Source: Sulfobacillus sp.
Lineage (GTDB): Bacteria; Bacillota; Sulfobacillia; Sulfobacillales; Sulfobacillaceae
Direction of reading: 5' to 3'
Length of the DNA: 64,000 nucleotides
Assembly: GCA_027309085.1 (NCBI GenBank)
Contig: DAIDDL010000021.1
Location: 1-64,000, forward strand
Of this stretch, positions 1-64,000 are shown in pieces. Both the position numbers and the translations under genes were made by a program. The notes below the pieces were generated by a model that had not been told where the DNA came from, made no database searches, and saw nothing but the letters and a program-made list of their open reading frames with translations. Within the stretch, counting starts at the first letter, position 1. Every line of letters starts with the position of its first letter.

Positions 1-141
1 GCCACCCAAAAACTGTGGGCGGTGCCAAGCTTTCCGGCCCTGGCGTTCGTGAATCGGCAGGGCATCGTAGCGGTGAGCCCGGCGGGCGCACAGACCCTGC
101 CGCAAGCCCGCGCGGATTTAGCTCGAACGTTAGGGCCGTGA
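1..141 (+). CDS. C-terminal end of a thioredoxin-like protein (partial)
   Basis: The window opens inside a reading frame that runs from base 1 to a TGA at 139-141, giving 46 residues. The stretch VPSFPALAFVNRQGIV looks like the region around the cis-proline of thioredoxin-fold proteins: a valine, a proline-containing turn, a hydrophobic strand, then a turn and strand ending in G-I-V. A short C-terminal helix follows. The active-site CxxC would lie upstream of the window, so redox function cannot be checked. A strong intrinsic terminator about 30 bases downstream closes this transcription unit before the parM-like gene. The family call rests on fold-like pattern only. Confidence 0.5.
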   Translation, partial: ATQKLWAVPSFPALAFVNRQGIVAVSPAGAQTLPQARADLARTLGP

Positions 142-172
142 CGTGCCATGTGGCCCACTTTTCGGTACTATA

Positions 173-203
173 GCCCCCGGCCCTCGTGGCCCGGGGTTTT
201 TTT
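173..203 (+). terminator. Intrinsic terminator placed just before the parM-like gene
   Basis: A GC-rich hairpin (arms CCCCGGCC and GGCCCGGGG around TCGT, with one bulge) is followed by a run of seven T. It ends the upstream thioredoxin-like unit. The ribosome site of the next gene begins only about eight bases after the T run, which leaves no room for a normal promoter between them. Confidence 0.8.
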
Positions 204-224
204 ATATTTATAGGAGGTGTTTGC

Positions 225-1187
225 ATGTCACAAAAAGTCGCCGTTGATTGCGGTCACGGATACGTGAAAGCGCTATCCGCCACTGGTCAGCGCACACTGT
301 TTCCTTCCCTGATTGCTCCGGCCGTCCCTGGGCTCGATATGGGGCCGCTTTCAGCAGCCAGATTAACCCCGGTTCAGTGGGCCGACCAGTCACCGATAGC
401 GTATTGGGTCGGCGAGGATGCTCAGCTACAGGCGGCCAGCTTGTTTGGTGCAGACAAGGCCGCCGACACGCTCACCCGGGATTTGACTGTCATTGCGGTT
501 GAACGCTTAGCAAACAACGGCAATGGGCTGTCGGATCATCAAGTGGTGCACTTGGCGGTCGGTGTCCCTCTTTCGTGGTATGGGCGTCAACGCCAAACGC
601 TGTCGCGAGCTTTGCAGGGGGCTGTGCGGGTGTACGATACGGCTCTTTGGATCGATCAGGTCGAGGTCTTTCCGCAAGGGGTGGCTGCTATTCTGGCAGC
701 GTTGCCGGCAAATCCCCTTCAAGGCTTGTACGGCCTCGCTGATGTTGGATATCGCACGACAGATTATCTGATCGTGCAAGTCGGTAGTGAAGGTCTGCCG
801 ACCGTGGTGTCAGGGTTTGCGGGCTCGTTCGAGCTTGGCATTCACCATGCACTGCAAGAAGTAGCCAGTGCGATCGAGCAGCAGTGGGGGGCGGCATATG
901 CTCCCCACGAATTGGCCGACGCGCGTACCGTTACGGTACGCGGTCAGGAAATCGCCGTGGGTGCTGACATTCGCACGGCGTATGCACGATTAGGCCAGTC
1001 ATTGGCCGCAAAGCTTCAGACAGTGTGGGCCCCAGTGTTGCCCCGCTTACGGGCGTTATATCTGGCAGGCGGGGGAGTCATCGCGATGCCGCCGACGGTG
1101 GGCGAGATGCCGGTGCGCATTGTACCCGACGCGCAATGGGCCAACGCTCAAGGATACTTGGCGGCGATGGGCCCTGACGCACGCTAA
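225..1187 (+). CDS. ParM/Alp-like actin ATPase for plasmid segregation
   Basis: This 320-residue protein begins KVAVDCGHGYVKA, the phosphate-1 loop (D-x-G-x-x-x-x-K) of actin-fold ATPases. A second glycine-rich loop (GLADVGYRTTDYLIV, near residue 176) matches phosphate-2, and AGGGV near residue 284 matches the adenosine motif. In this family the protein polymerises and pushes plasmid copies apart together with a small DNA-binding adaptor. The start at 225 is chosen because TAGGAGGTG lies nine bases upstream; an in-frame ATG at 186 lies inside the terminator. The ribbon-helix-helix frame just downstream is the likely adaptor. It marks the element as plasmid-like or as an integrative element with its own segregation system. 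Confidence 0.85.
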   Translation: MSQKVAVDCGHGYVKALSATGQRTLFPSLIAPAVPGLDMGPLSAARLTPVQWADQSPIAYWVGEDAQLQAASLFGADKAADTLTRDLTVIAVERLANNGNGLSDHQVVHLAVGVPLSWYGRQRQTLSRALQGAVRVYDTALWIDQVEVFPQGVAAILAALPANPLQGLYGLADVGYRTTDYLIVQVGSEGLPTVVSGFAGSFELGIHHALQEVASAIEQQWGAAYAPHELADARTVTVRGQEIAVGADIRTAYARLGQSLAAKLQTVWAPVLPRLRALYLAGGGVIAMPPTVGEMPVRIVPDAQWANAQGYLAAMGPDAR

Positions 1188-1194
1188 GTCTCAT

Positions 1195-1213
1195 GCGGGT
1201 TTCCCGCCTTTTT
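1195..1213 (+). terminator. Short intrinsic terminator after the parM-like gene
   Basis: GCGGG-TTT-CCCGC is followed by CTTTTTG, eight bases after the parM stop codon. It is a compact hairpin with a modest T run, so it may only partly separate parM from the downstream partner gene. Confidence 0.6.
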
Positions 1214-1227
1214 GACGGCTTCATGGT

Positions 1228-1279
1228 CCTACGGACGGCCCGGAATTTCTGCCTCAATACCCTGAGGGTCGTCCGTAGG
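1228..1279 (+). promoter_or_regulatory. Nested hairpin in the parM-adaptor spacer
   Basis: CCTACGGACG (1228-1237) and CGTCCGTAGG (1270-1279) are perfect 10-base arms. Inside them CCTCA (1252-1256) and TGAGG (1263-1267) form a second stem. The structure sits between the parM stop and the ribosome site of the adaptor gene, so it may be a leader that tunes adaptor expression, or part of the partition centromere. The pairing is seen directly; the role is inference. Confidence 0.45.
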
Positions 1280-1341
1280 CCCTTTGGCGTGAGGAAAATG
1301 GCCTCAAACCCATACGGGGCAAGGAACGGAGGTGGGCCTGT

Positions 1342-1638
1342 ACGGTTATCAAATTATACCTCGACGACACGATAGATGCGGATCTTGCGAGGACGATTGA
1401 CAGCATGCCACGCGGCGAGCGATCATCCCGGGTGAAGAGTTTGTTGAGGCTAGCGTTGGCGGGCACCGGCGGGTTACTGGTGCGCGTGGAGGCGCTAGAG
1501 CGCCGGATGGAGGCAATGGAAGCTTTCGCCGGGAATGAACAACAGGTGTCGCCTAGCGACCACGAAGAGGACACTCCGCCAAGCCTCGGGGCGTCTGCCA
1601 TGTCTGCCATGCAGAGCATGCTGGCTGGGCTGGAATAA
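1342..1638 (+). CDS. Ribbon-helix-helix adaptor, likely ParR/StbB-type partner of ParM
   Basis: The frame encodes TVIKLYLDDTIDADLARTID then SMPRGERSSRVKSLLRLAL. This is a textbook ribbon-helix-helix: a strand (VIKLYLD), helix A, an RGERSS turn and helix B. A longer helix (RVEALERRMEAMEAF) and an acidic tail follow, as in ParR/StbB adaptors that bind both centromere and actin filament. The odd point is the start. No ATG, GTG or TTG lies in frame between the TAG at 1276-1278 and the ATG at 1405, and starting at 1405 would delete the DNA-binding strand. A good ribosome site (GGAGGT, 1328-1333) is eight bases before an ACG at 1342, so ACG initiation or a mutated ATG is proposed. The length would be 98 residues. 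Confidence 0.6.
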   Translation, partial: TVIKLYLDDTIDADLARTIDSMPRGERSSRVKSLLRLALAGTGGLLVRVEALERRMEAMEAFAGNEQQVSPSDHEEDTPPSLGASAMSAMQSMLAGLE

Positions 1639-1971
1639 GCAAAGCTTTTGTGATGGCCGTTGGTGCAGTCATGATATTTCTGCGGGAGTGCGAGGTCGCG
1701 CAGGGTCGGTCTTGGATCGCATTCATTTTGCAGACCCGATCGACAATAAGGAGAGGTTCTTGCCACTGTGCGACAAGCCTTAGAGCACGTGGTTTTAATG
1801 GCCACGATCCGCCGTCCAACACCACCACGGCCTTCTTACGGAAGTTCCGATCGCTCACACAATCCGGATACCCGTTTACGCAAGAACGGGGACGTCCGAT
1901 GCTGTCACCCCCGGCTCCCCAAAACGTCGCCGCCCCTCTCTACTCCACGGCAAAAAGCGCCGCGGAGCCTC

Positions 1972-2053
1972 CTCTCTCCCCACCTTCCTTCGTCGTGCGG
2001 AGAGAGACGCAGGATAAGGGGGGAGGTGACACACACGGGCGGCAGAGCCGCCC
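1972..2053. repeat. Inverted repeats in the candidate oriT
   Basis: CTCTCTCC (1972-1979) pairs with GGAGAGAG (1999-2006) across a 19-base loop. GGGCGGC (2037-2043) pairs with GCCGCCC (2047-2053) across AGA. Such hairpins near a relaxase gene commonly flank nic sites. The assignment to oriT is by position only. Confidence 0.4.
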
Positions 2054-2099
2054 GGTAGGGACACAAGACCTTAGAACCCAATGATAGCGTTCAAAATTC

Positions 2100-2238
2100 T
2101 GTCACTACCAGTTGTCCCTACTTGTCACTGCCGAAGACAGACGCGGTGCCAGCGCAAAAAGTAGTGACAGTCCTGTCACTACCTACCCCGAGAGCCTAAA
2201 GCCCGCTTTACGGTAGTCTGTCACTACCTTGTCACTAC
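2100..2238. repeat. TGTCACTAC repeat family upstream of the mobilisation operon
   Basis: TGTCACTAC occurs at 2100-2108, 2174-2182, 2219-2227 and 2230-2238. A one-mismatch copy (TGTCACTGC) starts at 2123, and an inverted copy (GTAGTGACAG) lies at 2161-2170. The last two direct copies are 11 bases apart, about one helical turn, and end 24 bases before the first ribbon-helix-helix gene. This spacing suits cooperative binding of ribbon-helix-helix dimers, so it is probably an operator and relaxosome site. Iterons of a replication origin are an alternative, but no Rep protein is visible in the window. Confidence 0.7.
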
Positions 2239-2262
2239 GTTCTATACAAGGGGGATTTCTTC

Positions 2263-2685
2263 ATGCCAGGCAACAACAATGGGACCCAAATCCGCGCATG
2301 GATACCCGATGACCAATACGGTGTCATTCGTGAGCTAGCAGCAGCCCGGCAAGTGAGCATTAGCCAAATTGTACGGGAATTGATCGCGGCGGGGCTGCAA
2401 GATGATGCCCACCAGCAGGCCGCGCAAGAGTCGTTGAAAGCCGTGACGTCCGCATTGGATCACCTCGAACGGCTGCTTTTTTTCACCGCGCAAAATAGTG
2501 CGTATAGCGCGGTGTCCGCTGAGAGAGCGGGAGAGGCAGCCGCTGCCAAATTGTTTCCTAACAACTCGGAACGCGCTGCGGAAGCGGTAGAGAGTACACG
2601 AGGAAAAATCATGGGGATCATCCACGAGCGCATCCGCAAAGCACTCCGAGGTCCCAAGCCCCAAGTCGAGGAGGGAGAAGATTAA
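2263..2685 (+). CDS. Ribbon-helix-helix relaxosome accessory protein (MobC-like)
   Basis: This 140-residue protein starts with a ribbon-helix-helix domain: strand TQIRAWIPD (residues 6-14), helix with QYGVIRELAAAR, turn VSIS and helix QIVRELIAAGL (to about residue 46). A helical, alanine-rich remainder follows with no transmembrane segment. Proteins of this kind bind oriT, help the relaxase nick DNA and repress their own operon. The start codon lies directly after the TGTCACTAC repeat family, which is its probable binding site. Its stop overlaps the next start (TAATG), so the two ribbon-helix-helix proteins are translationally coupled. Exact family is unknown. Confidence 0.65.
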   Translation: MPGNNNGTQIRAWIPDDQYGVIRELAAARQVSISQIVRELIAAGLQDDAHQQAAQESLKAVTSALDHLERLLFFTAQNSAYSAVSAERAGEAAAAKLFPNNSERAAEAVESTRGKIMGIIHERIRKALRGPKPQVEEGED

Positions 2686-3062
2686 TGCCTGAATCTGATG
2701 TACGCATCCAAGTCCGATTATCGCAGAACACTGCCGCGTCTGTGGAAGCCGCGGCGAAAGCAGAACACATTCCCGTTTCTACGTGGATCCGCAACCAAAT
2801 CGTCGCGAGCTTATACCTCTCCGGAGTGAAAGAAGCCCCGCAAGTCATTTACCAGGGATTCAGGTACTCCATCCAAGATATCGCATCTAACCTCGAAGAA
2901 GTCACGTTAGCAGCCCGAGCATTGCCAGAGCTGATCGAAAATGTGATGGCCTCCGCCATGGTGACGGGCGGGATCGATCCGGTGCAGAGCGCTGAATGGG
3001 CTCACCGGTTTGTGGAAGACGCGTTAGCTGACGCCGCTGACCGTCACAGGACAGACAACTAG
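2685..3062 (+). CDS. Second ribbon-helix-helix accessory protein
   Basis: This 125-residue protein begins with strand VRIQVRLS, helix NTAASVEAAAKAEH, turn IPVS and helix TWIRNQIVASLYL, which is a ribbon-helix-helix fold of MobC type. The rest is predicted helical with an acidic C terminus. It starts within the stop codon of the preceding gene and is followed 21 bases later by the relaxase, so all three form one mobilisation operon. A relaxosome DNA-binding or recruiting role is inferred from context. Two successive, dissimilar ribbon-helix-helix proteins could act on different parts of the repeat-rich spacer upstream. Confidence 0.6.
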   Translation: MPESDVRIQVRLSQNTAASVEAAAKAEHIPVSTWIRNQIVASLYLSGVKEAPQVIYQGFRYSIQDIASNLEEVTLAARALPELIENVMASAMVTGGIDPVQSAEWAHRFVEDALADAADRHRTDN

Positions 3063-3083
3063 GGAAGAAAGGAGAGGAGGACG

Positions 3084-4454
3084 GTGGCCCTGCGGCCGTT
3101 TGTCATTAAGCATGCGTTTTATCTCCCCGACCAAAGGGGGTTCGGGAAAGGCAATCATGGAGCTTTAGCCCATCTCGACTACATGGGGGATCCCAACCGC
3201 CACCACAAGTCGGATGAAGAACTGCTGATGGGCGATCCCAGCATTCACGCCAAATACATGTCCGAACGTCCAGGGACCGCAGGGTACTTTGGCCCTGATC
3301 CCCGCACCTTGCCCGATATCGACGCCATCCAGTCCACCCTACAATCCCACACAGGCCCGATCTGGCGGGATTTTGTCAGTGTCACGGAGAAGGACGCCCT
3401 GACTCTCGGGGGGCACCTTCTCACCCGCGAAGGGTGGGAGCGGGCCGCCCGGCACCAACTGCCCAAGATGTTTGCCCAAATGGGGCTGGACCCCGCGAAC
3501 GTCGACTGGGTCGCCAGTGTGCATAAAAAGGAAGGTCATCCCCACATGCATCTGCTGTATTGGGAGCGAGAGCCACACCGGATCAAAGGCCAGTGGAGTG
3601 AGAAAGAGCGCCTGCGCATCCGGAAGGGCTGGGTGCAAGAGCTTTACGGATCCGAAAGGGACCGGCTTGGGCAGGAAAAGAGTGCTCTGCGGCAACAGAT
3701 TTTGTCCGGGGTCAAAGGTCAAGACATCGGGTTGGTCTCGCCACAGGTCCAAAAAGAATGGCAGCTACGGCTGAGTCGCCTCGCCGATCACGTCCCGGGC
3801 CATGGCCGGGCAGCGCTCCAGTATATGCCGCCCTCAGTGAAAGCGGAAGCTCAAGGGATGGCTGACTGGCTCCTGACCCACGTGCTGGCCTTTCGGGCAA
3901 TGGCTCAACGGTACGGCGATATCGCCGCGGAAATGGCGCAACACTATTCGGGCGATCCCGGTCAGCACCAGAAAGCCCGACAAAACGCCCAGACAGACCT
4001 CACCGACCGCGTGAGCCAGATTATTCTCCAGCAGGCGGCAGCACTCGATAACAACATTCGTTGGGACTTTGTGCGAGACACCCTTCAGACTGACGATCCG
4101 CACGTGGAGCGGGAACTGCACCGCATCAGCCGCCTCATCGGTGAGGAGCGCGAGCAAGCGATTCATGATTATGCCACACAACTCCGCGGGGACCGCTCCG
4201 AAAAATATCAGCGTCCCCTCGAACGCGGGATTGCACAGTCTTTGCGGTATATCGAAGAAGTCCACCGCCAGCAGGCGGCCCACGGTTTGCGCGGGGTGTT
4301 CTTTGGACTGCAATCCGTCTTGCGTCAAGCCGAATCCGAAAACCGCCGCGAGGCGGCTAAACGGCGCTGGGAGGCCGCGAAGGACGCGTGGATACAGGAA
4401 GCCCGGGCGAAAGGCGTCAGTGAGGAAAATATCGCCCGAATCGAGATGGGCTAA
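3084..4454 (+). CDS. Conjugative relaxase, MOBL-like
   Basis: This 456-residue protein carries the metal-binding histidine motif HPHMHLLYWE near residues 151-160, typical of relaxases that cut one strand at oriT and lead it into the recipient. The N-terminal block (residues 1-170) contains FGKGNHGALAHLDYM and a region rich in tyrosine and aromatic residues from which the catalytic tyrosine should come. The C-terminal half is long, helical and charged. The gene uses a GTG start five bases after GGAGAGGAGG. It lies between the accessory DNA-binding genes and the coupling protein, as in MOBL plasmids of Firmicutes such as pLS20. The family assignment is from motif and context, not alignment. Confidence 0.75.
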   Translation: MALRPFVIKHAFYLPDQRGFGKGNHGALAHLDYMGDPNRHHKSDEELLMGDPSIHAKYMSERPGTAGYFGPDPRTLPDIDAIQSTLQSHTGPIWRDFVSVTEKDALTLGGHLLTREGWERAARHQLPKMFAQMGLDPANVDWVASVHKKEGHPHMHLLYWEREPHRIKGQWSEKERLRIRKGWVQELYGSERDRLGQEKSALRQQILSGVKGQDIGLVSPQVQKEWQLRLSRLADHVPGHGRAALQYMPPSVKAEAQGMADWLLTHVLAFRAMAQRYGDIAAEMAQHYSGDPGQHQKARQNAQTDLTDRVSQIILQQAAALDNNIRWDFVRDTLQTDDPHVERELHRISRLIGEEREQAIHDYATQLRGDRSEKYQRPLERGIAQSLRYIEEVHRQQAAHGLRGVFFGLQSVLRQAESENRREAAKRRWEAAKDAWIQEARAKGVSEENIARIEMG

Positions 4455-4477
4455 AGGGAAAGGAAGTTCACTATACG

Positions 4478-6709
4478 ATGAAACCTGAGCACAAGAAATG
4501 GGTCTTCGCCGCCGGCAGCGGTCTCGTGTTTGGGGGTGTCATCGGGACAGGCCTAGCGGATATGTACGAAGCCGTGCTGTTCCCGGCACTCAAAGACAGC
4601 ACGACCAAAACCCCCGGCATTATGCTGGTAGGAAACACCTGGCACCAGTACCTTGCCAGCCGCGGCTATCTGCCGTGGCACGTTGTCTCAGCGTTGTTCC
4701 ACCAGCCCGATAGCCTGATTCTCCCTGTCGTTCTGGGCCTCGGATTCGCCAGCGTCTTGCTCTACAAAGCCTATGGCCACGGGCAATCCACCTGGGGCGG
4801 CCCTCTGGCCGCAGGCAAAGGCCAACACGGTACCGCCCACTGGCGGCCAATTCCCGATTTGGCCGATGGCCTCTATGTCTGGCAAGCGCCGGACAACAAC
4901 GGCCAACAGCCGTCGGCCCAGAAAAAGTACGATGGCAGCGAATGGCCCCGGTCAGGGATTATCGCCGGGCAAGCATCCGCCACCGCGGCGTATGTGGCCA
5001 ACCGGGAAGATCACGTCCTGCTGGTCGGAACCACCGGGGCAGGCAAATCGCGTCGGGTGTTTCTGCCCACAGTGGGCATCTTGGGGCAACAGGGGGAATA
5101 TTCGTTCGTGTTATCCGACCCCAAGGGCGAGCTGTATGCCTATTCCGCCAAATGGTTGGAGTCCCAGGGCTATGACGTCGTGCGATTTGACCTCCGGGAA
5201 CCGCGTAAGGGCGGCCCGAATGCCCGCTGGAATCCGGTGTTGCCGGTCGCCGACGCATTACGCATCGGGGACGTGGGCTTTGCAGCGAAGACGGCGTGGC
5301 AAATCGCCCATGGCATTTCCGCCAAGACCACCAAAGTGTCCGACGAATTCTGGTCATCCACCGCCGAAAGCGCGATGGCCGGCCTGATTCTTGCCGTAGC
5401 GGCCGGCAACCCTTACACCGCACTGCCTGACTCAGTGCAGATCCAAGCGCGACAACAGTGGGACACCCACGCGCGCAAGCTATACAAAGAATTGCCGGCG
5501 TGGGCACAAAAATCCCCGGAGGACGGGGAGTGGAATCCCCCGCCGTGGGAGTGGCCGACACTCCTCGAAGCCAATCTCATTAGCGTCTACCGATCGCTCG
5601 TTTACGGCGGCCAAGGCGGAAAGTTATTGGATATGTGGATCGACCTGCTCCCGTCCGGCCACCCGGCCAAAGACGCTTGGGCGACAGTCGCAGCCAGCGG
5701 TGGCAGTGACAAAACCCGCGCGGGCATTCTGTCGAGTGCTTTGGCCGACTTGCGACTCTTAAGCGAGCCCGACCTGCAATGGCTGCTGTCGGCCGAAGGC
5801 ATGCCACTAAACCAGCCGGGGCGCAAGAAAACGGCAGTGTTCTTGATTGTGCCCGATGACGATAGCACCCGATATCCCTTAGCAACGCTCTATCTGAGCC
5901 AAATGCTGGGGGCCTTGACCCGGCTGGCCGACAGCCAGCCGTCGGGGCGATTGCCGGTGCCGGTCCTGTTTTTGCTCGACGAATTCGGAAACTTCCCCCC
6001 GTTGCCCAATCTGGCCCAAGTGGTCACTGCGGCCCGGTCCCGGGGCATGCGGTTGTTGATGGGGTTGCAGTCCTTCAGCCAATTGGAGCATGCCTATGGA
6101 CGCGAGACGGCACAAACGGTGCGTGAAAACTTAGGCACATGGATTTATCTGCTGACCACCTCGCCACCGATGGCGGAGGAAATCTCGAAGCGCTTAGGGA
6201 CCTACACGACCCGTACGGAGAGTCAGCAACATCCGTATGTGAATTTCTGGAGTCTGTCGACGGCCACGACCATCGGGAACACCAGTCAGGGCGAGAGTTT
6301 GACATCCCGGCCCCTGCTGACTCCGGATGAAATCATGCGCTGGCCGCCAGACCGGTCTTTGGTTTTGCAGCAACGCAAGGCGCCCGCCAATCTTCCTCTA
6401 CCAGATTTGAGCGTCTGGCAAAAGGCGGGTCTGTTCACGGCATTTCAACGGGGAGACCCCGAGCCCATCCCGGACGGCGGACCGGAAGCCAAAATCTGGT
6501 GGCCGCTGCAAGAGCAGCCGGGATGGCCGTCACCCTCAGAGAACGGTCTGGCAGGGGGAGAAGAGCCACAAGGCTCACCAGACCCGTCGCTGGATGTTCC
6601 GGAGGAAGGAGGTGAGAGAAGCATGGCATCCGAGGAGGCCACCGTGGTAAGCGATCCCATGTTGGAGGCCCTTCTGTTGGAGGGGCAAGATGTGGACGTC
6701 ATTCAATAG
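4478..6709 (+). CDS. Type IV coupling protein, VirD4/TraG family
   Basis: This 743-residue ATPase links the relaxosome to the secretion channel. Two N-terminal membrane segments are visible (about residues 8-32 and 72-92). Walker A is VGTTGAGKS near residue 187, followed by FVLSDPKGELYAYSAKWL, a typical VirD4 motif. Walker B is LFLLDEFGNFPPLPNL near residue 498. Sensor-like motifs (RSRGMRLLMGLQSFSQLE) follow. The C-terminal 100 residues are proline- and acid-rich and may contact substrate. It follows the relaxase by 23 bases, and an intrinsic terminator lies directly after it, ending the mobilisation operon. Confidence 0.93.
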   Translation: MKPEHKKWVFAAGSGLVFGGVIGTGLADMYEAVLFPALKDSTTKTPGIMLVGNTWHQYLASRGYLPWHVVSALFHQPDSLILPVVLGLGFASVLLYKAYGHGQSTWGGPLAAGKGQHGTAHWRPIPDLADGLYVWQAPDNNGQQPSAQKKYDGSEWPRSGIIAGQASATAAYVANREDHVLLVGTTGAGKSRRVFLPTVGILGQQGEYSFVLSDPKGELYAYSAKWLESQGYDVVRFDLREPRKGGPNARWNPVLPVADALRIGDVGFAAKTAWQIAHGISAKTTKVSDEFWSSTAESAMAGLILAVAAGNPYTALPDSVQIQARQQWDTHARKLYKELPAWAQKSPEDGEWNPPPWEWPTLLEANLISVYRSLVYGGQGGKLLDMWIDLLPSGHPAKDAWATVAASGGSDKTRAGILSSALADLRLLSEPDLQWLLSAEGMPLNQPGRKKTAVFLIVPDDDSTRYPLATLYLSQMLGALTRLADSQPSGRLPVPVLFLLDEFGNFPPLPNLAQVVTAARSRGMRLLMGLQSFSQLEHAYGRETAQTVRENLGTWIYLLTTSPPMAEEISKRLGTYTTRTESQQHPYVNFWSLSTATTIGNTSQGESLTSRPLLTPDEIMRWPPDRSLVLQQRKAPANLPLPDLSVWQKAGLFTAFQRGDPEPIPDGGPEAKIWWPLQEQPGWPSPSENGLAGGEEPQGSPDPSLDVPEEGGERSMASEEATVVSDPMLEALLLEGQDVDVIQ

Positions 6710-6717
6710 TTCGCACT

Positions 6718-6752
6718 GCAGCCCCGTCCACGAGACGGGGTGCTGTTTTTTC
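6718..6752 (+). terminator. Intrinsic terminator after the coupling protein gene
   Basis: CCCCGTC (6722-6728) pairs with GACGGGG (6734-6740), extended by CAGC and GCTG, and is followed by a T-rich run. The TATAGGAGGTG ribosome site of the next gene starts about ten bases later, the same arrangement as before the parM-like gene. Confidence 0.8.
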
Positions 6753-6779
6753 TACCGTAATATAGGAGGTGTTTTTACG

Positions 6780-7688
6780 ATGACCGGATCCGAAGCCCAA
6801 AGCGCCGTCCAAAACGGCGTTCAGCAGCTCGTCGACGACCCGACCCAGTGGCAACGCTGGGCCGATACGCAAGCCAAGTTTCATCACTACAGTCCGGGTA
6901 ACGCGCTATTGATTATGAGCCAACGCCCGGATGCCACCAAGGTCGCGGGGTTCAAAACGTGGCAGTCACTCGATCGTTACGTGATGAAAGGCGAGCATGG
7001 GTTGACCATTCTGGCGCCCGTTACACGCCGAGCGCCGGACGAATCATCCCGTGAAGGTCTGCCCGCTGAAACGCCGGCTCCCACCCCGGTCCGCACCATT
7101 GTGACGTTCCGACCCGCTACCGTGTTCGACATTTCTCAGACCGATGGGAAACCGCTCGACCTGCCCCATGCGGAGGAAATCGTAGGCGGCCATCTCAAGG
7201 ACGTGTTGGAGGTCTTGACCCACCGTGTGGTGCCGGTTCCCGTGGTTTTTCGGCCCTTGGACTCGGATCGTGACGGATTCGGCTTTTGGGAGCCGCAAAA
7301 AGGCGCCATCACCCTCACGTCGCAAGTGGACCCCAACATGCAACTGAAGACGCTCTTGCATGAATGGGCGCATTCTATCGGCGTGCCCGCGGGCTCTTCA
7401 CTGCAAGGCATTCATCGCGGCACCGAAGAAGTGACGGCGGAAACCAGCGCGTATGTCATGGCGAAGATGGTCGGGTTGGACACGAAGGATTACAGCCAAG
7501 CCTACATCGCGGGATGGGGCGACATGAATCCTGAAAAGGTGAAAGCGGTCATGGCGGACGTGACGCATCGCGTCCGGGTGATGAGCGAGCACATGGAGCG
7601 CAGTCCGGACCCGTTGCTCCAAAGTCTGACCGCAACATGGAACCCCACGGCGCAACCCCAGCGCCAACCGCAGGAAGTCGAACGGTAA
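6780..7688 (+). CDS. ArdC-like antirestriction protein with zinc metallopeptidase domain
   Basis: This 302-residue protein has an N-terminal ArdC-type single-stranded-DNA-binding region (W-RWADTQAKFHHYSPGNALL, then VAGFKTWQSLDRYVMKGEHG) and a C-terminal zincin-like domain with LLHEWAHSIG near residue 200. A downstream glutamate in EEVTAETSAYVMAKM is the likely third zinc ligand. ArdC-family proteins on plasmids protect incoming single-stranded DNA from host restriction. The start at 6780 follows TATAGGAGGTG; an earlier in-frame ATG at 6690 lies inside the preceding gene. A place between coupling protein and secretion operon fits early expression in a new host. Confidence 0.8.
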   Translation: MTGSEAQSAVQNGVQQLVDDPTQWQRWADTQAKFHHYSPGNALLIMSQRPDATKVAGFKTWQSLDRYVMKGEHGLTILAPVTRRAPDESSREGLPAETPAPTPVRTIVTFRPATVFDISQTDGKPLDLPHAEEIVGGHLKDVLEVLTHRVVPVPVVFRPLDSDRDGFGFWEPQKGAITLTSQVDPNMQLKTLLHEWAHSIGVPAGSSLQGIHRGTEEVTAETSAYVMAKMVGLDTKDYSQAYIAGWGDMNPEKVKAVMADVTHRVRVMSEHMERSPDPLLQSLTATWNPTAQPQRQPQEVER

Positions 7689-7700
7689 AACCCGGATACT

Positions 7701-7728
7701 GCCCCTCTCGTCCCTGCCGGAGAGGGGC
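7701..7728 (+). promoter_or_regulatory. Strong hairpin upstream of the pilin-like gene
   Basis: GCCCCTCTC (7701-7709) and GAGAGGGGC (7720-7728) form a perfect 9-base stem. No T run follows directly, so it may be a processing or attenuation structure rather than a full terminator. It precedes the pilin-like gene by 60 bases. Confidence 0.5.
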
Positions 7729-7788
7729 GGTACGCGGGCTTTAGACAGCCGCGACATCACATTAGTACCACAAAGGAGATCACAAAAG

Positions 7789-8028
7789 ATGCCATTCGTA
7801 ACGGACTTACACACGTTGATCACCAGTGCCTCCGGATGGATTAGCGGGCTGGCGCTAACAGGAGGCGGCGCGATGCTGGCCTACCACGGCTTGGCACGGA
7901 ACTTCGAAACCGATCCGTCCAAGGTAGCCCAGCACAATCAAAGCATGAAAAAGGTCCTCGCGGGCACGGCGATTGTCGGCGGATCGACTGGGATCGTCGC
8001 GGCGTTCGGCAAGTTTTTTGGACTCTAA
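7789..8028 (+). CDS. Small two-helix membrane protein, VirB2/pilin-like
   Basis: This 79-residue protein has two hydrophobic segments (about residues 13-30, GWISGLALTGGGAMLAYHGL, and 54-76, VLAGTAIVGGSTGIVAAFG) joined by a short polar loop. That is the topology of VirB2/TrbC-type pilins and of small conjugation membrane subunits. AAAGGAGAT lies upstream with good spacing. The gene is bracketed by a hairpin before it and a terminator after it, so its transcript can be made at a different level from the rest, as expected for an abundant pilus subunit. There is no clear cleavable signal peptide. The pilin call rests on size, topology and place in the operon. Confidence 0.55.
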   Translation: MPFVTDLHTLITSASGWISGLALTGGGAMLAYHGLARNFETDPSKVAQHNQSMKKVLAGTAIVGGSTGIVAAFGKFFGL

Positions 8029-8042
8029 TCGCTACGGGGTTG

Positions 8043-8075
8043 GGGGGTTCGGTGAGCTGAACCCCTTGCTTTTTT
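8043..8075 (+). terminator. Intrinsic terminator after the pilin-like gene
   Basis: GGGGTTC (8044-8050) pairs with GAACCCC (8059-8065), followed by TTGC and a run of six T. It would reduce transcription into the downstream secretion genes relative to the pilin-like gene. Confidence 0.75.
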
Positions 8076-8101
8076 AGAGATAGCGAGAAAGGATGATGGC
8101 G

Positions 8102-8668
8102 ATGGCAGACGAAAAAGACCCCGGACTGGACGTGGAGTCTGACGCGGCAGACCTCCACACAAAGAAGACTCCGACAGACTACCAATCCGCCGACGTGTTG
8201 ATCGACGAGGCTCTGGCCAATCCCGACCTGAATCCGGCACTGAAAGCCGCGTTATGGCCGGTTCAGTGGTATATCGGCCGCCTAAAACATGATATCGAAA
8301 TACTGAAAGCGCCCGTCCAATGGATAGAATCTCTCCGGGAAAAGGGCGAGGCACAAACGCAAAAAGACCAGATGTGGCAGCGCACGGTAAAACAGGCGGA
8401 CCTCCAGCCCTTTGACTCGGGAGAAAATAACAGCCAAATCTGGGTGACGCAAAAGCCGTGGCAACCGGACCCGCGTTGGGTGCCAATCGCGGACGAGGCC
8501 GCGTGGCATAGCCAGGAGGGCCTTCGCGTGTGGAGTAATCCGTCGCTGAAAGCCATGGCCATGGAGCACGAAAATGGGGTCACCTTCGTAGAGCGCTACC
8601 CCACCCAGGCGGCTTTCATCCAGAAGCTCGGCTCGATGACAGCACCGTCCCGGGAGGAGGAGCGGTAA
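8102..8668 (+). CDS. Uncharacterised conjugation-operon protein
   Basis: This 188-residue soluble protein has no recognised motif. It is acidic at the N terminus (ADEKDPGLDVESDAADL) and contains aromatic-rich stretches such as ALWPVQWYIGRLKHDIE. No signal peptide or membrane span is seen. Three ATG codons cluster at 8093, 8096 and 8102; the last is preferred because GAAAGG ends nine bases before it. The stop overlaps the start of the next gene (TAATG), which couples it to the VirB6-like gene. A cytoplasmic accessory role in the secretion apparatus is inferred from position alone. Confidence 0.6.
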   Translation: MADEKDPGLDVESDAADLHTKKTPTDYQSADVLIDEALANPDLNPALKAALWPVQWYIGRLKHDIEILKAPVQWIESLREKGEAQTQKDQMWQRTVKQADLQPFDSGENNSQIWVTQKPWQPDPRWVPIADEAAWHSQEGLRVWSNPSLKAMAMEHENGVTFVERYPTQAAFIQKLGSMTAPSREEER

Positions 8669-9576
8669 TGGGCGTACTGGTGGAAGGCGCCATCAATTAT
8701 CTGATGCAGCGTATGCTGAATGCGTTCACTAGACTTATGACCACATGGATGGTGGATCTCGAAAAGATGGGCATCACCGAAGCGCATTCAGTGTTTGTGC
8801 AAGACACCATGAAGACGATGCAGGGGATAGCGATTAGCCTGTTGGCCCTCTACCTCGCGTGGACCGGCATTCACCAGTATATCCTGTGGTCGGAAGGCGC
8901 ACCGGACATGGGCACGGGCGTCTGGAAACCCGCTATGTTGTCCACCTTAGGCATCGCCGCGTCCAGCGCATTCACGATCGGGGTGTTTCGTTTCGGAATA
9001 GATCTGGCCGGAACGATTGCGGGGCTGCGCGTGTATCAGAATGGGCTCACCCTGGTCACCACGTTGATTCATGGCGTCACGATGTTGTCGCCGACGACGA
9101 CCATCATTTTGTGGATTGTGTATCTGGTCACGATTGCCATTCTCCTGCTCGTCGTGTTGCTGTCGGCTGTGCGGGCAGCTGAGTTGGCGTTTTACACCGC
9201 TGCCAGCCCGCTCTTTGCCCTCGGTCTCGTCAAAAGGGACATGGGCATTTTCAAGAACTTCCTGCAGAAACTCATCATCCTCTCGGTGAGTCAAGCCGTC
9301 GTCATCTTCGCCGTGAGCGCTGGGAATGCCGCTATTGGGGCCATGGGCACGACGGCCGCCAGTGTGGCGACTGCCCCTTTGATCTATCTCGGATTTCTGT
9401 GGGTGGCTTTGCGGGGTCCGCACATGCTGGAAGGCATGGTGTACAAGACTGGCGGGGGAGAGATGGTGATCGTGCCGATGATTAAAAACACCGTCGGGCG
9501 TGCCTTTAGTGGCGACGGCAACGGAACACGGGGCAGCGACAGCCACGTGAGCAGCGGAGGAGGGGAGGCAGAGTGA
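8668..9576 (+). CDS. Polytopic membrane protein, VirB6/TrbL-like channel component
   Basis: This 302-residue protein has about six hydrophobic segments, among them GIAISLLALYLAWTGIH, LSTLGIAASSAFTIGVF, a long stretch around IILWIVYLVTIAILLLVVLL, and two more before residue 260. The C-terminal 40 residues are polar and glycine/serine-rich. This is the topology of VirB6/TrbL inner-membrane subunits, which carry DNA through the membrane in type IV secretion. It overlaps the gene before it by one base and the gene after it by four, so it sits in a tightly coupled operon. The call rests on topology and neighbours. Confidence 0.75.
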   Translation: MGVLVEGAINYLMQRMLNAFTRLMTTWMVDLEKMGITEAHSVFVQDTMKTMQGIAISLLALYLAWTGIHQYILWSEGAPDMGTGVWKPAMLSTLGIAASSAFTIGVFRFGIDLAGTIAGLRVYQNGLTLVTTLIHGVTMLSPTTTIILWIVYLVTIAILLLVVLLSAVRAAELAFYTAASPLFALGLVKRDMGIFKNFLQKLIILSVSQAVVIFAVSAGNAAIGAMGTTAASVATAPLIYLGFLWVALRGPHMLEGMVYKTGGGEMVIVPMIKNTVGRAFSGDGNGTRGSDSHVSSGGGEAE

Positions 9577-9944
9577 GCCGAGGCTTCTGGCAAGACTTCG
9601 TCGACGGAATCGGGTCGACGTATACCGACTCCAGCGGACGTGTTCACACCACCACCACCCGGCGCGTGTATGACCCATCCCTCGATCCCTGGCTGGGGGT
9701 CCGCAATCTTGTGACCTGTCCCTCCTGTGGCGTCATTGGGCGCCATAAGGAGCGCGGCAACCCCAAAAGAGAGTTTCAGAAACTGCTGGACCGGGGCCTT
9801 GACGGCCCCGCAAAGTGTGCGTCCTGCCATGAGTGGTCTGTCGCTGGCTCGTTGCTGCTGAACGGCAAACGCTATGCACCCGGAGAGCGGGTGCCCTGTC
9901 CCGAGTACCTAATTCCCGGTCATGCGAAGGAGGAGGAACGCTAA
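9573..9944 (+). CDS. Small double zinc-ribbon protein of the conjugation operon
   Basis: This 123-residue protein contains two Cys pairs, TCPSCG near residue 48 and KCASCH near residue 82, spaced as in a zinc ribbon. The N-terminal part has a threonine-rich strand (SSGRVHTTTTRRVYD). It starts at GTG overlapping the stop of the VirB6-like gene and ends just before the PrgI/VirB3-like gene, so it belongs to the secretion operon. No family is recognised. A structural zinc site or a nucleic-acid-binding role is possible; nothing in the sequence decides between them. Confidence 0.6.
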   Translation: MSRGFWQDFVDGIGSTYTDSSGRVHTTTTRRVYDPSLDPWLGVRNLVTCPSCGVIGRHKERGNPKREFQKLLDRGLDGPAKCASCHEWSVAGSLLLNGKRYAPGERVPCPEYLIPGHAKEEER

Positions 9945-9945
9945 C

Positions 9946-10254
9946 ATGGCGTATCTTGTACCGTCCCCGGTCAGGCGGGGGTACGAATTTGCACCCGGCA
10001 TCGGAATCATCGAAGTCGTCGTGGCCGGTGTGGGGGTCGTCATGGGAGGCACGCTGATGGGTCTCACCATTCTGTTGCACCTCGGCTATCTGTCCCATGC
10101 CGTGGCACTGATTATTCCCAGCGGAATCGGGGTCGGGAGTGTGATGTTGAAGATTAGCGACATGCCTTTGTGGCAACACGGGCAAGCCGCTTGGCAGTGG
10201 ATGCACAGTGTGAGGCGGAGACTGTATGACTTCCGCTATCCCATGGATTACTAG
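9946..10254 (+). CDS. PrgI/VirB3-like small membrane subunit
   Basis: This 102-residue protein starts MAYLVPSPVRRGYEFAPG, then has two adjoining hydrophobic segments (about residues 17-40 and 44-66), then a charged amphipathic C terminus (WQWMHSVRRRLYDF). VirB3 and PrgI proteins have the same build and always stand directly before VirB4, as here. AGGAGGAGG precedes the ATG with normal spacing. Its role would be to anchor the VirB4 ATPase to the membrane channel. Size, topology and order all agree, but no diagnostic motif exists in this family. Confidence 0.7.
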   Translation: MAYLVPSPVRRGYEFAPGIGIIEVVVAGVGVVMGGTLMGLTILLHLGYLSHAVALIIPSGIGVGSVMLKISDMPLWQHGQAAWQWMHSVRRRLYDFRYPMDY

Positions 10255-10280
10255 CCACCTGTAAGGGAGGATGTTATCTC

Positions 10281-10910
10281 GTGAAACACTCAAAGAAAGC
10301 CCAACTATCGGGGCCTGTTTTGCCCCTTGAGCAACAGGCGGCCCAAGACTGGCTGCCGATTCGGGATCTCCATGATGGTTGCTTGTTCCGTCCCGACGGC
10401 GGGGTTATCGCCGGGGTGACCCTGCCGCCCTTTTCACTGTCGTTAAAGTCTCACCGGGAAGTGTCACACCTGATCGCGGGCCTCCAATCTGCCCTCAATG
10501 GCCTCGACGTGCCGTGGCAAATTCTGAGTCTGGGCCGGCCTGTCGAATTAGACGCATATTTGTCCCAACTCGACGCGATGCGGGCCGAGGCGACGCCGGA
10601 GCGCAAACCCTTGTTGCGCGAATACTGGCACTGGGTATCCGACCTGGTCCGCTCAGGCGAAACCACCGAACGGCGGTACTACTTGCTGATGACTCGCACT
10701 GGGGCCGATGCTGTCGCCGAACATCGGAGTGCGCTCCGTGACGTCCTGGATGGCTTGAGCCGCATTGATCCCGGGTTTCAGTGCCAGGCGATGACGGACG
10801 CCGACTGGCGTGAACTGTTGTTTTTGGCCTTTCATGCCGACCAAAGCGCCGTCGAAGCGGTCCCCGAAGGCCGTGTCGGGCTGCCGCCGATTTACCAAGG
10901 AGGGAAATAA
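10281..10910 (+). CDS. Stand-alone N-terminal domain of VirB4 (first half of a split VirB4)
   Basis: This 209-residue protein resembles the N-terminal region of VirB4/TraC ATPases: a strand-rich start (WLPIRDLHDGCLFRPDGG), then residues discussing membrane and partner contacts, then RYYLLMTRTGADAVAEH, similar to the section that precedes the ATPase domain. It has no nucleotide-binding motif. The gene ends one base before the ATG of the ATPase part, with AAGGAGGG inside its last codons. This looks like a VirB4 divided into two cistrons rather than a frameshift, because each part has its own ribosome site and clean ends. Confidence 0.6.
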   Translation: MKHSKKAQLSGPVLPLEQQAAQDWLPIRDLHDGCLFRPDGGVIAGVTLPPFSLSLKSHREVSHLIAGLQSALNGLDVPWQILSLGRPVELDAYLSQLDAMRAEATPERKPLLREYWHWVSDLVRSGETTERRYYLLMTRTGADAVAEHRSALRDVLDGLSRIDPGFQCQAMTDADWRELLFLAFHADQSAVEAVPEGRVGLPPIYQGGK

Positions 10911-10911
10911 C

Positions 10912-12753
10912 ATGTTTGCACTGAACAAAAAGGCTCTAGGATCCGCCAAGCCAGCTACGAAAGTCTCCGTCAAAAAAGGAACCAGTCCGGCCCCCGGTTC
11001 GGGACTGCGTTCCCTCTTTGCGCCCATGGCGCTGGATTTTGGCAAAACAGCGATGACCATTGGGGACCATTGGGCCCGGGCGTATTTGGTGACCGCCTTG
11101 CCCCCGACCGTCGACGCGGGATGGCTCAGTGATGCCGCCAACTTGCCGGGGGTGACGCTGAGTCTGCACGGGGTCCCCGAAGATTCGGGGAACCTTGTCA
11201 ATGACTTGAGCCGCAAAATCGCGCAGTTGGCGGGCCAACTCGAAACCAAAACCAGTGCGCTCACTGAACAGCGCACGGCGCAACAACTCAGCGATGCCCA
11301 GACGCTGATGAAGCAGCTGGACGCGGAGCATGAGGCGGCCTTTACAATATCTGTGGTTTTGACTGTCACGGCCCCGGACGCCGAATCCGGCCTGCGCCGG
11401 GCTAAGGTGTTGGAAAATAAGCTGGCGGCCCACAGCATGCGCGTGCGCACGTTGGCCTTTAGGCAGGAAAGCGGGTTGCAAGCGGCAGGTCCCTGGGGCT
11501 TGTTGCCGAAAGACCTCATGGGTAGCGCACCCTATGTATTGCCCGTGAGCACGGTCGCGGCCAGCTGGCCATTCAGTTCCGGTGGCATTAACCACGGGCA
11601 CGGCATTGCCTTGGGCACCGATTCGAGCGGCGGGTTGGTGCTCCTGGACCGCTGGAACCCACCCGACCATGCGGGCATTGCCAACCCAAATTTCACAATC
11701 CTCGCCGTGTCGGGCGGCGGGAAAACCTATGGCACGATTACGATGTTGCTGCGGGAATTTGCCCAAGGTGCACAAATCCTGATTCTCGATCCGGAAAAGC
11801 GCGAATACCAAGGAGTATGCCACCAAGTCGGAGGGAACTGGCTGAATGCCGGGGGTGGGACGACTCGCATTAACCCGTTTCAAGCCCCAGTCGCCGCCAC
11901 GGACAGAGGTGGCATGAGTGCCTTGACGCTCCACATTCAACGGGTGTTGACGTTCTTGAATACCTTCATGCCGAACCTGAGTCCGATTACCCAGGCCCTA
12001 TTGTCCGGGGCCGTTCGCGAAACCTATGAAGGCCACGGCATTCCCCTGGACGCGGACCCGGGCGATTTCACGAACGAGCAGTGGCCGGATATTCGCCACC
12101 TCTACGCGGTGTGCCAGCGCCATGCAGTCGACGAACCCGACCAGCCCGAGTGGAAAACCCTCGGTGCTCTGCTCCAAGAAGCTGCCATCGGTGTGCTGTC
12201 GGGGCTGTGGGCTGGGCCGTCCACCGTGCCGCAAAGTGCCCGTGCGGATTTCGTGGTGGCGGATTTGATGGACCTTCACGATGCCCCGGATCACGTCAAA
12301 CGAGCCCAATATCTGAATGTCCTCGGATATCTGTGGGACCTCATCCGGCGGGACAAGAGCCAGCGCAAGGTGCTGGTTGCGGATGAGGCGTGGATGTTGG
12401 TTGACGCCCAAAATCCGGATACTTTGCGTTTTTTGAAGCAAGTGGCGAAACTGATTCGCGGCTACAATGGGAGCCTGATGACCATTACGCAAAATGTCTT
12501 CGATTTCCTCGCTCCCGCGGTGCGGCAAGACGGAGAGCCAGTGCTCACCAATGCCGGCACGACGCTCCTGCTGCGGCAGGACAAACGGAACTTGCAGTCG
12601 CTGATTGAGCTTTTCGATCTGTCGGAACAGGAACAAGACAAGCTGGCGGGGGCTGTCAAGGGACAAGGGTTGTTGATTGCGGGAAATCAGCGGGCATGGG
12701 TGACGATTAAAGCGAGTACTTACGAAGATGCGATCATTAAGTCCAAAGAATAA
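10912..12753 (+). CDS. VirB4-type ATPase (second half of a split VirB4)
   Basis: This 613-residue ATPase powers type IV secretion assembly and transfer. Walker A is AVSGGGKTYG near residue 266, followed by QILILDPEKREY, a classic VirB4 motif. Walker B is KVLVADEAWMLVD near residue 490, then RGYNGSLMTITQNVFDFL and the terminal GLLIAGNQRAWVTI. The start at 10912 follows AAGGAGGGAAATAAC; an upstream frame to 10810 is ignored. The N-terminal 200 residues include a coiled, glutamine-rich section. With the preceding protein it makes a complete VirB4-sized unit. Confidence 0.9.
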   Translation: MFALNKKALGSAKPATKVSVKKGTSPAPGSGLRSLFAPMALDFGKTAMTIGDHWARAYLVTALPPTVDAGWLSDAANLPGVTLSLHGVPEDSGNLVNDLSRKIAQLAGQLETKTSALTEQRTAQQLSDAQTLMKQLDAEHEAAFTISVVLTVTAPDAESGLRRAKVLENKLAAHSMRVRTLAFRQESGLQAAGPWGLLPKDLMGSAPYVLPVSTVAASWPFSSGGINHGHGIALGTDSSGGLVLLDRWNPPDHAGIANPNFTILAVSGGGKTYGTITMLLREFAQGAQILILDPEKREYQGVCHQVGGNWLNAGGGTTRINPFQAPVAATDRGGMSALTLHIQRVLTFLNTFMPNLSPITQALLSGAVRETYEGHGIPLDADPGDFTNEQWPDIRHLYAVCQRHAVDEPDQPEWKTLGALLQEAAIGVLSGLWAGPSTVPQSARADFVVADLMDLHDAPDHVKRAQYLNVLGYLWDLIRRDKSQRKVLVADEAWMLVDAQNPDTLRFLKQVAKLIRGYNGSLMTITQNVFDFLAPAVRQDGEPVLTNAGTTLLLRQDKRNLQSLIELFDLSEQEQDKLAGAVKGQGLLIAGNQRAWVTIKASTYEDAIIKSKE

Positions 12754-12778
12754 GCCACAGGGGAAAGGGTGGGTCCGT

Positions 12779-12991
12779 ATGCTATGGCGGGGGCTGCATT
12801 GGATTGAGACCTATGCTCCGCAGTTGAAAGCAGTGTTTCTGCTGCTCTGGGCGCTGTCGGCTATCGTGTGCGGGGTCAGCACCGTGATCTTGCTTATTCT
12901 GGGGAAACCCGCCTTGACGGGAGTCTTAGATACGTTTGTCAGCGTGATGTTCTTTGGGTTCTTCCGCAGCCTGTTTTTGTTTCTTTCGTAA
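12779..12991 (+). CDS. Small membrane protein of the secretion operon
   Basis: This 70-residue protein has two hydrophobic segments, LKAVFLLLWALSAIVCGVST (starting near residue 17) and a phenylalanine-rich C terminus (SVMFFGFFRSLFLFLS). It begins with a short amphipathic piece (WRGLHWIETYAPQ). The ATG at 12779 is preferred because GAAAGGGTGG lies upstream and the residues before it have no protein character. It follows the VirB4 ATPase by 25 bases, and a terminator follows it. No family is recognised. Confidence 0.5.
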   Translation: MLWRGLHWIETYAPQLKAVFLLLWALSAIVCGVSTVILLILGKPALTGVLDTFVSVMFFGFFRSLFLFLS

Positions 12992-13011
12992 CCCGGTCAT
13001 CCTGATGTTGA

Positions 13012-13040
13012 GCCGTCCCTCACCGGGGCGGTTCTTTTGT
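13012..13040 (+). terminator. Intrinsic terminator ending the virB4 unit
   Basis: GCCGTCCC (13012-13019) pairs with GGGGCGGT (13025-13032), using two G-U pairs, and is followed by TCTTTTGT. Six bases later the TATAGGAGGTGG ribosome site of the next gene begins, repeating the arrangement seen at 173-224 and 6718-6779. Confidence 0.65.
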
Positions 13041-13060
13041 CATTATAGGAGGTGGTTTTT

Positions 13061-13462
13061 GTGCAAGAACTAATGTTTCGCGTGGAAGATTTAAGCACCA
13101 CAGCAGAGCGTGAGAGCGCCCAAGCGTTAGCGTCCTACCGCGTGCGGCAATCCAGAGCCTTTGAAATTGGCGTGCACAGCCCGATGACGGACAATGGGAC
13201 GTTGATTTACGTGCTTAGTGGCCGCACCCACCCCGACGGCATCACACAGCTGGTCGAAAGCTATTATCCGGCCCATCCCCCTCGCGACAACACATGGATG
13301 TATGCCGATGTCAAACCGGGTAAGGCTCCCGTCGTCCGCAGCTATACGTTTGAGTCGCCTGCCACCGCGGCAGGATGGGTCTATAGCCGCATGGATTCAT
13401 TCTTTACGGAGCTGACTCACCGCTACCCGGATTATGTCAAAGCCTCCGATCACGAACGGTAA
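13061..13462 (+). CDS. Uncharacterised protein in the conjugation region
   Basis: This 133-residue soluble protein starts at GTG, seven bases after TATAGGAGGTGG, and begins VQELMFRVEDLSTTAERES. A central part has alternating strands (NGTLIYVLSGRTHPDGITQL, VRSYTFESPATAAGWVYSRM) without known motifs. It has no signal peptide or membrane segment. It lies 12 bases before the transglycosylase gene, and the strong ribosome site and conserved leader suggest high expression. No family could be recognised. Confidence 0.55.
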   Translation: MQELMFRVEDLSTTAERESAQALASYRVRQSRAFEIGVHSPMTDNGTLIYVLSGRTHPDGITQLVESYYPAHPPRDNTWMYADVKPGKAPVVRSYTFESPATAAGWVYSRMDSFFTELTHRYPDYVKASDHER

Positions 13463-13474
13463 GGAGGGGAATTC

Positions 13475-15214
13475 ATGGCCGAAGACCGCAGGGAGTCACT
13501 GAAGCAAGCGGCGATGGACGAACTCAAACGACAAGCGTCCCGGCGTCTGTGGGCGTGGATCTTGGGAAGTGTCGGCGCGACGGTGCTAGGTTGGGGATTG
13601 TTGATCCTGATTGCGCTCATCGCGAGCACGGCCTTGCTGGCGGGCGTGGGGCATTGGCTTTCGGGCATCTTTGGCCCCCACCCCCCCGCGATTGCGACCG
13701 ACGCGAGCCGTCCCACGGAATGGCTGACCCCCATCAGCCGGCAAGCGATAGCCTTGAACATCCCAAACAGTGTCGTCCTCGCGGTGATCAACCAAGCGAG
13801 CGACGGCCAAATCTATGGCGACCGTTGGTACTGCTCGAACGGTCAGACCACGGGCGAAGCGTGTCACGTGGCCTATCACAAGGGCCTGTTGGGCATCGGT
13901 CCTACAGGCGTGCATCATCTGGGGATTGGCTATTCGCTGATGGGGCTAAATGGGAAGGACATGACCATTCCGTCCGGGGATCATCACAGCATCTCCTGGA
14001 ATCTGCATGAAGGCGTGACGCTCTTGGCCGGCAGCTTGAACGGCGCCCCCTATTGGCAGGCTGCGCTGAATACCTTTCATGCGCGATTTCAAGCGCCGCC
14101 GGGCTGGCGTAGTACTGCCAATTACGCAAACACGATCGAAGGCTGGTTAGGCAGTTATGAGACCGTCTCCACGAACAGTGGGCGACCGGTCAAGCAAGAC
14201 ATCGTGCAAGGCCTGTACGACAGTGGGCCAAACCTTGGCGCGTGGGCTTTAGCAGACTGGTCGCACAAAACCGGGCAGTGGGACGATCCCGGCCATCGCC
14301 CCGAGTGGGTCTTTGTCGTCGGAGCAGCGCCGACAGGTCCAGAATGGGACCATCCTTGGATGCCGAAGACCGTGCAGGTGATTCCCCCGCCGCCCCACAG
14401 CCCAGGTTCCGCTACCGTGAGCACCACGCGCTACTACCTCTGGGGCCACACGATGCTGTCTCCGGTGTCGGTAGTCGGGACCTTGAAAAACGGCCAGCAG
14501 GTGGGCTTCGACCTCAGCACGGAAAATCCGAAGATTCCTGTCTGGAAGGACGGTACGGTTTTTGGGGCGAAAGTGCCGCTGCTCGGCCCCAAAGCCCTGA
14601 CGAGTATTACCGCCACATGGCCAAATCCCCACGGGCACAACACCACCACTGAGACGATTCAATGGCCCGAACAGCCATCGGGAGCAGTGAGTTCTGTGGG
14701 TCATGTAGCCGACACCAAGACCGTAGCCCAATGGTGGTCGGACATCGAAATCGCCAGCCAGCAAACAGGCGTACCAGCCGACTGGATCGCGGCTGAAATG
14801 GACAATGAGTCCGGCGGCAACGCCAATGCCGGACAACCTGATGGAGCCGAGGGCCTCATGCAGATCGAGCCAGCGACTGCGCGGAGACTGCCGGGGTACT
14901 ATCCCGGTGCCCGTCTCAACCCCCAAGAAAACCTCATCATGGGCGCAGAATTGTTGGAGGAAAACCACGCACAATTCGGATCATGGCGGTTGGCGAGTGC
15001 TGCTTACTACGCCGGTTCAGGTGCAGTCAGTGACCAGGGCGTGACGTTGGGTATGTCGTGGAGCCAAGCCGCCCCGATGTTGAACGTCATTCCCAATCCC
15101 AAAACGAGCCAAAACTCCGGTGGCAACACCCTTACCATCGCGCAGTATGCGAACAACATTGAGGCCACCAGCCAAGCGATTGCCCCAACACAGAAAGGAA
15201 CGAAATCGAAATGA
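13475..15214 (+). CDS. Membrane-anchored VirB1-like lytic transglycosylase
   Basis: This 579-residue protein has one membrane segment near residues 35-58 (TVLGWGLLILIALIASTALL) and a large extracellular part. The C-terminal SLT domain shows DNESGGNANAGQPDGAEGLM near residues 442-465, with the catalytic glutamate in DNESGG, then QIEPATARRL and LASAAYYAGSGAV. Such enzymes cut peptidoglycan so the conjugation channel can cross the wall. The central region (residues 100-400) is unassigned and contains a GLLGIGPTGVHHLGIGYS segment that resembles a second, degenerate transglycosylase-like fold. It overlaps the next gene by ATGA coupling. Confidence 0.85.
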   Translation: MAEDRRESLKQAAMDELKRQASRRLWAWILGSVGATVLGWGLLILIALIASTALLAGVGHWLSGIFGPHPPAIATDASRPTEWLTPISRQAIALNIPNSVVLAVINQASDGQIYGDRWYCSNGQTTGEACHVAYHKGLLGIGPTGVHHLGIGYSLMGLNGKDMTIPSGDHHSISWNLHEGVTLLAGSLNGAPYWQAALNTFHARFQAPPGWRSTANYANTIEGWLGSYETVSTNSGRPVKQDIVQGLYDSGPNLGAWALADWSHKTGQWDDPGHRPEWVFVVGAAPTGPEWDHPWMPKTVQVIPPPPHSPGSATVSTTRYYLWGHTMLSPVSVVGTLKNGQQVGFDLSTENPKIPVWKDGTVFGAKVPLLGPKALTSITATWPNPHGHNTTTETIQWPEQPSGAVSSVGHVADTKTVAQWWSDIEIASQQTGVPADWIAAEMDNESGGNANAGQPDGAEGLMQIEPATARRLPGYYPGARLNPQENLIMGAELLEENHAQFGSWRLASAAYYAGSGAVSDQGVTLGMSWSQAAPMLNVIPNPKTSQNSGGNTLTIAQYANNIEATSQAIAPTQKGTKSK

Positions 15215-15999
15215 AAACCTCGAAAAAGATCCTCATAGGAACTGGCATTGTCATGGTGGGAGCCGTCGCGGTCATTGCGGCGTCTCCTGCTCCCCAGCCT
15301 CTGCCGGTGAAAAAGGTTCCGGATATCATCCGGAGAAAGGTCCCCCAGCGCAAAGCTCAGCCCGCCAAGACCCCGGCCAAAATAGTCCGAGTGCCCCAAA
15401 GTCCGCAACCCCCGGTCATCCCAAGCCCAGGTCGCAACAGCATGACGAGTGCCCAAGCCAGCTTGGCCGCTATGACCCACAAAGAGGGTGTCAAGACACC
15501 CGCAGGGCCGATTGATATTGTCGGCAATTTTGCTCAACCGACGCAAAAATGGGCCTTTGCGACGTTAGCGGCTAAGGGCGTGAGTACAGGCTACACCCTT
15601 TGGTTCGGGGAGCAGGACACGCCCCGGGGCCCGTGGGCGTGGATTCCGAGCACCTTGCCCGGGGCGCTCTCCTCGAAACTGCCCCCAGCCGTGTACAGCG
15701 CTCTCCAGTGGGCTTGGGATCTCAACCAAGGGCAATCGGGTCCCACGCTCTTTGGCACGGTCTCATGGAGTGGTGTCACCGGGCATGTCGGCATGCCGGA
15801 GGGCTGGACGGCACAAGAGAGCTACGGCTCCCTCACCATAACGGTGTGGGAGCCGAGCTACACGGGTATTTACTCCGGTTACTACGGGGTGCAGTCCGCA
15901 TGGTATCCCAGCACCATTGCAGCAGGAAAAACCGGTCTCTCAATGATTGTGCCAGGCGGCCGAGAAACCTTGCGTCAGCTGGTCACCGCGGTGCATTAG
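15211..15999 (+). CDS. Exported or membrane-anchored protein of the conjugation operon
   Basis: This 262-residue protein begins KTSKKILIGTGIVMVGAVAV, a signal anchor or signal peptide, then a proline- and lysine-rich linker (residues 32-75). A globular part (about 90-262) is rich in Trp, Tyr, Gly and Ser, typical of surface proteins. It starts within the stop of the transglycosylase gene, so the two are translated together and probably act together outside the membrane. No catalytic motif was found. It could be a VirB8- or VirB7-like wall-spanning part, but that is only position-based. A terminator follows after 20 bases. Confidence 0.6.
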   Translation: MKTSKKILIGTGIVMVGAVAVIAASPAPQPLPVKKVPDIIRRKVPQRKAQPAKTPAKIVRVPQSPQPPVIPSPGRNSMTSAQASLAAMTHKEGVKTPAGPIDIVGNFAQPTQKWAFATLAAKGVSTGYTLWFGEQDTPRGPWAWIPSTLPGALSSKLPPAVYSALQWAWDLNQGQSGPTLFGTVSWSGVTGHVGMPEGWTAQESYGSLTITVWEPSYTGIYSGYYGVQSAWYPSTIAAGKTGLSMIVPGGRETLRQLVTAVH

Positions 16000-16018
16000 A
16001 AGGAGCGCGCCATTCTAT

Positions 16019-16044
16019 CCCCGCCAGCCCGGCGGGGTTTTTTT
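16019..16044 (+). terminator. Intrinsic terminator ending the transglycosylase unit
   Basis: CCCCGCC (16019-16025) pairs with GGCGGGG (16031-16037) and is followed by seven T. CTATAGGCAGGAGGTGG, the ribosome site of the next gene, starts about six bases later. Confidence 0.85.
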
Positions 16045-16070
16045 ATGCCTATAGGCAGGAGGTGGTTTGA

Positions 16071-17222
16071 ATGGCAATGGTCAACCGCAACCCAGCGTGG
16101 GCGCGGCAAGAGGAAGCGTTGCGCGGCCTCGATTTAAACACGATCATTCCGATGCTGTGGCCGGAAGCCCAAGGACCCCGGTCTGACGGCGGCCGGTGGA
16201 TGCAGTGGCACTTTCCCAATGAGGAGCTCAAAATTAATGTGGCGCCTGATGGCAAGGGTTTTGTCGCTTGGGATTGCCGTTCGGGGAGCGGCCGCATCAA
16301 CAGTCGCGGCCCGTCCACGGGCACCTATGCGGCGATGCTCGTCCAAGCCGTGGAAGGCCGGCCCTTTCCCGACGCCATCCAACGGTTGAAATCGGCGGGG
16401 ATGTTGGCAGAGGGCTTTATCGCCCAACCGTCTTCCACGCAGAAAGAGAGCCTGACCATGACATCCCAGAGCGGGTCTGGAGCATTCCGTTACACCTATG
16501 ATTACAGCCGCCCTTATCTGCCGGTACGGAACTATTTGGTCGGCATGCGCGGCATTCCCGAATGGATCGTCAAAGCCGCCTGGGACGCGGGCCAAATCCA
16601 AAAGGGATACGGTCCCATCAATCAACATTACGTCCTCTTTCCCTGTCGGGATTGGTCTCAAGACGATACGACGCCCCACGGTCCCAAGGCCGTCGGAGCG
16701 CTCAAACGGTGGATGGACCCCACTCCGCCTAATAATCCTGATTACACGAAAATGGCGATGCCCGGCACCAACAAAAAAGCGGGGTGGTGGCAATTCTCAC
16801 AAGACAACTCACCCAAGGACATTGTGGTCATTACCGAGCAGCCGATCGATGCCCTCTCCGTGATGGCCGCTGCTCAACAATTAGGCCAGCCTGACCAGAT
16901 AGCGGTGATTGGCTTCGGGGGGCAAGGGGGGGTGACTGAAAAACTCGTCTCGACGGGGACGCACATCATCATTGCGACAGACCACGATCGTGCCGGTGTG
17001 GGATACGCTCAGGATATTGAACAGAAAGCCCACCGACTCCCTAGCATTCAGAGCGTCACCCGTTGTCTCCCCCCGCAGGGACAGGATTGGAACGAATGGT
17101 GGAAAGCCGACCCGCAAGCAGCGACCCAAGCGCTGAAAGATGCCCTGGATGCCGCGTGGGAGCATGCCAAGGATCCCAATCCATTCGCCCTGCACCAAAG
17201 GATCTCTGATCTCGACCGCTAG
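16071..17222 (+). CDS. Toprim-domain primase-like protein
   Basis: This 383-residue protein has an N-terminal part reminiscent of DNA-processing proteins on conjugative elements (residues 1-130, with VAWDCRSGSGRINSRG). Its C-terminal Toprim domain shows VVITEQPIDALSVMAA near residue 248, carrying the catalytic glutamate, then IGFGGQGG and ATDHDRAGVGYA near residue 303, the DxD metal pair. It ends with DWNEWWKAD, a common Toprim-primase tail. A role in priming the complementary strand after transfer, or in replication of the element, is likely. No zinc finger of the DnaG type is seen. The ATG follows AGGAGGTGG in the conserved leader. Confidence 0.75.
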   Translation: MAMVNRNPAWARQEEALRGLDLNTIIPMLWPEAQGPRSDGGRWMQWHFPNEELKINVAPDGKGFVAWDCRSGSGRINSRGPSTGTYAAMLVQAVEGRPFPDAIQRLKSAGMLAEGFIAQPSSTQKESLTMTSQSGSGAFRYTYDYSRPYLPVRNYLVGMRGIPEWIVKAAWDAGQIQKGYGPINQHYVLFPCRDWSQDDTTPHGPKAVGALKRWMDPTPPNNPDYTKMAMPGTNKKAGWWQFSQDNSPKDIVVITEQPIDALSVMAAAQQLGQPDQIAVIGFGGQGGVTEKLVSTGTHIIIATDHDRAGVGYAQDIEQKAHRLPSIQSVTRCLPPQGQDWNEWWKADPQAATQALKDALDAAWEHAKDPNPFALHQRISDLDR

Positions 17223-17346
17223 CGCGCCGCCCGCAAAACGGGGGGTGTTATGAGACCTGCCCGTTCGCGAATGGGGCTGAGAATGGCCGGATAAAGTACC
17301 AAATATGGCAATTAATGGGGTACAGCAGAGGGAAGGAGACCGACTT

Positions 17347-18513
17347 ATGCAAATCCTCTTCATGGGATACGAAGCAACCGATTCACGCTTGCTCGAAGCA
17401 CACAGCGCGGGCTATGCGGCTGACAATCGCCCAGGCCCGTTCGATTCCACGGCTCAAGGGACATTCTGGAACAGCCTCACCTTGGCTCCCCCCGATATCG
17501 TTTGGATTCACTGGGAGTCCCTAGTCCCTCCCGACATCGGGTCTTTGCGCCGATTCCGGGTCGCACGGCCCGCCGTGCGTATGATTGTGGACATTCCCGA
17601 TACCCTAGAACCTCCGGCTCCCGGCTTAGGCGATCTGGTGGGAATGGGTCTTTACGACATTGTCCACACAACGCAAACCTTGGCGTCAGTCATCCAGTCT
17701 CCCTCATCCTATGCAGACGCCGTCCGCTGGCAACACGACGGCGTCCGGGCTTTGGACGCCACATCCTCGACGCCAGCTGCTCCGCACATCATTGAGCGCG
17801 TGGTGGAAAAGCGGGTGGCTCTGACCAATCGCCCTGTATTAATGGGGGTGTGGGGTGCGCTTCCCGGTGTGGGGACGAGTACGCTGGCATTTGAGATCGG
17901 TCGGCTGTTGGGCCGGCAAAACCACACCGCTCTCCTTGATCATCCGCGGAACAAAGAATCCCGCAGTGCTTGCGAATACATGAGTGGGTTGCATGTACTC
18001 GCGAACGACCACATGGATACACTGCCCAAACGTTTGCGTGTCTGGCCGACAGGCTGGGGGGCAGATTATCCCCTCACGGACGCGGTCGTCCCCCAGCGCC
18101 CTCCGGCTCCGGACTGGCAGGCAATTTTTCGGAATCGCACCGCGGCTTATTTGATAGTCGATGCCGGATTGTACGTGTCAGGCATGAGCCGCGACGGCTC
18201 CTGGCAAAGCGTCCTGTGGGACAACGCGGATCTGAATGTCGTGTTGCTCCCCCCTAGTCACACGCGCATTGCGGGGGCGGCGCACTGGATTGGACTGTCC
18301 GCAGACAGAAACTTAGATCCCACGAATTTGCGCGTAGGGGTCTTTGGACCACCCTTAGCGGGTGCGTATCAGATGTCAGTCAAAGGTGCGCGGATTTGGC
18401 CGTTGCGGTGGCCGTCTGAAAAAGACGCTGATGCGATGTTGGAGCAATTGCTTGCTCCCTTATTACCGGACCGGCCCAGACAAAGGGGGTGGTTTCGTAG
18501 GAACAAGGGCTGA
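17347..18513 (+). CDS. CpaE/TadZ-like MinD-family ATPase
   Basis: This 388-residue protein has an N-terminal domain (residues 1-120) resembling a receiver domain without conserved phosphoacceptor, then a MinD/ParA-type domain with the deviant Walker motif WGALPGVGTSTLAFEIGRLL near residue 170 and a downstream ILVDAGLYVSG-like strand. CpaE/TadZ proteins combine the same two parts and place pilus or secretion machines at a cell site. The ATG at 17347 follows GGAAGGAGA. On a conjugative element it could position the transfer machine or serve as a second partition protein. The signature lysine of ParA (KGGxGKT) is absent, so ATP use is uncertain. Confidence 0.65.
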   Translation: MQILFMGYEATDSRLLEAHSAGYAADNRPGPFDSTAQGTFWNSLTLAPPDIVWIHWESLVPPDIGSLRRFRVARPAVRMIVDIPDTLEPPAPGLGDLVGMGLYDIVHTTQTLASVIQSPSSYADAVRWQHDGVRALDATSSTPAAPHIIERVVEKRVALTNRPVLMGVWGALPGVGTSTLAFEIGRLLGRQNHTALLDHPRNKESRSACEYMSGLHVLANDHMDTLPKRLRVWPTGWGADYPLTDAVVPQRPPAPDWQAIFRNRTAAYLIVDAGLYVSGMSRDGSWQSVLWDNADLNVVLLPPSHTRIAGAAHWIGLSADRNLDPTNLRVGVFGPPLAGAYQMSVKGARIWPLRWPSEKDADAMLEQLLAPLLPDRPRQRGWFRRNKG

Positions 18514-18613
18514 GGGTAAAGAGTTTCGAAAATGTTCGGCTCTCGACCCAATCAGGAACCAGAGATGCGAGTGCCGTAGGGCATGGAGGCACTCTGGAAG
18601 AAAGGAGAAGCTT

Positions 18614-18895
18614 ATGCTGACCCAAGATCCATCCACAGATCATCCGGTAGTCCTCACCTACCGTTTCCGCAGGCAATGGAATCGCCTGCCTCCAGAGACC
18701 CAAGTTGTTGTGGGAAAAATGCTAGCGAAATTGCGGTCCGGGCACTGCCGGATGACAGCTCTTACCGCATACCCGGGTCTTTACGAACTGCGCGTCTCTA
18801 GCAGCCTGCGTCTCATCGTGGAGCGGCCCTTTGCTGCCGGCGGCACGATTGTACGCAGTGTGGTCGAGCACGGGTCTATTTTGCGGCGGCCATGA
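18614..18895 (+). CDS. RelE/YoeB-like toxin candidate
   Basis: This 93-residue basic protein has the layout of RelE-family mRNA interferases: TYRFRRQWNRLP, two helices, then LTAYPGLYELRVSSSLRLIV and a C-terminal strand (IVRSVVEHGSILRRP). The strand pair with ELRV...RLIVER is the most RelE-like part. The ATG at 18614 follows AAAGGAG. No clear antitoxin lies directly next to it; the small cysteine-rich gene downstream is not antitoxin-like. It may be a solitary toxin or a decayed toxin-antitoxin pair. Family assignment is tentative. Confidence 0.5.
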   Translation: MLTQDPSTDHPVVLTYRFRRQWNRLPPETQVVVGKMLAKLRSGHCRMTALTAYPGLYELRVSSSLRLIVERPFAAGGTIVRSVVEHGSILRRP

Positions 18896-19005
18896 GGGAT
18901 GCAAGGTGAATCGTGGCCTTCGCCAGGTGAGCGCGTGTTGGTTTGAATCGTTGCAGCCCTGCCTCACGGTGGGGCCTTTCTTTACTTGGGAGGGGGAAGA
19001 GGCCG

Positions 19006-19206
19006 ATGGCAGAAACAACTATGCCCGTCACCGAGAACAGCGCCGTCACGACTTGCACCGCGGCACACTGCCGGTATTGTCACGCTGCCGCCGACTACCT
19101 GGGAGTGCCACAGGGCCATCCGCAGGGGTGTCATGCTGCGAAGCGGGCCGATCAGTGGGGGGAATTAGCGGCATTCGACTATTTACGCACACTAGCGCAG
19201 AAATAA
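19006..19206 (+). CDS. Small cysteine/histidine-rich protein
   Basis: This 66-residue protein contains TCTAAHCRYCHAAADYLGV and a further GCHAAKRAD, giving four Cys and three His in about 30 residues, which could hold a zinc ion. The ATG at 19006 follows GGGAGGGGGAAGAGG. It stands 21 bases before topoisomerase III and is probably co-transcribed with it. No family is recognised. Confidence 0.5.
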   Translation: MAETTMPVTENSAVTTCTAAHCRYCHAAADYLGVPQGHPQGCHAAKRADQWGELAAFDYLRTLAQK

Positions 19207-19227
19207 AAGGATGGGAGACTGATTGCT

Positions 19228-21357
19228 GTGTATTTAATCGTAACCGAAAAACCGTCCGTGGCCCGCGACATTGCCGCAGTGCTGGGTTCGCCCCAAAAGT
19301 CTGAAGGTTATTTGACTATTGGCAACTGGATTGTGACGTGGGCTTTAGGACATCTAGTGACCTTGGCCGAGCCGAAAACTTATGACGATGCATGGGAGAA
19401 ATGGCGTTTCGACACCCTGCCCATGCTGCCAGAGGCCTTTAAATTAACTCCGGTGCCAAAAAGTGCCGCACAACTGAACATCGTCAAAGGGCTCCTGACT
19501 CGTCACGATATTGGAGAAATTGTCTGTGCTACCGATGCCGACCGCGAAGGCGAACTCATCTTCCGGTACATCTACCGATATAGTGCCTGCACCAAACCCG
19601 TGAAGCGGCTTTGGTTGTCGGAGACGACGCCTGCAGCGATTCAGATCGCTCTTAAAACGATGAAGCCAGCCAGTGCCTACGACGCCTTGGCCCAGGCCGC
19701 CGAAGCACGGAGCCAAGCTGACTGGCTCGTAGGACTCAATGCCACCCGTGCCTTCACGATGCGCCACGGTCTTCCATGTCAGGGGGCCTTGTCGGTCGGA
19801 CGCGTGCAGACGCCAACCTTGCGGATTATCGCGGACAGAGACGCTGACATTCGGGCTTTTCAGCCTGTGCCTTACTATCAGGTGGCCGTGACGTTTCAGA
19901 GCCGACAGGGACCGTATAGGGCCCTGTGGACGGCTTTGCGCACAGAAGCTGACCATCCTGACCGTCTGTCCGATAAAGCCCAGGCACAAGCCGTGGCTGT
20001 CAAGGTGCCACCGGGCACTACGGGTCAGATTCAGTCTATCGAGACAAAGCGCGTTGTGGTGTCTCCGCCCTTGTTGTTCTCGCTCAACGATCTCCAAAAA
20101 GAGACCAACCAGCGCTTCGGACTGACCGCCCAGCAAGCTTTAGACATCGCGCAAAACCTCTATGAGAAGCACCTGACAAGCTATCCGCGAACGGATGCCA
20201 AATATATCACTGCGAACGTGGCTACCACAGTGCCCGAACGGGTGAGAGGACTTGTGAGCGTTTACGGTGACGTGGTGTCGCAGATCCCGATGCCCTTGAA
20301 TACCGTCCGGATTGTGAACGACGCGAAGGTGGGGGACGCCGGTCACCATGCGATTATTCCTACTGGGCAAGCGGTCTCGGAACTGAGTGACACCGAGCAG
20401 AAAGTCTATGACCTCATTGTCCGCCGTTTTCTGGCAAGCCTCTTGCCGGCGGGGGAGGATGAACGGACCATCATGACCACCATTGCAGCCGGAGAGACAT
20501 TTCAGACTCAAGGTACCGCGGTTGTCACGCTGGGATGGCGGCTTGCCATCAAGGCCCTGCCGGAAAGCGAGGCCGAAGGGAAAGAAGAGGGAGACAATAA
20601 CGCCATTCCTGCCGGATTGCATGACGGAGAGCGCGTTACGGTCGAAAAAGTCGATATTCTTCAGAAAGAGACCAAAGCGCCGCCTAAAATTAACGATGCC
20701 TCGCTGTTAACGTTGATGGAAAAGCATGGCCTCGGCACTCCTGCCACCCGGGCCCGGATTGTGGAGGTCTTGCTGATCAGAAGCTATGTGGAACGGCAGA
20801 AAAAGGCGGTGGTCAGCACGGAGAAAGGGCGGGCGTTGCTGAACGTGGTGCCGGCGACAGCCCAGTCCCCGGAGCTCACGGGGCAATGGGAAGCCCAGCT
20901 GGAAGCGATAGCCGCAGGGACGGGAAAGGCCGGCGACTTCATGCAGGCCATTCGCGCGTATACGCAGGAGTTGGTGATGGCGGCCCAAGGGCAGGCGGCC
21001 ATGGCGGTGGGCACCGATCTGGGGGCATGCCCGGTGTGTCAGACCGGACGCATCGTCGCCAGCAAGAAAGGTTGGGGCTGCTCCCGATGGCGGGAAGGCT
21101 GCTCGTTTACTATTTGGAAGACAATCGCGGGCAAAGCGCTCACCGCCTCCGACGTAAAGACCCTGCTCGCCGGCAAAACGACCCGGGAGATACGCGGTTT
21201 CACCTCGAAAGCCGGGAAACCGTTCAGCGCGCAGCTCACGTTGAATAAGGCAACCGGCGCTGTCGCATTTGTGTTCTCGCAAAAGGAGGATCAGCCCCAT
21301 GCCAAAGCGCACCCTCGGCAGAATGCGGGACGGACGCATTCGGGCCGCCCTGTATGA
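19228..21357 (+). CDS. topB: DNA topoisomerase III (type IA), element-encoded
   Basis: This 709-residue enzyme starts MYLIVTEKPSVARDIAAVLG (GTG start), the Toprim domain opening of TopB, with CATDADREGELIFRYIY carrying the acidic metal triad near residue 95. The active-site tyrosine lies in LTSYPRTDAKYIT near residue 318. LPCQGALSVGRVQTPTL is another conserved topoisomerase block. A C-terminal zinc ribbon (CPVCQTGRI...CSRWREGC) and a TopB-type repeat complete it. Plasmid- and ICE-borne copies resolve replication or transfer intermediates. Its 3' end overlaps the following phospholipase D gene by 59 bases. Confidence 0.93.
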   Translation: MYLIVTEKPSVARDIAAVLGSPQKSEGYLTIGNWIVTWALGHLVTLAEPKTYDDAWEKWRFDTLPMLPEAFKLTPVPKSAAQLNIVKGLLTRHDIGEIVCATDADREGELIFRYIYRYSACTKPVKRLWLSETTPAAIQIALKTMKPASAYDALAQAAEARSQADWLVGLNATRAFTMRHGLPCQGALSVGRVQTPTLRIIADRDADIRAFQPVPYYQVAVTFQSRQGPYRALWTALRTEADHPDRLSDKAQAQAVAVKVPPGTTGQIQSIETKRVVVSPPLLFSLNDLQKETNQRFGLTAQQALDIAQNLYEKHLTSYPRTDAKYITANVATTVPERVRGLVSVYGDVVSQIPMPLNTVRIVNDAKVGDAGHHAIIPTGQAVSELSDTEQKVYDLIVRRFLASLLPAGEDERTIMTTIAAGETFQTQGTAVVTLGWRLAIKALPESEAEGKEEGDNNAIPAGLHDGERVTVEKVDILQKETKAPPKINDASLLTLMEKHGLGTPATRARIVEVLLIRSYVERQKKAVVSTEKGRALLNVVPATAQSPELTGQWEAQLEAIAAGTGKAGDFMQAIRAYTQELVMAAQGQAAMAVGTDLGACPVCQTGRIVASKKGWGCSRWREGCSFTIWKTIAGKALTASDVKTLLAGKTTREIRGFTSKAGKPFSAQLTLNKATGAVAFVFSQKEDQPHAKAHPRQNAGRTHSGRPV

Positions 21358-22576
21358 AGCTATCGGGAGTTTGGCAGGCCTGTTAAGGCCGCCGGTAACA
21401 CCGGGTAAGCATTACCGGAAACAGCCCGGGAACCCAGAAACCGGCAGGATGCGGCGCCGCGGGGAAAGACAAGACACGGCGATACCGGAGACCCAGAGGC
21501 GCTGGACTGCAGGGCGTCTCACCTATTCCACCATGATGCGTGGGACGGGGCTCGTCCTTGTGGGCCTGCTCTCGGGCTGTGGTGTTGCCCAGGCGGCAGG
21601 GGTGGCCTCTCCTGTTGCCGCCCCACCCAAGACTCCGATCACGGCGCTGTCGTGGATTAGTGAGCCGCAAGCGGGATTTTCTCCCTGGCGCGCCGCACTC
21701 CGCCAAGTCCAGACAGGCGTGGACGTCAATGCGTATCTGCTGACGGATTCCGCCTATGTCCAGGATTTGCGCCAGATCGCACGCCGCGGCATTCCGGTCC
21801 GGATCATCCTGGCCGCCAATCCCTATCACGATGCGGCCGCGATCCCCGAAGAGAAGTCGCTCCTGGCCGGCAGCCGCATCACTTGGCATTGGGCACCAGC
21901 CCGCTTTGACAGGGCGTATGCCATGGATCACGCCAAATATCTGATCGTCAATCCCGGGACACCGCAGGCCGTGGCCATTGTGGGTTCGCCGAATGGGACA
22001 TGGAGTGCGTTTGATGGCGCCAACGCTGAGGATGCGATCGAAACAACACGCTTAGCGCTGACCACGGCACTCACCCAGGTGTTTCACGCCGACTGGACGG
22101 GCCGTCCGGCTGGAGTGGCTCCCCGCCATATCTTGGTCTTATCGCCCGGGGCCCGGTCGGCATTCGTGACCCTCGTGGCCGGGTCTGGGCCGGTGGCGGT
22201 CACGGCCGAAGAATTGGGCGATGTGCCCGCGCTCTATCGCGCCCTGGCGGCCCATGGGCCCAACGCCCGGCTGCTCGTGCCGACCAGCCTCCTGACATCG
22301 CGCACCGCGCAAAGAACCGTGGCCTTTCTGCGCCAGGCGGGCGTGCAGGTCCACACCTTACGCCGTCCTTATGTACATGCCAAATGTCTGATCACAGCCC
22401 AGCAGACGTGGGTGGGCTCCCAGAATTGGTCGGAGCCCTCCATGGATAATAACCGGGAAGTGGGCGTGACGACAGCGAATCCCACGGTGCATGCGCACGC
22501 GCTGGCATGGTTTAATCAGCTTTGGGCCCAGGCCGTACCGTGGCAAGGCCGTTTAGTCCCTAGGGAAGGAGGATAA
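21299..22576 (+). CDS. Exported phospholipase D-family protein with two HKD motifs
   Basis: This 425-residue protein has two phospholipase D-type sites: AMDHAKYLIVN (near residue 215) followed by VGSPNGTWS, and YVHAKCLITAQQTWVGSQNW near residue 360. Two HKD motifs in one chain make a complete active site for a nuclease or phospholipase. About 75 basic residues precede a hydrophobic segment with a lipobox-like end (GLVLVGLLSGCG near residues 82-94), so it may be an exported lipoprotein; alternatively the true start is the ATG pair at 21530-21536. The ATG at 21299 follows AAAGGAGG within topB. An extracellular nuclease in a conjugation region could clear surface DNA or target rivals. Confidence 0.75.
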   Translation: MPKRTLGRMRDGRIRAALYEAIGSLAGLLRPPVTPGKHYRKQPGNPETGRMRRRGERQDTAIPETQRRWTAGRLTYSTMMRGTGLVLVGLLSGCGVAQAAGVASPVAAPPKTPITALSWISEPQAGFSPWRAALRQVQTGVDVNAYLLTDSAYVQDLRQIARRGIPVRIILAANPYHDAAAIPEEKSLLAGSRITWHWAPARFDRAYAMDHAKYLIVNPGTPQAVAIVGSPNGTWSAFDGANAEDAIETTRLALTTALTQVFHADWTGRPAGVAPRHILVLSPGARSAFVTLVAGSGPVAVTAEELGDVPALYRALAAHGPNARLLVPTSLLTSRTAQRTVAFLRQAGVQVHTLRRPYVHAKCLITAQQTWVGSQNWSEPSMDNNREVGVTTANPTVHAHALAWFNQLWAQAVPWQGRLVPREGG

Positions 22577-22584
22577 GAGCGACG

Positions 22585-22947
22585 ATGGAAAGTCTCCTGG
22601 TGATTGTCGCGGGGAGTATGATCCTTGCTCACGAAGGGGCGCATGTGCTGGTGACGCGGCTCCTCGGTGGACAGTTTCGGCGGGTGATGTTTCGCGGGGT
22701 GGCGGTCGGCGTGGAACTCACCGTTACCGGGCTCTCGCCAGCCACTGTGGCATGGACTCTGATTGCCGGGCCGCTGGCCGAGGCGCTGGTCGCCGGGATA
22801 GTGGTCGCCCTCGCACCTTGGGCGTCCACTTGGTGGGGACTCCTGCTGGCCGTCCAGTGGGGGGCCAATGTGGTGCCGTGGGGCTTTTTTCCCAATGGCG
22901 GGACCCGGTTGTGGCGGCTCTGGCACGCCCGCGCCGCAGCGTCCTAA
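22585..22947 (+). CDS. M50-like membrane metallopeptidase (small)
   Basis: This 120-residue membrane protein has LAHEGAHVLVTRLLGG near residue 14, an HExxH zinc motif inside a membrane segment. Later NVVPWGFFPNGGTRLW near residue 93 resembles the N-P-D-G motif of site-2 proteases, although with G in place of D. Hydrophobic segments lie around residues 1-25, 48-75 and 80-100. Site-2 proteases cut membrane-bound regulators. It follows the phospholipase D-like gene by eight bases and is likely co-expressed. The degenerate second motif leaves activity open. Confidence 0.6.
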   Translation: MESLLVIVAGSMILAHEGAHVLVTRLLGGQFRRVMFRGVAVGVELTVTGLSPATVAWTLIAGPLAEALVAGIVVALAPWASTWWGLLLAVQWGANVVPWGFFPNGGTRLWRLWHARAAAS

Positions 22948-22987
22948 GTGGTCCACCATCTATAGAAACGAAAGGTCGGGGTGTCCA

Positions 22988-23194
22988 ATGTGCGAATTAT
23001 CCTGTAGGGAGATGACGTTTTACACGATTCCGGAAGTGGCGCAGATGTTACGGTGTTCTCCGCGGACCGTGCATGCCATGATTCATGCTCAGCGGCTGCC
23101 CGCTATTATTATTGGCAAAAACCGCTACCGGATCCCGCAGCAGGCTTTGCGGGATTTTTTGCATCCCGAGAACGAGAAGGAGAAAACGCCATGA
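22988..23194 (+). CDS. Small helix-turn-helix protein, excisionase-like
   Basis: This protein of 68 residues (60 if translation starts at the ATG at 23012) has FYTIPEVAQMLRCSPRTVHA followed by MIHAQRLPAIIIGKNRYRIP and a C-terminal helix (QQALRDFL). This is the MerR-type winged-helix pattern of excisionase-family proteins. These bend DNA at attachment sites or regulate transcription. It overlaps the next start by ATGA. As an excisionase it would partner the serine integrase near 52 kb, but serine recombinase partners are usually unrelated, so a regulator is equally possible. Confidence 0.7.
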   Translation: MCELSCREMTFYTIPEVAQMLRCSPRTVHAMIHAQRLPAIIIGKNRYRIPQQALRDFLHPENEKEKTP

Positions 23195-23532
23195 CGTGGT
23201 ATCTCAGCGGTCCGATGACGGGCTTGCCGGACCTCAACCGGTCTGCTTTTCATGCAGCGACCGCTCGGATTCGGGCCGCAGGCCATGACGTCTTGAATCC
23301 CGCGGAACTGTGCCCTCCAGGGATCTCGTGGGAACAGGCCATGGCGATTGACTTGGTGGCGCTAGACACCGCCGATGGTGTGATCACGCTGCCGGGGTGG
23401 CAGAAGTCTCGGGGTGCCCAAATTGAGGTAAAAAAAGCGCGGCAACGCGGGTTACCGGTTCACTCGCTGCACGACTGGTTGCCTACGCGAACGTTCTCAC
23501 AAGGCGCGCGCGAACTGGAGGAATACGAATGA
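23191..23532 (+). CDS. DUF4406-like nucleoside 2-deoxyribosyltransferase-fold protein
   Basis: This 113-residue protein starts MTWYLSGPMTGLPDLNRSAF and contains LNPAELCPPGISWEQAMAID, ALDTADGVITLPGWQKSRGA and EVKKARQRGLPV. This order is typical of the small DUF4406 group related to nucleoside deoxyribosyltransferases, frequent on phages and mobile elements. The likely role is nucleotide modification or recycling, but no substrate is known. Its ATG overlaps the stop of the helix-turn-helix gene. Confidence 0.75.
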   Translation: MTWYLSGPMTGLPDLNRSAFHAATARIRAAGHDVLNPAELCPPGISWEQAMAIDLVALDTADGVITLPGWQKSRGAQIEVKKARQRGLPVHSLHDWLPTRTFSQGARELEEYE

Positions 23533-23592
23533 CCTGCGCGATACGTCTTAAAGTTCGGTATACTACACAGGAAGAGGAGGGGAGGAGGAGTC

Positions 23593-23799
23593 ATGACACG
23601 CGATGTCGCTGCGTTGATTCTCACTGCGATGAATACCTGCTGGCGCGAACCCATCACCCTTCCGACATTGCTAGGCCTTTTGCGTGAGCAACAACCGCCC
23701 GGCGAATGGATTGGGCCCGGGCGGCAACTCTTTGCCGATGTCGTGATGGGTCAGCGGACGGAGGCGTCCTTGCGCAACCGACTCAGGCCCATCAAATGA
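23593..23799 (+). CDS. Small hypothetical protein at the end of the conjugation module
   Basis: This 68-residue protein follows a strong ribosome site (GAGGAGGGGAGGAGG). It has a helical N terminus (VAALILTAMNTCWRE) and a Pro/Gly-rich middle. Its last codons overlap the end of the Tn3 tnpA remnant on the other strand, so the C terminus may have been altered by the insertion. No family is recognised. Confidence 0.45.
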   Translation: MTRDVAALILTAMNTCWREPITLPTLLGLLREQQPPGEWIGPGRQLFADVVMGQRTEASLRNRLRPIK

Positions 23800-24163
23800 T
23801 CGCATTTACCACTAATCCTAGCGCATGCAGTTGGTCCTCTTGGCCCTCGCGGTACGCTTGATGCAATTCGCCCCGTTTGCCGTAGAACTCCGAGGGTGGG
23901 AGGCTATGACGCGCTTCTCCGCGATTGAGTTGAGTGAGAATACGTCGGCGATAGCCTTCATCGTCCAGATACGCTAATAAATACCGCGTCTTGTAAATTC
24001 GCCCGAGTTCGCCAATGGCCCGACCTAACACGGTGGGCCGACCGCCATGTTGCAAGGTTCGAATGAGCGTGGTGGCATGCACCGTCCCCCACTTCAAGGA
24101 TCCGGCGACCCGAAGCATGTCCTCTCAATCGCGCAAGGCGGGTAGTGGCGTCCGACGGATCGG
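23792..24163 (-). pseudogene. C-terminal remnant of a Tn3-family transposase (tnpA)
   Basis: Read on the minus strand, the frame gives MLRVAGSLKWGTVHATTLIR, then RAIGELGRIYKTRYLLAYLD, RRRILTQLNRGEARHSL and YREGQEDQLHALGLVVNAI. This is the characteristic end of Tn3-family TnpA. The 3' end stops at NAII where intact enzymes continue for many residues. Just upstream, a TGA at 24125-24127 replaces the conserved Trp before ...EDMLRV. The remaining 5' two thirds of the gene are absent. It is therefore a dead fragment, and marks the left edge of an old Tn3-type insertion. Confidence 0.85.
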
Positions 24164-24507
24164 GCCATACTCCACGGAAATTCTAACCACCGGGGGCAGC
24201 AAACCGTCGAGTACGGACGTCATATTCCAACCATGGTGGAGATTGCCGAAGAGGGTGACTTGGACTAAAAAACGGGAAATTCCAACCTCAAATTGCACTT
24301 AGCCATCATTGTTTGGTGGCGGGTCAGATTCTGTATAGCTATTGTACCAGGGTTCCGTACCGACTCTATAGATCCTTGTCCAAAGGCTAAAAAGCACCAG
24401 AGGCAGTCAATAGGTGGTCATGGATTTCGCTGTGAGTACGTACAGGGTTGTGCTCATGGTGTCAGTATTCTATGCTATCGATAAAGACAAGATGATTGGA
24501 GGACAGA
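24164..24507. other. Gene-free stretch between the Tn3 remnant and the helicase gene
   Basis: No reading frame with a ribosome site or protein-like content is seen. The left part is probably eroded transposon sequence. The right part holds the putative promoter and ribosome site of the helicase-nuclease gene. Confidence 0.4.
24448..24476 (+). promoter_or_regulatory. Possible promoter of the helicase-nuclease gene
   Basis: TTGTGC (24448-24453) and TATGCT (24471-24476) are 17 bases apart, and lie 32 bases before the ATG. Both boxes match the consensus only partly, so this is a weak prediction. Confidence 0.3.
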
Positions 24508-27021
24508 ATGAACATCTTCGAGAAAAAGCTTGGGCAAGGTAATATCCCATCGTTGTCCGTCCATCCGGTGGAGCTGTTCCATTCCCTATTGCATCAAGAG
24601 GGCTATGAATATCTAAGAGGTGTTCAGGAGGAAATTCTTAGCCACTGGCATGCCAACCGCCAAACTCGCGATGTGGTTGGCAAGATGAATACCGGTGCGG
24701 GGAAGACCCTTACAGGGTTATTGATGTTGTACTCCAAACTCATTGAGGGTTATGGCCCTGCTTTGTATGTGTGCCCGGATAACCAACTTGTCGACCAAGT
24801 TATCGATCAAGCCCATAACTATGGGATCCCAGCATGTGTTTTCGATGCTAGTGGAGATTATCCATCTGAGTTCCTGAACAAGCAGTCCGTGTTAGTTTGC
24901 AATTTTGATAAGCTCTTCAATGGTAAATCTATCTTTGTACGAGATAACATTCACCTTGGATCTGTACTACTTGACGATGCTCACACTGGCGTCAGGCGCG
25001 TCAGACAAAATGCGACAATTACGATTCCCCACAGTCATCCGTTGTTTAAGCGGCTACTTTTTCTCTTTCAGGAGGACTTAGAGTACCAGGCTCCGGGTAC
25101 GTTCGCTCGCGTTTCCGACGAGGATCCATCGCCGAGAGTTTTGATGCGCGTTCCTTATTGGGCATGGGTGTCCAAGCATGACCATGTCGTCCGTATGATT
25201 AACGAGTATCGTACCGACGATGTCATTGATTTTGCATGGCAATTGATAGCTGATGATTTACTACAGTGTGATTGTATTTTGTCATCCAAAGAACTCGAAA
25301 TTGCCCCCATTCACGTACCGTATCACCTTAACCCGCCGTTTAATGAGGCAAAACACCGATTCGTTTTATCTGCGACGTTTGAGGATAACTCTGACTTGTT
25401 AAAGGACTTGGGGATAAGCAGTAATAGCGCTCTCAATGCATTGGTGCCTAAGGACCGCAAGGATATTGGCGAACGGCTTATATTAGCCCCCAGTCGCTTT
25501 GACCCTGTTCTCAACGACGAAGTCGTAAGAAATCTGTTGGCAGAGTATACCCGCTCGCATAAGGTCAACACTGTTGTTCTTGTTCCTTCGCGCTTCCAAG
25601 CGGACAAATGGCGCAAATTAGGCGCTGTGATAGTGGACAAGACTAACATAGTAGACGCTCTAGCCACGTTGAAGCGTGCCCAAGGTAATTTAATGGTTTT
25701 TGTAAACCGCTACGATGGTGTAGATTTACCGGGCGATATGTGCCGAATTTTGGTTCTTGATGGTCGGCCTTCTGATCACTCTCTCAGAGACCGATATTTA
25801 AATTCAGTTCTAGCAGATTCTTCGACCTTAAACGCCAAACTTGCTCAAACCATAGAACAAGGGCTAGGACGTGCTGTACGGTCGGGAAGTGATTATTCCG
25901 TGGTTTTCATTCTCGGAGCCGAGTTGGTCAGATTCCTTGGCGTGCATAGTAACTATCAATACTTCGCACCTGTGACGGCTTCACAACTATCTCTGGGACT
26001 TCAACTGCTCGATGGGGAAGACCGTTCAGACACGGCTCAAACCATTGTGGACGTAGTAGGGCTGTGCCTATCGAGAGATGTTAGTTGGAGAAAATATCAT
26101 CAAAACGCCATTACAAGTGTAAACCAAAATGTAAGCACAAGTAGAGATCTGTCTAACCTAGATACCGCGAAAGCGGAGGCCAAAGCCATCCAACTGTATA
26201 GACAACGCAATTATGAAGCAGCCAGTCAACAGATCGTCTCGCTCATTGATGAAAGGAAAAGCGAATTGTCGGACCGAGAATTGGGATGGTATTATCAATT
26301 CGCCGCGCAACTACTATTTCCAGGCAATCAGGTTCGTTCAAACGACCTGCAAATAAAGGCGGCTGAAACCACCACAGGGCTGTTCCATCCACCCCATGGA
26401 CCTGTCTTTACGCGGATTACTCGGCCGGGCGTTCAAAGCGCAATAATTCGTCGGCAAGTAGCAGAATTTGAGCGGCCCCAGGATGTGTCGGTGTATTTAG
26501 AGAGTATTTTAATTGACCTCCATTATAACCCAGATATTCCGTCGGAGTATTTTGAATCCAACTTAGCGAATGTCGGTCGGTTCCTGGGCTTCGGCGCCCA
26601 GGAACCGGAGCGCGAGCTTGGCAAGGGTCCAGATGTGCTCTGGTGCATGACTGATGGGCATTATCTTATACTTGAAGCTAAATCCCGGGCCACTCACGAT
26701 AAGATTTCCAAAGCGAATCTAGCGCAGCTTTACCATTCGGAGCAATGGTTTCAAGAGCATTACGGAACCGACACTAAATACACATTAGTCACGCTTCAGC
26801 CTCCGAGTTCAAAGGAGGATGATGTGACGGTAAGCGAACGGGTACGGGTACTGGATCAGAAGGGTTTGGAAGATTTGCGTGTAAACCTGCGTGGTTTAGT
26901 GCGAGCCTTGGGAACTAAGCAACCGGCGGCGCATACCGAAACGGAAATACAACGGTTGATTATTTTTCACAATTTATCGGCGGAGCTATTTAGAAAAAGA
27001 TATTTGAAGCAGATTCGATGA
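24508..27021 (+). CDS. Superfamily 2 helicase with C-terminal PD-(D/E)XK-like nuclease domain
   Basis: This 837-residue protein has a DEAD/DEAH-type motor: Walker A GKMNTGAGKT (residues 58-67), motif II LLDDAHTG (154-161), and a second RecA-like domain with FVNRYDGVDLPGDMCRILVL and QTIEQGLGRAVRSG as motif VI. A helical middle part follows. Near residues 708-726, KGPDVLWCMTDGHYLILEAK holds a D...ExK pattern of PD-(D/E)XK nucleases. Helicase plus nuclease in one chain is typical of defence proteins that track and cut foreign DNA. The ATG at 24508 follows TTGGAGG. The gene stands alone between Tn3 remnants, and its base composition is more AT-rich than the conjugation genes, so it was acquired separately. 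Confidence 0.8.
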   Translation: MNIFEKKLGQGNIPSLSVHPVELFHSLLHQEGYEYLRGVQEEILSHWHANRQTRDVVGKMNTGAGKTLTGLLMLYSKLIEGYGPALYVCPDNQLVDQVIDQAHNYGIPACVFDASGDYPSEFLNKQSVLVCNFDKLFNGKSIFVRDNIHLGSVLLDDAHTGVRRVRQNATITIPHSHPLFKRLLFLFQEDLEYQAPGTFARVSDEDPSPRVLMRVPYWAWVSKHDHVVRMINEYRTDDVIDFAWQLIADDLLQCDCILSSKELEIAPIHVPYHLNPPFNEAKHRFVLSATFEDNSDLLKDLGISSNSALNALVPKDRKDIGERLILAPSRFDPVLNDEVVRNLLAEYTRSHKVNTVVLVPSRFQADKWRKLGAVIVDKTNIVDALATLKRAQGNLMVFVNRYDGVDLPGDMCRILVLDGRPSDHSLRDRYLNSVLADSSTLNAKLAQTIEQGLGRAVRSGSDYSVVFILGAELVRFLGVHSNYQYFAPVTASQLSLGLQLLDGEDRSDTAQTIVDVVGLCLSRDVSWRKYHQNAITSVNQNVSTSRDLSNLDTAKAEAKAIQLYRQRNYEAASQQIVSLIDERKSELSDRELGWYYQFAAQLLFPGNQVRSNDLQIKAAETTTGLFHPPHGPVFTRITRPGVQSAIIRRQVAEFERPQDVSVYLESILIDLHYNPDIPSEYFESNLANVGRFLGFGAQEPERELGKGPDVLWCMTDGHYLILEAKSRATHDKISKANLAQLYHSEQWFQEHYGTDTKYTLVTLQPPSSKEDDVTVSERVRVLDQKGLEDLRVNLRGLVRALGTKQPAAHTETEIQRLIIFHNLSAELFRKRYLKQIR

Positions 27022-27438
27022 GGGCAAAAGTCCGCCCGCCTATTTTATTATTCTCATTGTTGTGGCGGCTGTTTATGTTGGGGGCGGTCTAGTGGCCCGC
27101 CCGTAAGGGCAAATCATTGCCACATCCGGAGCGAATGGTTCCATAGGTTCACGCAACGCGAAGGCCGGGACTCCAATGGAGGGCCGAGCCTTCACCAGCG
27201 CGATCCACTATGCGGGTAATGATCAGCCGGAAAGGCGGCGACGAATTGAGGCTAGAATCCCGCTATTCACTACGGCTCCTGGATAGGCGCGTATTGTGTT
27301 TTTAGCGTATACCCTAGCCGGACAGTGGCCAAAGGCCCAAACGCTGTTCGGGTAGACTTGTTTTGGTTATTTGTAGACAGGTGTGCGGTGATGCTATAGA
27401 TTTATTATGTAGAACGATTAGCCGAAGGGGAGGGCCGT
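27022..27438. other. Gene-free stretch upstream of the resolvase remnant
   Basis: This 417-base region holds no supported gene. In Tn3-family elements the resolution site (res) lies next to tnpR, so part of this spacer may be an old res site, but clear subsite repeats were not found. Confidence 0.4.
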
Positions 27439-28001
27439 GTGACGGGGCAACGGGTGGGTTACGCGCGGGTGTCGTCGGTCGATCAAAATTCCACACGCTA
27501 GTTGGAAGGGATTGTGGTGGATCGGACGTTCACCGACAAGGCATCCGGCAAGGATACGGAGCGCCCGCAACTGCCGGCGCTTGAGGCCTACGTTCGGGAC
27601 GGTGACACGGTGGTCGTGCACAGCATGGACCGCAATCTCGATGATCTCCGGAAGCTCGTACAGACATTGACGCAGCGGGGCGGCCGCATCGAATTCGTAA
27701 AAGAACAGTTGACCTTTACCGGGCAAGACTCCCCGATGGCCACGCTCTTGTTGTCGGTCATGGGGGCCTTTGCCGAATTTGAACGATCCTTGATTCGAGA
27801 TCGCCAACGGGACGGCGTGGCCTTAGCCAAACAACGGGGGGCCTATCGCGGCCGACAAAAACGCTGGGGCCCGAAGACGTTGCCGAGCTCCATCAACGGG
27901 CGGCCGCCGGAGAACCGAAGACACGGGTGGCCAAGCGATTCGGGATTGGCCGTACGGCCGTTGATGAATATTTGCAGAGGGCTGAGAAGACTCGCGCTTG
28001 A
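27439..28001 (+). pseudogene. Broken Tn3-type serine resolvase (tnpR)
   Basis: The frame starts at GTG with QRVGYARVSSVDQNSTR, the catalytic serine block of resolvases. A TAG at 27499-27501 then replaces the Gln usual in R-Q-L-E-G. The frame continues as LEGIVVDRTFTDKASGKDTE, VVVHSMDRNLDDLRKLVQTL and PMATLLLSVMGAFAEFERSL, all standard. Near 27855-27866 the frame shifts: the helix-turn-helix end (PEDVAELHQRAAAGEPKTRV, then RFGIGRTAVDEYLQRAEK) is read in another phase. With one stop and one frameshift, the gene cannot make a full resolvase. Confidence 0.85.
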
Positions 28002-28033
28002 AGCGCCGCACGACACAATTTGAACAAAGGATG

Positions 28034-28177
28034 ATGAACATGGAACCCGACTTGCCCCGCGTGGGAGAAATTCGCCAAGCCATTGGGCAGTCCTATATCC
28101 CGATCCGGATTGTTTACGGACCAGACGTGGAAAACCGCCCACGCTATCGGGGGGTAAAAAGCATAGAGCGAACCTAG
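28034..28177 (+). CDS. Short hypothetical frame after the resolvase remnant
   Basis: An ATG (28034, or 28040 with better spacing to AAAGG) opens a 45-47 residue frame starting MEPDLPRVGEIRQAIGQSYI. Composition is protein-like, but there is no known match. It may be the surviving start of a gene cut off by recombination, since AT-rich, unrelated sequence begins right after the stop. Confidence 0.35.
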   Translation: MNMEPDLPRVGEIRQAIGQSYIPIRIVYGPDVENRPRYRGVKSIERT

Positions 28178-28279
28178 CTATATACCCAGTCATAAAGAAT
28201 TACAGATCTAGTTGTCATATAATGACCATGGCACTTTAATCCAGCCGCTCGGCATTTATAAATCTTTATGGCCGAATAT

Positions 28280-28295
28280 ATATCACATGTGATAT
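28280..28295. promoter_or_regulatory. Perfect 16-base palindrome upstream of the methyltransferase gene
   Basis: ATATCACATGTGATAT is fully palindromic and lies 33 bases before the methyltransferase ATG, between a TATAAT at 28218-28223 (a possible -10 box) and the ribosome site. It resembles an operator for a dimeric regulator. Restriction-modification operons often use such sites to delay nuclease expression; no controller gene is seen next to it, so autoregulation by the methyltransferase is possible. Confidence 0.5.
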
Positions 28296-28328
28296 CTTTG
28301 ATTGACACAGAGTTTAGGAGGCACTGAA

Positions 28329-29336
28329 ATGGCTGACCCCTTGGTGATCGATAGACCCGACAGTATCTCTGAATCCTTAGTATCGCTTCTTGATTCTTTC
28401 CCAGGGCCACTGGCTGATTTAATCCGGGCGTCCGATCAACGCGCCATCCCGATGTTAGCTAAAGATGCCAAGGCGACCGCATTAGTCGAGAACCTCGTTC
28501 AGTCTTTACCGACCTATCACGATCTCTATCTAGGGGACAGCCGTCAGGTGCTGGCGCAGTTCCCGAGTAATAGCGTTCATCTCATTGTGACATCGCCCCC
28601 ATACTGGAATCTTAAGGAATATCCCAAGTCCGAAGGCCAAATGGGCGCAATTGAGGAATTTGATGAGTTCCTTGTGCAATTGGCCAAGGTCTGGGAGCAC
28701 GCTTACCGCCTCTTGGTTCCTGGGGGACGTATGGTGGTTGTCGTCGGTGACGTTTTAGTACCGCGGCGTCGCTACGGTCGGCATATCGTATTCCCCCTGC
28801 ATGCCGCCATCCAAGAACAGTGTCGACGAATTGGGTTTGATAATCTCGCCCCGATTATTTGGTATAAAATCGGGAACGCGCAGTTCGAAGCCTCCGGCAA
28901 TAGCGGAAGGTTTTTGGGGAAACCCTACGAGCCCAACGGCGTCGTGAAAAACGATATTGAATATATCCTATTTCAGCGTAAGCCGGGCGGATATCGTCAG
29001 CCTACACAGGCAGCGCGCGTACTGTCGATGCTGCCGGATACGCTGCACCGCGAATGTTTTCAACAGATTTGGACTCTCACCGGAGCCTCGACAAAAAACC
29101 ATCCCGCTCCGTATCCCTTAACGCTCGTCAACCGGTTAATCCGCATGTTTTCCTTTGTGGGCGACACGGTATTGGACCCTTTTATGGGGACAGGAACAAC
29201 AAACCTCGGCGCGGCACGCTGGGGCCGGAACAGTATCGGGGTAGATATCACGCCTTCTTACGTCGACATGTCCCACACACGCTTGCGAAGTCAGAATCCC
29301 CCGCCTACAATTGAGATACACGATGTAAGGAGCTAA
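28329..29336 (+). CDS. DNA methyltransferase of a type II system (amino-methyltransferase, beta-class order)
   Basis: This 335-residue enzyme has the catalytic motif IVTSPPYWNLKEYP near residue 86 and, further on, the cofactor motif VLDPFMGTGTTNLGAARWG near residue 280. Catalytic motif before cofactor motif is the beta-class order of N4-cytosine or N6-adenine methyltransferases; SPPY with Trp is commoner among N4-cytosine enzymes. TTAGGAGG sets the start at 28329. It stands four bases before the XhoI-like endonuclease gene, so the two form one restriction-modification operon, and it should protect the same site. Confidence 0.9.
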   Translation: MADPLVIDRPDSISESLVSLLDSFPGPLADLIRASDQRAIPMLAKDAKATALVENLVQSLPTYHDLYLGDSRQVLAQFPSNSVHLIVTSPPYWNLKEYPKSEGQMGAIEEFDEFLVQLAKVWEHAYRLLVPGGRMVVVVGDVLVPRRRYGRHIVFPLHAAIQEQCRRIGFDNLAPIIWYKIGNAQFEASGNSGRFLGKPYEPNGVVKNDIEYILFQRKPGGYRQPTQAARVLSMLPDTLHRECFQQIWTLTGASTKNHPAPYPLTLVNRLIRMFSFVGDTVLDPFMGTGTTNLGAARWGRNSIGVDITPSYVDMSHTRLRSQNPPPTIEIHDVRS

Positions 29337-29340
29337 AGAC

Positions 29341-30069
29341 ATGGTGCCAGAAGACCTTTTGTTTAGGGATGCAGTGCACTGGTTTTGGACAACACGCGAC
29401 CATCAATTATCTAGTCAACGGGATCGAGGAGCGATGGATGCTGGCCAGAGAAGCGCCGTCACGGGCGGCAAGCAGATGGACGGCTTCGCCCGAACGATCG
29501 CCCAGAGATTGGTCGACATGGACGTTCCCCCGCAGGCTATTTTTTTTGACAAGCAACTAGAGCTGCCGGGATTCTACCGTTCCACGAAGCAGTGGGATTT
29601 AATTGTCATTACCGATGGCGTGCTTCGCGCGGCCATCGAACTCAAGTCACAAGTCGGCCCTTCCTTCGGCAACAACTTTAATAATCGCACGGAAGAGGCA
29701 TTAGGGACGGCCACGGACATTTGGACCGCCTATCGTGAGGGTGCTTTCCAAACCGAACCGACCCCGTGGCTGGGGTACCTCCTTTTGCTAGAAGATTGCC
29801 CGCAGTCACGGGCACCAGTCAAGGTAGCCGAGCCACACTTCAAAGTATTTCCGGAGTTCATCAACGCCTCCTATGCCACAAGATATGACCTATTTTGTCG
29901 CAAGCTGGTTAGAGAGCGCCAATATAATGCCGCCTGTTTTCTCTTGGCCGACCGAACCAAGTGGGACGAGGACCAAAATTATGTCGCTCCGGCCGAGGAC
30001 TTGGGACCCATCCGATTCTTCGACAGTCTTAGTCGTAGCGTCAGACCGCTCGACAGTTACGGCGAGTAG
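29341..30069 (+). CDS. Type II restriction endonuclease, XhoI/PaeR7I-like
   Basis: This 242-residue protein has QRSAVTGGKQMDGFARTIAQ near residue 36, a stretch I associate with the XhoI/PaeR7I family, and the nuclease core WDLIVITDG (D86) then AAIELKSQVGPSFGNNFNNR with E100 and K102, a PD-(D/E)XK pattern. Members cut CTCGAG. It directly follows the methyltransferase. The specificity is family-based; CTCGAG does occur in this window (for example 53259-53264 and 62736-62741), so a working enzyme would need the methyltransferase. The recognised pair differs from PaeR7I in having a beta-class methyltransferase. Confidence 0.8.
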   Translation: MVPEDLLFRDAVHWFWTTRDHQLSSQRDRGAMDAGQRSAVTGGKQMDGFARTIAQRLVDMDVPPQAIFFDKQLELPGFYRSTKQWDLIVITDGVLRAAIELKSQVGPSFGNNFNNRTEEALGTATDIWTAYREGAFQTEPTPWLGYLLLLEDCPQSRAPVKVAEPHFKVFPEFINASYATRYDLFCRKLVRERQYNAACFLLADRTKWDEDQNYVAPAEDLGPIRFFDSLSRSVRPLDSYGE

Positions 30070-30136
30070 AGAATCTAGCGCCACGATTGATTTTCGTGAA
30101 CTATCGATTTATGGAAAGGTGATTACTTCGGAAAAC

Positions 30137-30667
30137 ATGATCTTTGTTGGCGGAATTCACGGTGTGGGAAAGACAACTGTTTGCCAAGTCATTCATGACG
30201 AATTCCAGATAGATCACTATTCAGCAAGTGCGTTGATTGCTAACGCGAAAAGAGAAGAGTTCGGGGTAGCGAAGCAGGTTGCTGACATTGAAACAAATCA
30301 GGACTTTCTGACGCGTGTTTTGAAAGACATGCAAATTGGTTCACGATGGTTTTTGCTAGACGGACATTTTTGTCTCATCGATACAAGAAGCCAAATTACC
30401 CGCGTTCCAGAGGACACCTTTCGTCAATTGGCCCCAAGGGGCATTATAACCATGCAGGATACAGTAAATAAAATTAAAGGAAGATTACTCAACAGGGATA
30501 ATTTCGTCTATGACGAACCATTTCTTGAGCAGTTTCAAGATGAAGAGCTTCGTTATGCTGTTGAACTGGCAAACATGATGCACATTCCCCACGTAGTTAT
30601 CCATACTAACGAACCGCAAATACGTAAACTGGAAGAGTTTCTTCGGATGGTGGGAGCAATTGTTTGA
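30137..30667 (+). CDS. P-loop nucleotide kinase-like protein
   Basis: This 176-residue protein begins MIFVGGIHGVGKTTVCQVIH, a P-loop (GxxGxGKT) followed by a kinase-like body: RWFLLDGHFCLID near residue 75 resembles the second acidic strand of small-molecule or nucleotide kinases. A C-terminal VVIHTNEPQIRKLEEFL is typical of P-loop kinases that end by sensing substrate. The ATG at 30137 has only a weak ribosome site; the frame also extends upstream over the restriction gene, which is rejected. It lies 30 bases before a PIN-GNAT-ASCH-like gene, in DNA visibly richer in A and T than the restriction genes, so the two may be a unit. Substrate unknown. Confidence 0.6.
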   Translation: MIFVGGIHGVGKTTVCQVIHDEFQIDHYSASALIANAKREEFGVAKQVADIETNQDFLTRVLKDMQIGSRWFLLDGHFCLIDTRSQITRVPEDTFRQLAPRGIITMQDTVNKIKGRLLNRDNFVYDEPFLEQFQDEELRYAVELANMMHIPHVVIHTNEPQIRKLEEFLRMVGAIV

Positions 30668-30697
30668 CACCGTCTGATCCACCTAGGAGGTACAAAT

Positions 30698-32212
30698 GTG
30701 CGAGTGCTTCTAGACACAAATATCGTAATTCACAGAGAGAATAGCAAAACGATGCGTGATGATATTGGCATCTTATTCAGATGGCTGGATAATCTCCATT
30801 ACAACAAGTGCATTCATCCATTAACTGTTGAAGAAATAAACAAGTATCAGGGCGAAGTAGTGAGACGGTCATTTAACATAAAACTTGAGAACTACAATAT
30901 TTTGAAGACCACAGCGCCCTGGATGGGACCTATCGTAGAAGTTTCTAAGCAAGAAGATACGAATGATAATGATCGAATTGACTCGCGCCTTCTCAATGAG
31001 GTCTTACAGGACCGGGTAGATATTCTCATAACTGAAGACAAAAAAATTCGCAGAAAGGCTGCGTTGTTAGACATTGAACACCGGATATTCAGTATTGATG
31101 CGTTTCTGGAGAAGGTAACAGCAGAAAATCCTCTGTTGGCCGATTATAATGTTCTTTCGGTCAAGAAAGAGTTCTTTGGAAACATCAACGTGGATGACGA
31201 ATTCTTCGATAGCTTTAGGGACGATTATCCGGGTTTTAACCACTGGTTCAACAGAAAATCTGATGAGGTCGCATACATTTCTCGGCTAAATAACACGATT
31301 TCCGCCTTTCTTTATGTGAAATTAGAGGATGAAGCTGAGGACTATTCAGACATCAGTCCTGTGTTTTCACGTAAACGGAGACTTAAGATCGGAACTTTCA
31401 AGGTAACGTTGAATGGTTTTAAACTTGGTGAGCGGTTTCTCAAGATCGTGTTCGATAATGCCATGAGATACCATGTAGACGAGATTTATGTAACGATTTT
31501 TGACCGAACACTCGAACAGCAGCGGTTGATTAGCTTATTGGAGGACTTCGGATTTAGTCATCATGGACACAAGGAAGAAGAACTGGTATTAGTGCGTTCG
31601 ATGGCCAATGTTAGAAATCTTGATAATCCCAAATTCATGTACCCATATATACCGATTAACGGGAATAACATATTTTTCGTTTCGATATACCCGCAGTACC
31701 ATACCGAACTGTTCCCGGACTCGATCTTGAATACTGAGTCTCCAGACGACTTCGTGGAACACACCCCTTTTCGAAATGCCATTAGCAAGGTTTATATTTC
31801 ACGAGCATACGAACGTGATTTGAAGTCTGGTGATGTACTGTTGTTCTACAGAACGGGAGATCGTGACCCTAAAGTATACTCAGGAGTTGTCACGACCATC
31901 GGAATCGTGGAGAATATAGTTACGAACATACGTTCCGAGGAAGAGTTCATCGGTCTGTGCAGAAAACGCAGCGTGTTCAGTGACGACGAGTTACGGGAGC
32001 GCTGGAATTATAGGGCGGGAAACAGACCTTTTATCGTTAATTTCTTGTACGCATATTCGCTTCCGAAGCGCCCTAATCTACATAGGCTTATCGAGCTAGG
32101 CATCATTAGTGATCCACATTCGCTTCCGAGAGGATTTGGGAGAATGAATTCAGAACAGTTACTAACAGTCTTTAGGGAGGCACAGGCGGATGAAGGTCTT
32201 ATTATCCATTAA
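30698..32212 (+). CDS. PIN nuclease - GNAT acetyltransferase - ASCH/EVE-like fusion protein
   Basis: This 504-residue protein opens RVLLDTNIVIHRENSKTM, the start of PIN RNases, with further acidic residues in VEEINKYQ and VDILITEDKKIRRKA, which fit the metal site. Residues about 150-310 resemble a GNAT acetyltransferase: a strand-helix pattern with LKIGTFKVTLNGFKLGERFL and YVTIFDRTLEQQRLISLLED then FGFSHHG. The last 180 residues include ISRAYERDLKSGDVLLFYRT, YSGVVTTIGIVENIV and IGLCRKRSVFS, an ASCH/EVE-like RNA-binding fold. The GTG at 30698 follows CTAGGAGG. The next gene, an ASCH protein, overlaps its end. Together they suggest RNA cleavage or modification under a ligand-sensing domain. Confidence 0.75.
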   Translation: MRVLLDTNIVIHRENSKTMRDDIGILFRWLDNLHYNKCIHPLTVEEINKYQGEVVRRSFNIKLENYNILKTTAPWMGPIVEVSKQEDTNDNDRIDSRLLNEVLQDRVDILITEDKKIRRKAALLDIEHRIFSIDAFLEKVTAENPLLADYNVLSVKKEFFGNINVDDEFFDSFRDDYPGFNHWFNRKSDEVAYISRLNNTISAFLYVKLEDEAEDYSDISPVFSRKRRLKIGTFKVTLNGFKLGERFLKIVFDNAMRYHVDEIYVTIFDRTLEQQRLISLLEDFGFSHHGHKEEELVLVRSMANVRNLDNPKFMYPYIPINGNNIFFVSIYPQYHTELFPDSILNTESPDDFVEHTPFRNAISKVYISRAYERDLKSGDVLLFYRTGDRDPKVYSGVVTTIGIVENIVTNIRSEEEFIGLCRKRSVFSDDELRERWNYRAGNRPFIVNFLYAYSLPKRPNLHRLIELGIISDPHSLPRGFGRMNSEQLLTVFREAQADEGLIIH

Positions 32213-32558
32213 ACCAGAATTTGCGCACGAAATCTTTTCAGGGACGAAGCGGTACGAGTATCGCAAAACGATATTCCGGCAAAAAGTCACGACGGTAGTG
32301 GTTTATGCCTCGTCACCAGTGAGCAAGGTCCTAGGCGAGTTCGAGATTGACGAAATATTGCATGATGAAATTGAAGCATTGTGGGAAACCACGAAGAGCT
32401 ATTCTGGCATCACTAAAGACTTTTTCTTCTCCTACTTTAGATCAAGGGAATCTGGTTACGCTATTAAGATAAAGAGCTGCGAGTTATATGACGATCCTAT
32501 GGATTTGCAGTCAGTGTATGGATCGAATCCCCCGCAGTCATTCGCCTATGTAGAATAG
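32190..32558 (+). CDS. ASCH-domain protein
   Basis: This 122-residue protein begins KVLLSIKPEFAHEIFSGTKR then YEYRKTIF, the hallmark of ASCH domains (SxKPxx...I.G.K..E.R). These bind RNA or modified nucleosides. The strand TTVVVYASSPVSKVLGEFEI also fits. It starts inside the C terminus of the PIN-GNAT fusion and overlaps it by 23 bases, so it is translationally coupled. It may be the antitoxin or regulator of the PIN fusion, or its substrate-recognition partner. After its stop the sequence changes to GC-rich, structured DNA. Confidence 0.8.
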   Translation: MKVLLSIKPEFAHEIFSGTKRYEYRKTIFRQKVTTVVVYASSPVSKVLGEFEIDEILHDEIEALWETTKSYSGITKDFFFSYFRSRESGYAIKIKSCELYDDPMDLQSVYGSNPPQSFAYVE

Positions 32559-33059
32559 ACTATTATTTTCCGTGACAACAAGAAACAAGTGGGTCATTAC
32601 ACCACACTTCCCTTTGCCCGCACGCCATCAGGCGTGTGGGTGTTCGGTATTTCGGAATGACGCTGGGCCGCCCAGCGAGACACTATCCATCACCCATGGT
32701 GGCTTGGCCGCCCGAACTCCCCATACCGAGTGGCCAAGGGGTGCAGTTCCACTAAGTCGGCACCTCGGACAACTCGGCGTATCTAACTGGGGGCCGTAAC
32801 GTCCCACCGCCCCGTCGGGCCGGGCTATCCCCTAATCCCGCTAAGGACCGAGGGCTGATGAGAGCCGCGAAGACCACGGCGTGCTCCGGCAACCACACAT
32901 CCAGCCGGCCATGCAGACAATTCTGAAGCCATGGGCCATCGTCCCGCAGACGTTCCCGGGCTATGTTTCATTCCGCCCTTGCCGAAAGGCGCCAGAGCAT
33001 GACGCGTCCTCCAAATTGTGATATTATGACCATAAAAGGACAGTGCCGGGAGGGAACTC
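32559..33059. other. Gene-free, highly structured region
   Basis: About 500 bases lack a supported gene. The left half is dominated by nested hairpins (see the RNA candidate), and the right half holds the likely promoter and ribosome site (GGGAGGG) of the next gene. Confidence 0.6.
32617..32835 (+). ncRNA. Candidate structured RNA, possibly a stand-alone IscB omega RNA (HEARO-like)
   Basis: The segment folds into many strong stems: CCCGCACGCC (32617-32626) with GGCGTGTGGG (32631-32640); CGCTGGG (32661-32667) with CCCAGCG (32671-32677); CTTGGCC (32703-32709) with GGCCAAG (32732-32738); and further GC-rich pairs near 32805-32822. The density of stems, the length of about 200 bases and the conserved-looking sections (ACTAAGTCGGCACCTCGGAC) resemble HEARO/omega RNAs that guide IscB nucleases. 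No IscB gene is next to it. Stand-alone omega RNAs are known from other bacteria. Strand is assumed from the fold and could be reversed. Confidence 0.4.
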
Positions 33060-33674
33060 ATGACGAACGTTGCAGACCGTCAGCAGGTTATCGAGGATTT
33101 GGCTCCGATCCTGCCGCACCTCTATCAATATCTGGAGGCGGCATGCGCGGAGGCGAAGGAATATTTCTTTGTTCATGAGGCTAGCATAGACGGGGCCCTC
33201 GCGTCCCATATTGTCCGATGGAATTTTCTCCGAATGCTCCATGCCGAGGGGGACTTGTTGGGAATTGCCCACATCGAAGAATTAGGGCTGAGCGGCATCT
33301 CATTTTGGGTGCGTGGCTACCATCTTCGTATCTGGAAAGCCGGGGATGAGGAGCCCGGCACTCTGACACGGTTTGCGTCCTCTCCCTCCAAGTCGGCGTT
33401 CTTGGGACAGCAATTGACATTTTGGGAGTGGGATCAGGCGGCGATGGTTGGCAATCTGGTGATACTATGGGAGGTCGACGCGGACTGGCACTTGCACACG
33501 GTGCGGCTGGGCCCACCGCAAGCCGTCGAAGGCCGCTTCGTGTTGCAGTGGCAAGTTGATGTGCCGTGTCCGGTCGGTGCGGTAGGGCATGGCGGGTTGG
33601 AGTCCACGGAGGCGGCCCCGCCGCCCGTGCACTTTGAGTGCGAGGAGTCTGCAATAGACGATGAGCAAGGGTGA
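33060..33674 (+). CDS. Uncharacterised partner of the XRE-ImmA regulator
   Basis: This 204-residue acidic protein follows GGGAGGG and has no recognised motif. It has a helical start (IEDLAPILPHLYQYLEAACA), a strand-rich middle with many Trp, and an acidic tail. Six bases separate it from the XRE-ImmA gene, so the two are probably co-expressed. Pairs of an ImmA-type regulator and an unknown partner often act as toxin-antitoxin or stress-switch modules; that role is inferred from context only. Confidence 0.5.
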   Translation: MTNVADRQQVIEDLAPILPHLYQYLEAACAEAKEYFFVHEASIDGALASHIVRWNFLRMLHAEGDLLGIAHIEELGLSGISFWVRGYHLRIWKAGDEEPGTLTRFASSPSKSAFLGQQLTFWEWDQAAMVGNLVILWEVDADWHLHTVRLGPPQAVEGRFVLQWQVDVPCPVGAVGHGGLESTEAAPPPVHFECEESAIDDEQG

Positions 33675-33680
33675 TAACGC

Positions 33681-34721
33681 GTGATAGGTGATCGCATTCG
33701 ATTGGCACGAGACTTTGAAGGCCTAACGCAAACAGAACTGGCGGCACGTCTGGGCATACAGCAAAGCACCCTGGCGTATTTGGAAAGCGGACGGCACCGC
33801 CCGTCCCCGCCGATTATCACGGCCCTAGCGCGGGTGACCGACTTTCCGGCCCCGTTCTTTTGTGACGTGCCGTTGGATGCGTTTCCGCAAGGCTCATTGG
33901 CCTTTCGCCGCCGGAAACAAACGTCTGCTGCTGAAGTGACTCGGGCCTATACCGTGGCACGCCTCGGCTGGGAGTTGACCATTCGGATGTTGCATCGTGT
34001 CAAGCGGTGGCCCATTCGGGTGCCGATTATGAACGAAGAGGAGCCGGAGGCGGCCGCCGCCGTGACACGCTCAGCACTGGGCGCCTCCCCCGATGAACCG
34101 CTCGGTCACCTGCTCGGGAAAATTGAAAGTTTAGGCGTGGCGGTCTTTGAGATTGATCGGGATCTTCACGATTTGGATGGGTTTTCCTTATGGGCCGGCT
34201 TGCCGACTCCGCGGCCCGTGGTGGTGGTGAATGCGGCAACCCCGGGCGACCGGCAACGTTGGACGTTGGCCCATGAGCTCGGCCATCTCGTGCTGCATGG
34301 CGCAATCCGGGGTCGGGTAGATGAGGTCGAGGCGGACGCAGACGCCTTTGCTGCTGAACTGCTATTACCAGAATCGGTGATGCGCAATGAATTCGTGGCG
34401 CCAGTGACCCTGTCGCATGTGGCAGAGCTGAAGGCCCGGTGGGGCGTTTCGATGGCCGGGCTCATCCGCCGGGCCCATGACTTGGGGATCATTACCGATC
34501 GACGGAAAAAGGATTTGTTTATTCAACTGGGCAAGCATGGCTGGCGCACGGCGGAGCCGGTGCCGATTGCGCGGGAACGGTCACAGACTCTCGAACAATT
34601 GAGCCGTGCGATTTACGGAGCCTCGGCGACGGCGGAGGGGGTGCTCACGCAAGAAGGGTTCCCCCGGAGCCTGGCCGCCGCGCTCATTATGGAATCTCCA
34701 CGGTTGAGGATTGTGCGGTAA
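33681..34721 (+). CDS. XRE helix-turn-helix plus ImmA/IrrE metallopeptidase regulator
   Basis: This 346-residue protein has an XRE helix-turn-helix (RLARDFEGLTQTELAARLGI, then STLAYLESGRHRPS, residues 6-50) and a C-terminal ImmA/IrrE peptidase with WTLAHELGHLVLHG near residue 197. The HExxH and the downstream acidic ADADAFAAELLLPE form the zinc site. Such proteins repress an operon and cleave a repressor on signal. It starts at GTG, eight bases after AAGGGTG. It stands 90 bases before the phospholipase D-ATPase gene and may control it in response to DNA damage or phage. Confidence 0.85.
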   Translation: MIGDRIRLARDFEGLTQTELAARLGIQQSTLAYLESGRHRPSPPIITALARVTDFPAPFFCDVPLDAFPQGSLAFRRRKQTSAAEVTRAYTVARLGWELTIRMLHRVKRWPIRVPIMNEEEPEAAAAVTRSALGASPDEPLGHLLGKIESLGVAVFEIDRDLHDLDGFSLWAGLPTPRPVVVVNAATPGDRQRWTLAHELGHLVLHGAIRGRVDEVEADADAFAAELLLPESVMRNEFVAPVTLSHVAELKARWGVSMAGLIRRAHDLGIITDRRKKDLFIQLGKHGWRTAEPVPIARERSQTLEQLSRAIYGASATAEGVLTQEGFPRSLAAALIMESPRLRIVR

Positions 34722-34814
34722 CGTGCGAGACGGCGCCCGGGCGAGAGTGTGGCTGGGCGAAGCGCCTGCGTGTCGGGGGAGCTTGGACCATCATAATGAA
34801 ATGAGGGACCCGTG

Positions 34815-36812
34815 ATGCCAAAGAAATCATCGCCGCAAGGCACGCTCCCGTTGTTCGCGGAGACGCCGCCCCCCGCCTTAACCGTGGTGCATGCTCGGTT
34901 TACCGCGGAGGCGGCGGAGTCTCTCTCCGATCTGTTTTCCGGGTTTGATACGCTCCAAGCGCTCACGTATTCGTCGAGTGTCCCCTTGATTGCCTCTATT
35001 TTGCCGTGGTTTCGCCATGTCGATATCGTGTTTGGCTACGAACAAATTGTGCCACAAGATGTACGCCAATTAATTGCGCTGCAGCAGGCCGTGGCGGAAC
35101 AATTGCAAGCTCTGATCAGCGAGTTGGCCCCGCGTCAGCAGGCCTTGGCGCAAGCCTTGCGTGAAGGGACCGTTACGTTTCGGACCCTCACCCATCATGT
35201 GTCTCACAAGAAGACGTTTTTGCTGTCGGGCCCGGATCGACCGTCTCGGGTGATTGTCGGGTCGGCTAATTTGTCCACTCCCGGGCTCAGCGGCCGCCAA
35301 TGGGAGAATCTGATTGTCTTTGACGACGATGGCCCCGCCTTTGCGTACTATTACCGAGATTGGCTTCACGCCGTGGACGCCGCGAGCCCCGTGGCCCCGC
35401 AAGTGTTGCTGGGGCAAGAGGCTCTGGATTTAGAAAACGTTCCTGTTATCCGGCAAGTCATTCAGACGCAAAAGATGGTGGTGGTGGATCACAGGGATAG
35501 CCAAGCCATGGAAGCGGAGGCGACTCGCTCCGTGGTCGTGCGGGCCACGGAGTTGACGGCGTCTTATCGCGATTTACCGTTAATGCCCACGGGAAACGGA
35601 CACACGGTGATCGTTCCCCAGATGGTGCACCAGATCGCGGCCGCCTGGCGCGGCCAACGGGCGGCACAGGCCCCGGACTCTCCCCACGTGCCCCAGTTCG
35701 ACGTGAGCTGGACGGGTCCGCCGCGGTGCCGATTCAATGGCCAGGAATGGTCTTTAACCCCGGACGCAGAGGCGGTGCGGCAGGACGTGCCGTGGCTGAC
35801 GCAATATTTCGAGGGATTTAGTCGGTTTATCGGCAATGATCCGGGGGTGCTGCAGCGTCAATATTATGCCCTGTTGAATTGGCTCCTGTTTGCGCCGATC
35901 TTACCGCTATTGCGTGTCCAGGCTATGGCCCAAGGACACCACGGGTATCTCTATCCGATGACGGCCATTGTGTATGGCAAGAGCAACGCCGGCAAAACCG
36001 ATTTTCTCAAAACCGTTTCACGGCTCATGTTTGGCATGGATGTCCTGGTGCCTGCGCTGGAGTTCTCGAAATCCAAATATCGGGGTTGGGCGGAACGGGC
36101 GCAAGCGTTTCCCTTGATAGTGGACGACATTCAAAACCGGCGGTTTCACGACCATGCCATCGAATTGATTAAAAGTACTGATTATTTCCGGACTCTCCCT
36201 GCTCCCTGCATGGTCTTTAGCGCGAATACCGACATTGAGGGCCTGCCCAGTGAGGTAACCAAACGTGCATATGTGGTGCCGATTACTGCGAGCATTCCGG
36301 TTCCTGCGGCGGCCAAGGACCGGTTTACCGCACGCGTGCAAAGCGGTCTCAGTACGGCCCTGTACCGCGCCTACTGTGCCCAGGTGTTGCCTGCTGCCAG
36401 GACACTGGCCGCGGCATGGGATCAGCCCGAGCCGCCTGATCCGTACCAAATGGCGTCGTCTACCGTACTCTATAACCTGATCGGGGAGGCGCTCGATGGC
36501 CACCTCCCGCCTTGGTGTCAGATCCTGACGTTGGATACCTATCTGACCTCGCACGATGAGACCATTCGTGATACGTTGCACCGCTTGTGGACAACGCGGC
36601 CCGATTTGTTTGTGATCCGGCGACCTGCCAATCACCTCATCCTCACAGCCAGTCAGCCCGCTGAATTAAAGACATGGAAGACCAACATTCCTGATTACTT
36701 GATTGTTCAACAAGCGGGCTTGTCCTTGATTTTACACTTGGCGGAAACCGAAACCTTTTTGGGGCGGCGGTTCGTGCGACCGTTCTTGCATCGGGTGTGG
36801 GGGCGACATTGA
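34815..36812 (+). CDS. Phospholipase D-like nuclease fused to a SF3/AAA-like ATPase
   Basis: This 665-residue protein has a single HKD-type site near residues 130-155 (HHVSHKKTFLL, then VGSANLSTPGLSGRQWEN). The second part has a Walker A, VYGKSNAGKTDFLK near residue 389, a Walker B-like LIVDDIQNR near residue 434, and a sensor-like CMVFSANTDIEGLP near residue 470, resembling superfamily 3 or AAA ATPases. A single HKD half-site suggests dimerisation. A nuclease with an ATP-driven motor fits a defence effector that unwinds or translocates DNA before cutting. It has ATG 34815, five bases after AGGGAC; a DinG-like helicase follows. Confidence 0.75.
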   Translation: MPKKSSPQGTLPLFAETPPPALTVVHARFTAEAAESLSDLFSGFDTLQALTYSSSVPLIASILPWFRHVDIVFGYEQIVPQDVRQLIALQQAVAEQLQALISELAPRQQALAQALREGTVTFRTLTHHVSHKKTFLLSGPDRPSRVIVGSANLSTPGLSGRQWENLIVFDDDGPAFAYYYRDWLHAVDAASPVAPQVLLGQEALDLENVPVIRQVIQTQKMVVVDHRDSQAMEAEATRSVVVRATELTASYRDLPLMPTGNGHTVIVPQMVHQIAAAWRGQRAAQAPDSPHVPQFDVSWTGPPRCRFNGQEWSLTPDAEAVRQDVPWLTQYFEGFSRFIGNDPGVLQRQYYALLNWLLFAPILPLLRVQAMAQGHHGYLYPMTAIVYGKSNAGKTDFLKTVSRLMFGMDVLVPALEFSKSKYRGWAERAQAFPLIVDDIQNRRFHDHAIELIKSTDYFRTLPAPCMVFSANTDIEGLPSEVTKRAYVVPITASIPVPAAAKDRFTARVQSGLSTALYRAYCAQVLPAARTLAAAWDQPEPPDPYQMASSTVLYNLIGEALDGHLPPWCQILTLDTYLTSHDETIRDTLHRLWTTRPDLFVIRRPANHLILTASQPAELKTWKTNIPDYLIVQQAGLSLILHLAETETFLGRRFVRPFLHRVWGRH

Positions 36813-36958
36813 GCTCTGACGCTGTTCATCTGCGGGGGAATTCGACGTCGGCGTGGCTCCTGCGAGATCCGGATCTGGCAGGGAAGAATACGGCCAAGAT
36901 CACCGGACGAAGCGGCGAGGAGAGATAGATAGCATTGTCACCTTAAGGGAGGGATAAA

Positions 36959-37138
36959 ATGGGGCAGGCGTATCCGACACGGGTATTAGTGCCTTCAGTG
37001 TCCAAGCAATTCTTCTGGGTAGCGGATGGCCTCGTCCGACATTTTCTATTCGTATCGGGAGCAGCAGGAAAGGTGGATATGGTTGCACAGTGGTCAAAAA
37101 AAACAAGAAAACCCAGCCGAAAAAGAGTTCACCAGTAA
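36959..37138 (+). CDS. Small hypothetical protein overlapping the DinG-like gene
   Basis: AAGGGAGGG five bases before ATG 36959 opens a 59-residue frame: GQAYPTRVLVPSVSKQFFWV is followed by a basic end (KKTRKPSRKRVHQ). It overlaps the first 49 bases of the helicase gene in another frame, so its translation could control entry of ribosomes at the weak GTG of the helicase. It is too short for the usual length cut-off. No match is known. Confidence 0.45.
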   Translation: MGQAYPTRVLVPSVSKQFFWVADGLVRHFLFVSGAAGKVDMVAQWSKKTRKPSRKRVHQ

Positions 37139-39384
37139 CGAAGCCGTCGCGGGATGTCACGCTCATTTTGGATGACAATACGGCCACGTGTAACGTCTGT
37201 GGCAGTCCGTGGATGATCTATGCGGTATGGGCCATCGCCCCAACAGGTGAGCGACAGCAGGAGGGTCAATTTTGTAAGACACACTTGCCGCCTGATGACC
37301 AACCATCCCATGCACGCCGTGCCAGTGGGCGCGCTTCACGCCGTGCCACAGGGACCGTTGCACAAACTGAGGAATGGTTCACAAAAAAGCTACCCTCGCG
37401 CGGCCTCCCACTGCGTCCAGCTCAACAAGACATGGCCTTAGATATTGCGCGTGTCCTCGACATGACGATTCCTAATCGAGCGGTTGCGGTGTTAGCCGAC
37501 GCAGGGGTTGGTGTGGGGAAGAGCTTTGCCTACTTGATTCCCATTCTGTTGCAATCGCGCGGGGTCTACGTTATCTCCACATCGACCTTGGTGCTCCAAA
37601 ATCAGTTGCTGCGCGATATAGACCGTTTGGCACGCTGGATGAGTCACACAGGACGCTCACTGACGGTATCCGTCATGAAAGGCGAAATGCAATATGTCTG
37701 TCGACAACGCCTCCGCGGGCTCATGAAACTCAACGAAACAGATAGCGAGGGACAAGCCTACGGGCACCAATTGGGTCAGCGCCAGACTTTGAGGAACATC
37801 GATAAGGCTCTTGCTCACATACTGGCCCACCCGGCGACATGGAGCCCTTGGGACGCTCAAACGGTGCAAGCCCTCTCCATTCCTGCCGACTTAATTCCCC
37901 GGGTCCGTGTCCAACGTCACGGCGTTCCGTCATCCTCAAGCTGTGCTCATTGCGAATCGAAGGATAGTTGCGGATTTCAAGCCATGCGCCGTGCCGGCCA
38001 TCGCCAAACCCCTGGGATTTTAAACGTTTTGATTGTCAATCATGGCTTGCTGTTGGAAGATCTCGGTCGGCGAGCCGCCCAAGGCAAGGGCCTCTGGGAG
38101 ACGCCCAAAGCCATCGTCATCGATGAAGCGCACGACCTGGACAACAAAGCGCGTGACTATTTCTCCACACGATTAGATTTCCGTGAGGTGGACTCTGTCC
38201 TCCAGACGCTCAGGTCGGTACTCCAACATGTCCCCTCTGGCATGATCCGTGCGGTGTCGCGGGAGGCCCGTGCCACTGCCGCACAGGTGGCCCGCGCATG
38301 GGCATCCGTGGGGGGCATAGGAGACAGAGCCCCATTTCCGACGCGCTCTCAAGATCCCGCCTTTTACCGGGCGCTAGCGAATCTGCAAACCACCCTCGCT
38401 CGGTTTCTCGACCAGGTCCATGTGCAGATGGCCATGGGGGGACGCAGAGACACTCACGCGATTCTCCATGCCGTAGAGACGGTCGAGGGGTGGGCCGCAA
38501 CTTTGCAAGCCGTCAGCCGCCATGATGTCATGACGGCGCTCAGTCTAGAACAGCAGGCCATTACGGCGATCCCCGCGGATCTGTCGCAGGGCCTGCAACG
38601 TTTGTGGAACACGGAGCGTGTCCCTTTGGTATTAACTTCCGCTACCTTGTTGGCCGGGCGCACATTCAAGGAAACGGCCCGTGACTGGGGACTGCATCAC
38701 CATTCCCTCATCAACGTGACGGCCCCGAGTCCCTTTCCGTACTCCACGAGCCTCTTAATTTATGTGCAACCGCAAGGCCGCACGCCTCCAAAAGTCGACG
38801 ACCCGGCCGAACTGGCCTATTACCGCACGTTTTTGTTTCCCACCTTGGCACAATTATTGCACACGTCCCAGGGGCGCGCCCTAATTTTATCAACCAGCCG
38901 TCGCCGGGCGCGAGACATCTGGACGGCCTTGCGGGGTGATTTCGATTTCTCGTTTCCTATATTGTGGCAGGACGAAGCCGATGTCCTCAATCGATTTGCA
39001 GCGGATACGGCTAGTGTTCTCGTGGGTACCGGAAAATTGTTTACGGGCTTGGACGTTCCCGGCGACTCCTTATCCCTGGTAGTGATCGACCGCATCCCCA
39101 ATCCCGTCCCCACGGACCCGCTGTGGCAAGCCAAAAGGGCTCTGGCGCAGCAAGCGGGGCTCACCGCTGCTGAGGCCCGGTGGGCATGGGCGCGCAGCTT
39201 GCTCATTCAAGGGGCTGGTCGGCTGATTCGATCCATGGACGATCGGGGTGTACTCGCCTTGTTGGATCCGAGAGCAGCGAATGACCCCGTGGTGAAGCAA
39301 GCTCTACCAGCTGGTCGGTGGACGACAGAAGTCGGCGACATTGACGACTTTTTCAGCGCAAAGACATATCATTCCCCGGCATGA
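37090..39384 (+). CDS. DinG/XPD-like DNA helicase with iron-sulphur cysteines
   Basis: This 764-residue helicase begins with a basic tail and a small zinc site (CNVCG near residue 36, then QFCKTH). Walker A is VLADAGVGVGKSFAYLIPIL near residue 140. The iron-sulphur cysteines are visible as YVCRQRL (about residue 202), CAHCESKDSC (284-293). Motif II is AIVIDEAHDLD near residue 340; motif VI is IQGAGRLIRSMDD near residue 706. DinG helicases unwind 5'-3', including R-loops. The start GTG at 37090 has a weak site and follows AAAGGTGG. It is the third gene of the phospholipase D-ATPase locus and probably belongs to the same defence system. Confidence 0.85.
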   Translation: MVKKNKKTQPKKSSPVTKPSRDVTLILDDNTATCNVCGSPWMIYAVWAIAPTGERQQEGQFCKTHLPPDDQPSHARRASGRASRRATGTVAQTEEWFTKKLPSRGLPLRPAQQDMALDIARVLDMTIPNRAVAVLADAGVGVGKSFAYLIPILLQSRGVYVISTSTLVLQNQLLRDIDRLARWMSHTGRSLTVSVMKGEMQYVCRQRLRGLMKLNETDSEGQAYGHQLGQRQTLRNIDKALAHILAHPATWSPWDAQTVQALSIPADLIPRVRVQRHGVPSSSSCAHCESKDSCGFQAMRRAGHRQTPGILNVLIVNHGLLLEDLGRRAAQGKGLWETPKAIVIDEAHDLDNKARDYFSTRLDFREVDSVLQTLRSVLQHVPSGMIRAVSREARATAAQVARAWASVGGIGDRAPFPTRSQDPAFYRALANLQTTLARFLDQVHVQMAMGGRRDTHAILHAVETVEGWAATLQAVSRHDVMTALSLEQQAITAIPADLSQGLQRLWNTERVPLVLTSATLLAGRTFKETARDWGLHHHSLINVTAPSPFPYSTSLLIYVQPQGRTPPKVDDPAELAYYRTFLFPTLAQLLHTSQGRALILSTSRRRARDIWTALRGDFDFSFPILWQDEADVLNRFAADTASVLVGTGKLFTGLDVPGDSLSLVVIDRIPNPVPTDPLWQAKRALAQQAGLTAAEARWAWARSLLIQGAGRLIRSMDDRGVLALLDPRAANDPVVKQALPAGRWTTEVGDIDDFFSAKTYHSPA

Positions 39385-39477
39385 ACTAGCTCCAGCTAGC
39401 CTTGCCGGGTTGAGGGCTGCCTAGAGGCGCAAATACTTTACTCACCCAGGGAGTATCAACCGAGGAGATTTAGGTCC

Positions 39478-39597
39478 ATGCATGACCGAATTTCCGCTGG
39501 AAGAGAGAGTCCGATCACCGACTGGACCAAAAAAATACTACAACCGTGCTGTAGACACTTAGAATCGGGTATTGTAAAAAGCAAGGGGCTGGGATGA
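39478..39597 (+). CDS. Short open frame upstream of the AAA-protease operon
   Basis: ATG 39478, ten bases after GAGGAG, opens a 39-residue frame starting MHDRISAGRESPITDWTKKI and ending just before the ribosome site of the AAA gene. It is protein-like in composition and could be a leader peptide or small regulator. Confidence is low because of its length. Confidence 0.3.
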   Translation: MHDRISAGRESPITDWTKKILQPCCRHLESGIVKSKGLG

Positions 39598-39615
39598 CAA
39601 GAGAGGGGGGATAAC

Positions 39616-40584
39616 GTGAATAGTAGTTTGTTAAAAAGATTGTTCAAAACCATTTCAAATGGAGACATGGACTCGATACAGAAGATTGCATGGGCAGTGG
39701 TTGAGGATGAGTCGAAGAAAGGGCACACACAGGTTTCCAAGGAACTCGCTGAGATTCTGGGTAACAGCACAGAGTCACCAAAGAGTTCCGTACTTCCATT
39801 GGCGAGACTTCCAAAGAGCGCTAGAACGCAGATCCCGCTGGCTAATACCATTCCGTTTGAGGAACTGCGATACCATATGGTGCTTCCTGCTCCTGTGGAG
39901 GAGGAATTTACGCGCATTGAACGGGAATACGCCGCTCGCGAGCGGTTGGCTCTACATGGACTAACACCGGCGAGGAAAATTTTACTGTACGGCCCACCCG
40001 GTTGTGGAAAAAGCATGGGGGCCGAGAGGCTAGCGTGGAACGCCGGATTGCAGCTAATCAAGGTTCGCTTTGACGCCATCGTGTCTTCGTATCTAGGAGA
40101 GACGGCAATAAACTTACGTTCCATTTTCGATGCGATTCATCAAACACCCTGTCTGTTCTTTATCGACGAGGCAGATTCACTGGCGAGAACTCGTACGGCA
40201 GTGCAGGAAGTGGGAGAGGTTAAGCGGATCGTTAATACTTTTCTTCAATTATTGGATGAATACAAGGCTCCGGGACTTCTCGTGGCTGCAACAAATCTAG
40301 ATTCTGACCTTGATCCGGCCGTCTGGCGACGGTTTGATGCCGTGATTGAAGTGCCTCGACCTGGACGTTTCGAGATTAAAGGGATTATTGAACAGAGTCT
40401 CGGCGCTATCCCCTATCAATTCGCAAATTGGGAGGCCATAACGGCGCGATGCAACGGTCTTTCCGCTGCCCAAGTGGTGACGTGTTCGCAGCGTGCGGCT
40501 AAACGTATGATCCTTGATGGAGGAAAGTCTCTAACGGAGAACGATCTACTGAATGAAATAGATAAGATTCGGAGGGACAGATAA
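39616..40584 (+). CDS. AAA ATPase partner of a subtilisin-like protease
   Basis: This 322-residue protein has a helical N terminus and one AAA module: Walker A ILLYGPPGCGKSMGAERLAW near residue 117, Walker B CLFFIDEADSLAR near residue 177, sensor-like LLVAATNLDSDLDPAVWRRF near residue 222. It resembles FtsH-like and Bcs1-like AAA modules more than helicases. It starts at GTG after GAGAGGGGGG. The subtilisin-like gene begins two bases after its stop, so the products act together: the ATPase may unfold or deliver proteins to the protease, or sense phage. This AAA-S8 pair is a known pattern in defence islands. Confidence 0.85.
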   Translation: MNSSLLKRLFKTISNGDMDSIQKIAWAVVEDESKKGHTQVSKELAEILGNSTESPKSSVLPLARLPKSARTQIPLANTIPFEELRYHMVLPAPVEEEFTRIEREYAARERLALHGLTPARKILLYGPPGCGKSMGAERLAWNAGLQLIKVRFDAIVSSYLGETAINLRSIFDAIHQTPCLFFIDEADSLARTRTAVQEVGEVKRIVNTFLQLLDEYKAPGLLVAATNLDSDLDPAVWRRFDAVIEVPRPGRFEIKGIIEQSLGAIPYQFANWEAITARCNGLSAAQVVTCSQRAAKRMILDGGKSLTENDLLNEIDKIRRDR

Positions 40585-40585
40585 G

Positions 40586-43066
40586 TTGACGCAATTCCCA
40601 CACCTAGAACTGTCGTTTAAGGGCGATGCACTCAAGAAGCTCCCTAGGTTTCCGCAAACATTGAATCCACGTACCGAAGACAATTTGAAGAAGCGTGTGC
40701 GACATGGGGAACAGTTGCGTGAATCCATAGAGAAAATCAAAGCCACCTCGCAGGGCGCAACCGCCCTAAGTTTGTTTCTGCAAATTGATCCTCAGGTAAT
40801 TGCGGTTGAACACCTAAGGCGATTTGATATTGAGGTCGTGGCAGAATTGGAGGATGGTTTCATCCTTGGGTCTTCAGCCGACGCCGACCTCTCAACTCTA
40901 AAGTCAAAAATCGAACGCTTTCTTAAAGGTCAGCAAAAGAACATTGCTGGATTCTGGTCAATTGACGTTGGCAAGCAGTGGAAACTGGAACATATTCTCT
41001 CTCCCTATTTGCACGACAATTGGCCTCGTATCATCCGCCGGCAGCTCGTTACGGTGGATGTGGGGATTGCTTGCGTCGGCACGTGGGAATTACCGGAGAA
41101 GCCACGACACGATCCCGGACAGGACAAGGAGAACTATCAGCGCAAGCTCGACCGATGGAACACGAAATGTGGGAAAGTATTTCTAGAATGGGATCAACTT
41201 TACATGCAACGAGAAGCCTTGTTCGCAGATATGGTTGCAGTTCATGGCGGCGAAATTCTGAGTGAGTTAAACGAGCCGGAGGTCCTACCGGACAGTTTTG
41301 TCGTTCGGGTGAGAATCACCGGCAAGGGTCTATCCGATTTAGTGCATAATTTCCCGTTTATATTTGATGTACGCGAGCTCGAAGACGTTAGATTCGACAT
41401 GGATGCTCTGGCTGATTATATGCCAACTGGCATGGCCCCTCCGCTCCCCCCTGACGTCGACGCTCCCAGAGTATGTATTATCGATAGTGGCGTTCAGGAA
41501 GCACATCCGCTCATTGCCCCTGCCATCGATTCCGCCTCCTCGTATAGTTGTGTAGACAGGCCGACGGATACGGCAGACTATGTAGCCCAAGGCGGGCATG
41601 GCACTAAGGTCGCTGGACTAGTCTTGTACCATGACGCTATTCCTTACCAAGGACAGAAAAGACTCGGCAGTTGGATTCAAAACGTTCGAGTGCTGGATGA
41701 TAGCAACCATCTTCCCGCCAACGTGTCTATGGCTGAGACGTTGTTGAGCGTCGTGACACAGCATGGGAACTCTGCGGTAAAGACGCGTATTTTCAATCAT
41801 TCGATAAATTCCGTAAGTGTTAGCCAAGGCCAGAATCATATGAGCGTGTGGGCTGCAACCATGGATGGTTTGTCATGGAATCATGATGCATTATTCGTCG
41901 TGTCGGCCGGAAATGTGCTGCGGGATACGCTAATTAATACGATCCAATCTCCGGGGTATCCTGACTTGTTGTTTAGCCCTGCACAGGGTATTGCCAACCC
42001 GGCTGAGAGTCTCCAAGCCATTACCGTGGGAGCTGTAGCAATCGGAGGCCGAGAGGGCGACTGGGTGTCTATCGCCTCACATTCATGGCCTTCATCCTAT
42101 ACGAGAAGTGGGCCGGGAATTTGGAACACCATTAAACCAGAGGTTGTGGAGTATGCGGGGGATTGGGGATATTCTCCCGGGACACCGGTAACTCTGGTAA
42201 GTCGTGCCGAACTATCCATCCCTGTTATCACATCAACGCTTCATGGCGATCCCCCAATGGGTTACGATATCGGCACGTCGTTCGCTGCTGCAAAAGTGTC
42301 CCATATTTTGGCTCAGATCGAGGCGGCCATGCCATATGAATCGTCACAATTGTATCGGGCGCTTTTGATTCAGTCTGCCGCGTGGCCTGAGTGGACCAAT
42401 TCGTGGGCTGAGGAAAAGACGATGCGAACTCTTGGGTATGGAATTCCCGATGCAGACCGAGCTATTTCAAATACTGAACATCGCATAACTTTTATTACTA
42501 AAGGTTCACCGCGAATAGGGAGACAATCAGTTCACATTTATGATGTTCAGATTCCCCCGGAGTTACAGAACCCGAGCGAAGAGTACGACATCCTCATTCA
42601 AATTACGTTAGCGTACAAGGCACAGCCTAGAATTACGAGACGCGGGATTCGCGGATATTTATCTACATGGCTTACGTGGCGCACCAGTGGGCGCAACGAG
42701 ACTCGCGAATCTTTTTTGGGCGGCGTTATGCGGCAAACTATGGATCTTGGGGCCGATACTGAGGCGCATGTTGGCGACCCTATTCCGTGGATGATTCGCG
42801 AACGTAGTGATTGGGGACTGGTTAAGGGATTCAACCGAGATTGGGGCACCGTCCAGAAGGATTGGGCGACGGTAAAATCTCACGAGTTGCCTAAGACTTT
42901 CAGCATTGCGGTAATTGGCCACAAAGGATGGGGTTCCCTGGGTAATGATACTGTCCCATACTCGTTGGTCGTTTCCTTCGAGGCCGTGAACCAGGACGTT
43001 CCAATGTATTCATGGATATCGGTTGCTAATCAAGTCGAAGTGACTGAGCGAACGTTTGGAATGTAG
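40586..43066 (+). CDS. Large subtilisin-like serine protease (peptidase S8)
   Basis: This 826-residue protein has the S8 triad in order: Asp in VCIIDSGVQEAHPL near residue 301, His in GGHGTKVAGLVLY near residue 338, Ser in GYDIGTSFAAAKVSHI near residue 565. About 290 residues precede the protease domain and 240 follow it; both are unassigned and lack membrane segments or signal peptide, so it works in the cytoplasm. It begins at TTG after GGAGGG and overlaps nothing. With the AAA gene it forms a candidate abortive-infection or suicide protease system that would degrade host proteins on activation. Confidence 0.85.
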   Translation: MTQFPHLELSFKGDALKKLPRFPQTLNPRTEDNLKKRVRHGEQLRESIEKIKATSQGATALSLFLQIDPQVIAVEHLRRFDIEVVAELEDGFILGSSADADLSTLKSKIERFLKGQQKNIAGFWSIDVGKQWKLEHILSPYLHDNWPRIIRRQLVTVDVGIACVGTWELPEKPRHDPGQDKENYQRKLDRWNTKCGKVFLEWDQLYMQREALFADMVAVHGGEILSELNEPEVLPDSFVVRVRITGKGLSDLVHNFPFIFDVRELEDVRFDMDALADYMPTGMAPPLPPDVDAPRVCIIDSGVQEAHPLIAPAIDSASSYSCVDRPTDTADYVAQGGHGTKVAGLVLYHDAIPYQGQKRLGSWIQNVRVLDDSNHLPANVSMAETLLSVVTQHGNSAVKTRIFNHSINSVSVSQGQNHMSVWAATMDGLSWNHDALFVVSAGNVLRDTLINTIQSPGYPDLLFSPAQGIANPAESLQAITVGAVAIGGREGDWVSIASHSWPSSYTRSGPGIWNTIKPEVVEYAGDWGYSPGTPVTLVSRAELSIPVITSTLHGDPPMGYDIGTSFAAAKVSHILAQIEAAMPYESSQLYRALLIQSAAWPEWTNSWAEEKTMRTLGYGIPDADRAISNTEHRITFITKGSPRIGRQSVHIYDVQIPPELQNPSEEYDILIQITLAYKAQPRITRRGIRGYLSTWLTWRTSGRNETRESFLGGVMRQTMDLGADTEAHVGDPIPWMIRERSDWGLVKGFNRDWGTVQKDWATVKSHELPKTFSIAVIGHKGWGSLGNDTVPYSLVVSFEAVNQDVPMYSWISVANQVEVTERTFGM

Positions 43067-43307
43067 AGATGTTGAGGATATTGTATTGCACATGCATGGC
43101 TACATCCCACAGCATATAGGCACACATTTCGGGGTTGGCATTAGTTGAGGAGGAAAAACCCGATCGCCGAAAGCTTGTGGGGTGATACAATGGTTCAAGC
43201 CGTTGATAACATGAATTGGGGGAAATGTTGGAACACTTCCTCCGACCCTCGAAGGAATGGGTCAATCTGGTGGCGCAATCGTTGCAACGACGTGGGGAGG
43301 GTACCTC

Positions 43308-43850
43308 ATGGAGTTTGACAACCGGATCACTAGGGAGAAGTATCAGCTGCTTTGTGAGACTGGCGACCAGTTGATTGACATGATTTTTGACGATGTGGTG
43401 GCGGTGATGGATACTCACCAGCCGGATCCTTTACTGAATTGGTTGCCCTCTCAATTTGCTCGGCATTACACGCCCTTATTTGCCAAGCAATTTTTGGTCA
43501 CGGTGATTACCGTGACCGGGGCCTTGGACAAGTGGGATGGTGAGTTCGCACTGGTCACCTGTACTGCGGAAGCGCTTGCCCTGCATCACGTCATTGAATT
43601 AACCAAAAGTCGGATCGAAGTGCAAGCCGACATGGCAGGACGTGCGCCTGCCGAGGATGACCTCGACTTTAGTGCCTTCGAGGATTTGCTATTTCCCGAC
43701 CTAGACTACGAATTTTTATTTAGACCGGAATGGGATGGAATCGAAGATTCCGAGATCGCTGAGGCGGATGGTATGTTCCTTCGATTCGATCAGTGGTTTA
43801 TTCCTTACGCTAGCTCAGGCTGGGTACATCCGTATTGTCGATTGGGCTAG
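43308..43850 (+). CDS. Acidic hypothetical protein downstream of the protease system
   Basis: This 180-residue protein follows GGGGAGGG with ATG 43308. It is acidic with helical and strand parts (REKYQLLCETGDQLIDMIFD, FEDLLFPDLDYEFLF) and a number of Trp and Phe. No family, signal peptide or membrane segment is seen. It lies 240 bases behind the protease and may belong to the same system or be an unrelated cargo gene. Confidence 0.5.
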   Translation: MEFDNRITREKYQLLCETGDQLIDMIFDDVVAVMDTHQPDPLLNWLPSQFARHYTPLFAKQFLVTVITVTGALDKWDGEFALVTCTAEALALHHVIELTKSRIEVQADMAGRAPAEDDLDFSAFEDLLFPDLDYEFLFRPEWDGIEDSEIAEADGMFLRFDQWFIPYASSGWVHPYCRLG

Positions 43851-44395
43851 CTGTTTAAAGACAAAAATAATGACACCAGCCGTCCATCTACGAACTGACC
43901 CTTGCCGGACTGTCGGCATCCGCCCGTTTCCTTGCAGCACTTTCCGGGGATGTTGCGCCATATGTACTAGTTAAGGTGGGTATCCGTACTTTATGATTGA
44001 TCGGCCGTTGCGTCTTCCTGAATGAACTGAGTCGTTTTCCGTTGATCGGAGTCATGCGTAATCCGCGGCACAACCAGTCAAAAGTGATTGTGCGGATCTC
44101 TTCTGCTTAGGACGCTAACGCCCCCTATAGGCTGACTCAGTGAATGGCGAAAAAGCTATTGGTCACGACGATTCATTCTTTCTGCCCGTCGTCCAAAAAG
44201 AATCACATGCGGAAACACAGAAGTCCGGTTAGTCCTTCTTATCGCCAGAAGTGGTTGGATAGCAAGCACCGAGGGCTGACTCACAGGAAAAGGATGCTCA
44301 ATCCATTTGGAGTGGGATTGTGACCCATAATGTCAGGAGCAAGATATTTACAACAATCTCCGAAGGCTAAAGATCGCCCTTGTGATGATGACCTA
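43851..44395. other. Gene-free stretch with a 10-base direct repeat
   Basis: No supported gene is seen in 545 bases. GGCTGACTCA occurs at 44130-44139 and 44274-44283, 144 bases apart, which might be a scar of a small insertion. A basic 59-residue frame between (from 44144) has no ribosome site. Confidence 0.4.
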
Positions 44396-45274
44396 CTATA
44401 CGAAATCCTGGAGTCCTTCCCACAATGCCCTCTGGTCATTGGCTTCCGCGCCATACAGCGCCTCCTGCAATGCAAACGTGCCGCGGTAAAATGCAATGCG
44501 GTCCGTATAGTCTGCTACCCGTGGGTGGCGCCGCTCTATGCACTTCATCGTCTGGGGATGAATGGTGGATAATGCCGCATAATCTATCGCCGGGTCCCCC
44601 ATCGCGATGGAGTCAAAGTCAATAACCGCCACCGCTCGCTTGGTGTTCCCGTCTACAAGAATATTGCTGCCACCAAAATCCCCATGGATCAGGACCCGTT
44701 CGATTGACTCTGCGTTCTGGAAAAAGACCTCGAAGTGATGCGCCGTCCATGTTCGGGCGTCTGGGCGCATTTTATCAAACAATAGCCGCTGAATTCGCCC
44801 GAACATGTAAGCCCAGTAATCTTTGCAATCGAGTTTGGGTAAGGCTGCCGAAAATTCTGATGCCACTGTCTGGTGGTGCAGAGAACACAGAAAATCGTCA
44901 AGCTGCTCAACGATGGCGCAAAAGTCCTGAAACGGCAGGGCGTCTACCCATGCCTTGGTCAACGAAAGCCCAGAAATCTGAGCATATCCCATAAACGATT
45001 GGGACGGTGCGTTCGAATCCACGTGCACATACTCCGGGTGGGGGATTTGAAGGGGAAGCCGCCCCTGCAGACTCCGAAGGATGCCCGCCTCATTGTGGAG
45101 ATTGACCGTCCCGAGCCGGTGATGGGGAAAGCGGAAAACCCAGGCATCATTGAATACGAGCAGGTCATTATTTTGCCCGGCTTCTAAGCGCCGCACCGAC
45201 CGAACGGGAAAAGTGGGGTAGCGCCGCCGAATGCGGTCGACATAGAGGCTAAGATCGCCATCTGGTGTATCCAA
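44396..45274 (-). CDS. APH-family phosphotransferase (aminoglycoside/choline kinase-like)
   Basis: This 292-residue protein on the minus strand has the protein-kinase-like catalytic motif VLIHGDFGGSNILVDG near residue 190 and the metal-binding AVAVIDFDSIAMGDPAID near residue 213. A nucleotide-binding N terminus includes RRLEAGQNNDLLVFNDAWVF. Enzymes of this family phosphorylate aminoglycosides, macrolides, homoserine or choline. The substrate cannot be told from the sequence, and it has no companion gene. It is a single cargo gene, possibly antibiotic resistance. Confidence 0.85.
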   Translation of the reverse strand: MDTPDGDLSLYVDRIRRRYPTFPVRSVRRLEAGQNNDLLVFNDAWVFRFPHHRLGTVNLHNEAGILRSLQGRLPLQIPHPEYVHVDSNAPSQSFMGYAQISGLSLTKAWVDALPFQDFCAIVEQLDDFLCSLHHQTVASEFSAALPKLDCKDYWAYMFGRIQRLLFDKMRPDARTWTAHHFEVFFQNAESIERVLIHGDFGGSNILVDGNTKRAVAVIDFDSIAMGDPAIDYAALSTIHPQTMKCIERRHPRVADYTDRIAFYRGTFALQEALYGAEANDQRALWEGLQDFV

Positions 45275-45700
45275 TAAAATGCCTCCCTTAAGACAATATT
45301 TTAAAGGCCGAAATCTTGGAAAAAGATAGCGGCAATCAGGTGATTGATTCCGGTAACGAAGTGTGTAGAAACGCCTTGGCTGTGTGGGACTAACCGGCCC
45401 GTTAGTCCATCAACAACTATCCGATTATAGTGTACACGACTGCTATCAGCTACGCCCCACGTAACGCAGAATTCCCCACTATGGGCGTGGTGATCAATCA
45501 CAAAATACGAGTTTGCATCCGCATGACGACAACGCCGAAAACCGTCTGAGCAATCACGAAATACGGATACCCGTTAAGGTAAGATGATAGAAAACGAAGC
45601 AAAAGAGGAAGATTGTGCCCAGTTAAGTAAAGAAGCTTTTTAGGTAGAGAAAAGTAGGCCGGAATGGAGCAAGCCGGCCTATGGGATATGAAATCACTGC
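45275..45700. other. Gene-free stretch upstream of the APH-like gene
   Basis: About 425 bases without a supported gene. ATCACNAAATACG appears twice (about 45495 and 45554), hinting at a degraded duplication. The minus-strand promoter of the phosphotransferase gene should lie in the left part. Confidence 0.35.
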
Positions 45701-46129
45701 TCAGGCCATCTGATGTTTCAACATCCGGACAGCGATTGGGGCTATAAGAATCAGGGGCAACTCTGCAGCCCAAGGCACTTCGGGGAGTTGGCCGACGGGA
45801 GAGGTCGGGCCCGCTCCTAACTCAGCTAAAAATGTGCTAAACTGCACGACTTCCGGTCCGGCGGGGTAAGAAGGCGGCTGCGTGAAGTCGATGGTCACCG
45901 TGTCGCCGATTTGCGTTGGTTGGGTTTCGTTAGGCCCAGACCCGAGATTAGCAGTCGGCGGCGTGCCGGCCTGCGTGCCTTGCCATCCCCAGAGGGTTAC
46001 GGGCAGGGCTGGGATATCGCTCAGCTTACTCCACGTCCACACGGCTTGCCACCGGCCATGGCCAAGGGGTGTGAGGGCGATTCGCGTTGGATTACATTGA
46101 GGTCGCCCTGGGGAGGCTCGGGGAGGCAT
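45701..46129 (-). pseudogene. Truncated surface protein with C-terminal membrane anchor
   Basis: The minus frame gives LGHGRWQAVWTWSKLSDIPA, a strand-rich segment with many Trp and Pro, and a C-terminal membrane anchor (AELPLILIAPIAVRMLK). It looks like the end of a cell-surface protein. Its first 15 residues are unlike the rest, and a gene on the other strand begins at 46087, so the original N terminus was probably replaced by recombination near there. It lacks a ribosome site. It is treated as a fragment. Confidence 0.4.
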
Positions 46130-46410
46130 CCTCGGATTTACCGGAAGTTACCGCAGCGGCCACCCATCGGAAGACGAGGGCAGCCACTCTGGCGGAGGTT
46201 TATAAACTGTGTTCCGATAGGCCCGAGAGTCGGTTAGCCGCAGCGGCTGTCCCGTTAGCGGAACGATTACTTTTTGTGCGGGCTGTGCTAACGGGATATC
46301 GTGGGGCTTTTCAGAAATCCTTGATTAACGCTCCGCCGCCGAAAGCTTCGCGGTTTGCTGAAATCGAGGCGGAGAGAAAGTATTGGTACACCCAAGCGCG
46401 GAAGACCTAA
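46087..46410 (+). CDS. Hypothetical helical protein at a recombination junction
   Basis: A TTG at 46087, preceded by AAGGGGTGTGAGG, opens a 107-residue basic, helical frame: ATHRKTRAATLAEVYKLCSD, LAAAAVPLAERLLFVRAVL and a C-terminal ERKYWYTQARKT. It overlaps the probable end of the surface-protein fragment on the other strand, so one of the two was cut. No known family; it may be the remaining part of a longer gene. Confidence 0.4.
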   Translation: MDYIEVALGRLGEASSDLPEVTAAATHRKTRAATLAEVYKLCSDRPESRLAAAAVPLAERLLFVRAVLTGYRGAFQKSLINAPPPKASRFAEIEAERKYWYTQARKT

Positions 46411-46545
46411 CTCCGCGTATGGTCAGACTGTGATCGATGAGGCGACCTCCGCTCATGGTCACCAAGAGTGCATTACCAATATGCTGGGAGGGCATAGATC
46501 ATGGCGCATTCCGCCATTCGGTCAATGCTAAGCGGCGGAGCGCTT

Positions 46546-46791
46546 TTATGGTGACGTCACGGCGCCCGGCGGTGTCACTGGCCCGGGCTTGACCACAGGC
46601 CCTGGGCGCACATGGCCAAAATACGCGGTCGGCGGGTGCGCCATCAGACCCCAAATCGATAAGGTCAGAACCACAACGGCTAGACCCACTAGGGGAAACA
46701 GCAACCGCCGCAACCCGAGGGCCCGCAACACGAACGCCACGACGGTTGCCGCTGCCACGATGATAAAGGCAGCAAGCGGTGGCAGCGGCAT
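46546..46791 (-). CDS. Small membrane protein
   Basis: This 81-residue minus-strand protein has two hydrophobic segments (AAFIIVAAATVVAFVLRAL and RLLFPLVGLAVVVLTLSIWG) and a proline-rich C terminus (PGPVVKPGPVTPPGAV). Its ATG is preceded by TAGGAGGG with correct spacing on the minus strand. No family is recognised. Confidence 0.6.
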   Translation of the reverse strand: MPLPPLAAFIIVAAATVVAFVLRALGLRRLLFPLVGLAVVVLTLSIWGLMAHPPTAYFGHVRPGPVVKPGPVTPPGAVTSP

Positions 46792-46972
46792 AACATAACC
46801 CTCCTACGATTAGCCTCTATTGTGATGGCTGCTATCTCGGCCCCGGTCTCCGAGGTTATTCCTATCTTCGATACTTTCATTGGTCCGGGTGTCGGTAATA
46901 ATATTCGTGGGTTTCATAAAGAGCATCCCCATACGCTTGTGATGTCCATGGTTCGATCCCTACAACAAAGCC

Positions 46973-47010
46973 CTGAACCTCCCCCCGGCTTTAGCCGCGG
47001 GGAGGTTCAG
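46973..47010. repeat. Long hairpin resembling an IS200/IS605-type end
   Basis: CTGAACCTCCCC (46973-46984) is the exact complement of GGGGAGGTTCAG (46999-47010), with an inner GGCT-TT-AGCC stem. Hairpins of this size and form are typical of the ends of IS200/IS605-family elements, recognised by their Y1 transposase. No transposase gene lies near it, so it may be a solo end or a relic. Confidence 0.45.
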
Positions 47011-47120
47011 TCACCTAGGCGTGTGAAGCGCGAAGATTGAGGTCCATGCTAAGATTAGCACGTAGGTGCACCGCGCAGTCATACGCGGCCTACTGTCACA
47101 CGCCGCAGTCTGTAGCGAGG

Positions 47121-48104
47121 CTAAAAGGGTAGGTCATCTGGAAACTCCTCCCCATTCGTCTCTGGTTCCTCTGCTTGTAAGCTTTTGATCTTCATCTGCA
47201 TCCATGAGGTTTCGGTACCACACCGTCCGCAATACTGATAACTTTCAGGGAGAGGAAGACCATGGAGGCGGCACTCAGTATTCTGGCATGTATTAATGAG
47301 CCACGCTCCGCACTTGCCGCACCGGATTTCCAAATGGACATAAAGGCTGGTATTCTCGAACTCACAATAGGGACATTGGCCTAAGCGCATAACTTTCATT
47401 TTTTCGTCCCAATCCACCTGAATGTATTGCGATGCATCCTCTATCGATGCCATCATAGCCTCCTGAACGTCTGTCAGTGATTGAAATGCAGGAACAAATC
47501 GTTGGCGTCCTTCTTCAATTTCATTCACAGTGTAGTACCGCATCCAGCCGTTTGCTAGATCTTTCAACCGATTGCGGGTGGCCTCCATGGAGGTGTCAAA
47601 TCCGCGAGCGATTTGTTTCAGCGGGTAATGACGTACTTCTTGCACGGCCCCTAAAGGTAGAAGCAGTTCAGCCGCAAACATGTCCGCTTCGCGTTCATTT
47701 TGAGGGTTGTCATGATGAGTCTCGGATAACACGTGCCTCAACAGCACATGACCGAATTCATGAGCGAGGCTCCACCAAATCCGCTCACGCCGACGATAGC
47801 CATTGTAGATGACGATGTACTGTAGCTTGGGATGATGCAAATCCACGACCACATTGGCATCAAAATCATAAGTGGCCGGGCTTTGGCCTAATATCTTACG
47901 GATATGTTGATAATCAATTACGCGTATATCTACTTCATTCCAGCGTTCCATGGCGGCTATGAGATGAGGTCCGATGGGCAATTTACGCCAATCATTGCGG
48001 CGCCATACTAATTGAGCCAATCGAATTGGTCGGCCGCCACGAGGCACATCGCGAGGGTGCTCTCGGCTAGTCTGGATTTTTGTCATCTTCTGGTTTGTCC
48101 CCAT
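47121..48104 (-). CDS. ImmA/IrrE-like metallopeptidase with zinc ribbons
   Basis: This 327-residue minus-strand protein has the zinc motif WSLAHEFGHVLLRHVL near residue 112 and the third ligand in NEREADMFAAELLLP. The C-terminal 90 residues hold Cys pairs (CPYCEF, CGKCG, CGRCG) of two or more zinc ribbons. It overlaps the XRE gene upstream by 38 bases, so the two form the XRE-ImmA unit seen in phage and ICE switches, where the peptidase cleaves the repressor after DNA damage. The extra zinc ribbons are unusual for this family and may bind DNA. Confidence 0.75.
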   Translation of the reverse strand: MGTNQKMTKIQTSREHPRDVPRGGRPIRLAQLVWRRNDWRKLPIGPHLIAAMERWNEVDIRVIDYQHIRKILGQSPATYDFDANVVVDLHHPKLQYIVIYNGYRRRERIWWSLAHEFGHVLLRHVLSETHHDNPQNEREADMFAAELLLPLGAVQEVRHYPLKQIARGFDTSMEATRNRLKDLANGWMRYYTVNEIEEGRQRFVPAFQSLTDVQEAMMASIEDASQYIQVDWDEKMKVMRLGQCPYCEFENTSLYVHLEIRCGKCGAWLINTCQNTECRLHGLPLPESYQYCGRCGTETSWMQMKIKSLQAEEPETNGEEFPDDLPF

Positions 48105-48426
48105 ACACGGCTTCGAATAATCGTTGGAGTTGTTCCCTCTTCCACATGGGGCCTTCAGCTGCCCGTCGCAATATTCGAAAGCCTTCTGGCCATTTTTTCA
48201 ATAACTCATCACCCGGAGTCACATCGACGAGTAACTCTCCCGGCGACAATCCCATAGCTTGACCAAATTGCTCAATGAACCGCAAGTTGGGCATACGCGC
48301 CCCCGATTCGACTTTTTGATAATAGTCGCGGGAGATTCCCATGAGATCGGCAATATCTTGTTGCGTCAATTCGCGCGACTCTCGAATCGCGCGTATGCGG
48401 AGACGTATAGCCTCGTGACGGTCCAT
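48067..48426 (-). CDS. XRE repressor partner of the ImmA-like peptidase
   Basis: This 119-residue minus-strand protein has RAIRESRELTQQDIADLMGI, then YYQKVESGARMPN, a standard XRE helix-turn-helix in residues 14-60. A C-terminal tail (LLKKWPEGFRILRRAAEGPM) may contact the peptidase. The ATG at 48426 follows TGAGGAGTG on the minus strand; earlier frames are ignored. It overlaps the peptidase gene and lies before an 18-base inverted repeat that could be its operator. Confidence 0.8.
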   Translation of the reverse strand: MDRHEAIRLRIRAIRESRELTQQDIADLMGISRDYYQKVESGARMPNLRFIEQFGQAMGLSPGELLVDVTPGDELLKKWPEGFRILRRAAEGPMWKREQLQRLFEAVYGDKPEDDKNPD

Positions 48427-48542
48427 AGGCACACTCCTCATTTTTACCTTATCGTCCGCACTCATATACGTAAACAGACAAAGTGACCGTTTCTCGAATC
48501 TTTTTGTCAGTATCGGCGATTGACAAGCGGATTATCCAGCAG

Positions 48543-48583
48543 TATTCTAATGACAAGGACAAAGCGTCCTTGTCATTAGAATA
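48543..48583. promoter_or_regulatory. Very long perfect inverted repeat, likely operator
   Basis: Arms of 18 bases (48543-48560 and 48566-48583, containing TCTAATGACAAGGAC) are exact complements around AAAGC. Neither side has a T run, so it is not a normal terminator. Nearby, TTGTCA and TGACAA (about 48505-48526) form a second pair with the same half-site. The position between two XRE genes suggests repressor binding. Confidence 0.55.
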
Positions 48584-48652
48584 TCAAGCTCTATTTGGCC
48601 GTTTTACCAGGATCATTGGGAAGGGGTGGGCGAGTTGCCTCACACTGGGCGT

Positions 48653-48907
48653 TTAAACCGTCGCATCCGAGGGACCGCTACAACCTTCGGGTCGTTCCGT
48701 CAATCCGCACAACCAATCCAAAGAGCAGTCCAGCACTTCGGCCAAGGTGATCAAGGTGGGGACGGAGGGCCAGATCTTCCCGAGTTCAATATCACTCATA
48801 CTTTGTCGCCTAATCCCGATTTTCAGCGCCAACTGATTCGAGGACAATCCCTTGGTGTCGCGTTGCATTCGGATCCGGCTGCCTAAAACACTTTTCTTAG
48901 AGTCCAT
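48653..48907 (-). CDS. Small XRE regulator
   Basis: This 84-residue minus-strand protein has a helix-turn-helix RIRMQRDTKGLSSNQLALKI, then GIRRQSMSDIELGKIWPSVP (residues 11-50), and little else. The ATG at 48907 follows GAGGAG on the minus strand; longer upstream frames are rejected. It faces another XRE gene (48990) across a 27-base palindromic operator, a divergent switch layout. Confidence 0.8.
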   Translation of the reverse strand: MDSKKSVLGSRIRMQRDTKGLSSNQLALKIGIRRQSMSDIELGKIWPSVPTLITLAEVLDCSLDWLCGLTERPEGCSGPSDATV

Positions 48908-48932
48908 AAACTCCTCTTGACTGTAAGGTTTG

Positions 48933-48959
48933 ACCTGACATAAAATATTAATGTCAGGT
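48933..48959. promoter_or_regulatory. Operator between divergent XRE genes
   Basis: ACCTGACAT (48933-48941) and ATGTCAGGT (48951-48959) are perfect 9-base arms around AAAATATTA. It lies in the 82-base gap between the minus-strand regulator (48653-48907) and the plus-strand one (48990-49220), where promoters must overlap. It is the likely binding site of one or both. Confidence 0.75.
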
Positions 48960-48989
48960 GGCACATGACGTAAAACGGAGGCGCGGTTG

Positions 48990-49220
48990 ATGGAACTCAT
49001 CCGAAATAAACGGCTAGCCCAAGGCTGGTCACAACAAGAATTGGGTCGTCGCGTGGGATGCACCAAACAACACATCTCCGATTTGGAACATGGTAAAGTC
49101 CGGCCATCCCTGCGCATGCTCCAGCGCTTGGCGGTAGCGCTCAACGTGTCAGATGCGGAGTTGCTTACGGACAGTATAGCAGATGTCTGTCTTCCGTCCT
49201 CTAGTGAGGTGCGGCCATGA
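48990..49220 (+). CDS. Small XRE regulator (divergent)
   Basis: This 76-residue protein has MELIRNKRLAQGWSQQELGR followed by RVGCTKQHISDLEHGKVRPS, a full XRE domain in residues 3-60. The ATG at 48990 has CGGAGG eight bases upstream; a TTG three bases earlier is not preferred. With the facing gene it could form a bistable switch that decides between integration and transfer. Confidence 0.8.
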   Translation: MELIRNKRLAQGWSQQELGRRVGCTKQHISDLEHGKVRPSLRMLQRLAVALNVSDAELLTDSIADVCLPSSSEVRP

Positions 49221-49240
49221 GGCACGCCGAACAGCGGGCG

Positions 49241-49489
49241 TTAGGGGGCGGAGGTTCGGCGCGGTATGAGCTGGAGATTGTTCGTCAAACCCAACAAATA
49301 ATCCGTCGAGACTTCCAAGGTTTCGGCCAAGGCGACGAGTGTGTCGATGGTGGGTACCTTGCGTCCAATTTCAAATTCCCGGATAGAGACATTTGTGACA
49401 CCAACCAGCTGACCAAGGGCCGTTTTAGTCAGGCCCTTGACTTCCCGGGTTTGCCGCAATCGTTCCGGAAAACATTTTCGCCAGTCCAT
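49241..49489 (-). CDS. Small XRE regulator
   Basis: This 82-residue minus-strand protein has RLRQTREVKGLTKTALGQLV then TNVSIREFEIGRKVPT (residues about 9-45) and a C-terminal Pro/Arg-rich end. ATG 49489 follows AAGGGG on the minus strand; an earlier ATG at 49513 has no site. It faces the next XRE gene across two palindromes. Confidence 0.75.
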   Translation of the reverse strand: MDWRKCFPERLRQTREVKGLTKTALGQLVGVTNVSIREFEIGRKVPTIDTLVALAETLEVSTDYLLGLTNNLQLIPRRTSAP

Positions 49490-49505
49490 TTTCAACCCCT
49501 TGACA

Positions 49506-49557
49506 TTAGCCATAGGCTAATTTATCCTATTCCAGTAACTTAGCCATGAGCTAAGTT
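49506..49557. promoter_or_regulatory. Two palindromic operators between divergent XRE genes
   Basis: TTAGCC-ATA-GGCTAA (49506-49520) and AACTTAGC-CATGA-GCTAAGTT (49537-49557) share the half-site TTAGC. They sit in the 87-base gap between XRE genes at 49489 (minus) and 49577 (plus). The half-site differs from those at 48543 and 48933, so each regulator appears to have its own code. Confidence 0.75.
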
Positions 49558-49576
49558 AAGGAGGCGAGTGAACACA

Positions 49577-49837
49577 ATGGCACGTCCGTTCATGACAGGC
49601 TTACGGACCATCCGGGAGCGGCGCGGATGGAGCCAGGCTCAACTGGCCGCTGTTGTAGGTTATAGCGATGCCTTCATCTCGCAACTCGAAACGGGCAAGA
49701 AGCAAGGCTCTGTGACCGCCCTAAAGCGTTTGGCAGATGCACTGGGAGTCACCACAGACCAGCTTCTTGTTGATGATGACAATGGCGTGGGCCTGGTACC
49801 ACAAAGATTAGGAACCACGAAATGCCGTTGCCGTTAG
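49577..49837 (+). CDS. Small XRE regulator
   Basis: This 86-residue protein has LRTIRERRGWSQAQLAAVVG then YSDAFISQLETGKKQGSV (residues 8-46) and a short C-terminal tail. The ATG at 49577 follows AAGGAGG by ten bases; the GTG at 49568 is too close to the site. It is the last of five clustered XRE genes. Confidence 0.8.
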   Translation: MARPFMTGLRTIRERRGWSQAQLAAVVGYSDAFISQLETGKKQGSVTALKRLADALGVTTDQLLVDDDNGVGLVPQRLGTTKCRCR

Positions 49838-50148
49838 GTTCAGTATAAACGATATAGCGCGTTACACAAGTTTCTAAGATATCCGTCGCCGACGATAGAG
49901 TCGACATCGGAAAAATTCTGTGAGGGCTTAGAGCCCCAAAGTTTGTCGCTTGAAATGAACAGACAGAATCTCCGGAGCGCTCAATGGATTTGGTTCGAGG
50001 GCGTGAAACTATCCGCAAGGTTCGTCGAACGGGCTGGGACTCTCAGCCTAAAGAGCGGCTTAATCTCTTGATCTGTCTCTTTCCTCTTCTCTGTTTTCTA
50101 ATGTCTACGTTAAATGCATCCCTCTATTACCTACAAGGAGTGACTTTG
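49838..50148. other. Gene-free stretch before a hypothetical gene
   Basis: No supported gene. A long in-frame extension of the next gene (back to 49984) lacks a ribosome site and protein character. Confidence 0.4.
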
Positions 50149-50928
50149 ATGCCATCTTTGTCCGAACGCCAACAAGATTCGATCCGAAGGACCGTCGCAC
50201 GCTATTGGTCCGCCTGGCGTACCTATCAGTCCTTTTGCCCCGTTAATCTAGACCATGAAGGCCATCAGCACTTAGAGTGGCAATACTTCCTGAATCGAGT
50301 GACGCCGTTATTACAGAACATTGTCACCACGAGCGGGTGGGTGGGATTGGATTTTGCGTGGAAGGAACTAACCCGTTTGCAACGCCATTACGGTGAGCAA
50401 CCCGACCTCAACTGGTGGCCCTCCTTATTGAAAGAGGGCGGGCTGCGGCGGAGGTCCGTCCGATGGCGACCCTCGGGACCGCCTAAACAACGACCTCGTG
50501 CTATCAAACTGATGGTCGCCCCGGAACATCGCAAGCCCATTGCAGCGCTGATTGAGCAATTCCGTCAGAGCGATCCGGTGACCCGGGAGTATTTGGTGCA
50601 ACGGATGTTCGAAATCGGCGGGGTGGCCGGCGTAGATTACGCGGCCGAGCTGCTAGGAACGGCCCCTGAAACTCTCTATGAATACTATCCCCTACACATC
50701 AGTCGGGCGATCCGCTCGGGACGGTCGGGACGCAATGCGCATCATAAAGGCCCGGTGGCCAAACGGAGTGTGGTGCCCAAGAGGCAGTGGACTTGGGCTA
50801 ACCGGATGCTGGGCGACGATACGAGGGAATCGACTGCTGCCGATCTTGGCGGCAAACGGGATGGGCACCACGCTGTGCGCAAAGTGTCGGCGACCTTGCG
50901 CCATCGCCAAACGTTTCAGAGTTTTTAA
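50149..50928 (+). CDS. Hypothetical basic protein
   Basis: This 259-residue protein starts at ATG 50149 after CAAGGAG. It has a helical N-terminal half (TVARYWSAWRTYQSFCPVNL), a section LIEQFRQSDPVTREYLVQRM and a very basic C-terminal end (RSGRSGRNAHHKGPVAKRSV). The ending reads unlike the rest, so a frameshift near 50700 is possible. No family recognised. The gene belongs to the accessory region before the integrase. Confidence 0.45.
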   Translation: MPSLSERQQDSIRRTVARYWSAWRTYQSFCPVNLDHEGHQHLEWQYFLNRVTPLLQNIVTTSGWVGLDFAWKELTRLQRHYGEQPDLNWWPSLLKEGGLRRRSVRWRPSGPPKQRPRAIKLMVAPEHRKPIAALIEQFRQSDPVTREYLVQRMFEIGGVAGVDYAAELLGTAPETLYEYYPLHISRAIRSGRSGRNAHHKGPVAKRSVVPKRQWTWANRMLGDDTRESTAADLGGKRDGHHAVRKVSATLRHRQTFQSF

Positions 50929-50954
50929 TGCGGTGACATCAGGGAGGGAAAATT

Positions 50955-51308
50955 ATGACCGGACAACCCATGGAACTTCGACCGACGGGGGCCGATTTGC
51001 ACCCCTACGTACAGCGCCACGTGATCGAGAACGCGCTGTGGAGAGCGGCTATGCCACATTTTGGCCAATTTGTACTGGTGTCGATTCGTGAGGGGAAGGG
51101 CGACCATTGGGCTTCTCACGGGGCAATTCTGCTGTCCTACCATTCCGGTGGACTGTTGATTCAGGGGCCGCGGTATCGTACGTGGATTAATGCCATCGAC
51201 TTATGGACGGGCGAGGCGCGCTGTCTCGGCGATTTGGGAGAGGCCATAGATTCGGCTTTCGTCCGTCTCCGTACCGGAGAAGACTCGTTTGCGGCTATAC
51301 GCGCTTGA
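50955..51308 (+). CDS. Hypothetical protein
   Basis: This 117-residue protein follows GGGAGGG and has a strand-rich middle (FGQFVLVSIREGKGDHWASH, then GAILLSYHSGGLLIQGP). It lies 26 bases after the preceding hypothetical gene, so they may be co-transcribed. No motif or family recognised. It ends 29 bases before the convergent integrase stop. Confidence 0.5.
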   Translation: MTGQPMELRPTGADLHPYVQRHVIENALWRAAMPHFGQFVLVSIREGKGDHWASHGAILLSYHSGGLLIQGPRYRTWINAIDLWTGEARCLGDLGEAIDSAFVRLRTGEDSFAAIRA

Positions 51309-51337
51309 GTATTCTCCGTCTGAGACCTCGGACAACT

Positions 51338-52840
51338 TTAGGGTGTTGCCGCCGGATCGGCTTGTCCGGCGTAGCGGATGGTCACCTCCCCGGTCACAAT
51401 ATCAATACGGTGAATGTACTGCTTTAGCAATTCCCGGCGTTCGTGAAGGGTGGCGGCCTGCTGAAAAGCGTGGGGAGCGGCCGCTAACTCTTCCGCAAGT
51501 CGGTAAGACTCTTCCGCAGAGGGAACCGGATGCTGTTGCACGGCGAGTTCCCGGAGGCGCTCTTCCAGCCGGGCCTGTTCTCGGTCGACACGGGCCTGCG
51601 CTTCTTTAAATTGCGGAATGGTGAAGGCTCCCTGTAATAAGGCATCCTCCGCCCGGGCTCGCATGGCTTGGAACTCTTCAAGTCGGCGTGTGACGCGCTG
51701 CTGTTCCCGCGTCGTGTCCGCACGGTTGTGATCTTGCGCGATTTTCCACTCGGCCCACGCTTGAACATCTGAGGCCGCGGGATGGGTCATCCGGGTGAGC
51801 CAATCCTGCACAACAGCCGCTTCAATGGCTTCCACTGCGACGGTATTAGGTTGGCACAATCCGTTCATATGATAGCTCCGGCAGGAATAGCGGGGTTTCC
51901 GATTGCCGCCGCCCTTAATCACCACCATGGTTTTTCCGCAGTAGCCGCAATAGACGAGTCCACTGAGGAGGTACGGTGAGTTCGCTTGGCGTCCACTGTG
52001 CTGTCCCCGCGCTTGGAGAATACGTTGTGCGGCGTCCCACGTTTCCCGATCGACAATCGCGGGATGGGCGTTGGCAACTACCATGGGATCGGCGCGATGC
52101 CGCTTATGGGTGACGCCGGTACGTTCTTTAAAGAACTCCAAGGCTCCGTGTTGCAAATCCCCGACATTAGCGGGTTTGCGCAAGAGTCGCAGAATTTCTG
52201 GCGCCCCCCACTGGCTTGTACCGGTCTGGGTGGGAATCCCTTGGTGGTTGAGTCGCTTCGCAATTTCGCGTCCCCCCACACCTTCGTGGACGTACCACGC
52301 ATAGATTTGCCGGACCACCTCGGCTTGCTCGGGATAGGGTTCCAGCTTATCACCCTGAAACCGGAAACCATAGGGAGGCCGTCCCCCGTGGTGTTTGCCT
52401 TGGCGGGCGCGTTCTTCCATGCCGCCCTTGACCTTGCGGGCCAACTGCTTGCGGAAATAATGGGCGAACACAGAAAGAATCATCATTTTGAGTTCGCCAT
52501 CGGGGGTGGTCAGGTCGAGATCGTCGGCGACCGCCGCGAATCGGCATCCTACCCGTTGCAAGTCTTCTAAGAACAGCAACGTGGAGACCATGTCACGGGC
52601 CAGCCGATCGAGTTCGTTGACGACTACCACCCGAATGTGTTCTTCTTCCACCCGGCGCAAAATGTCTTGTAATTCCCGGTAGTTGGATCCGCCGGATTGC
52701 ACATATTCCACCACATCGACGATTTCCCAGTCGCGCTGCACGCAATAGTCCGTGATACGCTGCCGCTGATGGGGAATGGAAAACCGGTCCCCTGTCGCTT
52801 GTTCCTGAGTCGAGACGCGAGCAACGCCTAAGGCCCGCAT
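51338..52840 (-). CDS. Large serine recombinase (integrase of the element)
   Basis: This 500-residue minus-strand enzyme has the catalytic N terminus RALGVARVSTQEQATGDRFS with the active serine in ARVST, then VVVNELDRLARDMVSTLLFL. A recombinase domain follows with GKHHGGRPPYGFRF, and a zinc ribbon GLVYCGYCGKTMVVIKG ... CRSYHMNGLC. A coiled coil near residues 370-440 completes the layout typical of serine integrases that insert and excise ICEs and phages at att sites. ATG 52840 is preceded by AAGGAGG. It stands near the right end of the element, as integrases usually do, so attR should be within a few hundred bases to the right. Confidence 0.92.
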   Translation of the reverse strand: MRALGVARVSTQEQATGDRFSIPHQRQRITDYCVQRDWEIVDVVEYVQSGGSNYRELQDILRRVEEEHIRVVVVNELDRLARDMVSTLLFLEDLQRVGCRFAAVADDLDLTTPDGELKMMILSVFAHYFRKQLARKVKGGMEERARQGKHHGGRPPYGFRFQGDKLEPYPEQAEVVRQIYAWYVHEGVGGREIAKRLNHQGIPTQTGTSQWGAPEILRLLRKPANVGDLQHGALEFFKERTGVTHKRHRADPMVVANAHPAIVDRETWDAAQRILQARGQHSGRQANSPYLLSGLVYCGYCGKTMVVIKGGGNRKPRYSCRSYHMNGLCQPNTVAVEAIEAAVVQDWLTRMTHPAASDVQAWAEWKIAQDHNRADTTREQQRVTRRLEEFQAMRARAEDALLQGAFTIPQFKEAQARVDREQARLEERLRELAVQQHPVPSAEESYRLAEELAAAPHAFQQAATLHERRELLKQYIHRIDIVTGEVTIRYAGQADPAATP

Positions 52841-52921
52841 GTTTTGAACCTCCTTGCACGAACCGTGACCTAATTCCGGCCCGTGTCTCATATCGTACAG
52901 GGAAAGGAGTGTGATGGGGAC

Positions 52922-53086
52922 GTGAAAGTGACCGCCATCGGCACGCTAACCCCCGCCCAACAAAAGCAATTGGCCTACGACCTGTTAGAATTGTTTTATC
53001 AGGCCCATCGTCAGGAGGAACAACAAAGGGCACTGACGATAGGGCCAGATGAGCCTTCCGCCCCGCACCGTACTCCTCATGTCTAA
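52922..53086 (+). CDS. Small hypothetical protein next to the integrase
   Basis: A GTG at 52922, ten bases after GGAAAGGAG, opens a 54-residue helical frame (LTPAQQKQLAYDLLELFYQA). It is divergent from the integrase gene, the usual place for a small directionality factor or repressor. That function is a guess from position. Confidence 0.4.
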   Translation: MKVTAIGTLTPAQQKQLAYDLLELFYQAHRQEEQQRALTIGPDEPSAPHRTPHV

Positions 53087-53308
53087 TATGGAACTAGTCT
53101 GCCAGAGTATTTCGGTTCTGTCATTACTAGATTGGGAATTGCACCATACCTTTGCAGAGTATACCCAGCATCCGCTGTGCTATTTCCGCCTAGAATTTGT
53201 GTGTTGACAACGTCATCATGCTCGATTACCATTGTCTTCAACAGAGCCCACCACGCCTCTCGAGAGCGAAGCGCACCAGGGTGGGACTTTTCATACAATC
53301 GTGGTGAA

Positions 53309-54202
53309 ATGATGGCGCCAAGAAAACTGAAACCTTACGTCAAGCCGCCCTTGACCTACACAGAACAACTTGATCTTTTACGCGGTAGGGGTTTGATAAT
53401 TTCGAACGAAGATTCAGCGATCGAGTTTTTGAAGTCGGTGAATTATTATCGGTTTTCGGGATACCGCTTGACCTTTCGCGTGGATACCACGTCCGAGAGA
53501 TTTCAGAGCGGTGTTACCTTTGAGCAAATTCGAGGGCTTTACGAATTCGATCAAAAGCTACGTCACATTCTAATGTCCATCCTTGAAACCGTAGAAATTT
53601 CGGTCCGTACTCGTGTTGCGTATGAACTCGGCCATAGATACGGCCCTCTAGGCTATAAGCTAAGCAAGAACTTCACAAACGCCGCTTACCACGCAAAATT
53701 CATGTGTGACCTTCATAAAGCAATCCAGCGAGGCGACGAAATCTTCATCACACACCACGAGTCCCGATACGCTGGTCGATATCCAATTTGGGTTGCAGTA
53801 GAGTTGCTATCGTTTGGTTCGGTATCACAGCTATTTCAAAACATGACCCCGAATGACCAGAAACTGATCGCACATTATTACGGAGTACCTCCAGAGTACC
53901 TGCGCACATGGATACATACTGCAGTTTATTTACGAAACGTGTGCGCTCACCACAAACGTCTTTACAACAAACCACTTAAAGTTGCCCCTAAACGCGGGAG
54001 GCGATGGCGTGAAGTACCCCACAACGGCCTGTTAATTGCCTTCCTAGCCCTGCGAGAGATTTGTCCGAACAGCGCCCTGTGGACTGAGTTCGTTACGCAG
54101 TTGAAAGCTCTCATTGTGCAGTATACAGCATCGCTAGATTTGGCAAAAATGGGATTCACGTCGGACTGGCTTTACCTGTTACAAACGGGCCGGCGCGGCT
54201 AG
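53309..54202 (+). CDS. Abi_2-family (AbiD/AbiF-like) abortive infection protein
   Basis: This 297-residue protein has the Abi_2 opening KPPLTYTEQLDLLRGRGLII, SVNYYRFSGYRLTFR and a long helical body. LRNVCAHHKRLYNKPL near residue 212 is the HEPN-type RNase motif (R-N-x-x-x-H). Abi_2 proteins stop phage growth by degrading RNA after infection. The ATG at 53309 has a weak site (GTGGTG); an in-frame extension to 53132 is not preferred. It stands at the right edge of the element, outside the integrase, among single-gene defences of the island. Confidence 0.85.
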   Translation: MMAPRKLKPYVKPPLTYTEQLDLLRGRGLIISNEDSAIEFLKSVNYYRFSGYRLTFRVDTTSERFQSGVTFEQIRGLYEFDQKLRHILMSILETVEISVRTRVAYELGHRYGPLGYKLSKNFTNAAYHAKFMCDLHKAIQRGDEIFITHHESRYAGRYPIWVAVELLSFGSVSQLFQNMTPNDQKLIAHYYGVPPEYLRTWIHTAVYLRNVCAHHKRLYNKPLKVAPKRGRRWREVPHNGLLIAFLALREICPNSALWTEFVTQLKALIVQYTASLDLAKMGFTSDWLYLLQTGRRG

Positions 54203-54305
54203 GACCGATGCGCACGCGTTACTTTGCTTTTCTATCGGAGGGTTCTCTAGCCGAGCGGATGTTAAGCAATGTGCACGTATGCTTCCCACGTCAGCATCAC
54301 GATAA

Positions 54306-54341
54306 CGTATCAGGGCAGATGCATGTTCCTGCCCTGATACG
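54306..54341. repeat. 13-base perfect hairpin near the element boundary
   Basis: CGTATCAGGGCAG (54306-54318) and CTGCCCTGATACG (54329-54341) are exact complements around ATGCATGTTC. No T run follows. It lies about 70 bases before the sudden start of the htrA reading frame, so it may belong to the element end or attachment region, or terminate the Abi gene without a U tract. Confidence 0.55.
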
Positions 54342-54412
54342 CCGGCACACTCCTAGGACAAAGTCACGCCCGCGTCCAGTAGAATTGAAGAATTTAGGCG
54401 ATCACCAGGTAG

Positions 54413-54784
54413 GGCATTGGATTTGCCATTCCCAGCGACACGGTTAAAGACGTCAGCCAGCAGTTGATTGCGTACGGGCACGTCCGGCGGCCATGGCTGG
54501 GCGCTACCGTGCAGTCGGCAGGCCCCAGGTCATTCGGCCTGCTGGTGGTGGGAGTGGTGCCCTCCGGCCCAGCCGCCCGGGCCGGGATCAGGCCCGGAGA
54601 TTTCATCGTGGCGGCCAATGGAGTTGCTGTGCACCAAACCAGAGATATGGTCCGGGTATTTCAGGAAGCGGGGGTGGGCCGTGAGGTCCGTCTGGAGGTT
54701 ATGCGGGGCAGCCAGCGCCTGAACCTGGCCGTGAAACTGGGGGACCTGCCCTCCGGAAGCCGGCCAGCGGCCCGGGCCGGATAG
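54413..54784 (+). pseudogene. C-terminal fragment of an HtrA/DegP-type protease (PDZ domain only)
   Basis: From a TAG at 54410-54412 the frame reads GIGFAIPSDTVKDVSQQLIA then YGHVRRPWLGATV, the exact join of protease and PDZ domains in HtrA proteins. It continues through a full PDZ domain (GLLVVGVVPSGPAARAGIRP, then GDFIVAANG and TRDMVRVFQEAG). The whole protease domain and the membrane anchor are missing. The break is abrupt, as if the mobile element replaced the 5' part. A perfect terminator follows. Confidence 0.8.
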
Positions 54785-54801
54785 GCTTCCCCAAGTCTTT
54801 T

Positions 54802-54849
54802 CCGCAGCAGCCCCTCCCGGTGTCCCAGGCGGCTGCTGCGGATTTTTTA
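54802..54849 (+). terminator. Strong intrinsic terminator after the htrA fragment
   Basis: CCGCAGCAGCC (54802-54812) pairs with GGCTGCTGCGG (54831-54841) and is followed by ATTTTTTAG. It marks the original end of the htrA transcription unit. Confidence 0.9.
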
Positions 54850-54860
54850 GCCAAGGGTGG

Positions 54861-55193
54861 TTAGCCTTTGGCTGGGAAGGCCCAGTGCCAGTACCAGGGC
54901 CAGGTCATGGTCGCGAACAGGGTGAGGGCGACAGCCAGCACCGACACCCACAAAATATGGCGGGTCACGGGCCAGCTGCGGTCAGGGTGGCCATCCCATA
55001 CCAGGGAGAAGAGCAGGGCCCCGGTCAGCGCCGTCAGGGCCAGCACAAAGACGTGGGCCATGGACAGCGCCTTGGCGCCAGCGGCTGAACGGATCAGAAT
55101 AATGGACGAACCGCCCCCAAAGGTCGCGGCGAGAGCGGAGAGAAGGGCGTGGCCGGCGGTCTGCCGGTTTTCGGCGGGATTGTCTTCGTGCAC
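54861..55193 (-). CDS. Small membrane protein
   Basis: This 110-residue minus-strand protein has hydrophobic segments around ALSMAHVFVLALTALTGALL and HILWVSVLAVALTLFATMTW, and a weaker one near SALAATFGGGSSIILI. It starts at GTG 55193 after AGAGGG on the minus strand; the longer frame to 55253 has less support. No family is recognised. It lies between htrA and rlmH, a frequent neighbourhood in Firmicutes. Confidence 0.55.
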   Translation of the reverse strand: MHEDNPAENRQTAGHALLSALAATFGGGSSIILIRSAAGAKALSMAHVFVLALTALTGALLFSLVWDGHPDRSWPVTRHILWVSVLAVALTLFATMTWPWYWHWAFPAKG

Positions 55194-55384
55194 CGGAAAT
55201 CCCTCTTTTCTGTCAAAGTGATCTACTCCATATGTATGTGCATCCGGGGCCAATAGTACAAGCCGGACCTTTACACAACGTGGCGACGCTAACCCTGGGC
55301 CAGGCCCCGCTGGTTCTTACCTTGCAAAACCTGTAAACTGATATTGCACGCTCCCGAAGCGGGCACCTAGGCAAGGAGGCAATG

Positions 55385-55855
55385 ATGGCGCGAGTCTGGC
55401 GGATGCTTACCGTGGGACGGCCCAAAGACCAGCGGGTATCCGAACTGATTGACGAGTACCGCAAGCGTGTGGGACCGTGGATGGCGGTTGACTGGGAGAC
55501 AGTGCCCGAGATCGGGTATAAAGCCGGTCAGGAACACGAGACCCTGGAGCGCGAGTCAAAATCTCTGGCGGGGAAACTCGCCCCCTCCGATTTTGTGGTA
55601 ATTCTCGATATCCAGGGTCAGAGTATGGACTCCGTAGCGCTCAGCCGGCAACTGGCCGGCTACTACGAACGCAGCCTGCCGGTGGTATTCGTGGTGGGAG
55701 CGAGTTTGGGACTGGGACCGGGGATCCGGGAGAGGGCCAACTGGCGGTGGTCGCTGTCGCCTTTAACGCTGCCCCACGCCTTGGCGCAGCTCTTCACAAT
55801 CGAGCAAATCTACCGCGCCTTCAGCATTATGCACCACCACCCGTATCATAAGTGA
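55385..55855 (+). CDS. rlmH: 23S rRNA (pseudouridine1915-N3)-methyltransferase RlmH
   Basis: This 156-residue protein has the SPOUT-methyltransferase pattern of RlmH: VILDIQGQSMDSVALSRQL, VVFVVGASLGLGPGIRERAN and the knot end LTLPHALAQLFTIEQIYRAF, SIMHHHPYHK. RlmH methylates pseudouridine 1915 of 23S rRNA in helix 69. ATG 55385 is preferred, six bases after AAGGAGG; another ATG lies three bases earlier. The same gene is the attachment site of SCCmec elements in staphylococci, but here its sequence appears intact and unrelated to the nearby element. Confidence 0.93.
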   Translation: MARVWRMLTVGRPKDQRVSELIDEYRKRVGPWMAVDWETVPEIGYKAGQEHETLERESKSLAGKLAPSDFVVILDIQGQSMDSVALSRQLAGYYERSLPVVFVVGASLGLGPGIRERANWRWSLSPLTLPHALAQLFTIEQIYRAFSIMHHHPYHK

Positions 55856-55894
55856 CGATCAGTAGTTTCTTGCAGAGAAAGGCGGGACTGTTTC

Positions 55895-56944
55895 ATGGCC
55901 AAATTGTTCGAACCGTTCACCGTGAAAGACCTGACCCTGAAAAACCGCATTATGATGTCGCCCATGTGCCAGTACTCGGTCTGGGATGAAGACGGCAGAC
56001 CCAACGAGTGGCACTATGTGCATTACATATCCCGTGCAGTGGGAGGGGCCGGACTCATTATGATGGAAATGACCGACGTGGCCCCTCACGGCCGGATTAC
56101 CGTCCGTGATTTGGGTCTGTGGTCCGATGAGCAGATTCCGGACTTTGCGCGGGTGATTGACCAGGTGCATGCCTACGGGGCGAAAATCGGCATCCAAATT
56201 GCACACGCCGGGCGCAAGGCGGAGTCTGTAGGGCTGGACCCCGTGGGCCCGTCCCCCATTGCCTTCTCTGACCGCTACCGCACCCCGCGCGAGCTCAGCG
56301 CCGACGAGATCCAGAGCCTTGTCGGGGCGTACGGCCAGGCTGCGCGCCGGGCCATCGCAGCCGGGGCTGACACGGTGGAAATCCACGGTGCCCACGGCTA
56401 CCTCGTGCACCAGTTCATGTCCCCTCTATCCAATAAGCGCGTCGACCAGTACGGGGAGTATTCCCGGTTTGGCACGGAAGTGGTGGAGGCGGTCAAAAGC
56501 GAGCTTCCCCACGGGGTACCGCTGATCATGCGCCTGTCAGCCACCGAATACCATCCCCATGGCTATGATTTCGCCGAATTGGAGCAGATGGCCCGGCAAT
56601 ACCGCGATCACGGCGTGGACATGTTTGATGTCTCGTCAGGCGGCAACGCGCCTGTTGTCCCGCCCTTCTACCCCGGATATCAGGTGCCGTATGCAGACCG
56701 CCTGCGCCGCGCCCTCGGGGTGCCCGTTATTGCAGTGGGGATGCTGGAATCGCCGGCGTTGGCGGAATCGGTGGTGCAGCAGGAGCAGGCCGACATCGTG
56801 GCCATTGCCCGCGGCATGCTGCGCGATCCCTACTGGGCTAATACCGCGGCCCAACAGCTTGGAGACGGCATTCAGGTTCCTGAAGAATACGACCGCGCCT
56901 TTGCCCATGACTTTGTCCGCAAGACCCGGGGACCCGCCTCATGA
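55895..56944 (+). CDS. namA: Old yellow enzyme-family NADPH dehydrogenase (YqjM/NamA-like)
   Basis: This 349-residue flavoprotein begins KLFEPFTVKDLTLKNRIMMS with PMCQYSV, the NamA start. IQIAHAGRKAE and DTVEIHGAHGYLVHQFMSPL carry the FMN and active-site residues, and AIARGMLRDPYWANTAAQQL the C-terminal FMN-phosphate region. Family members reduce activated C=C bonds of enones and maleimides with NADPH. It overlaps the mazG-like gene by ATGA, so they share a transcript. Confidence 0.93.
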   Translation: MAKLFEPFTVKDLTLKNRIMMSPMCQYSVWDEDGRPNEWHYVHYISRAVGGAGLIMMEMTDVAPHGRITVRDLGLWSDEQIPDFARVIDQVHAYGAKIGIQIAHAGRKAESVGLDPVGPSPIAFSDRYRTPRELSADEIQSLVGAYGQAARRAIAAGADTVEIHGAHGYLVHQFMSPLSNKRVDQYGEYSRFGTEVVEAVKSELPHGVPLIMRLSATEYHPHGYDFAELEQMARQYRDHGVDMFDVSSGGNAPVVPPFYPGYQVPYADRLRRALGVPVIAVGMLESPALAESVVQQEQADIVAIARGMLRDPYWANTAAQQLGDGIQVPEEYDRAFAHDFVRKTRGPAS

Positions 56945-57279
56945 CAGTTTCTGAGATGCAGCAGCAGGTGGACGGGTGGATCAGCCGATTTGAGGAGGGG
57001 TATTTTTCCCCGCAGACCATGATCCTGCGCCTGGCCGAAGAATTGGGCGAACTGGCCCGTGAGGTGAACCACCGTTTTGGGGAGAAGCCCAAAAAACCGG
57101 AGGAGCCCGAGGGGTCCCTGGCCATGGAACTGGGGGACCTGCTGTTTGTGGTGGTGTCATTTGCCAATGCGCTGGAACTGGACCTGAATCAGGTGTTCGC
57201 CAGCGTGATGGCCAAATACGAGGACCGCGACGCCCTCCGCTGGACGCCTAAGAATCCGAGCGGGGGGCCTCCCCTCTGA
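56941..57279 (+). CDS. MazG-like nucleotide pyrophosphohydrolase
   Basis: This 112-residue protein has LRLAEELGELAREVNHRF and EGSLAMELGDLLFVVVSFAN, the ExxE...ExxD pattern of MazG-type phosphohydrolases, in residues 30-80. These clean up non-canonical or excess NTPs such as dUTP or (p)ppGpp. The length equals a single-domain MazG. It is translationally coupled to the NamA gene. Confidence 0.85.
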   Translation: MTVSEMQQQVDGWISRFEEGYFSPQTMILRLAEELGELAREVNHRFGEKPKKPEEPEGSLAMELGDLLFVVVSFANALELDLNQVFASVMAKYEDRDALRWTPKNPSGGPPL

Positions 57280-57320
57280 AGGTGGCGGCAGCGTCTGAGT
57301 CCAAGCGAAGGAGGGCATGT

Positions 57321-58067
57321 ATGGATCTAACGGCTATTCTTCCTATTCCGGACCTGATGGCAGCCAAGAAACTGGTGGTGTTTTCGCCTCACCCTGACGA
57401 CAATGAGGTGGGAGCGGGAGCCACCATAGCGCGGCTGATTGCCCAGGGATGTGACGTGACGTACGTCATAGCGACGTCGGGGCAAGCGGGCAGTGAAGAT
57501 CCGGCGATCTCAGGCGAGCAGCTGGCCGCCGTGCGCAAAGAGGAGCAGGTCATGGCCTTGGAGATCCTGGGAGGGGGCCGCATCATTTTCCTGGACTATC
57601 CCGACACCCAGCTTCAAGAGCATGCCGCGGAACTCGGCCGGGATGTGATCCGCGTGATCCGGGAGGTGCGGCCGGACTTCGTCATGTCGCCTGACCCGTG
57701 GCTGCCTTATGAGGCGCACCCGGACCACACCACATTGGGCCACCAGGTTTCCACCGGGGTGATTATGGCGCCATTTGCTCTGGCCCAGCCCGATTTGGGA
57801 CCGCCTGTCCCGTCGCCTTCGATAGCGTATTACGGCAGCGCCTGGCCGAATACGGTAGTCGATGTGACGTCGACTTTTGAAGCCAAGCTGCGCGCGCTTG
57901 ATGCCCATAAGAGCCAGTTCGGCCCTCCCCTGGGACCTCAGCTGATGATGTACCTGACACTGCTGGCCCAAGAGATTGGGCGCGAAATCGGTGTGGAGCG
58001 GGCCGAGCCCTTCAAAGTGCTGACGCCCCATCACCTGCACTTCAACGCCTATACCTGGCAGGCGTAG
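57321..58067 (+). CDS. LmbE/PIG-L-type deacetylase, possibly BshB-like
   Basis: This 248-residue enzyme has the zinc motif VVFSPHPDDNEVGAGATIAR near residue 20 and, later, SPDPWLPYEAHPDHTTLG, the second metal section. Both are diagnostic of the LmbE/PIG-L family, which removes acetyl groups from N-acetylglucosaminyl substrates. In Firmicutes one branch (BshB) makes bacillithiol and its neighbours are variable, so the exact substrate is open. ATG 57321 follows GGAGGG. Confidence 0.85.
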   Translation: MDLTAILPIPDLMAAKKLVVFSPHPDDNEVGAGATIARLIAQGCDVTYVIATSGQAGSEDPAISGEQLAAVRKEEQVMALEILGGGRIIFLDYPDTQLQEHAAELGRDVIRVIREVRPDFVMSPDPWLPYEAHPDHTTLGHQVSTGVIMAPFALAQPDLGPPVPSPSIAYYGSAWPNTVVDVTSTFEAKLRALDAHKSQFGPPLGPQLMMYLTLLAQEIGREIGVERAEPFKVLTPHHLHFNAYTWQA

Positions 58068-58445
58068 GACCCAAGCCCCCCACGGCGGCAATATTCCGCA
58101 AAATGCGCACGCTTGCCAGCCACAGGCGAAAGCGTTAGGCTACAGATAGTCTGCCAGGGCGGAGCAAACGAACCCTTGCAGGGCGTGCTCTGAGGGCAGG
58201 TGGCGGAGGTCCTCGCGCCAGGCGCGCAGCGGGGATGGCGGGGGCACAAGATGTCGCCATATCTCAACGGGGAGGCCATGACTGAGCTCTCCTCCCGGGC
58301 GCGCGCATGCGGGCATATTGCGCCAGTTTCTGACAGACTGGACTGTCTTGTCCGGCCCGAGGCCGGGGAACAGCAGCAAGGGTACCCCCGGCAGAATACG
58401 GGAACGGACGGACATCACCCAGCAACACGAGGAGGATCAATCAAG
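58068..58445. other. Spacer before the 2-oxoacid dehydrogenase operon
   Basis: This 378-base GC-rich stretch holds no well-supported gene. A minus-strand frame (58140-58418, 92 residues) has partly protein-like content but no ribosome site. The promoter of the dehydrogenase operon should lie here, with GAGGAGG at its right end. Confidence 0.4.
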
Positions 58446-59852
58446 ATGGCAGAGAATCATTATGATCTCATAGTGCTGGGCGCGGGAACCGGCGGCTACG
58501 TGGCGGCAATCCGCGCGGCTCAGCTAGGCCTCCACACAGCATTGGTGGAGGCGGGAAAGGTCGGCGGAACGTGCCTGCATCAAGGCTGCATCCCCACAAA
58601 AGCCCTGTTGAACACCGCCGAGCTGTTGCACACCCTCCAGCACCTGCCCGACTATGGGCTTAAAGGCCAGGACTTGGGGCTCGACTATCCCAAAGCCACG
58701 GCACGCAAAGAAAAGGTGGTTGACCAACTGTACCGCGGGGTGCAGTTTTTGTTGAAGAAGAACAAGGTCACAGTCTACGGCGGGTACGGCACCTTAACGG
58801 ATCCCCAGCACATGGAAGTGAAAGCCCCCGATGGCACCGTAACCCTCTTGGAGGCTGAAGATATCCTGATTGCCACGGGGTCCGTGCCGCGGGAGATTCC
58901 CGGCATGGCGTTCGACGGCGCGCGGATTATCAGCTCGGACGATGTGCTGAAAAAGGCCGATGTGCCGTCCTCCATTGTTATTTTGGGCGGGGGCGCGATT
59001 GGCGTGGAATTTGCCTCCATGTACAACGATTTTGGCTCACAGGTGACTGTGGTGGAAATGCTTCCGCATATTCTGCCCCTAGACGACGAAGAGATAGCCG
59101 GGCAGCTGACCAAACTGATGACCCGCCGGGGCATCACCATCCATGCCGGAGCGAAGTTCGACACGGACAGCCTGCGTCTGGTGGACAGCGGTATCGAGGC
59201 GGATGTGGTGCTCGCTGACCAGTCCCGTGTGAAAGTCGCAGGAGATGCGCTCTTGGTGGCCGTGGGCCGCAAAGCGGTGACGGAGGGCATTGGTCTGGAC
59301 AAACTGGGGGTGGCCGTCGAGCGCGGCTTTATTACAGTGGATGACCATTACCGTACAAATGTTCCCCATGTCTATGCCATCGGCGATGTCATTGGGGGAT
59401 ACCTCTTAGCGCATGTGGCTGCAGCCGAGGGCATGATTGCGGTGGAAACCATAGCCCGGGCCAACCCTGAGCTGCTTGACCGGAACAGGGTGCCCCGTGT
59501 GACGTACACCCGCCCGGAAGTCGCCTCCGTAGGTCTCAGCCAGAAGGAAGCCGAAGACCAGGGCTATGAGGTGAAAGTGGGAACTTTCCCGTTCCGCGCC
59601 AATGGCAAGGCCCTGATTTTGGGAGAGGCCGACGGCATGGTAAAATTAGTCGCTGACAAGAAGACGGATGCTTTGCTGGGCGCTCATATCATCGGGGCTC
59701 ACGCGTCCGACCTCATCAACGAAATGGCCTTGGCCAAGTTTCTGGAGGCGACCTCATGGGAGGTGGCGGAGAGCATCCACGCCCACCCCACCGTCTCCGA
59801 GGTCCTGCACGAAGCCGCGCTGGCGGTGGACGGCCGGGCTATCCATATGTGA
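58446..59852 (+). CDS. lpdA: Dihydrolipoyl dehydrogenase (E3)
   Basis: This 468-residue flavoenzyme reoxidises lipoyl groups of 2-oxoacid dehydrogenase complexes. DLIVLGAGTGGYVAAIRAAQ is the FAD fold; GGTCLHQGCIPTKALL carries the redox-active disulphide (residues 39-54); IVILGGGAIGVEFASMYNDF binds NAD; HAHPTVSEVLHEAALAVDG near the C terminus has the catalytic His-Glu pair. ATG 58446 follows GAGGAGGATC. It is the first gene of the operon with two E1-alpha genes, E1-beta and E2. Confidence 0.95.
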   Translation: MAENHYDLIVLGAGTGGYVAAIRAAQLGLHTALVEAGKVGGTCLHQGCIPTKALLNTAELLHTLQHLPDYGLKGQDLGLDYPKATARKEKVVDQLYRGVQFLLKKNKVTVYGGYGTLTDPQHMEVKAPDGTVTLLEAEDILIATGSVPREIPGMAFDGARIISSDDVLKKADVPSSIVILGGGAIGVEFASMYNDFGSQVTVVEMLPHILPLDDEEIAGQLTKLMTRRGITIHAGAKFDTDSLRLVDSGIEADVVLADQSRVKVAGDALLVAVGRKAVTEGIGLDKLGVAVERGFITVDDHYRTNVPHVYAIGDVIGGYLLAHVAAAEGMIAVETIARANPELLDRNRVPRVTYTRPEVASVGLSQKEAEDQGYEVKVGTFPFRANGKALILGEADGMVKLVADKKTDALLGAHIIGAHASDLINEMALAKFLEATSWEVAESIHAHPTVSEVLHEAALAVDGRAIHM

Positions 59853-59891
59853 TGAGGGTAAAAGCTGGCGCGTCGGAAGGGGGAACGGGAT

Positions 59892-60893
59892 ATGGCGCAG
59901 AGAGAAACGGTCTCTGGGTTGCCACTCGATCGGAGCAAATTAAAGACCATGTATTATTACATGGTGTTAAGCAGGAAGCTTGACGAACGCATGTGGATCC
60001 TCAACCGCCAGGGGCGGGCGCCTTTTGTGATTTCCTGTCAGGGTCAGGAAGGCGCGCAAGCCGGGGTGGTGATGGCCCTTGACCGTGACATCGACTGGAT
60101 CGCGCCATATTACCGCGACCTGGCCGTCGTGCTGGGGTTTGGCATGACTCCCAGGGAGATCATGCTCGGATTTCTGGGCAAAGCGGACGACCCCAGTTCG
60201 GGTGGGAGACAGATGCCCGCCCATTACGGACACCGCGCCCACCGCATCTTTACTGGTTCCTCTCCTGTCGCCACGCAAGTCACGCAGGCGGCTGGTTTGG
60301 CCTGGGCGTTCAAACTGCGGGGAGAGCCAGGGGTTGCCGCGGCTTTCTTGGGGGAGGGCTCCACCAACCAAGGGGAGTTTCATGAGGCCATCAATTTTGC
60401 CGCCGTGCACCGCGTGCCCCTGATTGTGGTGGTGGAAAACAATGGCTACGCCATTTCGGTTCCCCAGGCCCATCAAATGGCCATCCACAATGTGGCTGAC
60501 CGGGCAGCCGGGTATGGCATTCCGGGCGTGGTGGTGCAGGGCTCAGACCCGCTAGCAGTGTATGAAGCGGCGCGCGCGGCGCGGGAGCGGGCGCTCAGGG
60601 GAGAGGGCCCGACACTGATTGAAGCGAAGACCTACCGCTTTACTGCGCACTCCAGCGATGACGACGACCGCAGCTACCGCACGCGCGAAGAACTGCTGCG
60701 GGAAAAGGCGGACGATCCGATTACCGTGTTCCGCAATGTCTTAACGCACCTGAACGTATGGGACGAGGGGCAAGAGGCCCAGTTGCAAAAGGATATCCGG
60801 GAGATCGTCGATGATGCCACAGACTTTGCAGTGGCGGCAGCCCTGCCTGACCCATCGACGGTGGCGGACCATGTCTATTTTTCCTCGCATTAA
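59892..60893 (+). CDS. 2-oxoacid dehydrogenase E1 component, alpha subunit (copy 1)
   Basis: This 333-residue thiamine-diphosphate enzyme subunit contains RMWILNRQGRAPFVIS, SGGRQMPAHYG and the cofactor motif FLGEGSTNQGEFHEAINFAA followed by VVVENNGYAISVPQ, with a phosphorylation-loop-like TYRFTAHSSDDDDRSYR. Size and motifs match the alpha subunit of branched-chain 2-oxoacid dehydrogenase. The substrate class (branched-chain versus acetoin or pyruvate) is a family-level judgement. It is followed 24 bases later by a second alpha gene. Confidence 0.88.
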   Translation: MAQRETVSGLPLDRSKLKTMYYYMVLSRKLDERMWILNRQGRAPFVISCQGQEGAQAGVVMALDRDIDWIAPYYRDLAVVLGFGMTPREIMLGFLGKADDPSSGGRQMPAHYGHRAHRIFTGSSPVATQVTQAAGLAWAFKLRGEPGVAAAFLGEGSTNQGEFHEAINFAAVHRVPLIVVVENNGYAISVPQAHQMAIHNVADRAAGYGIPGVVVQGSDPLAVYEAARAARERALRGEGPTLIEAKTYRFTAHSSDDDDRSYRTREELLREKADDPITVFRNVLTHLNVWDEGQEAQLQKDIREIVDDATDFAVAAALPDPSTVADHVYFSSH

Positions 60894-60917
60894 GGATTGA
60901 CGAAAGGAGTGGGGACA

Positions 60918-61895
60918 TTGGCAACACTGAACATGACCCCGGAACTGCTAAAGGAGATGTACTACACCATGGCCCTGTCGCGGGCCCTGGATGACCGCAT
61001 GTGGATTCTTAACCGGCAGGGCCGGGCGCCGGTGGTGTATTCGGCGAACGGGCACGAGGCCGTGCAAGTGGGGTCGGCAATGGCGCTGAACCGGGGAGAA
61101 GACTGGATCGTCCCCTATTACCGGGATTTGGCGATGGTGCTGGCTTACGGCATGACTCCCCGGGAGGTTATGCTGCACCTTTTGGGGCGGGCGGACGATC
61201 CCAACTCCGGCGGCCGCCAGATGCCTGCACACTGGGGCCTGAAGCGGCGGCACATTTTAACGACTGGGTCTGTGGTGGCAACCCAGGATGTGCACGCGGC
61301 AGGTCTGGCGCTGGCATCGAAGGTGCTGAAGGACGGGAGAGTGTCCATGGCCTCTTTCGGTGAAGGCTCAACCAGTCAGGGAGAGTTCCATGAAGCCTTG
61401 AACTTTGCGGCGGTGCATAAACTGCCCGTGATTTTTCTGAACGAGAACAACGGTTATGCCATTTCCGTGCCGGCGCGCAAGCAAATGGCGATTATGGATG
61501 TGGCGGCCAAGGCCCAGGGATATGGCATGCCGGGGGTTATCGTGGACGGCAATGACCCGGTCAAGGTTTACGAAGTGACTGCGGAGGCCGCAGACCGCGC
61601 CCGGCGCGGGGAAGGCCCGACACTGATTGAGGCGAAAACCTACCGTTTTGTGCCGCACTCCAGTGATGATGACGACCGCGCCTACCGGAGCCGCGAAGAG
61701 GTGGCAGAATGGAAGAAGCGGGACCCTGTCATCACATTTGAAAAGCGCCTGCTTGACGAGAAGGTCATGACGGCGGAAGAACTGAAGACGTTCCAGCAGC
61801 GCATCAAGGACGAAGTCAATGATGCCACAGATTTTGCCGAAAAGGCCGCGTTGCCGGATCCGGCAACGCTTTGGCGGTACGTCTACGCCGACTGA
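60918..61895 (+). CDS. 2-oxoacid dehydrogenase E1 component, alpha subunit (copy 2)
   Basis: This 325-residue protein is a close relative of the gene before it: the same blocks RMWILNRQGRAPVVYS, SGGRQMPAHWG, SFGEGSTSQGEFHEALNFAA and NENNGYAISVP are present, but the details differ throughout. It starts at TTG 60918, seven bases after GAAAGGAGTGG; the frame before it is not coding. Two alpha genes in tandem with one beta gene is unusual. Either they are alternative subunits with different substrates or the second replaces or regulates the first. Confidence 0.88.
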   Translation: MATLNMTPELLKEMYYTMALSRALDDRMWILNRQGRAPVVYSANGHEAVQVGSAMALNRGEDWIVPYYRDLAMVLAYGMTPREVMLHLLGRADDPNSGGRQMPAHWGLKRRHILTTGSVVATQDVHAAGLALASKVLKDGRVSMASFGEGSTSQGEFHEALNFAAVHKLPVIFLNENNGYAISVPARKQMAIMDVAAKAQGYGMPGVIVDGNDPVKVYEVTAEAADRARRGEGPTLIEAKTYRFVPHSSDDDDRAYRSREEVAEWKKRDPVITFEKRLLDEKVMTAEELKTFQQRIKDEVNDATDFAEKAALPDPATLWRYVYAD

Positions 61896-61994
61896 ACCGA
61901 TCCCATTTCCCCTGAACGCTCAAACGAGCAGTCACCACAAAGGAGGGCAGTCCCGGCCACAGGGAAACGGGAAGCATGAATGCCGGGGACCAGT

Positions 61995-62978
61995 ATGGCG
62001 GTAATGAGCTATTTGGAAGCGATTCGCGAGACTTTGCGCCAGGAAATGCGGCATGATCAGCGCATCATTATTTACGGTGAGGATGTTGGCGTGCGGGGCG
62101 GCGTCTTCCGGGTGACCGAAGGCCTGCAAAAGGAATTTGGTGAGGACCGCGTGATCGATTCGCCATTGGCGGAAGCGGCGATCATTGGCACAGCGATTGG
62201 GGCTGCCGTGAACGGTCTGAGGCCGGTTCCGGAAATTCAATTCGCGGACTTTATTTTTCCGGCGTTCAATCAGATTGTGCAAGAAGCGGCCCGGATCCGG
62301 TACCGCTCCAACGGGGAGTTTGGGGTGCCTCTCGTAATCCGCGCTCCCTTCGGAGGCGGGGTGCACGGCGCTTTGTACCATTCCCAGAGCGTGGAAGCAT
62401 TTTTTGCCCATGTGCCCGGGCTGAAAGTCGTCATCCCGAGCACGCCCTATGATGCCAAAGGCCTCTTGGCAGCAGCCATCCAAGATGAAGACCCGGTGCT
62501 GTATTTCGAACACAAGGCCGCGTACCGGTCGATCAAAGGCGAGGTGCCCGAGGAACGCTATATTATTCCGATCGGCAAAGCCGACCTGAAGCGGCCGGGC
62601 AAGGACCTTTCGATCATTACCTACGGCCTCATGGTCAGCTATGCGCAGAAAGCTGCGGAGACTCTGGAAAAAGAGGGGATTTCGGTGGAAATCCTCGACT
62701 TGCGGAGCATACGGCCTCTGGATGTGGAAATGATCCTCGAGACCGCCAAGAGGACGGGCAAAGTGCTGATTGTGCATGAGGACAACCTGACAGGCGGCAT
62801 CGGTGGGGAAGTGAGCGCGCTCATCGCTGAACATGCGCTGTTCGACCTCGACGCCCCCATTATGCGCCTAGCGGGACCCGATGTGCCTGCGATGCCTTAC
62901 AGCCCGCCGCTTGAGCATGCCTTTATGGTCACCAGCGACAAAATTACCGAAGCCGCCCGCAAGCTGGCCAAATTCTAG
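61995..62978 (+). CDS. 2-oxoacid dehydrogenase E1 component, beta subunit
   Basis: This 327-residue protein has SYLEAIRETLRQEMRHDQRI, YGEDVGVRGGVFRVTEGLQK, IDSPLAEAAIIGTAIGAAVN and RAPFGGGVHGALYHSQSVEA, all hallmarks of E1-beta of pyruvate or branched-chain dehydrogenases. The C-terminal part has KVLIVHEDNLTGGIGGEVSA. It forms the alpha2beta2 heterotetramer with an alpha subunit. ATG 61995 is chosen because of GGGGA seven bases upstream; ATG 61980 is an alternative. Confidence 0.92.
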   Translation: MAVMSYLEAIRETLRQEMRHDQRIIIYGEDVGVRGGVFRVTEGLQKEFGEDRVIDSPLAEAAIIGTAIGAAVNGLRPVPEIQFADFIFPAFNQIVQEAARIRYRSNGEFGVPLVIRAPFGGGVHGALYHSQSVEAFFAHVPGLKVVIPSTPYDAKGLLAAAIQDEDPVLYFEHKAAYRSIKGEVPEERYIIPIGKADLKRPGKDLSIITYGLMVSYAQKAAETLEKEGISVEILDLRSIRPLDVEMILETAKRTGKVLIVHEDNLTGGIGGEVSALIAEHALFDLDAPIMRLAGPDVPAMPYSPPLEHAFMVTSDKITEAARKLAKF

Positions 62979-63008
62979 ACGCAGGTCGGATGGGCAAGGA
63001 GGAGAATA

Positions 63009-64000
63009 ATGGCAGAAGTTGTGCTTATGCCCCAATTAGGGGAATCGGTCACAGAGGGAACGATTGGCCAGTGGCTCAAGAAGGTTGGCGATCCCGTAGA
63101 AAAGTATGAGTCGCTGCTGGAAGTCACGACCGACAAGGTCAATGCGGAGGTGCCCGCGCCTATTGGCGGCACCATCAGCAAGATCCTAGCGGAAGAGGGG
63201 CAAACCGTCGCGGTGGGCACCCCTATTTGTGAAATTGCCGCTGACGGCGCAGGTGGGGGAGAGACTGCCGCTTTGGCAGCAGAAGCCCCAGCCGCACCCG
63301 CCCCATCTCCATCGGCAGCTCCCGCTGCCGAGCCCCAAGCTCCACAGCCGGCCACGGCCCCCGCTGCGGACCTGAGGGGACGTTACTCTCCCGCAGTGCG
63401 GAGACTGGCGGAAGAAAACCACATTAATCCAGACAGCGTCGCCGGGACGGGAGCGCAGGGCCGGGTGACCCGCGATGACATTCTGCTCGCAGCCTCGCGT
63501 CCGCAGAAACAGGCGCAGACAGCGCCCGCTCCGGCTCCGGTAGCGGTTCAGGCTCCGGCGGCCGCCGCAGCGCCAGCGCCCGCAGTGGGCACCGCGGCGG
63601 CAGCGCCAGCGCCCGCCGCCGCTGTCATTGACCCGGATGACCAGGTCGTGCCCCTGTCGTCAATCCGCAAGGTGATTGCCGACCGCATGATGCGCTCCAA
63701 GGTGACGGTGCCGCACGCGTGGCTTATGATGGAAGTGGACGTGACGCCGCTGGTTTCGCTCCGGCAGAGTCTCAAAGACGACTTTCAGGCCCGCGAAGGC
63801 ATTTCCCTCACCTACATGCCCTTTATGCTGCGGGCGGTAGTGCAGGCGCTGAAAGCCGTGCCGGCCATGAACGCGCAGTGGAACGGGGACAGCATCGTCC
63901 TCAAGAAGCACGTCAACATCGGCATGGCGACAGCGACGGACCGCGGTCTTGTGGTGCCCGTCATTAAAGACGCGGACCAGAAGAATATCGTAGGACTGGC
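63009..64000 (+). CDS. Dihydrolipoamide acyltransferase E2 (partial, runs off the window)
   Basis: GGAGGAG before ATG 63009 opens a frame of at least 330 residues. It begins AEVVLMPQLGESVTEGTIGQ and has the lipoyl-lysine block EVTTDKVNAEVPAPIGGTIS near residue 42. A proline-alanine linker follows, then the E3-binding domain YSPAVRRLAEENHINPDSVA with GRVTRDDILLA (residues 126-165), another linker, and the start of the catalytic domain. The 3' end is outside the window. It completes the E1-E2-E3 set of the complex. Confidence 0.92.
   Translation, partial: MAEVVLMPQLGESVTEGTIGQWLKKVGDPVEKYESLLEVTTDKVNAEVPAPIGGTISKILAEEGQTVAVGTPICEIAADGAGGGETAALAAEAPAAPAPSPSAAPAAEPQAPQPATAPAADLRGRYSPAVRRLAEENHINPDSVAGTGAQGRVTRDDILLAASRPQKQAQTAPAPAPVAVQAPAAAAAPAPAVGTAAAAPAPAAAVIDPDDQVVPLSSIRKVIADRMMRSKVTVPHAWLMMEVDVTPLVSLRQSLKDDFQAREGISLTYMPFMLRAVVQALKAVPAMNAQWNGDSIVLKKHVNIGMATATDRGLVVPVIKDADQKNIVGL

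Follow-up and report, generated by a model that had tools for sequence, protein, structure and literature searches.

What is a cassette that joins a small kinase, a fusion of RNase, acetyltransferase and RNA-reader regions and a separate ASCH protein likely to do, and does it represent a new kind of system? We addressed these questions for a locus of Sulfobacillus sp. (assembly GCA_027309085.1, contig DAIDDL010000021.1), analysed in a stretch of 64,000 nucleotides that is called the window here. The cassette consists of three open reading frames, all on the forward strand (Table 1); the kinase and fusion genes are separated by 30 nt, and the fusion and ASCH genes overlap by 23 nt. The GC content is 42% at 30-32 kb against 57-60% over most of the window, and thus the AT-rich island is real. 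An initial annotation, made from the sequence alone, had noted three tightly spaced genes in AT-rich DNA, and both the coordinates and the base composition bear this out. In a promoter and terminator scan, the number of sites was no greater than in shuffled sequence. The gene set recurs, beyond what chance would give, in unrelated genomes, plasmids and viruses, dozens in all.

Table 1. Coordinates of the cassette, its domains and the neighbouring genes of the defence island in the window
Feature	Position	Strand	Evidence or remark
PDC-S28 helicase	24496-27021		Defence-island neighbour
N6/N4 methyltransferase and XhoI-like REase	28302-30069		RM pair directly upstream of the cassette
AAA_17 P-loop kinase, archaeal/Odin-type adenylate kinase fold	30137-30667	+	Pfam AAA_17, E 9.6e-15
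PIN-GNAT-EVE fusion (PDC-M11A), putative toxin	30698-32212	+	PADLOC PDC-M11A, E 1.7e-210; model folds
PIN domain, VapC-type RNase fold	30698-31102	+	Residues 1-135; VIA to VapC 3zvk, 4chg, 6ifc
GNAT domain, Naa50/Naa60-like fold	31148-31612	+	Residues 151-305
PUA-superfamily (EVE/ASCH-like) reader domain	31658-32191	+	About residues 321-498
Overlap of fusion 3' end and ASCH start, 23 nt	32190-32212	+	SD-like AGGGAGG upstream, inside the fusion gene
ASCH protein (PDC-M11B), putative antitoxin	32190-32558	+	PADLOC PDC-M11B, E 4e-52
RmrA-like HTH-IrrE protein (HTH-peptidase)	33681-34721		Defence-island neighbour
DinG-like helicase	37090-39384		Defence-island neighbour
IetA/IetS	39616-43066		Defence-island neighbour
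Serine recombinase	51338-52891	-	Island
Abi_2 protein	53132-54202		Defence-island neighbour

The fusion gene starts with GTG after a strong Shine-Dalgarno sequence (AGGAGG), and the PDC-M11A profile of PADLOC covers its product end to end (residues 1-503 of 504). When the single protein was searched, Pfam gave only a weak PIN_3 match (E 9e-4), and GNAT and EVE were detected by neither Pfam nor NCBIfam; these two regions were recognised by fold comparison and by Pfam matches in other members of the family (EVE in two). An AlphaFold model built from a 50-sequence input (mean pLDDT 88) has three domains, namely PIN, GNAT and PUA/ASCH/EVE. VIA-align compared the PIN domain with VapC toxins at a Z of about 12.5 (12.7 for 3zvk). 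The fusion has the PIN fold in common with VapC of VapBC, as well as the four acidic residues, D6, E46 (E or D), D92 (E in one relative) and D114, which are kept across the PIN-bearing relatives. Unlike VapC, the PIN domain in the window is joined to a GNAT and a reader domain, and no VapB-type antitoxin (small, DNA-binding) was seen beside the fusion, where the neighbouring open reading frames are the kinase and ASCH genes.

The GNAT domain resembles Naa60 (5icv; VIA Z 13.8, rmsd 2.9 over 149) and was matched by Foldseek to PaiA (1tiq, E 5e-5), with K230, T233 and G244 conserved. Its acetyl-CoA (pyrophosphate) loop, GFKLGERFLK, keeps an invariant G244, and the first Gly is replaced by K, R, L or V. 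Since this loop is non-canonical, acetylation may be weak or absent, and the use of acetyl-CoA, as judged from these residues, is plausible but not assured. The reader domain matches both the EVE and the ASCH folds: residues 323-496 align with ZmASCH (5y6b; VIA Z 14.6, rmsd 2.3 over 139), and Foldseek also found the EVE domain of human THYN1 bound to 5mC DNA (5j3e). In a profile comparison, the reader domain matched the family of the partner ASCH protein (E 1.4e-5, probability 80%).

The product of the ASCH gene has a Pfam ASCH match (E 1.5e-4, above the Pfam cutoff) and is homologous to ZmASCH of Zymomonas mobilis (ZMO0922, 5guq; profile E 2.8e-25). Its GxKxxExR motif, Y39, W65, Y82 and P115-Q116-S117 (PQS) are invariant in 42 relatives. 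ZmASCH was reported to cleave ssRNA, and Tyr47, Lys53 and Ser128 contribute to the activity (PMC5615036). Tyr47 and Ser128 correspond to the invariant Y39 and S117, whereas Lys53, which is needed for the ssRNase activity, is not conserved (S45 in the window protein and mostly Gly in relatives). The overlap with the fusion gene is in one frame and measures 23 nt (59 loci), 26 nt (11) or 29 nt (13) in 83 of 90 distinct loci, in a range that spans Methanothermobacter phage psiM100 and E. coli prophages. As exceptions, an ASCH gene fused to an HTH lies upstream in Rhizobium, and the ASCH gene is on the opposite strand in some relatives; thus, the tight coupling of fusion and ASCH is not universal.

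The model of the kinase (pLDDT 91) matches the adenylate kinase of Methanococcus (6pjw; VIA Z 20.4, rmsd 2.0 over 168 residues), and a profile search of the PDB gave archaeal adenylate kinases with E values from 5e-12 to 1e-8. Walker A (GIHGVGKTT) is intact, and its G6, G11 and K12, as well as D75-G76-H77-F78 and the LID arginine R120, are invariant in 34 relatives. With the fold, Walker A and the LID arginine all present, we regard the protein as an archaeal-type adenylate kinase by fold, with putative AMP phosphorylation. Compared by motif, D-G-H-F differs from the D-T-H of archaeal adenylate kinases. Translation may start at an in-frame GTG at 30119, since close relatives read VITSENMIFVGG. 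The kinase matched no PDC-M11 model of PADLOC and is thus an extra third gene relative to PDC-M11. Taken together, Pfam, PADLOC and the folds found in the models of each part agree with the identities given in the initial annotation, that is, a small kinase, a fusion with PIN, GNAT and ASCH/EVE-like regions and a separate, overlapping ASCH gene.

The same annotation knew of no named system with such a set. On this point it does not stand: an undescribed system is ruled out by PDC-M11 of PADLOC, by the operons of Bell, Wolf and Koonin (2020; PMC7641849) and by GenBank record PV340567.1. PDC-M11 is a computational candidate defence system in PADLOC-DB, and both of its core proteins match end to end, adjacent and in equal order. 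Bell et al. described (PIN)-GNAT-EVE fusions that are almost always accompanied by ASCH and frequently by an AAA_17 ATPase, credited the operons to the earlier work of Iyer et al. (2013), and found fusions with PIN close to RM systems and those lacking it in prophages (PMC7641849). They proposed a toxin-antitoxin function and stated that, up to 2020, no module had been put to the test (PMC7641849). The domain set of their operons, including the optional AAA_17 and the RM association, is identical to that of our locus (PMC7641849), in which a GNAT and C-terminal EVE/PUA fusion with N-terminal PIN is accompanied by an adjacent ASCH gene and by an AAA_17 gene 30 nt upstream. The RM neighbour is an XhoI-like type II system in the window and type I in the operons of Bell et al., and otherwise we saw no difference in kind. 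In Escherichia phage PhiR47_2 (PV340567.1), a PIN-less homologue bears the label GevT toxin, and the ASCH protein encoded next to it is called GevA antitoxin. These proteins share 38% (GNAT-EVE) and 51% (ASCH) identity with those of the window, in equal order and with an equal 23-nt overlap, although GevT/GevA has neither a PIN domain nor a kinase and lies on a lambdoid prophage. Our literature search found no publication behind the GevT/GevA label, so that the toxin and antitoxin labels rest on this one GenBank record, and it found no toxicity, phage or RNA data for the family. The locus therefore belongs to the known (PIN)-GNAT-EVE/ASCH family, already described in kind.

We surveyed how constantly the three genes occur together. 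A strong PDC-M11A match (E below 1e-50) was obtained in 13 of the 398 Bacillota species searched, and PDC-M11B adjoins in 13/13, with a partial match on the other strand in one genome (G336). A scan of viral sequences with the single fusion sequence gave no match, and the scan based on the fusion alignment gave 80 GNAT-EVE loci, with ASCH in 80/80 and the kinase in 19/80. Searching viruses with the kinase alignment only gave a set that has some contigs in common with the former one, with GNAT-EVE in 34/34 loci and ASCH in 33/34. In the same 398 Bacillota species, the kinase search hit four genomes, in each case at a GNAT-EVE/ASCH operon, and all six kinase matches on plasmids lie beside the GNAT-EVE/ASCH pair. 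ASCH is thus nearly universal and the kinase is optional yet committed to the operon, where the kinase queries were taken from the GNAT-EVE-linked family and more distant kinases may exist elsewhere. The initial annotation had suggested such a survey, and the lack of co-occurrence elsewhere that it counted against its own idea is clearly not what the survey returned.

Variants of the arrangement were also seen. Eight Bacillota ASCH matches have no full-length GNAT-EVE neighbour, and on a brief look two of the eight have a GNAT-PIN-type fusion. In these two Bacillota (L053:4254-6936 and L057:3248-5841), a protein of 704-719 aa with canonical GNAT and then PIN is followed by an overlapping ASCH gene; the C-terminal part of the protein has no Pfam assignment, and its end in L053 overlaps a weak PDC-M11A match (columns 319-495). 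A second small GNAT gene adjoins the cassette on plasmids of Pseudomonas sp. CIP-10 (L009:6515-7111) and Nitrosophilus labii (L064:3453-3968).

The cassette appears in other genetic surroundings as a block. By blastn, the DNA at 30095-32745 is 90% identical to a contig of a Bacillota MAG (L005), and that at 30112-32554 (+) is 87% identical to Sulfoacidibacillus thermotolerans (L006). The upstream flanks of both are unrelated to that of the window, and by inspection of open reading frames the Sulfoacidibacillus copy lies downstream of seemingly type I RM genes. Because blocks of 87-90% identity are joined to differing upstream flanks in these two relatives, the cassette moves as one unit, and the ends of the matching segments mark its limits. 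The distribution of the family is patchy, and members are present on prophages and plasmids. In Lactobacillus prophage Lj965 (L070:2286-4381), the GNAT-EVE/ASCH pair directly follows phage genes for four tRNAs (Ser, Glu, Tyr and Phe), neighbours that may hint at a tRNA target.

A defence island occupies 24496 to 54202 of the window (Table 1). The association with RM and defence genes expected of PIN-bearing forms was found, with the XhoI-like RM pair upstream and PDC-S28, IetAS and Abi_2 near. An open reading frame of 173 aa (27502-28023), which lies after the PDC-S28 gene and before the RM pair, encodes a serine resolvase N-terminal domain, possibly a mobile-element remnant. Farther downstream, a protein of 666 aa (34812-36812) shows weak similarity to PLD-type nucleases (108-185) as well as a P-loop-like stretch, GKSNAGKTDFL; it gave no PADLOC match.

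The explanation that we favour, and consider rather probable, is that the locus, set in a defence island, functions as a toxin-antitoxin or abortive-infection module. It is based on the PDC-M11 matches, the operon set of Bell et al. (PMC7641849), the GevT/GevA labels and the co-occurrence of the genes, together with the conserved overlap, the block transfer, the folds, the intact PIN acids and the defence-gene surroundings. In such a module, the fusion would bind a probably modified RNA, most likely tRNA, through its C-terminal PUA/EVE domain, and the PIN nuclease, possibly together with GNAT, would damage the bound RNA, so that translation stops. The idea of an RNA reader joined to a nuclease, already put forward in the initial annotation, is reasonable. 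The fusion would be neutralised by the ASCH protein, whose translation is probably coupled to that of the fusion. As a free-standing protein related to the toxin's reader domain, ASCH may either compete with the toxin for its RNA or attach to the toxin, for instance by pairing with that domain. The earlier suggestion that ASCH is a regulator fits the antitoxin label. However, ZmASCH, a homologue of the proposed antitoxin, was itself reported to cleave ssRNA (PMC5615036), and this complicates the role of ASCH. The adenylate-kinase-like protein may be a dedicated but optional accessory, perhaps tuning the system to the nucleotide state.

Another possibility, proposed by Bell et al. (PMC7641849), is that the PIN form is a defence effector and not a self-toxin: phage GNAT-EVE would acetylate modified or charged tRNA for the phage, and host PIN-GNAT-EVE, as an anti-toxin guardian, would cleave the acetylated RNA. 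The viral homologues that we recovered are almost all PIN-less, whereas the copies of the window, L005, L006, L040, L041 and archaea carry PIN, and the locus adjoins RM genes. However, the search patterns bias the set of viral homologues recovered, and PIN-bearing forms also occur in three viral contigs (L072-L074) and in phage psiM100. We found no evidence of GNAT-EVE helping phages, and the copy of PhiR47_2 is labelled as a toxin with its own antitoxin. We consider this proposal unlikely.

A cassette for RNA or nucleotide housekeeping or repair, in which the kinase phosphorylates a nucleotide or an RNA end and ASCH and the fusion process modified RNA without toxicity, would agree with the adenylate kinase type of the first protein and with the ssRNase activity of ZmASCH in vitro (PMC5615036). 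The patchy distribution (13/398 Bacillota species with a strong match), the prophage and plasmid locations, the block transfer and the defence-island setting all argue against such a role, which we regard as quite improbable. We give still less credence to an action of GNAT and EVE on DNA, with base acetylation as a self/non-self mark tied to the adjoining restriction systems, an idea cited by Bell et al. and attributed by them to Iyer et al. 2013 (PMC7641849). The 5mC DNA-binding EVE domain of THYN1 among the fold matches, the XhoI-like RM neighbour and the type I RM-like genes upstream of the L006 copy are in line with it. However, the cassette has different gene neighbours from one copy to another, the inspected phage and plasmid copies show no RM genes nearby, and the usual substrate of VapC-type PIN domains is RNA.

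Returning to the toxin-antitoxin or abortive-infection module, a bolder version would give the kinase a larger part. As every kinase match found adjoins GNAT-EVE, the kinase might be a true third component of a subgroup. By sensing or changing nucleotide pools, or by phosphorylating the target RNA, it would arm or disarm a PIN/GNAT toxin, for which the antidote would be a free-standing cousin of the RNA-reader domain in the toxin itself. This we put forward only as a long shot.

In conclusion, the cassette is real, conserved and well delimited; its gene set had already been predicted in a 2020 publication and is listed as a phage-defence candidate, and the locus does not represent a new type of system. 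The family occurs widely, in bacteria and archaea as well as on prophages and plasmids. To this family, the copy of the window adds a clean three-gene version with sharp limits and two close relatives for comparison, as well as quantified evidence that the kinase and ASCH belong to the system, and it is thus a handy start for bench tests.
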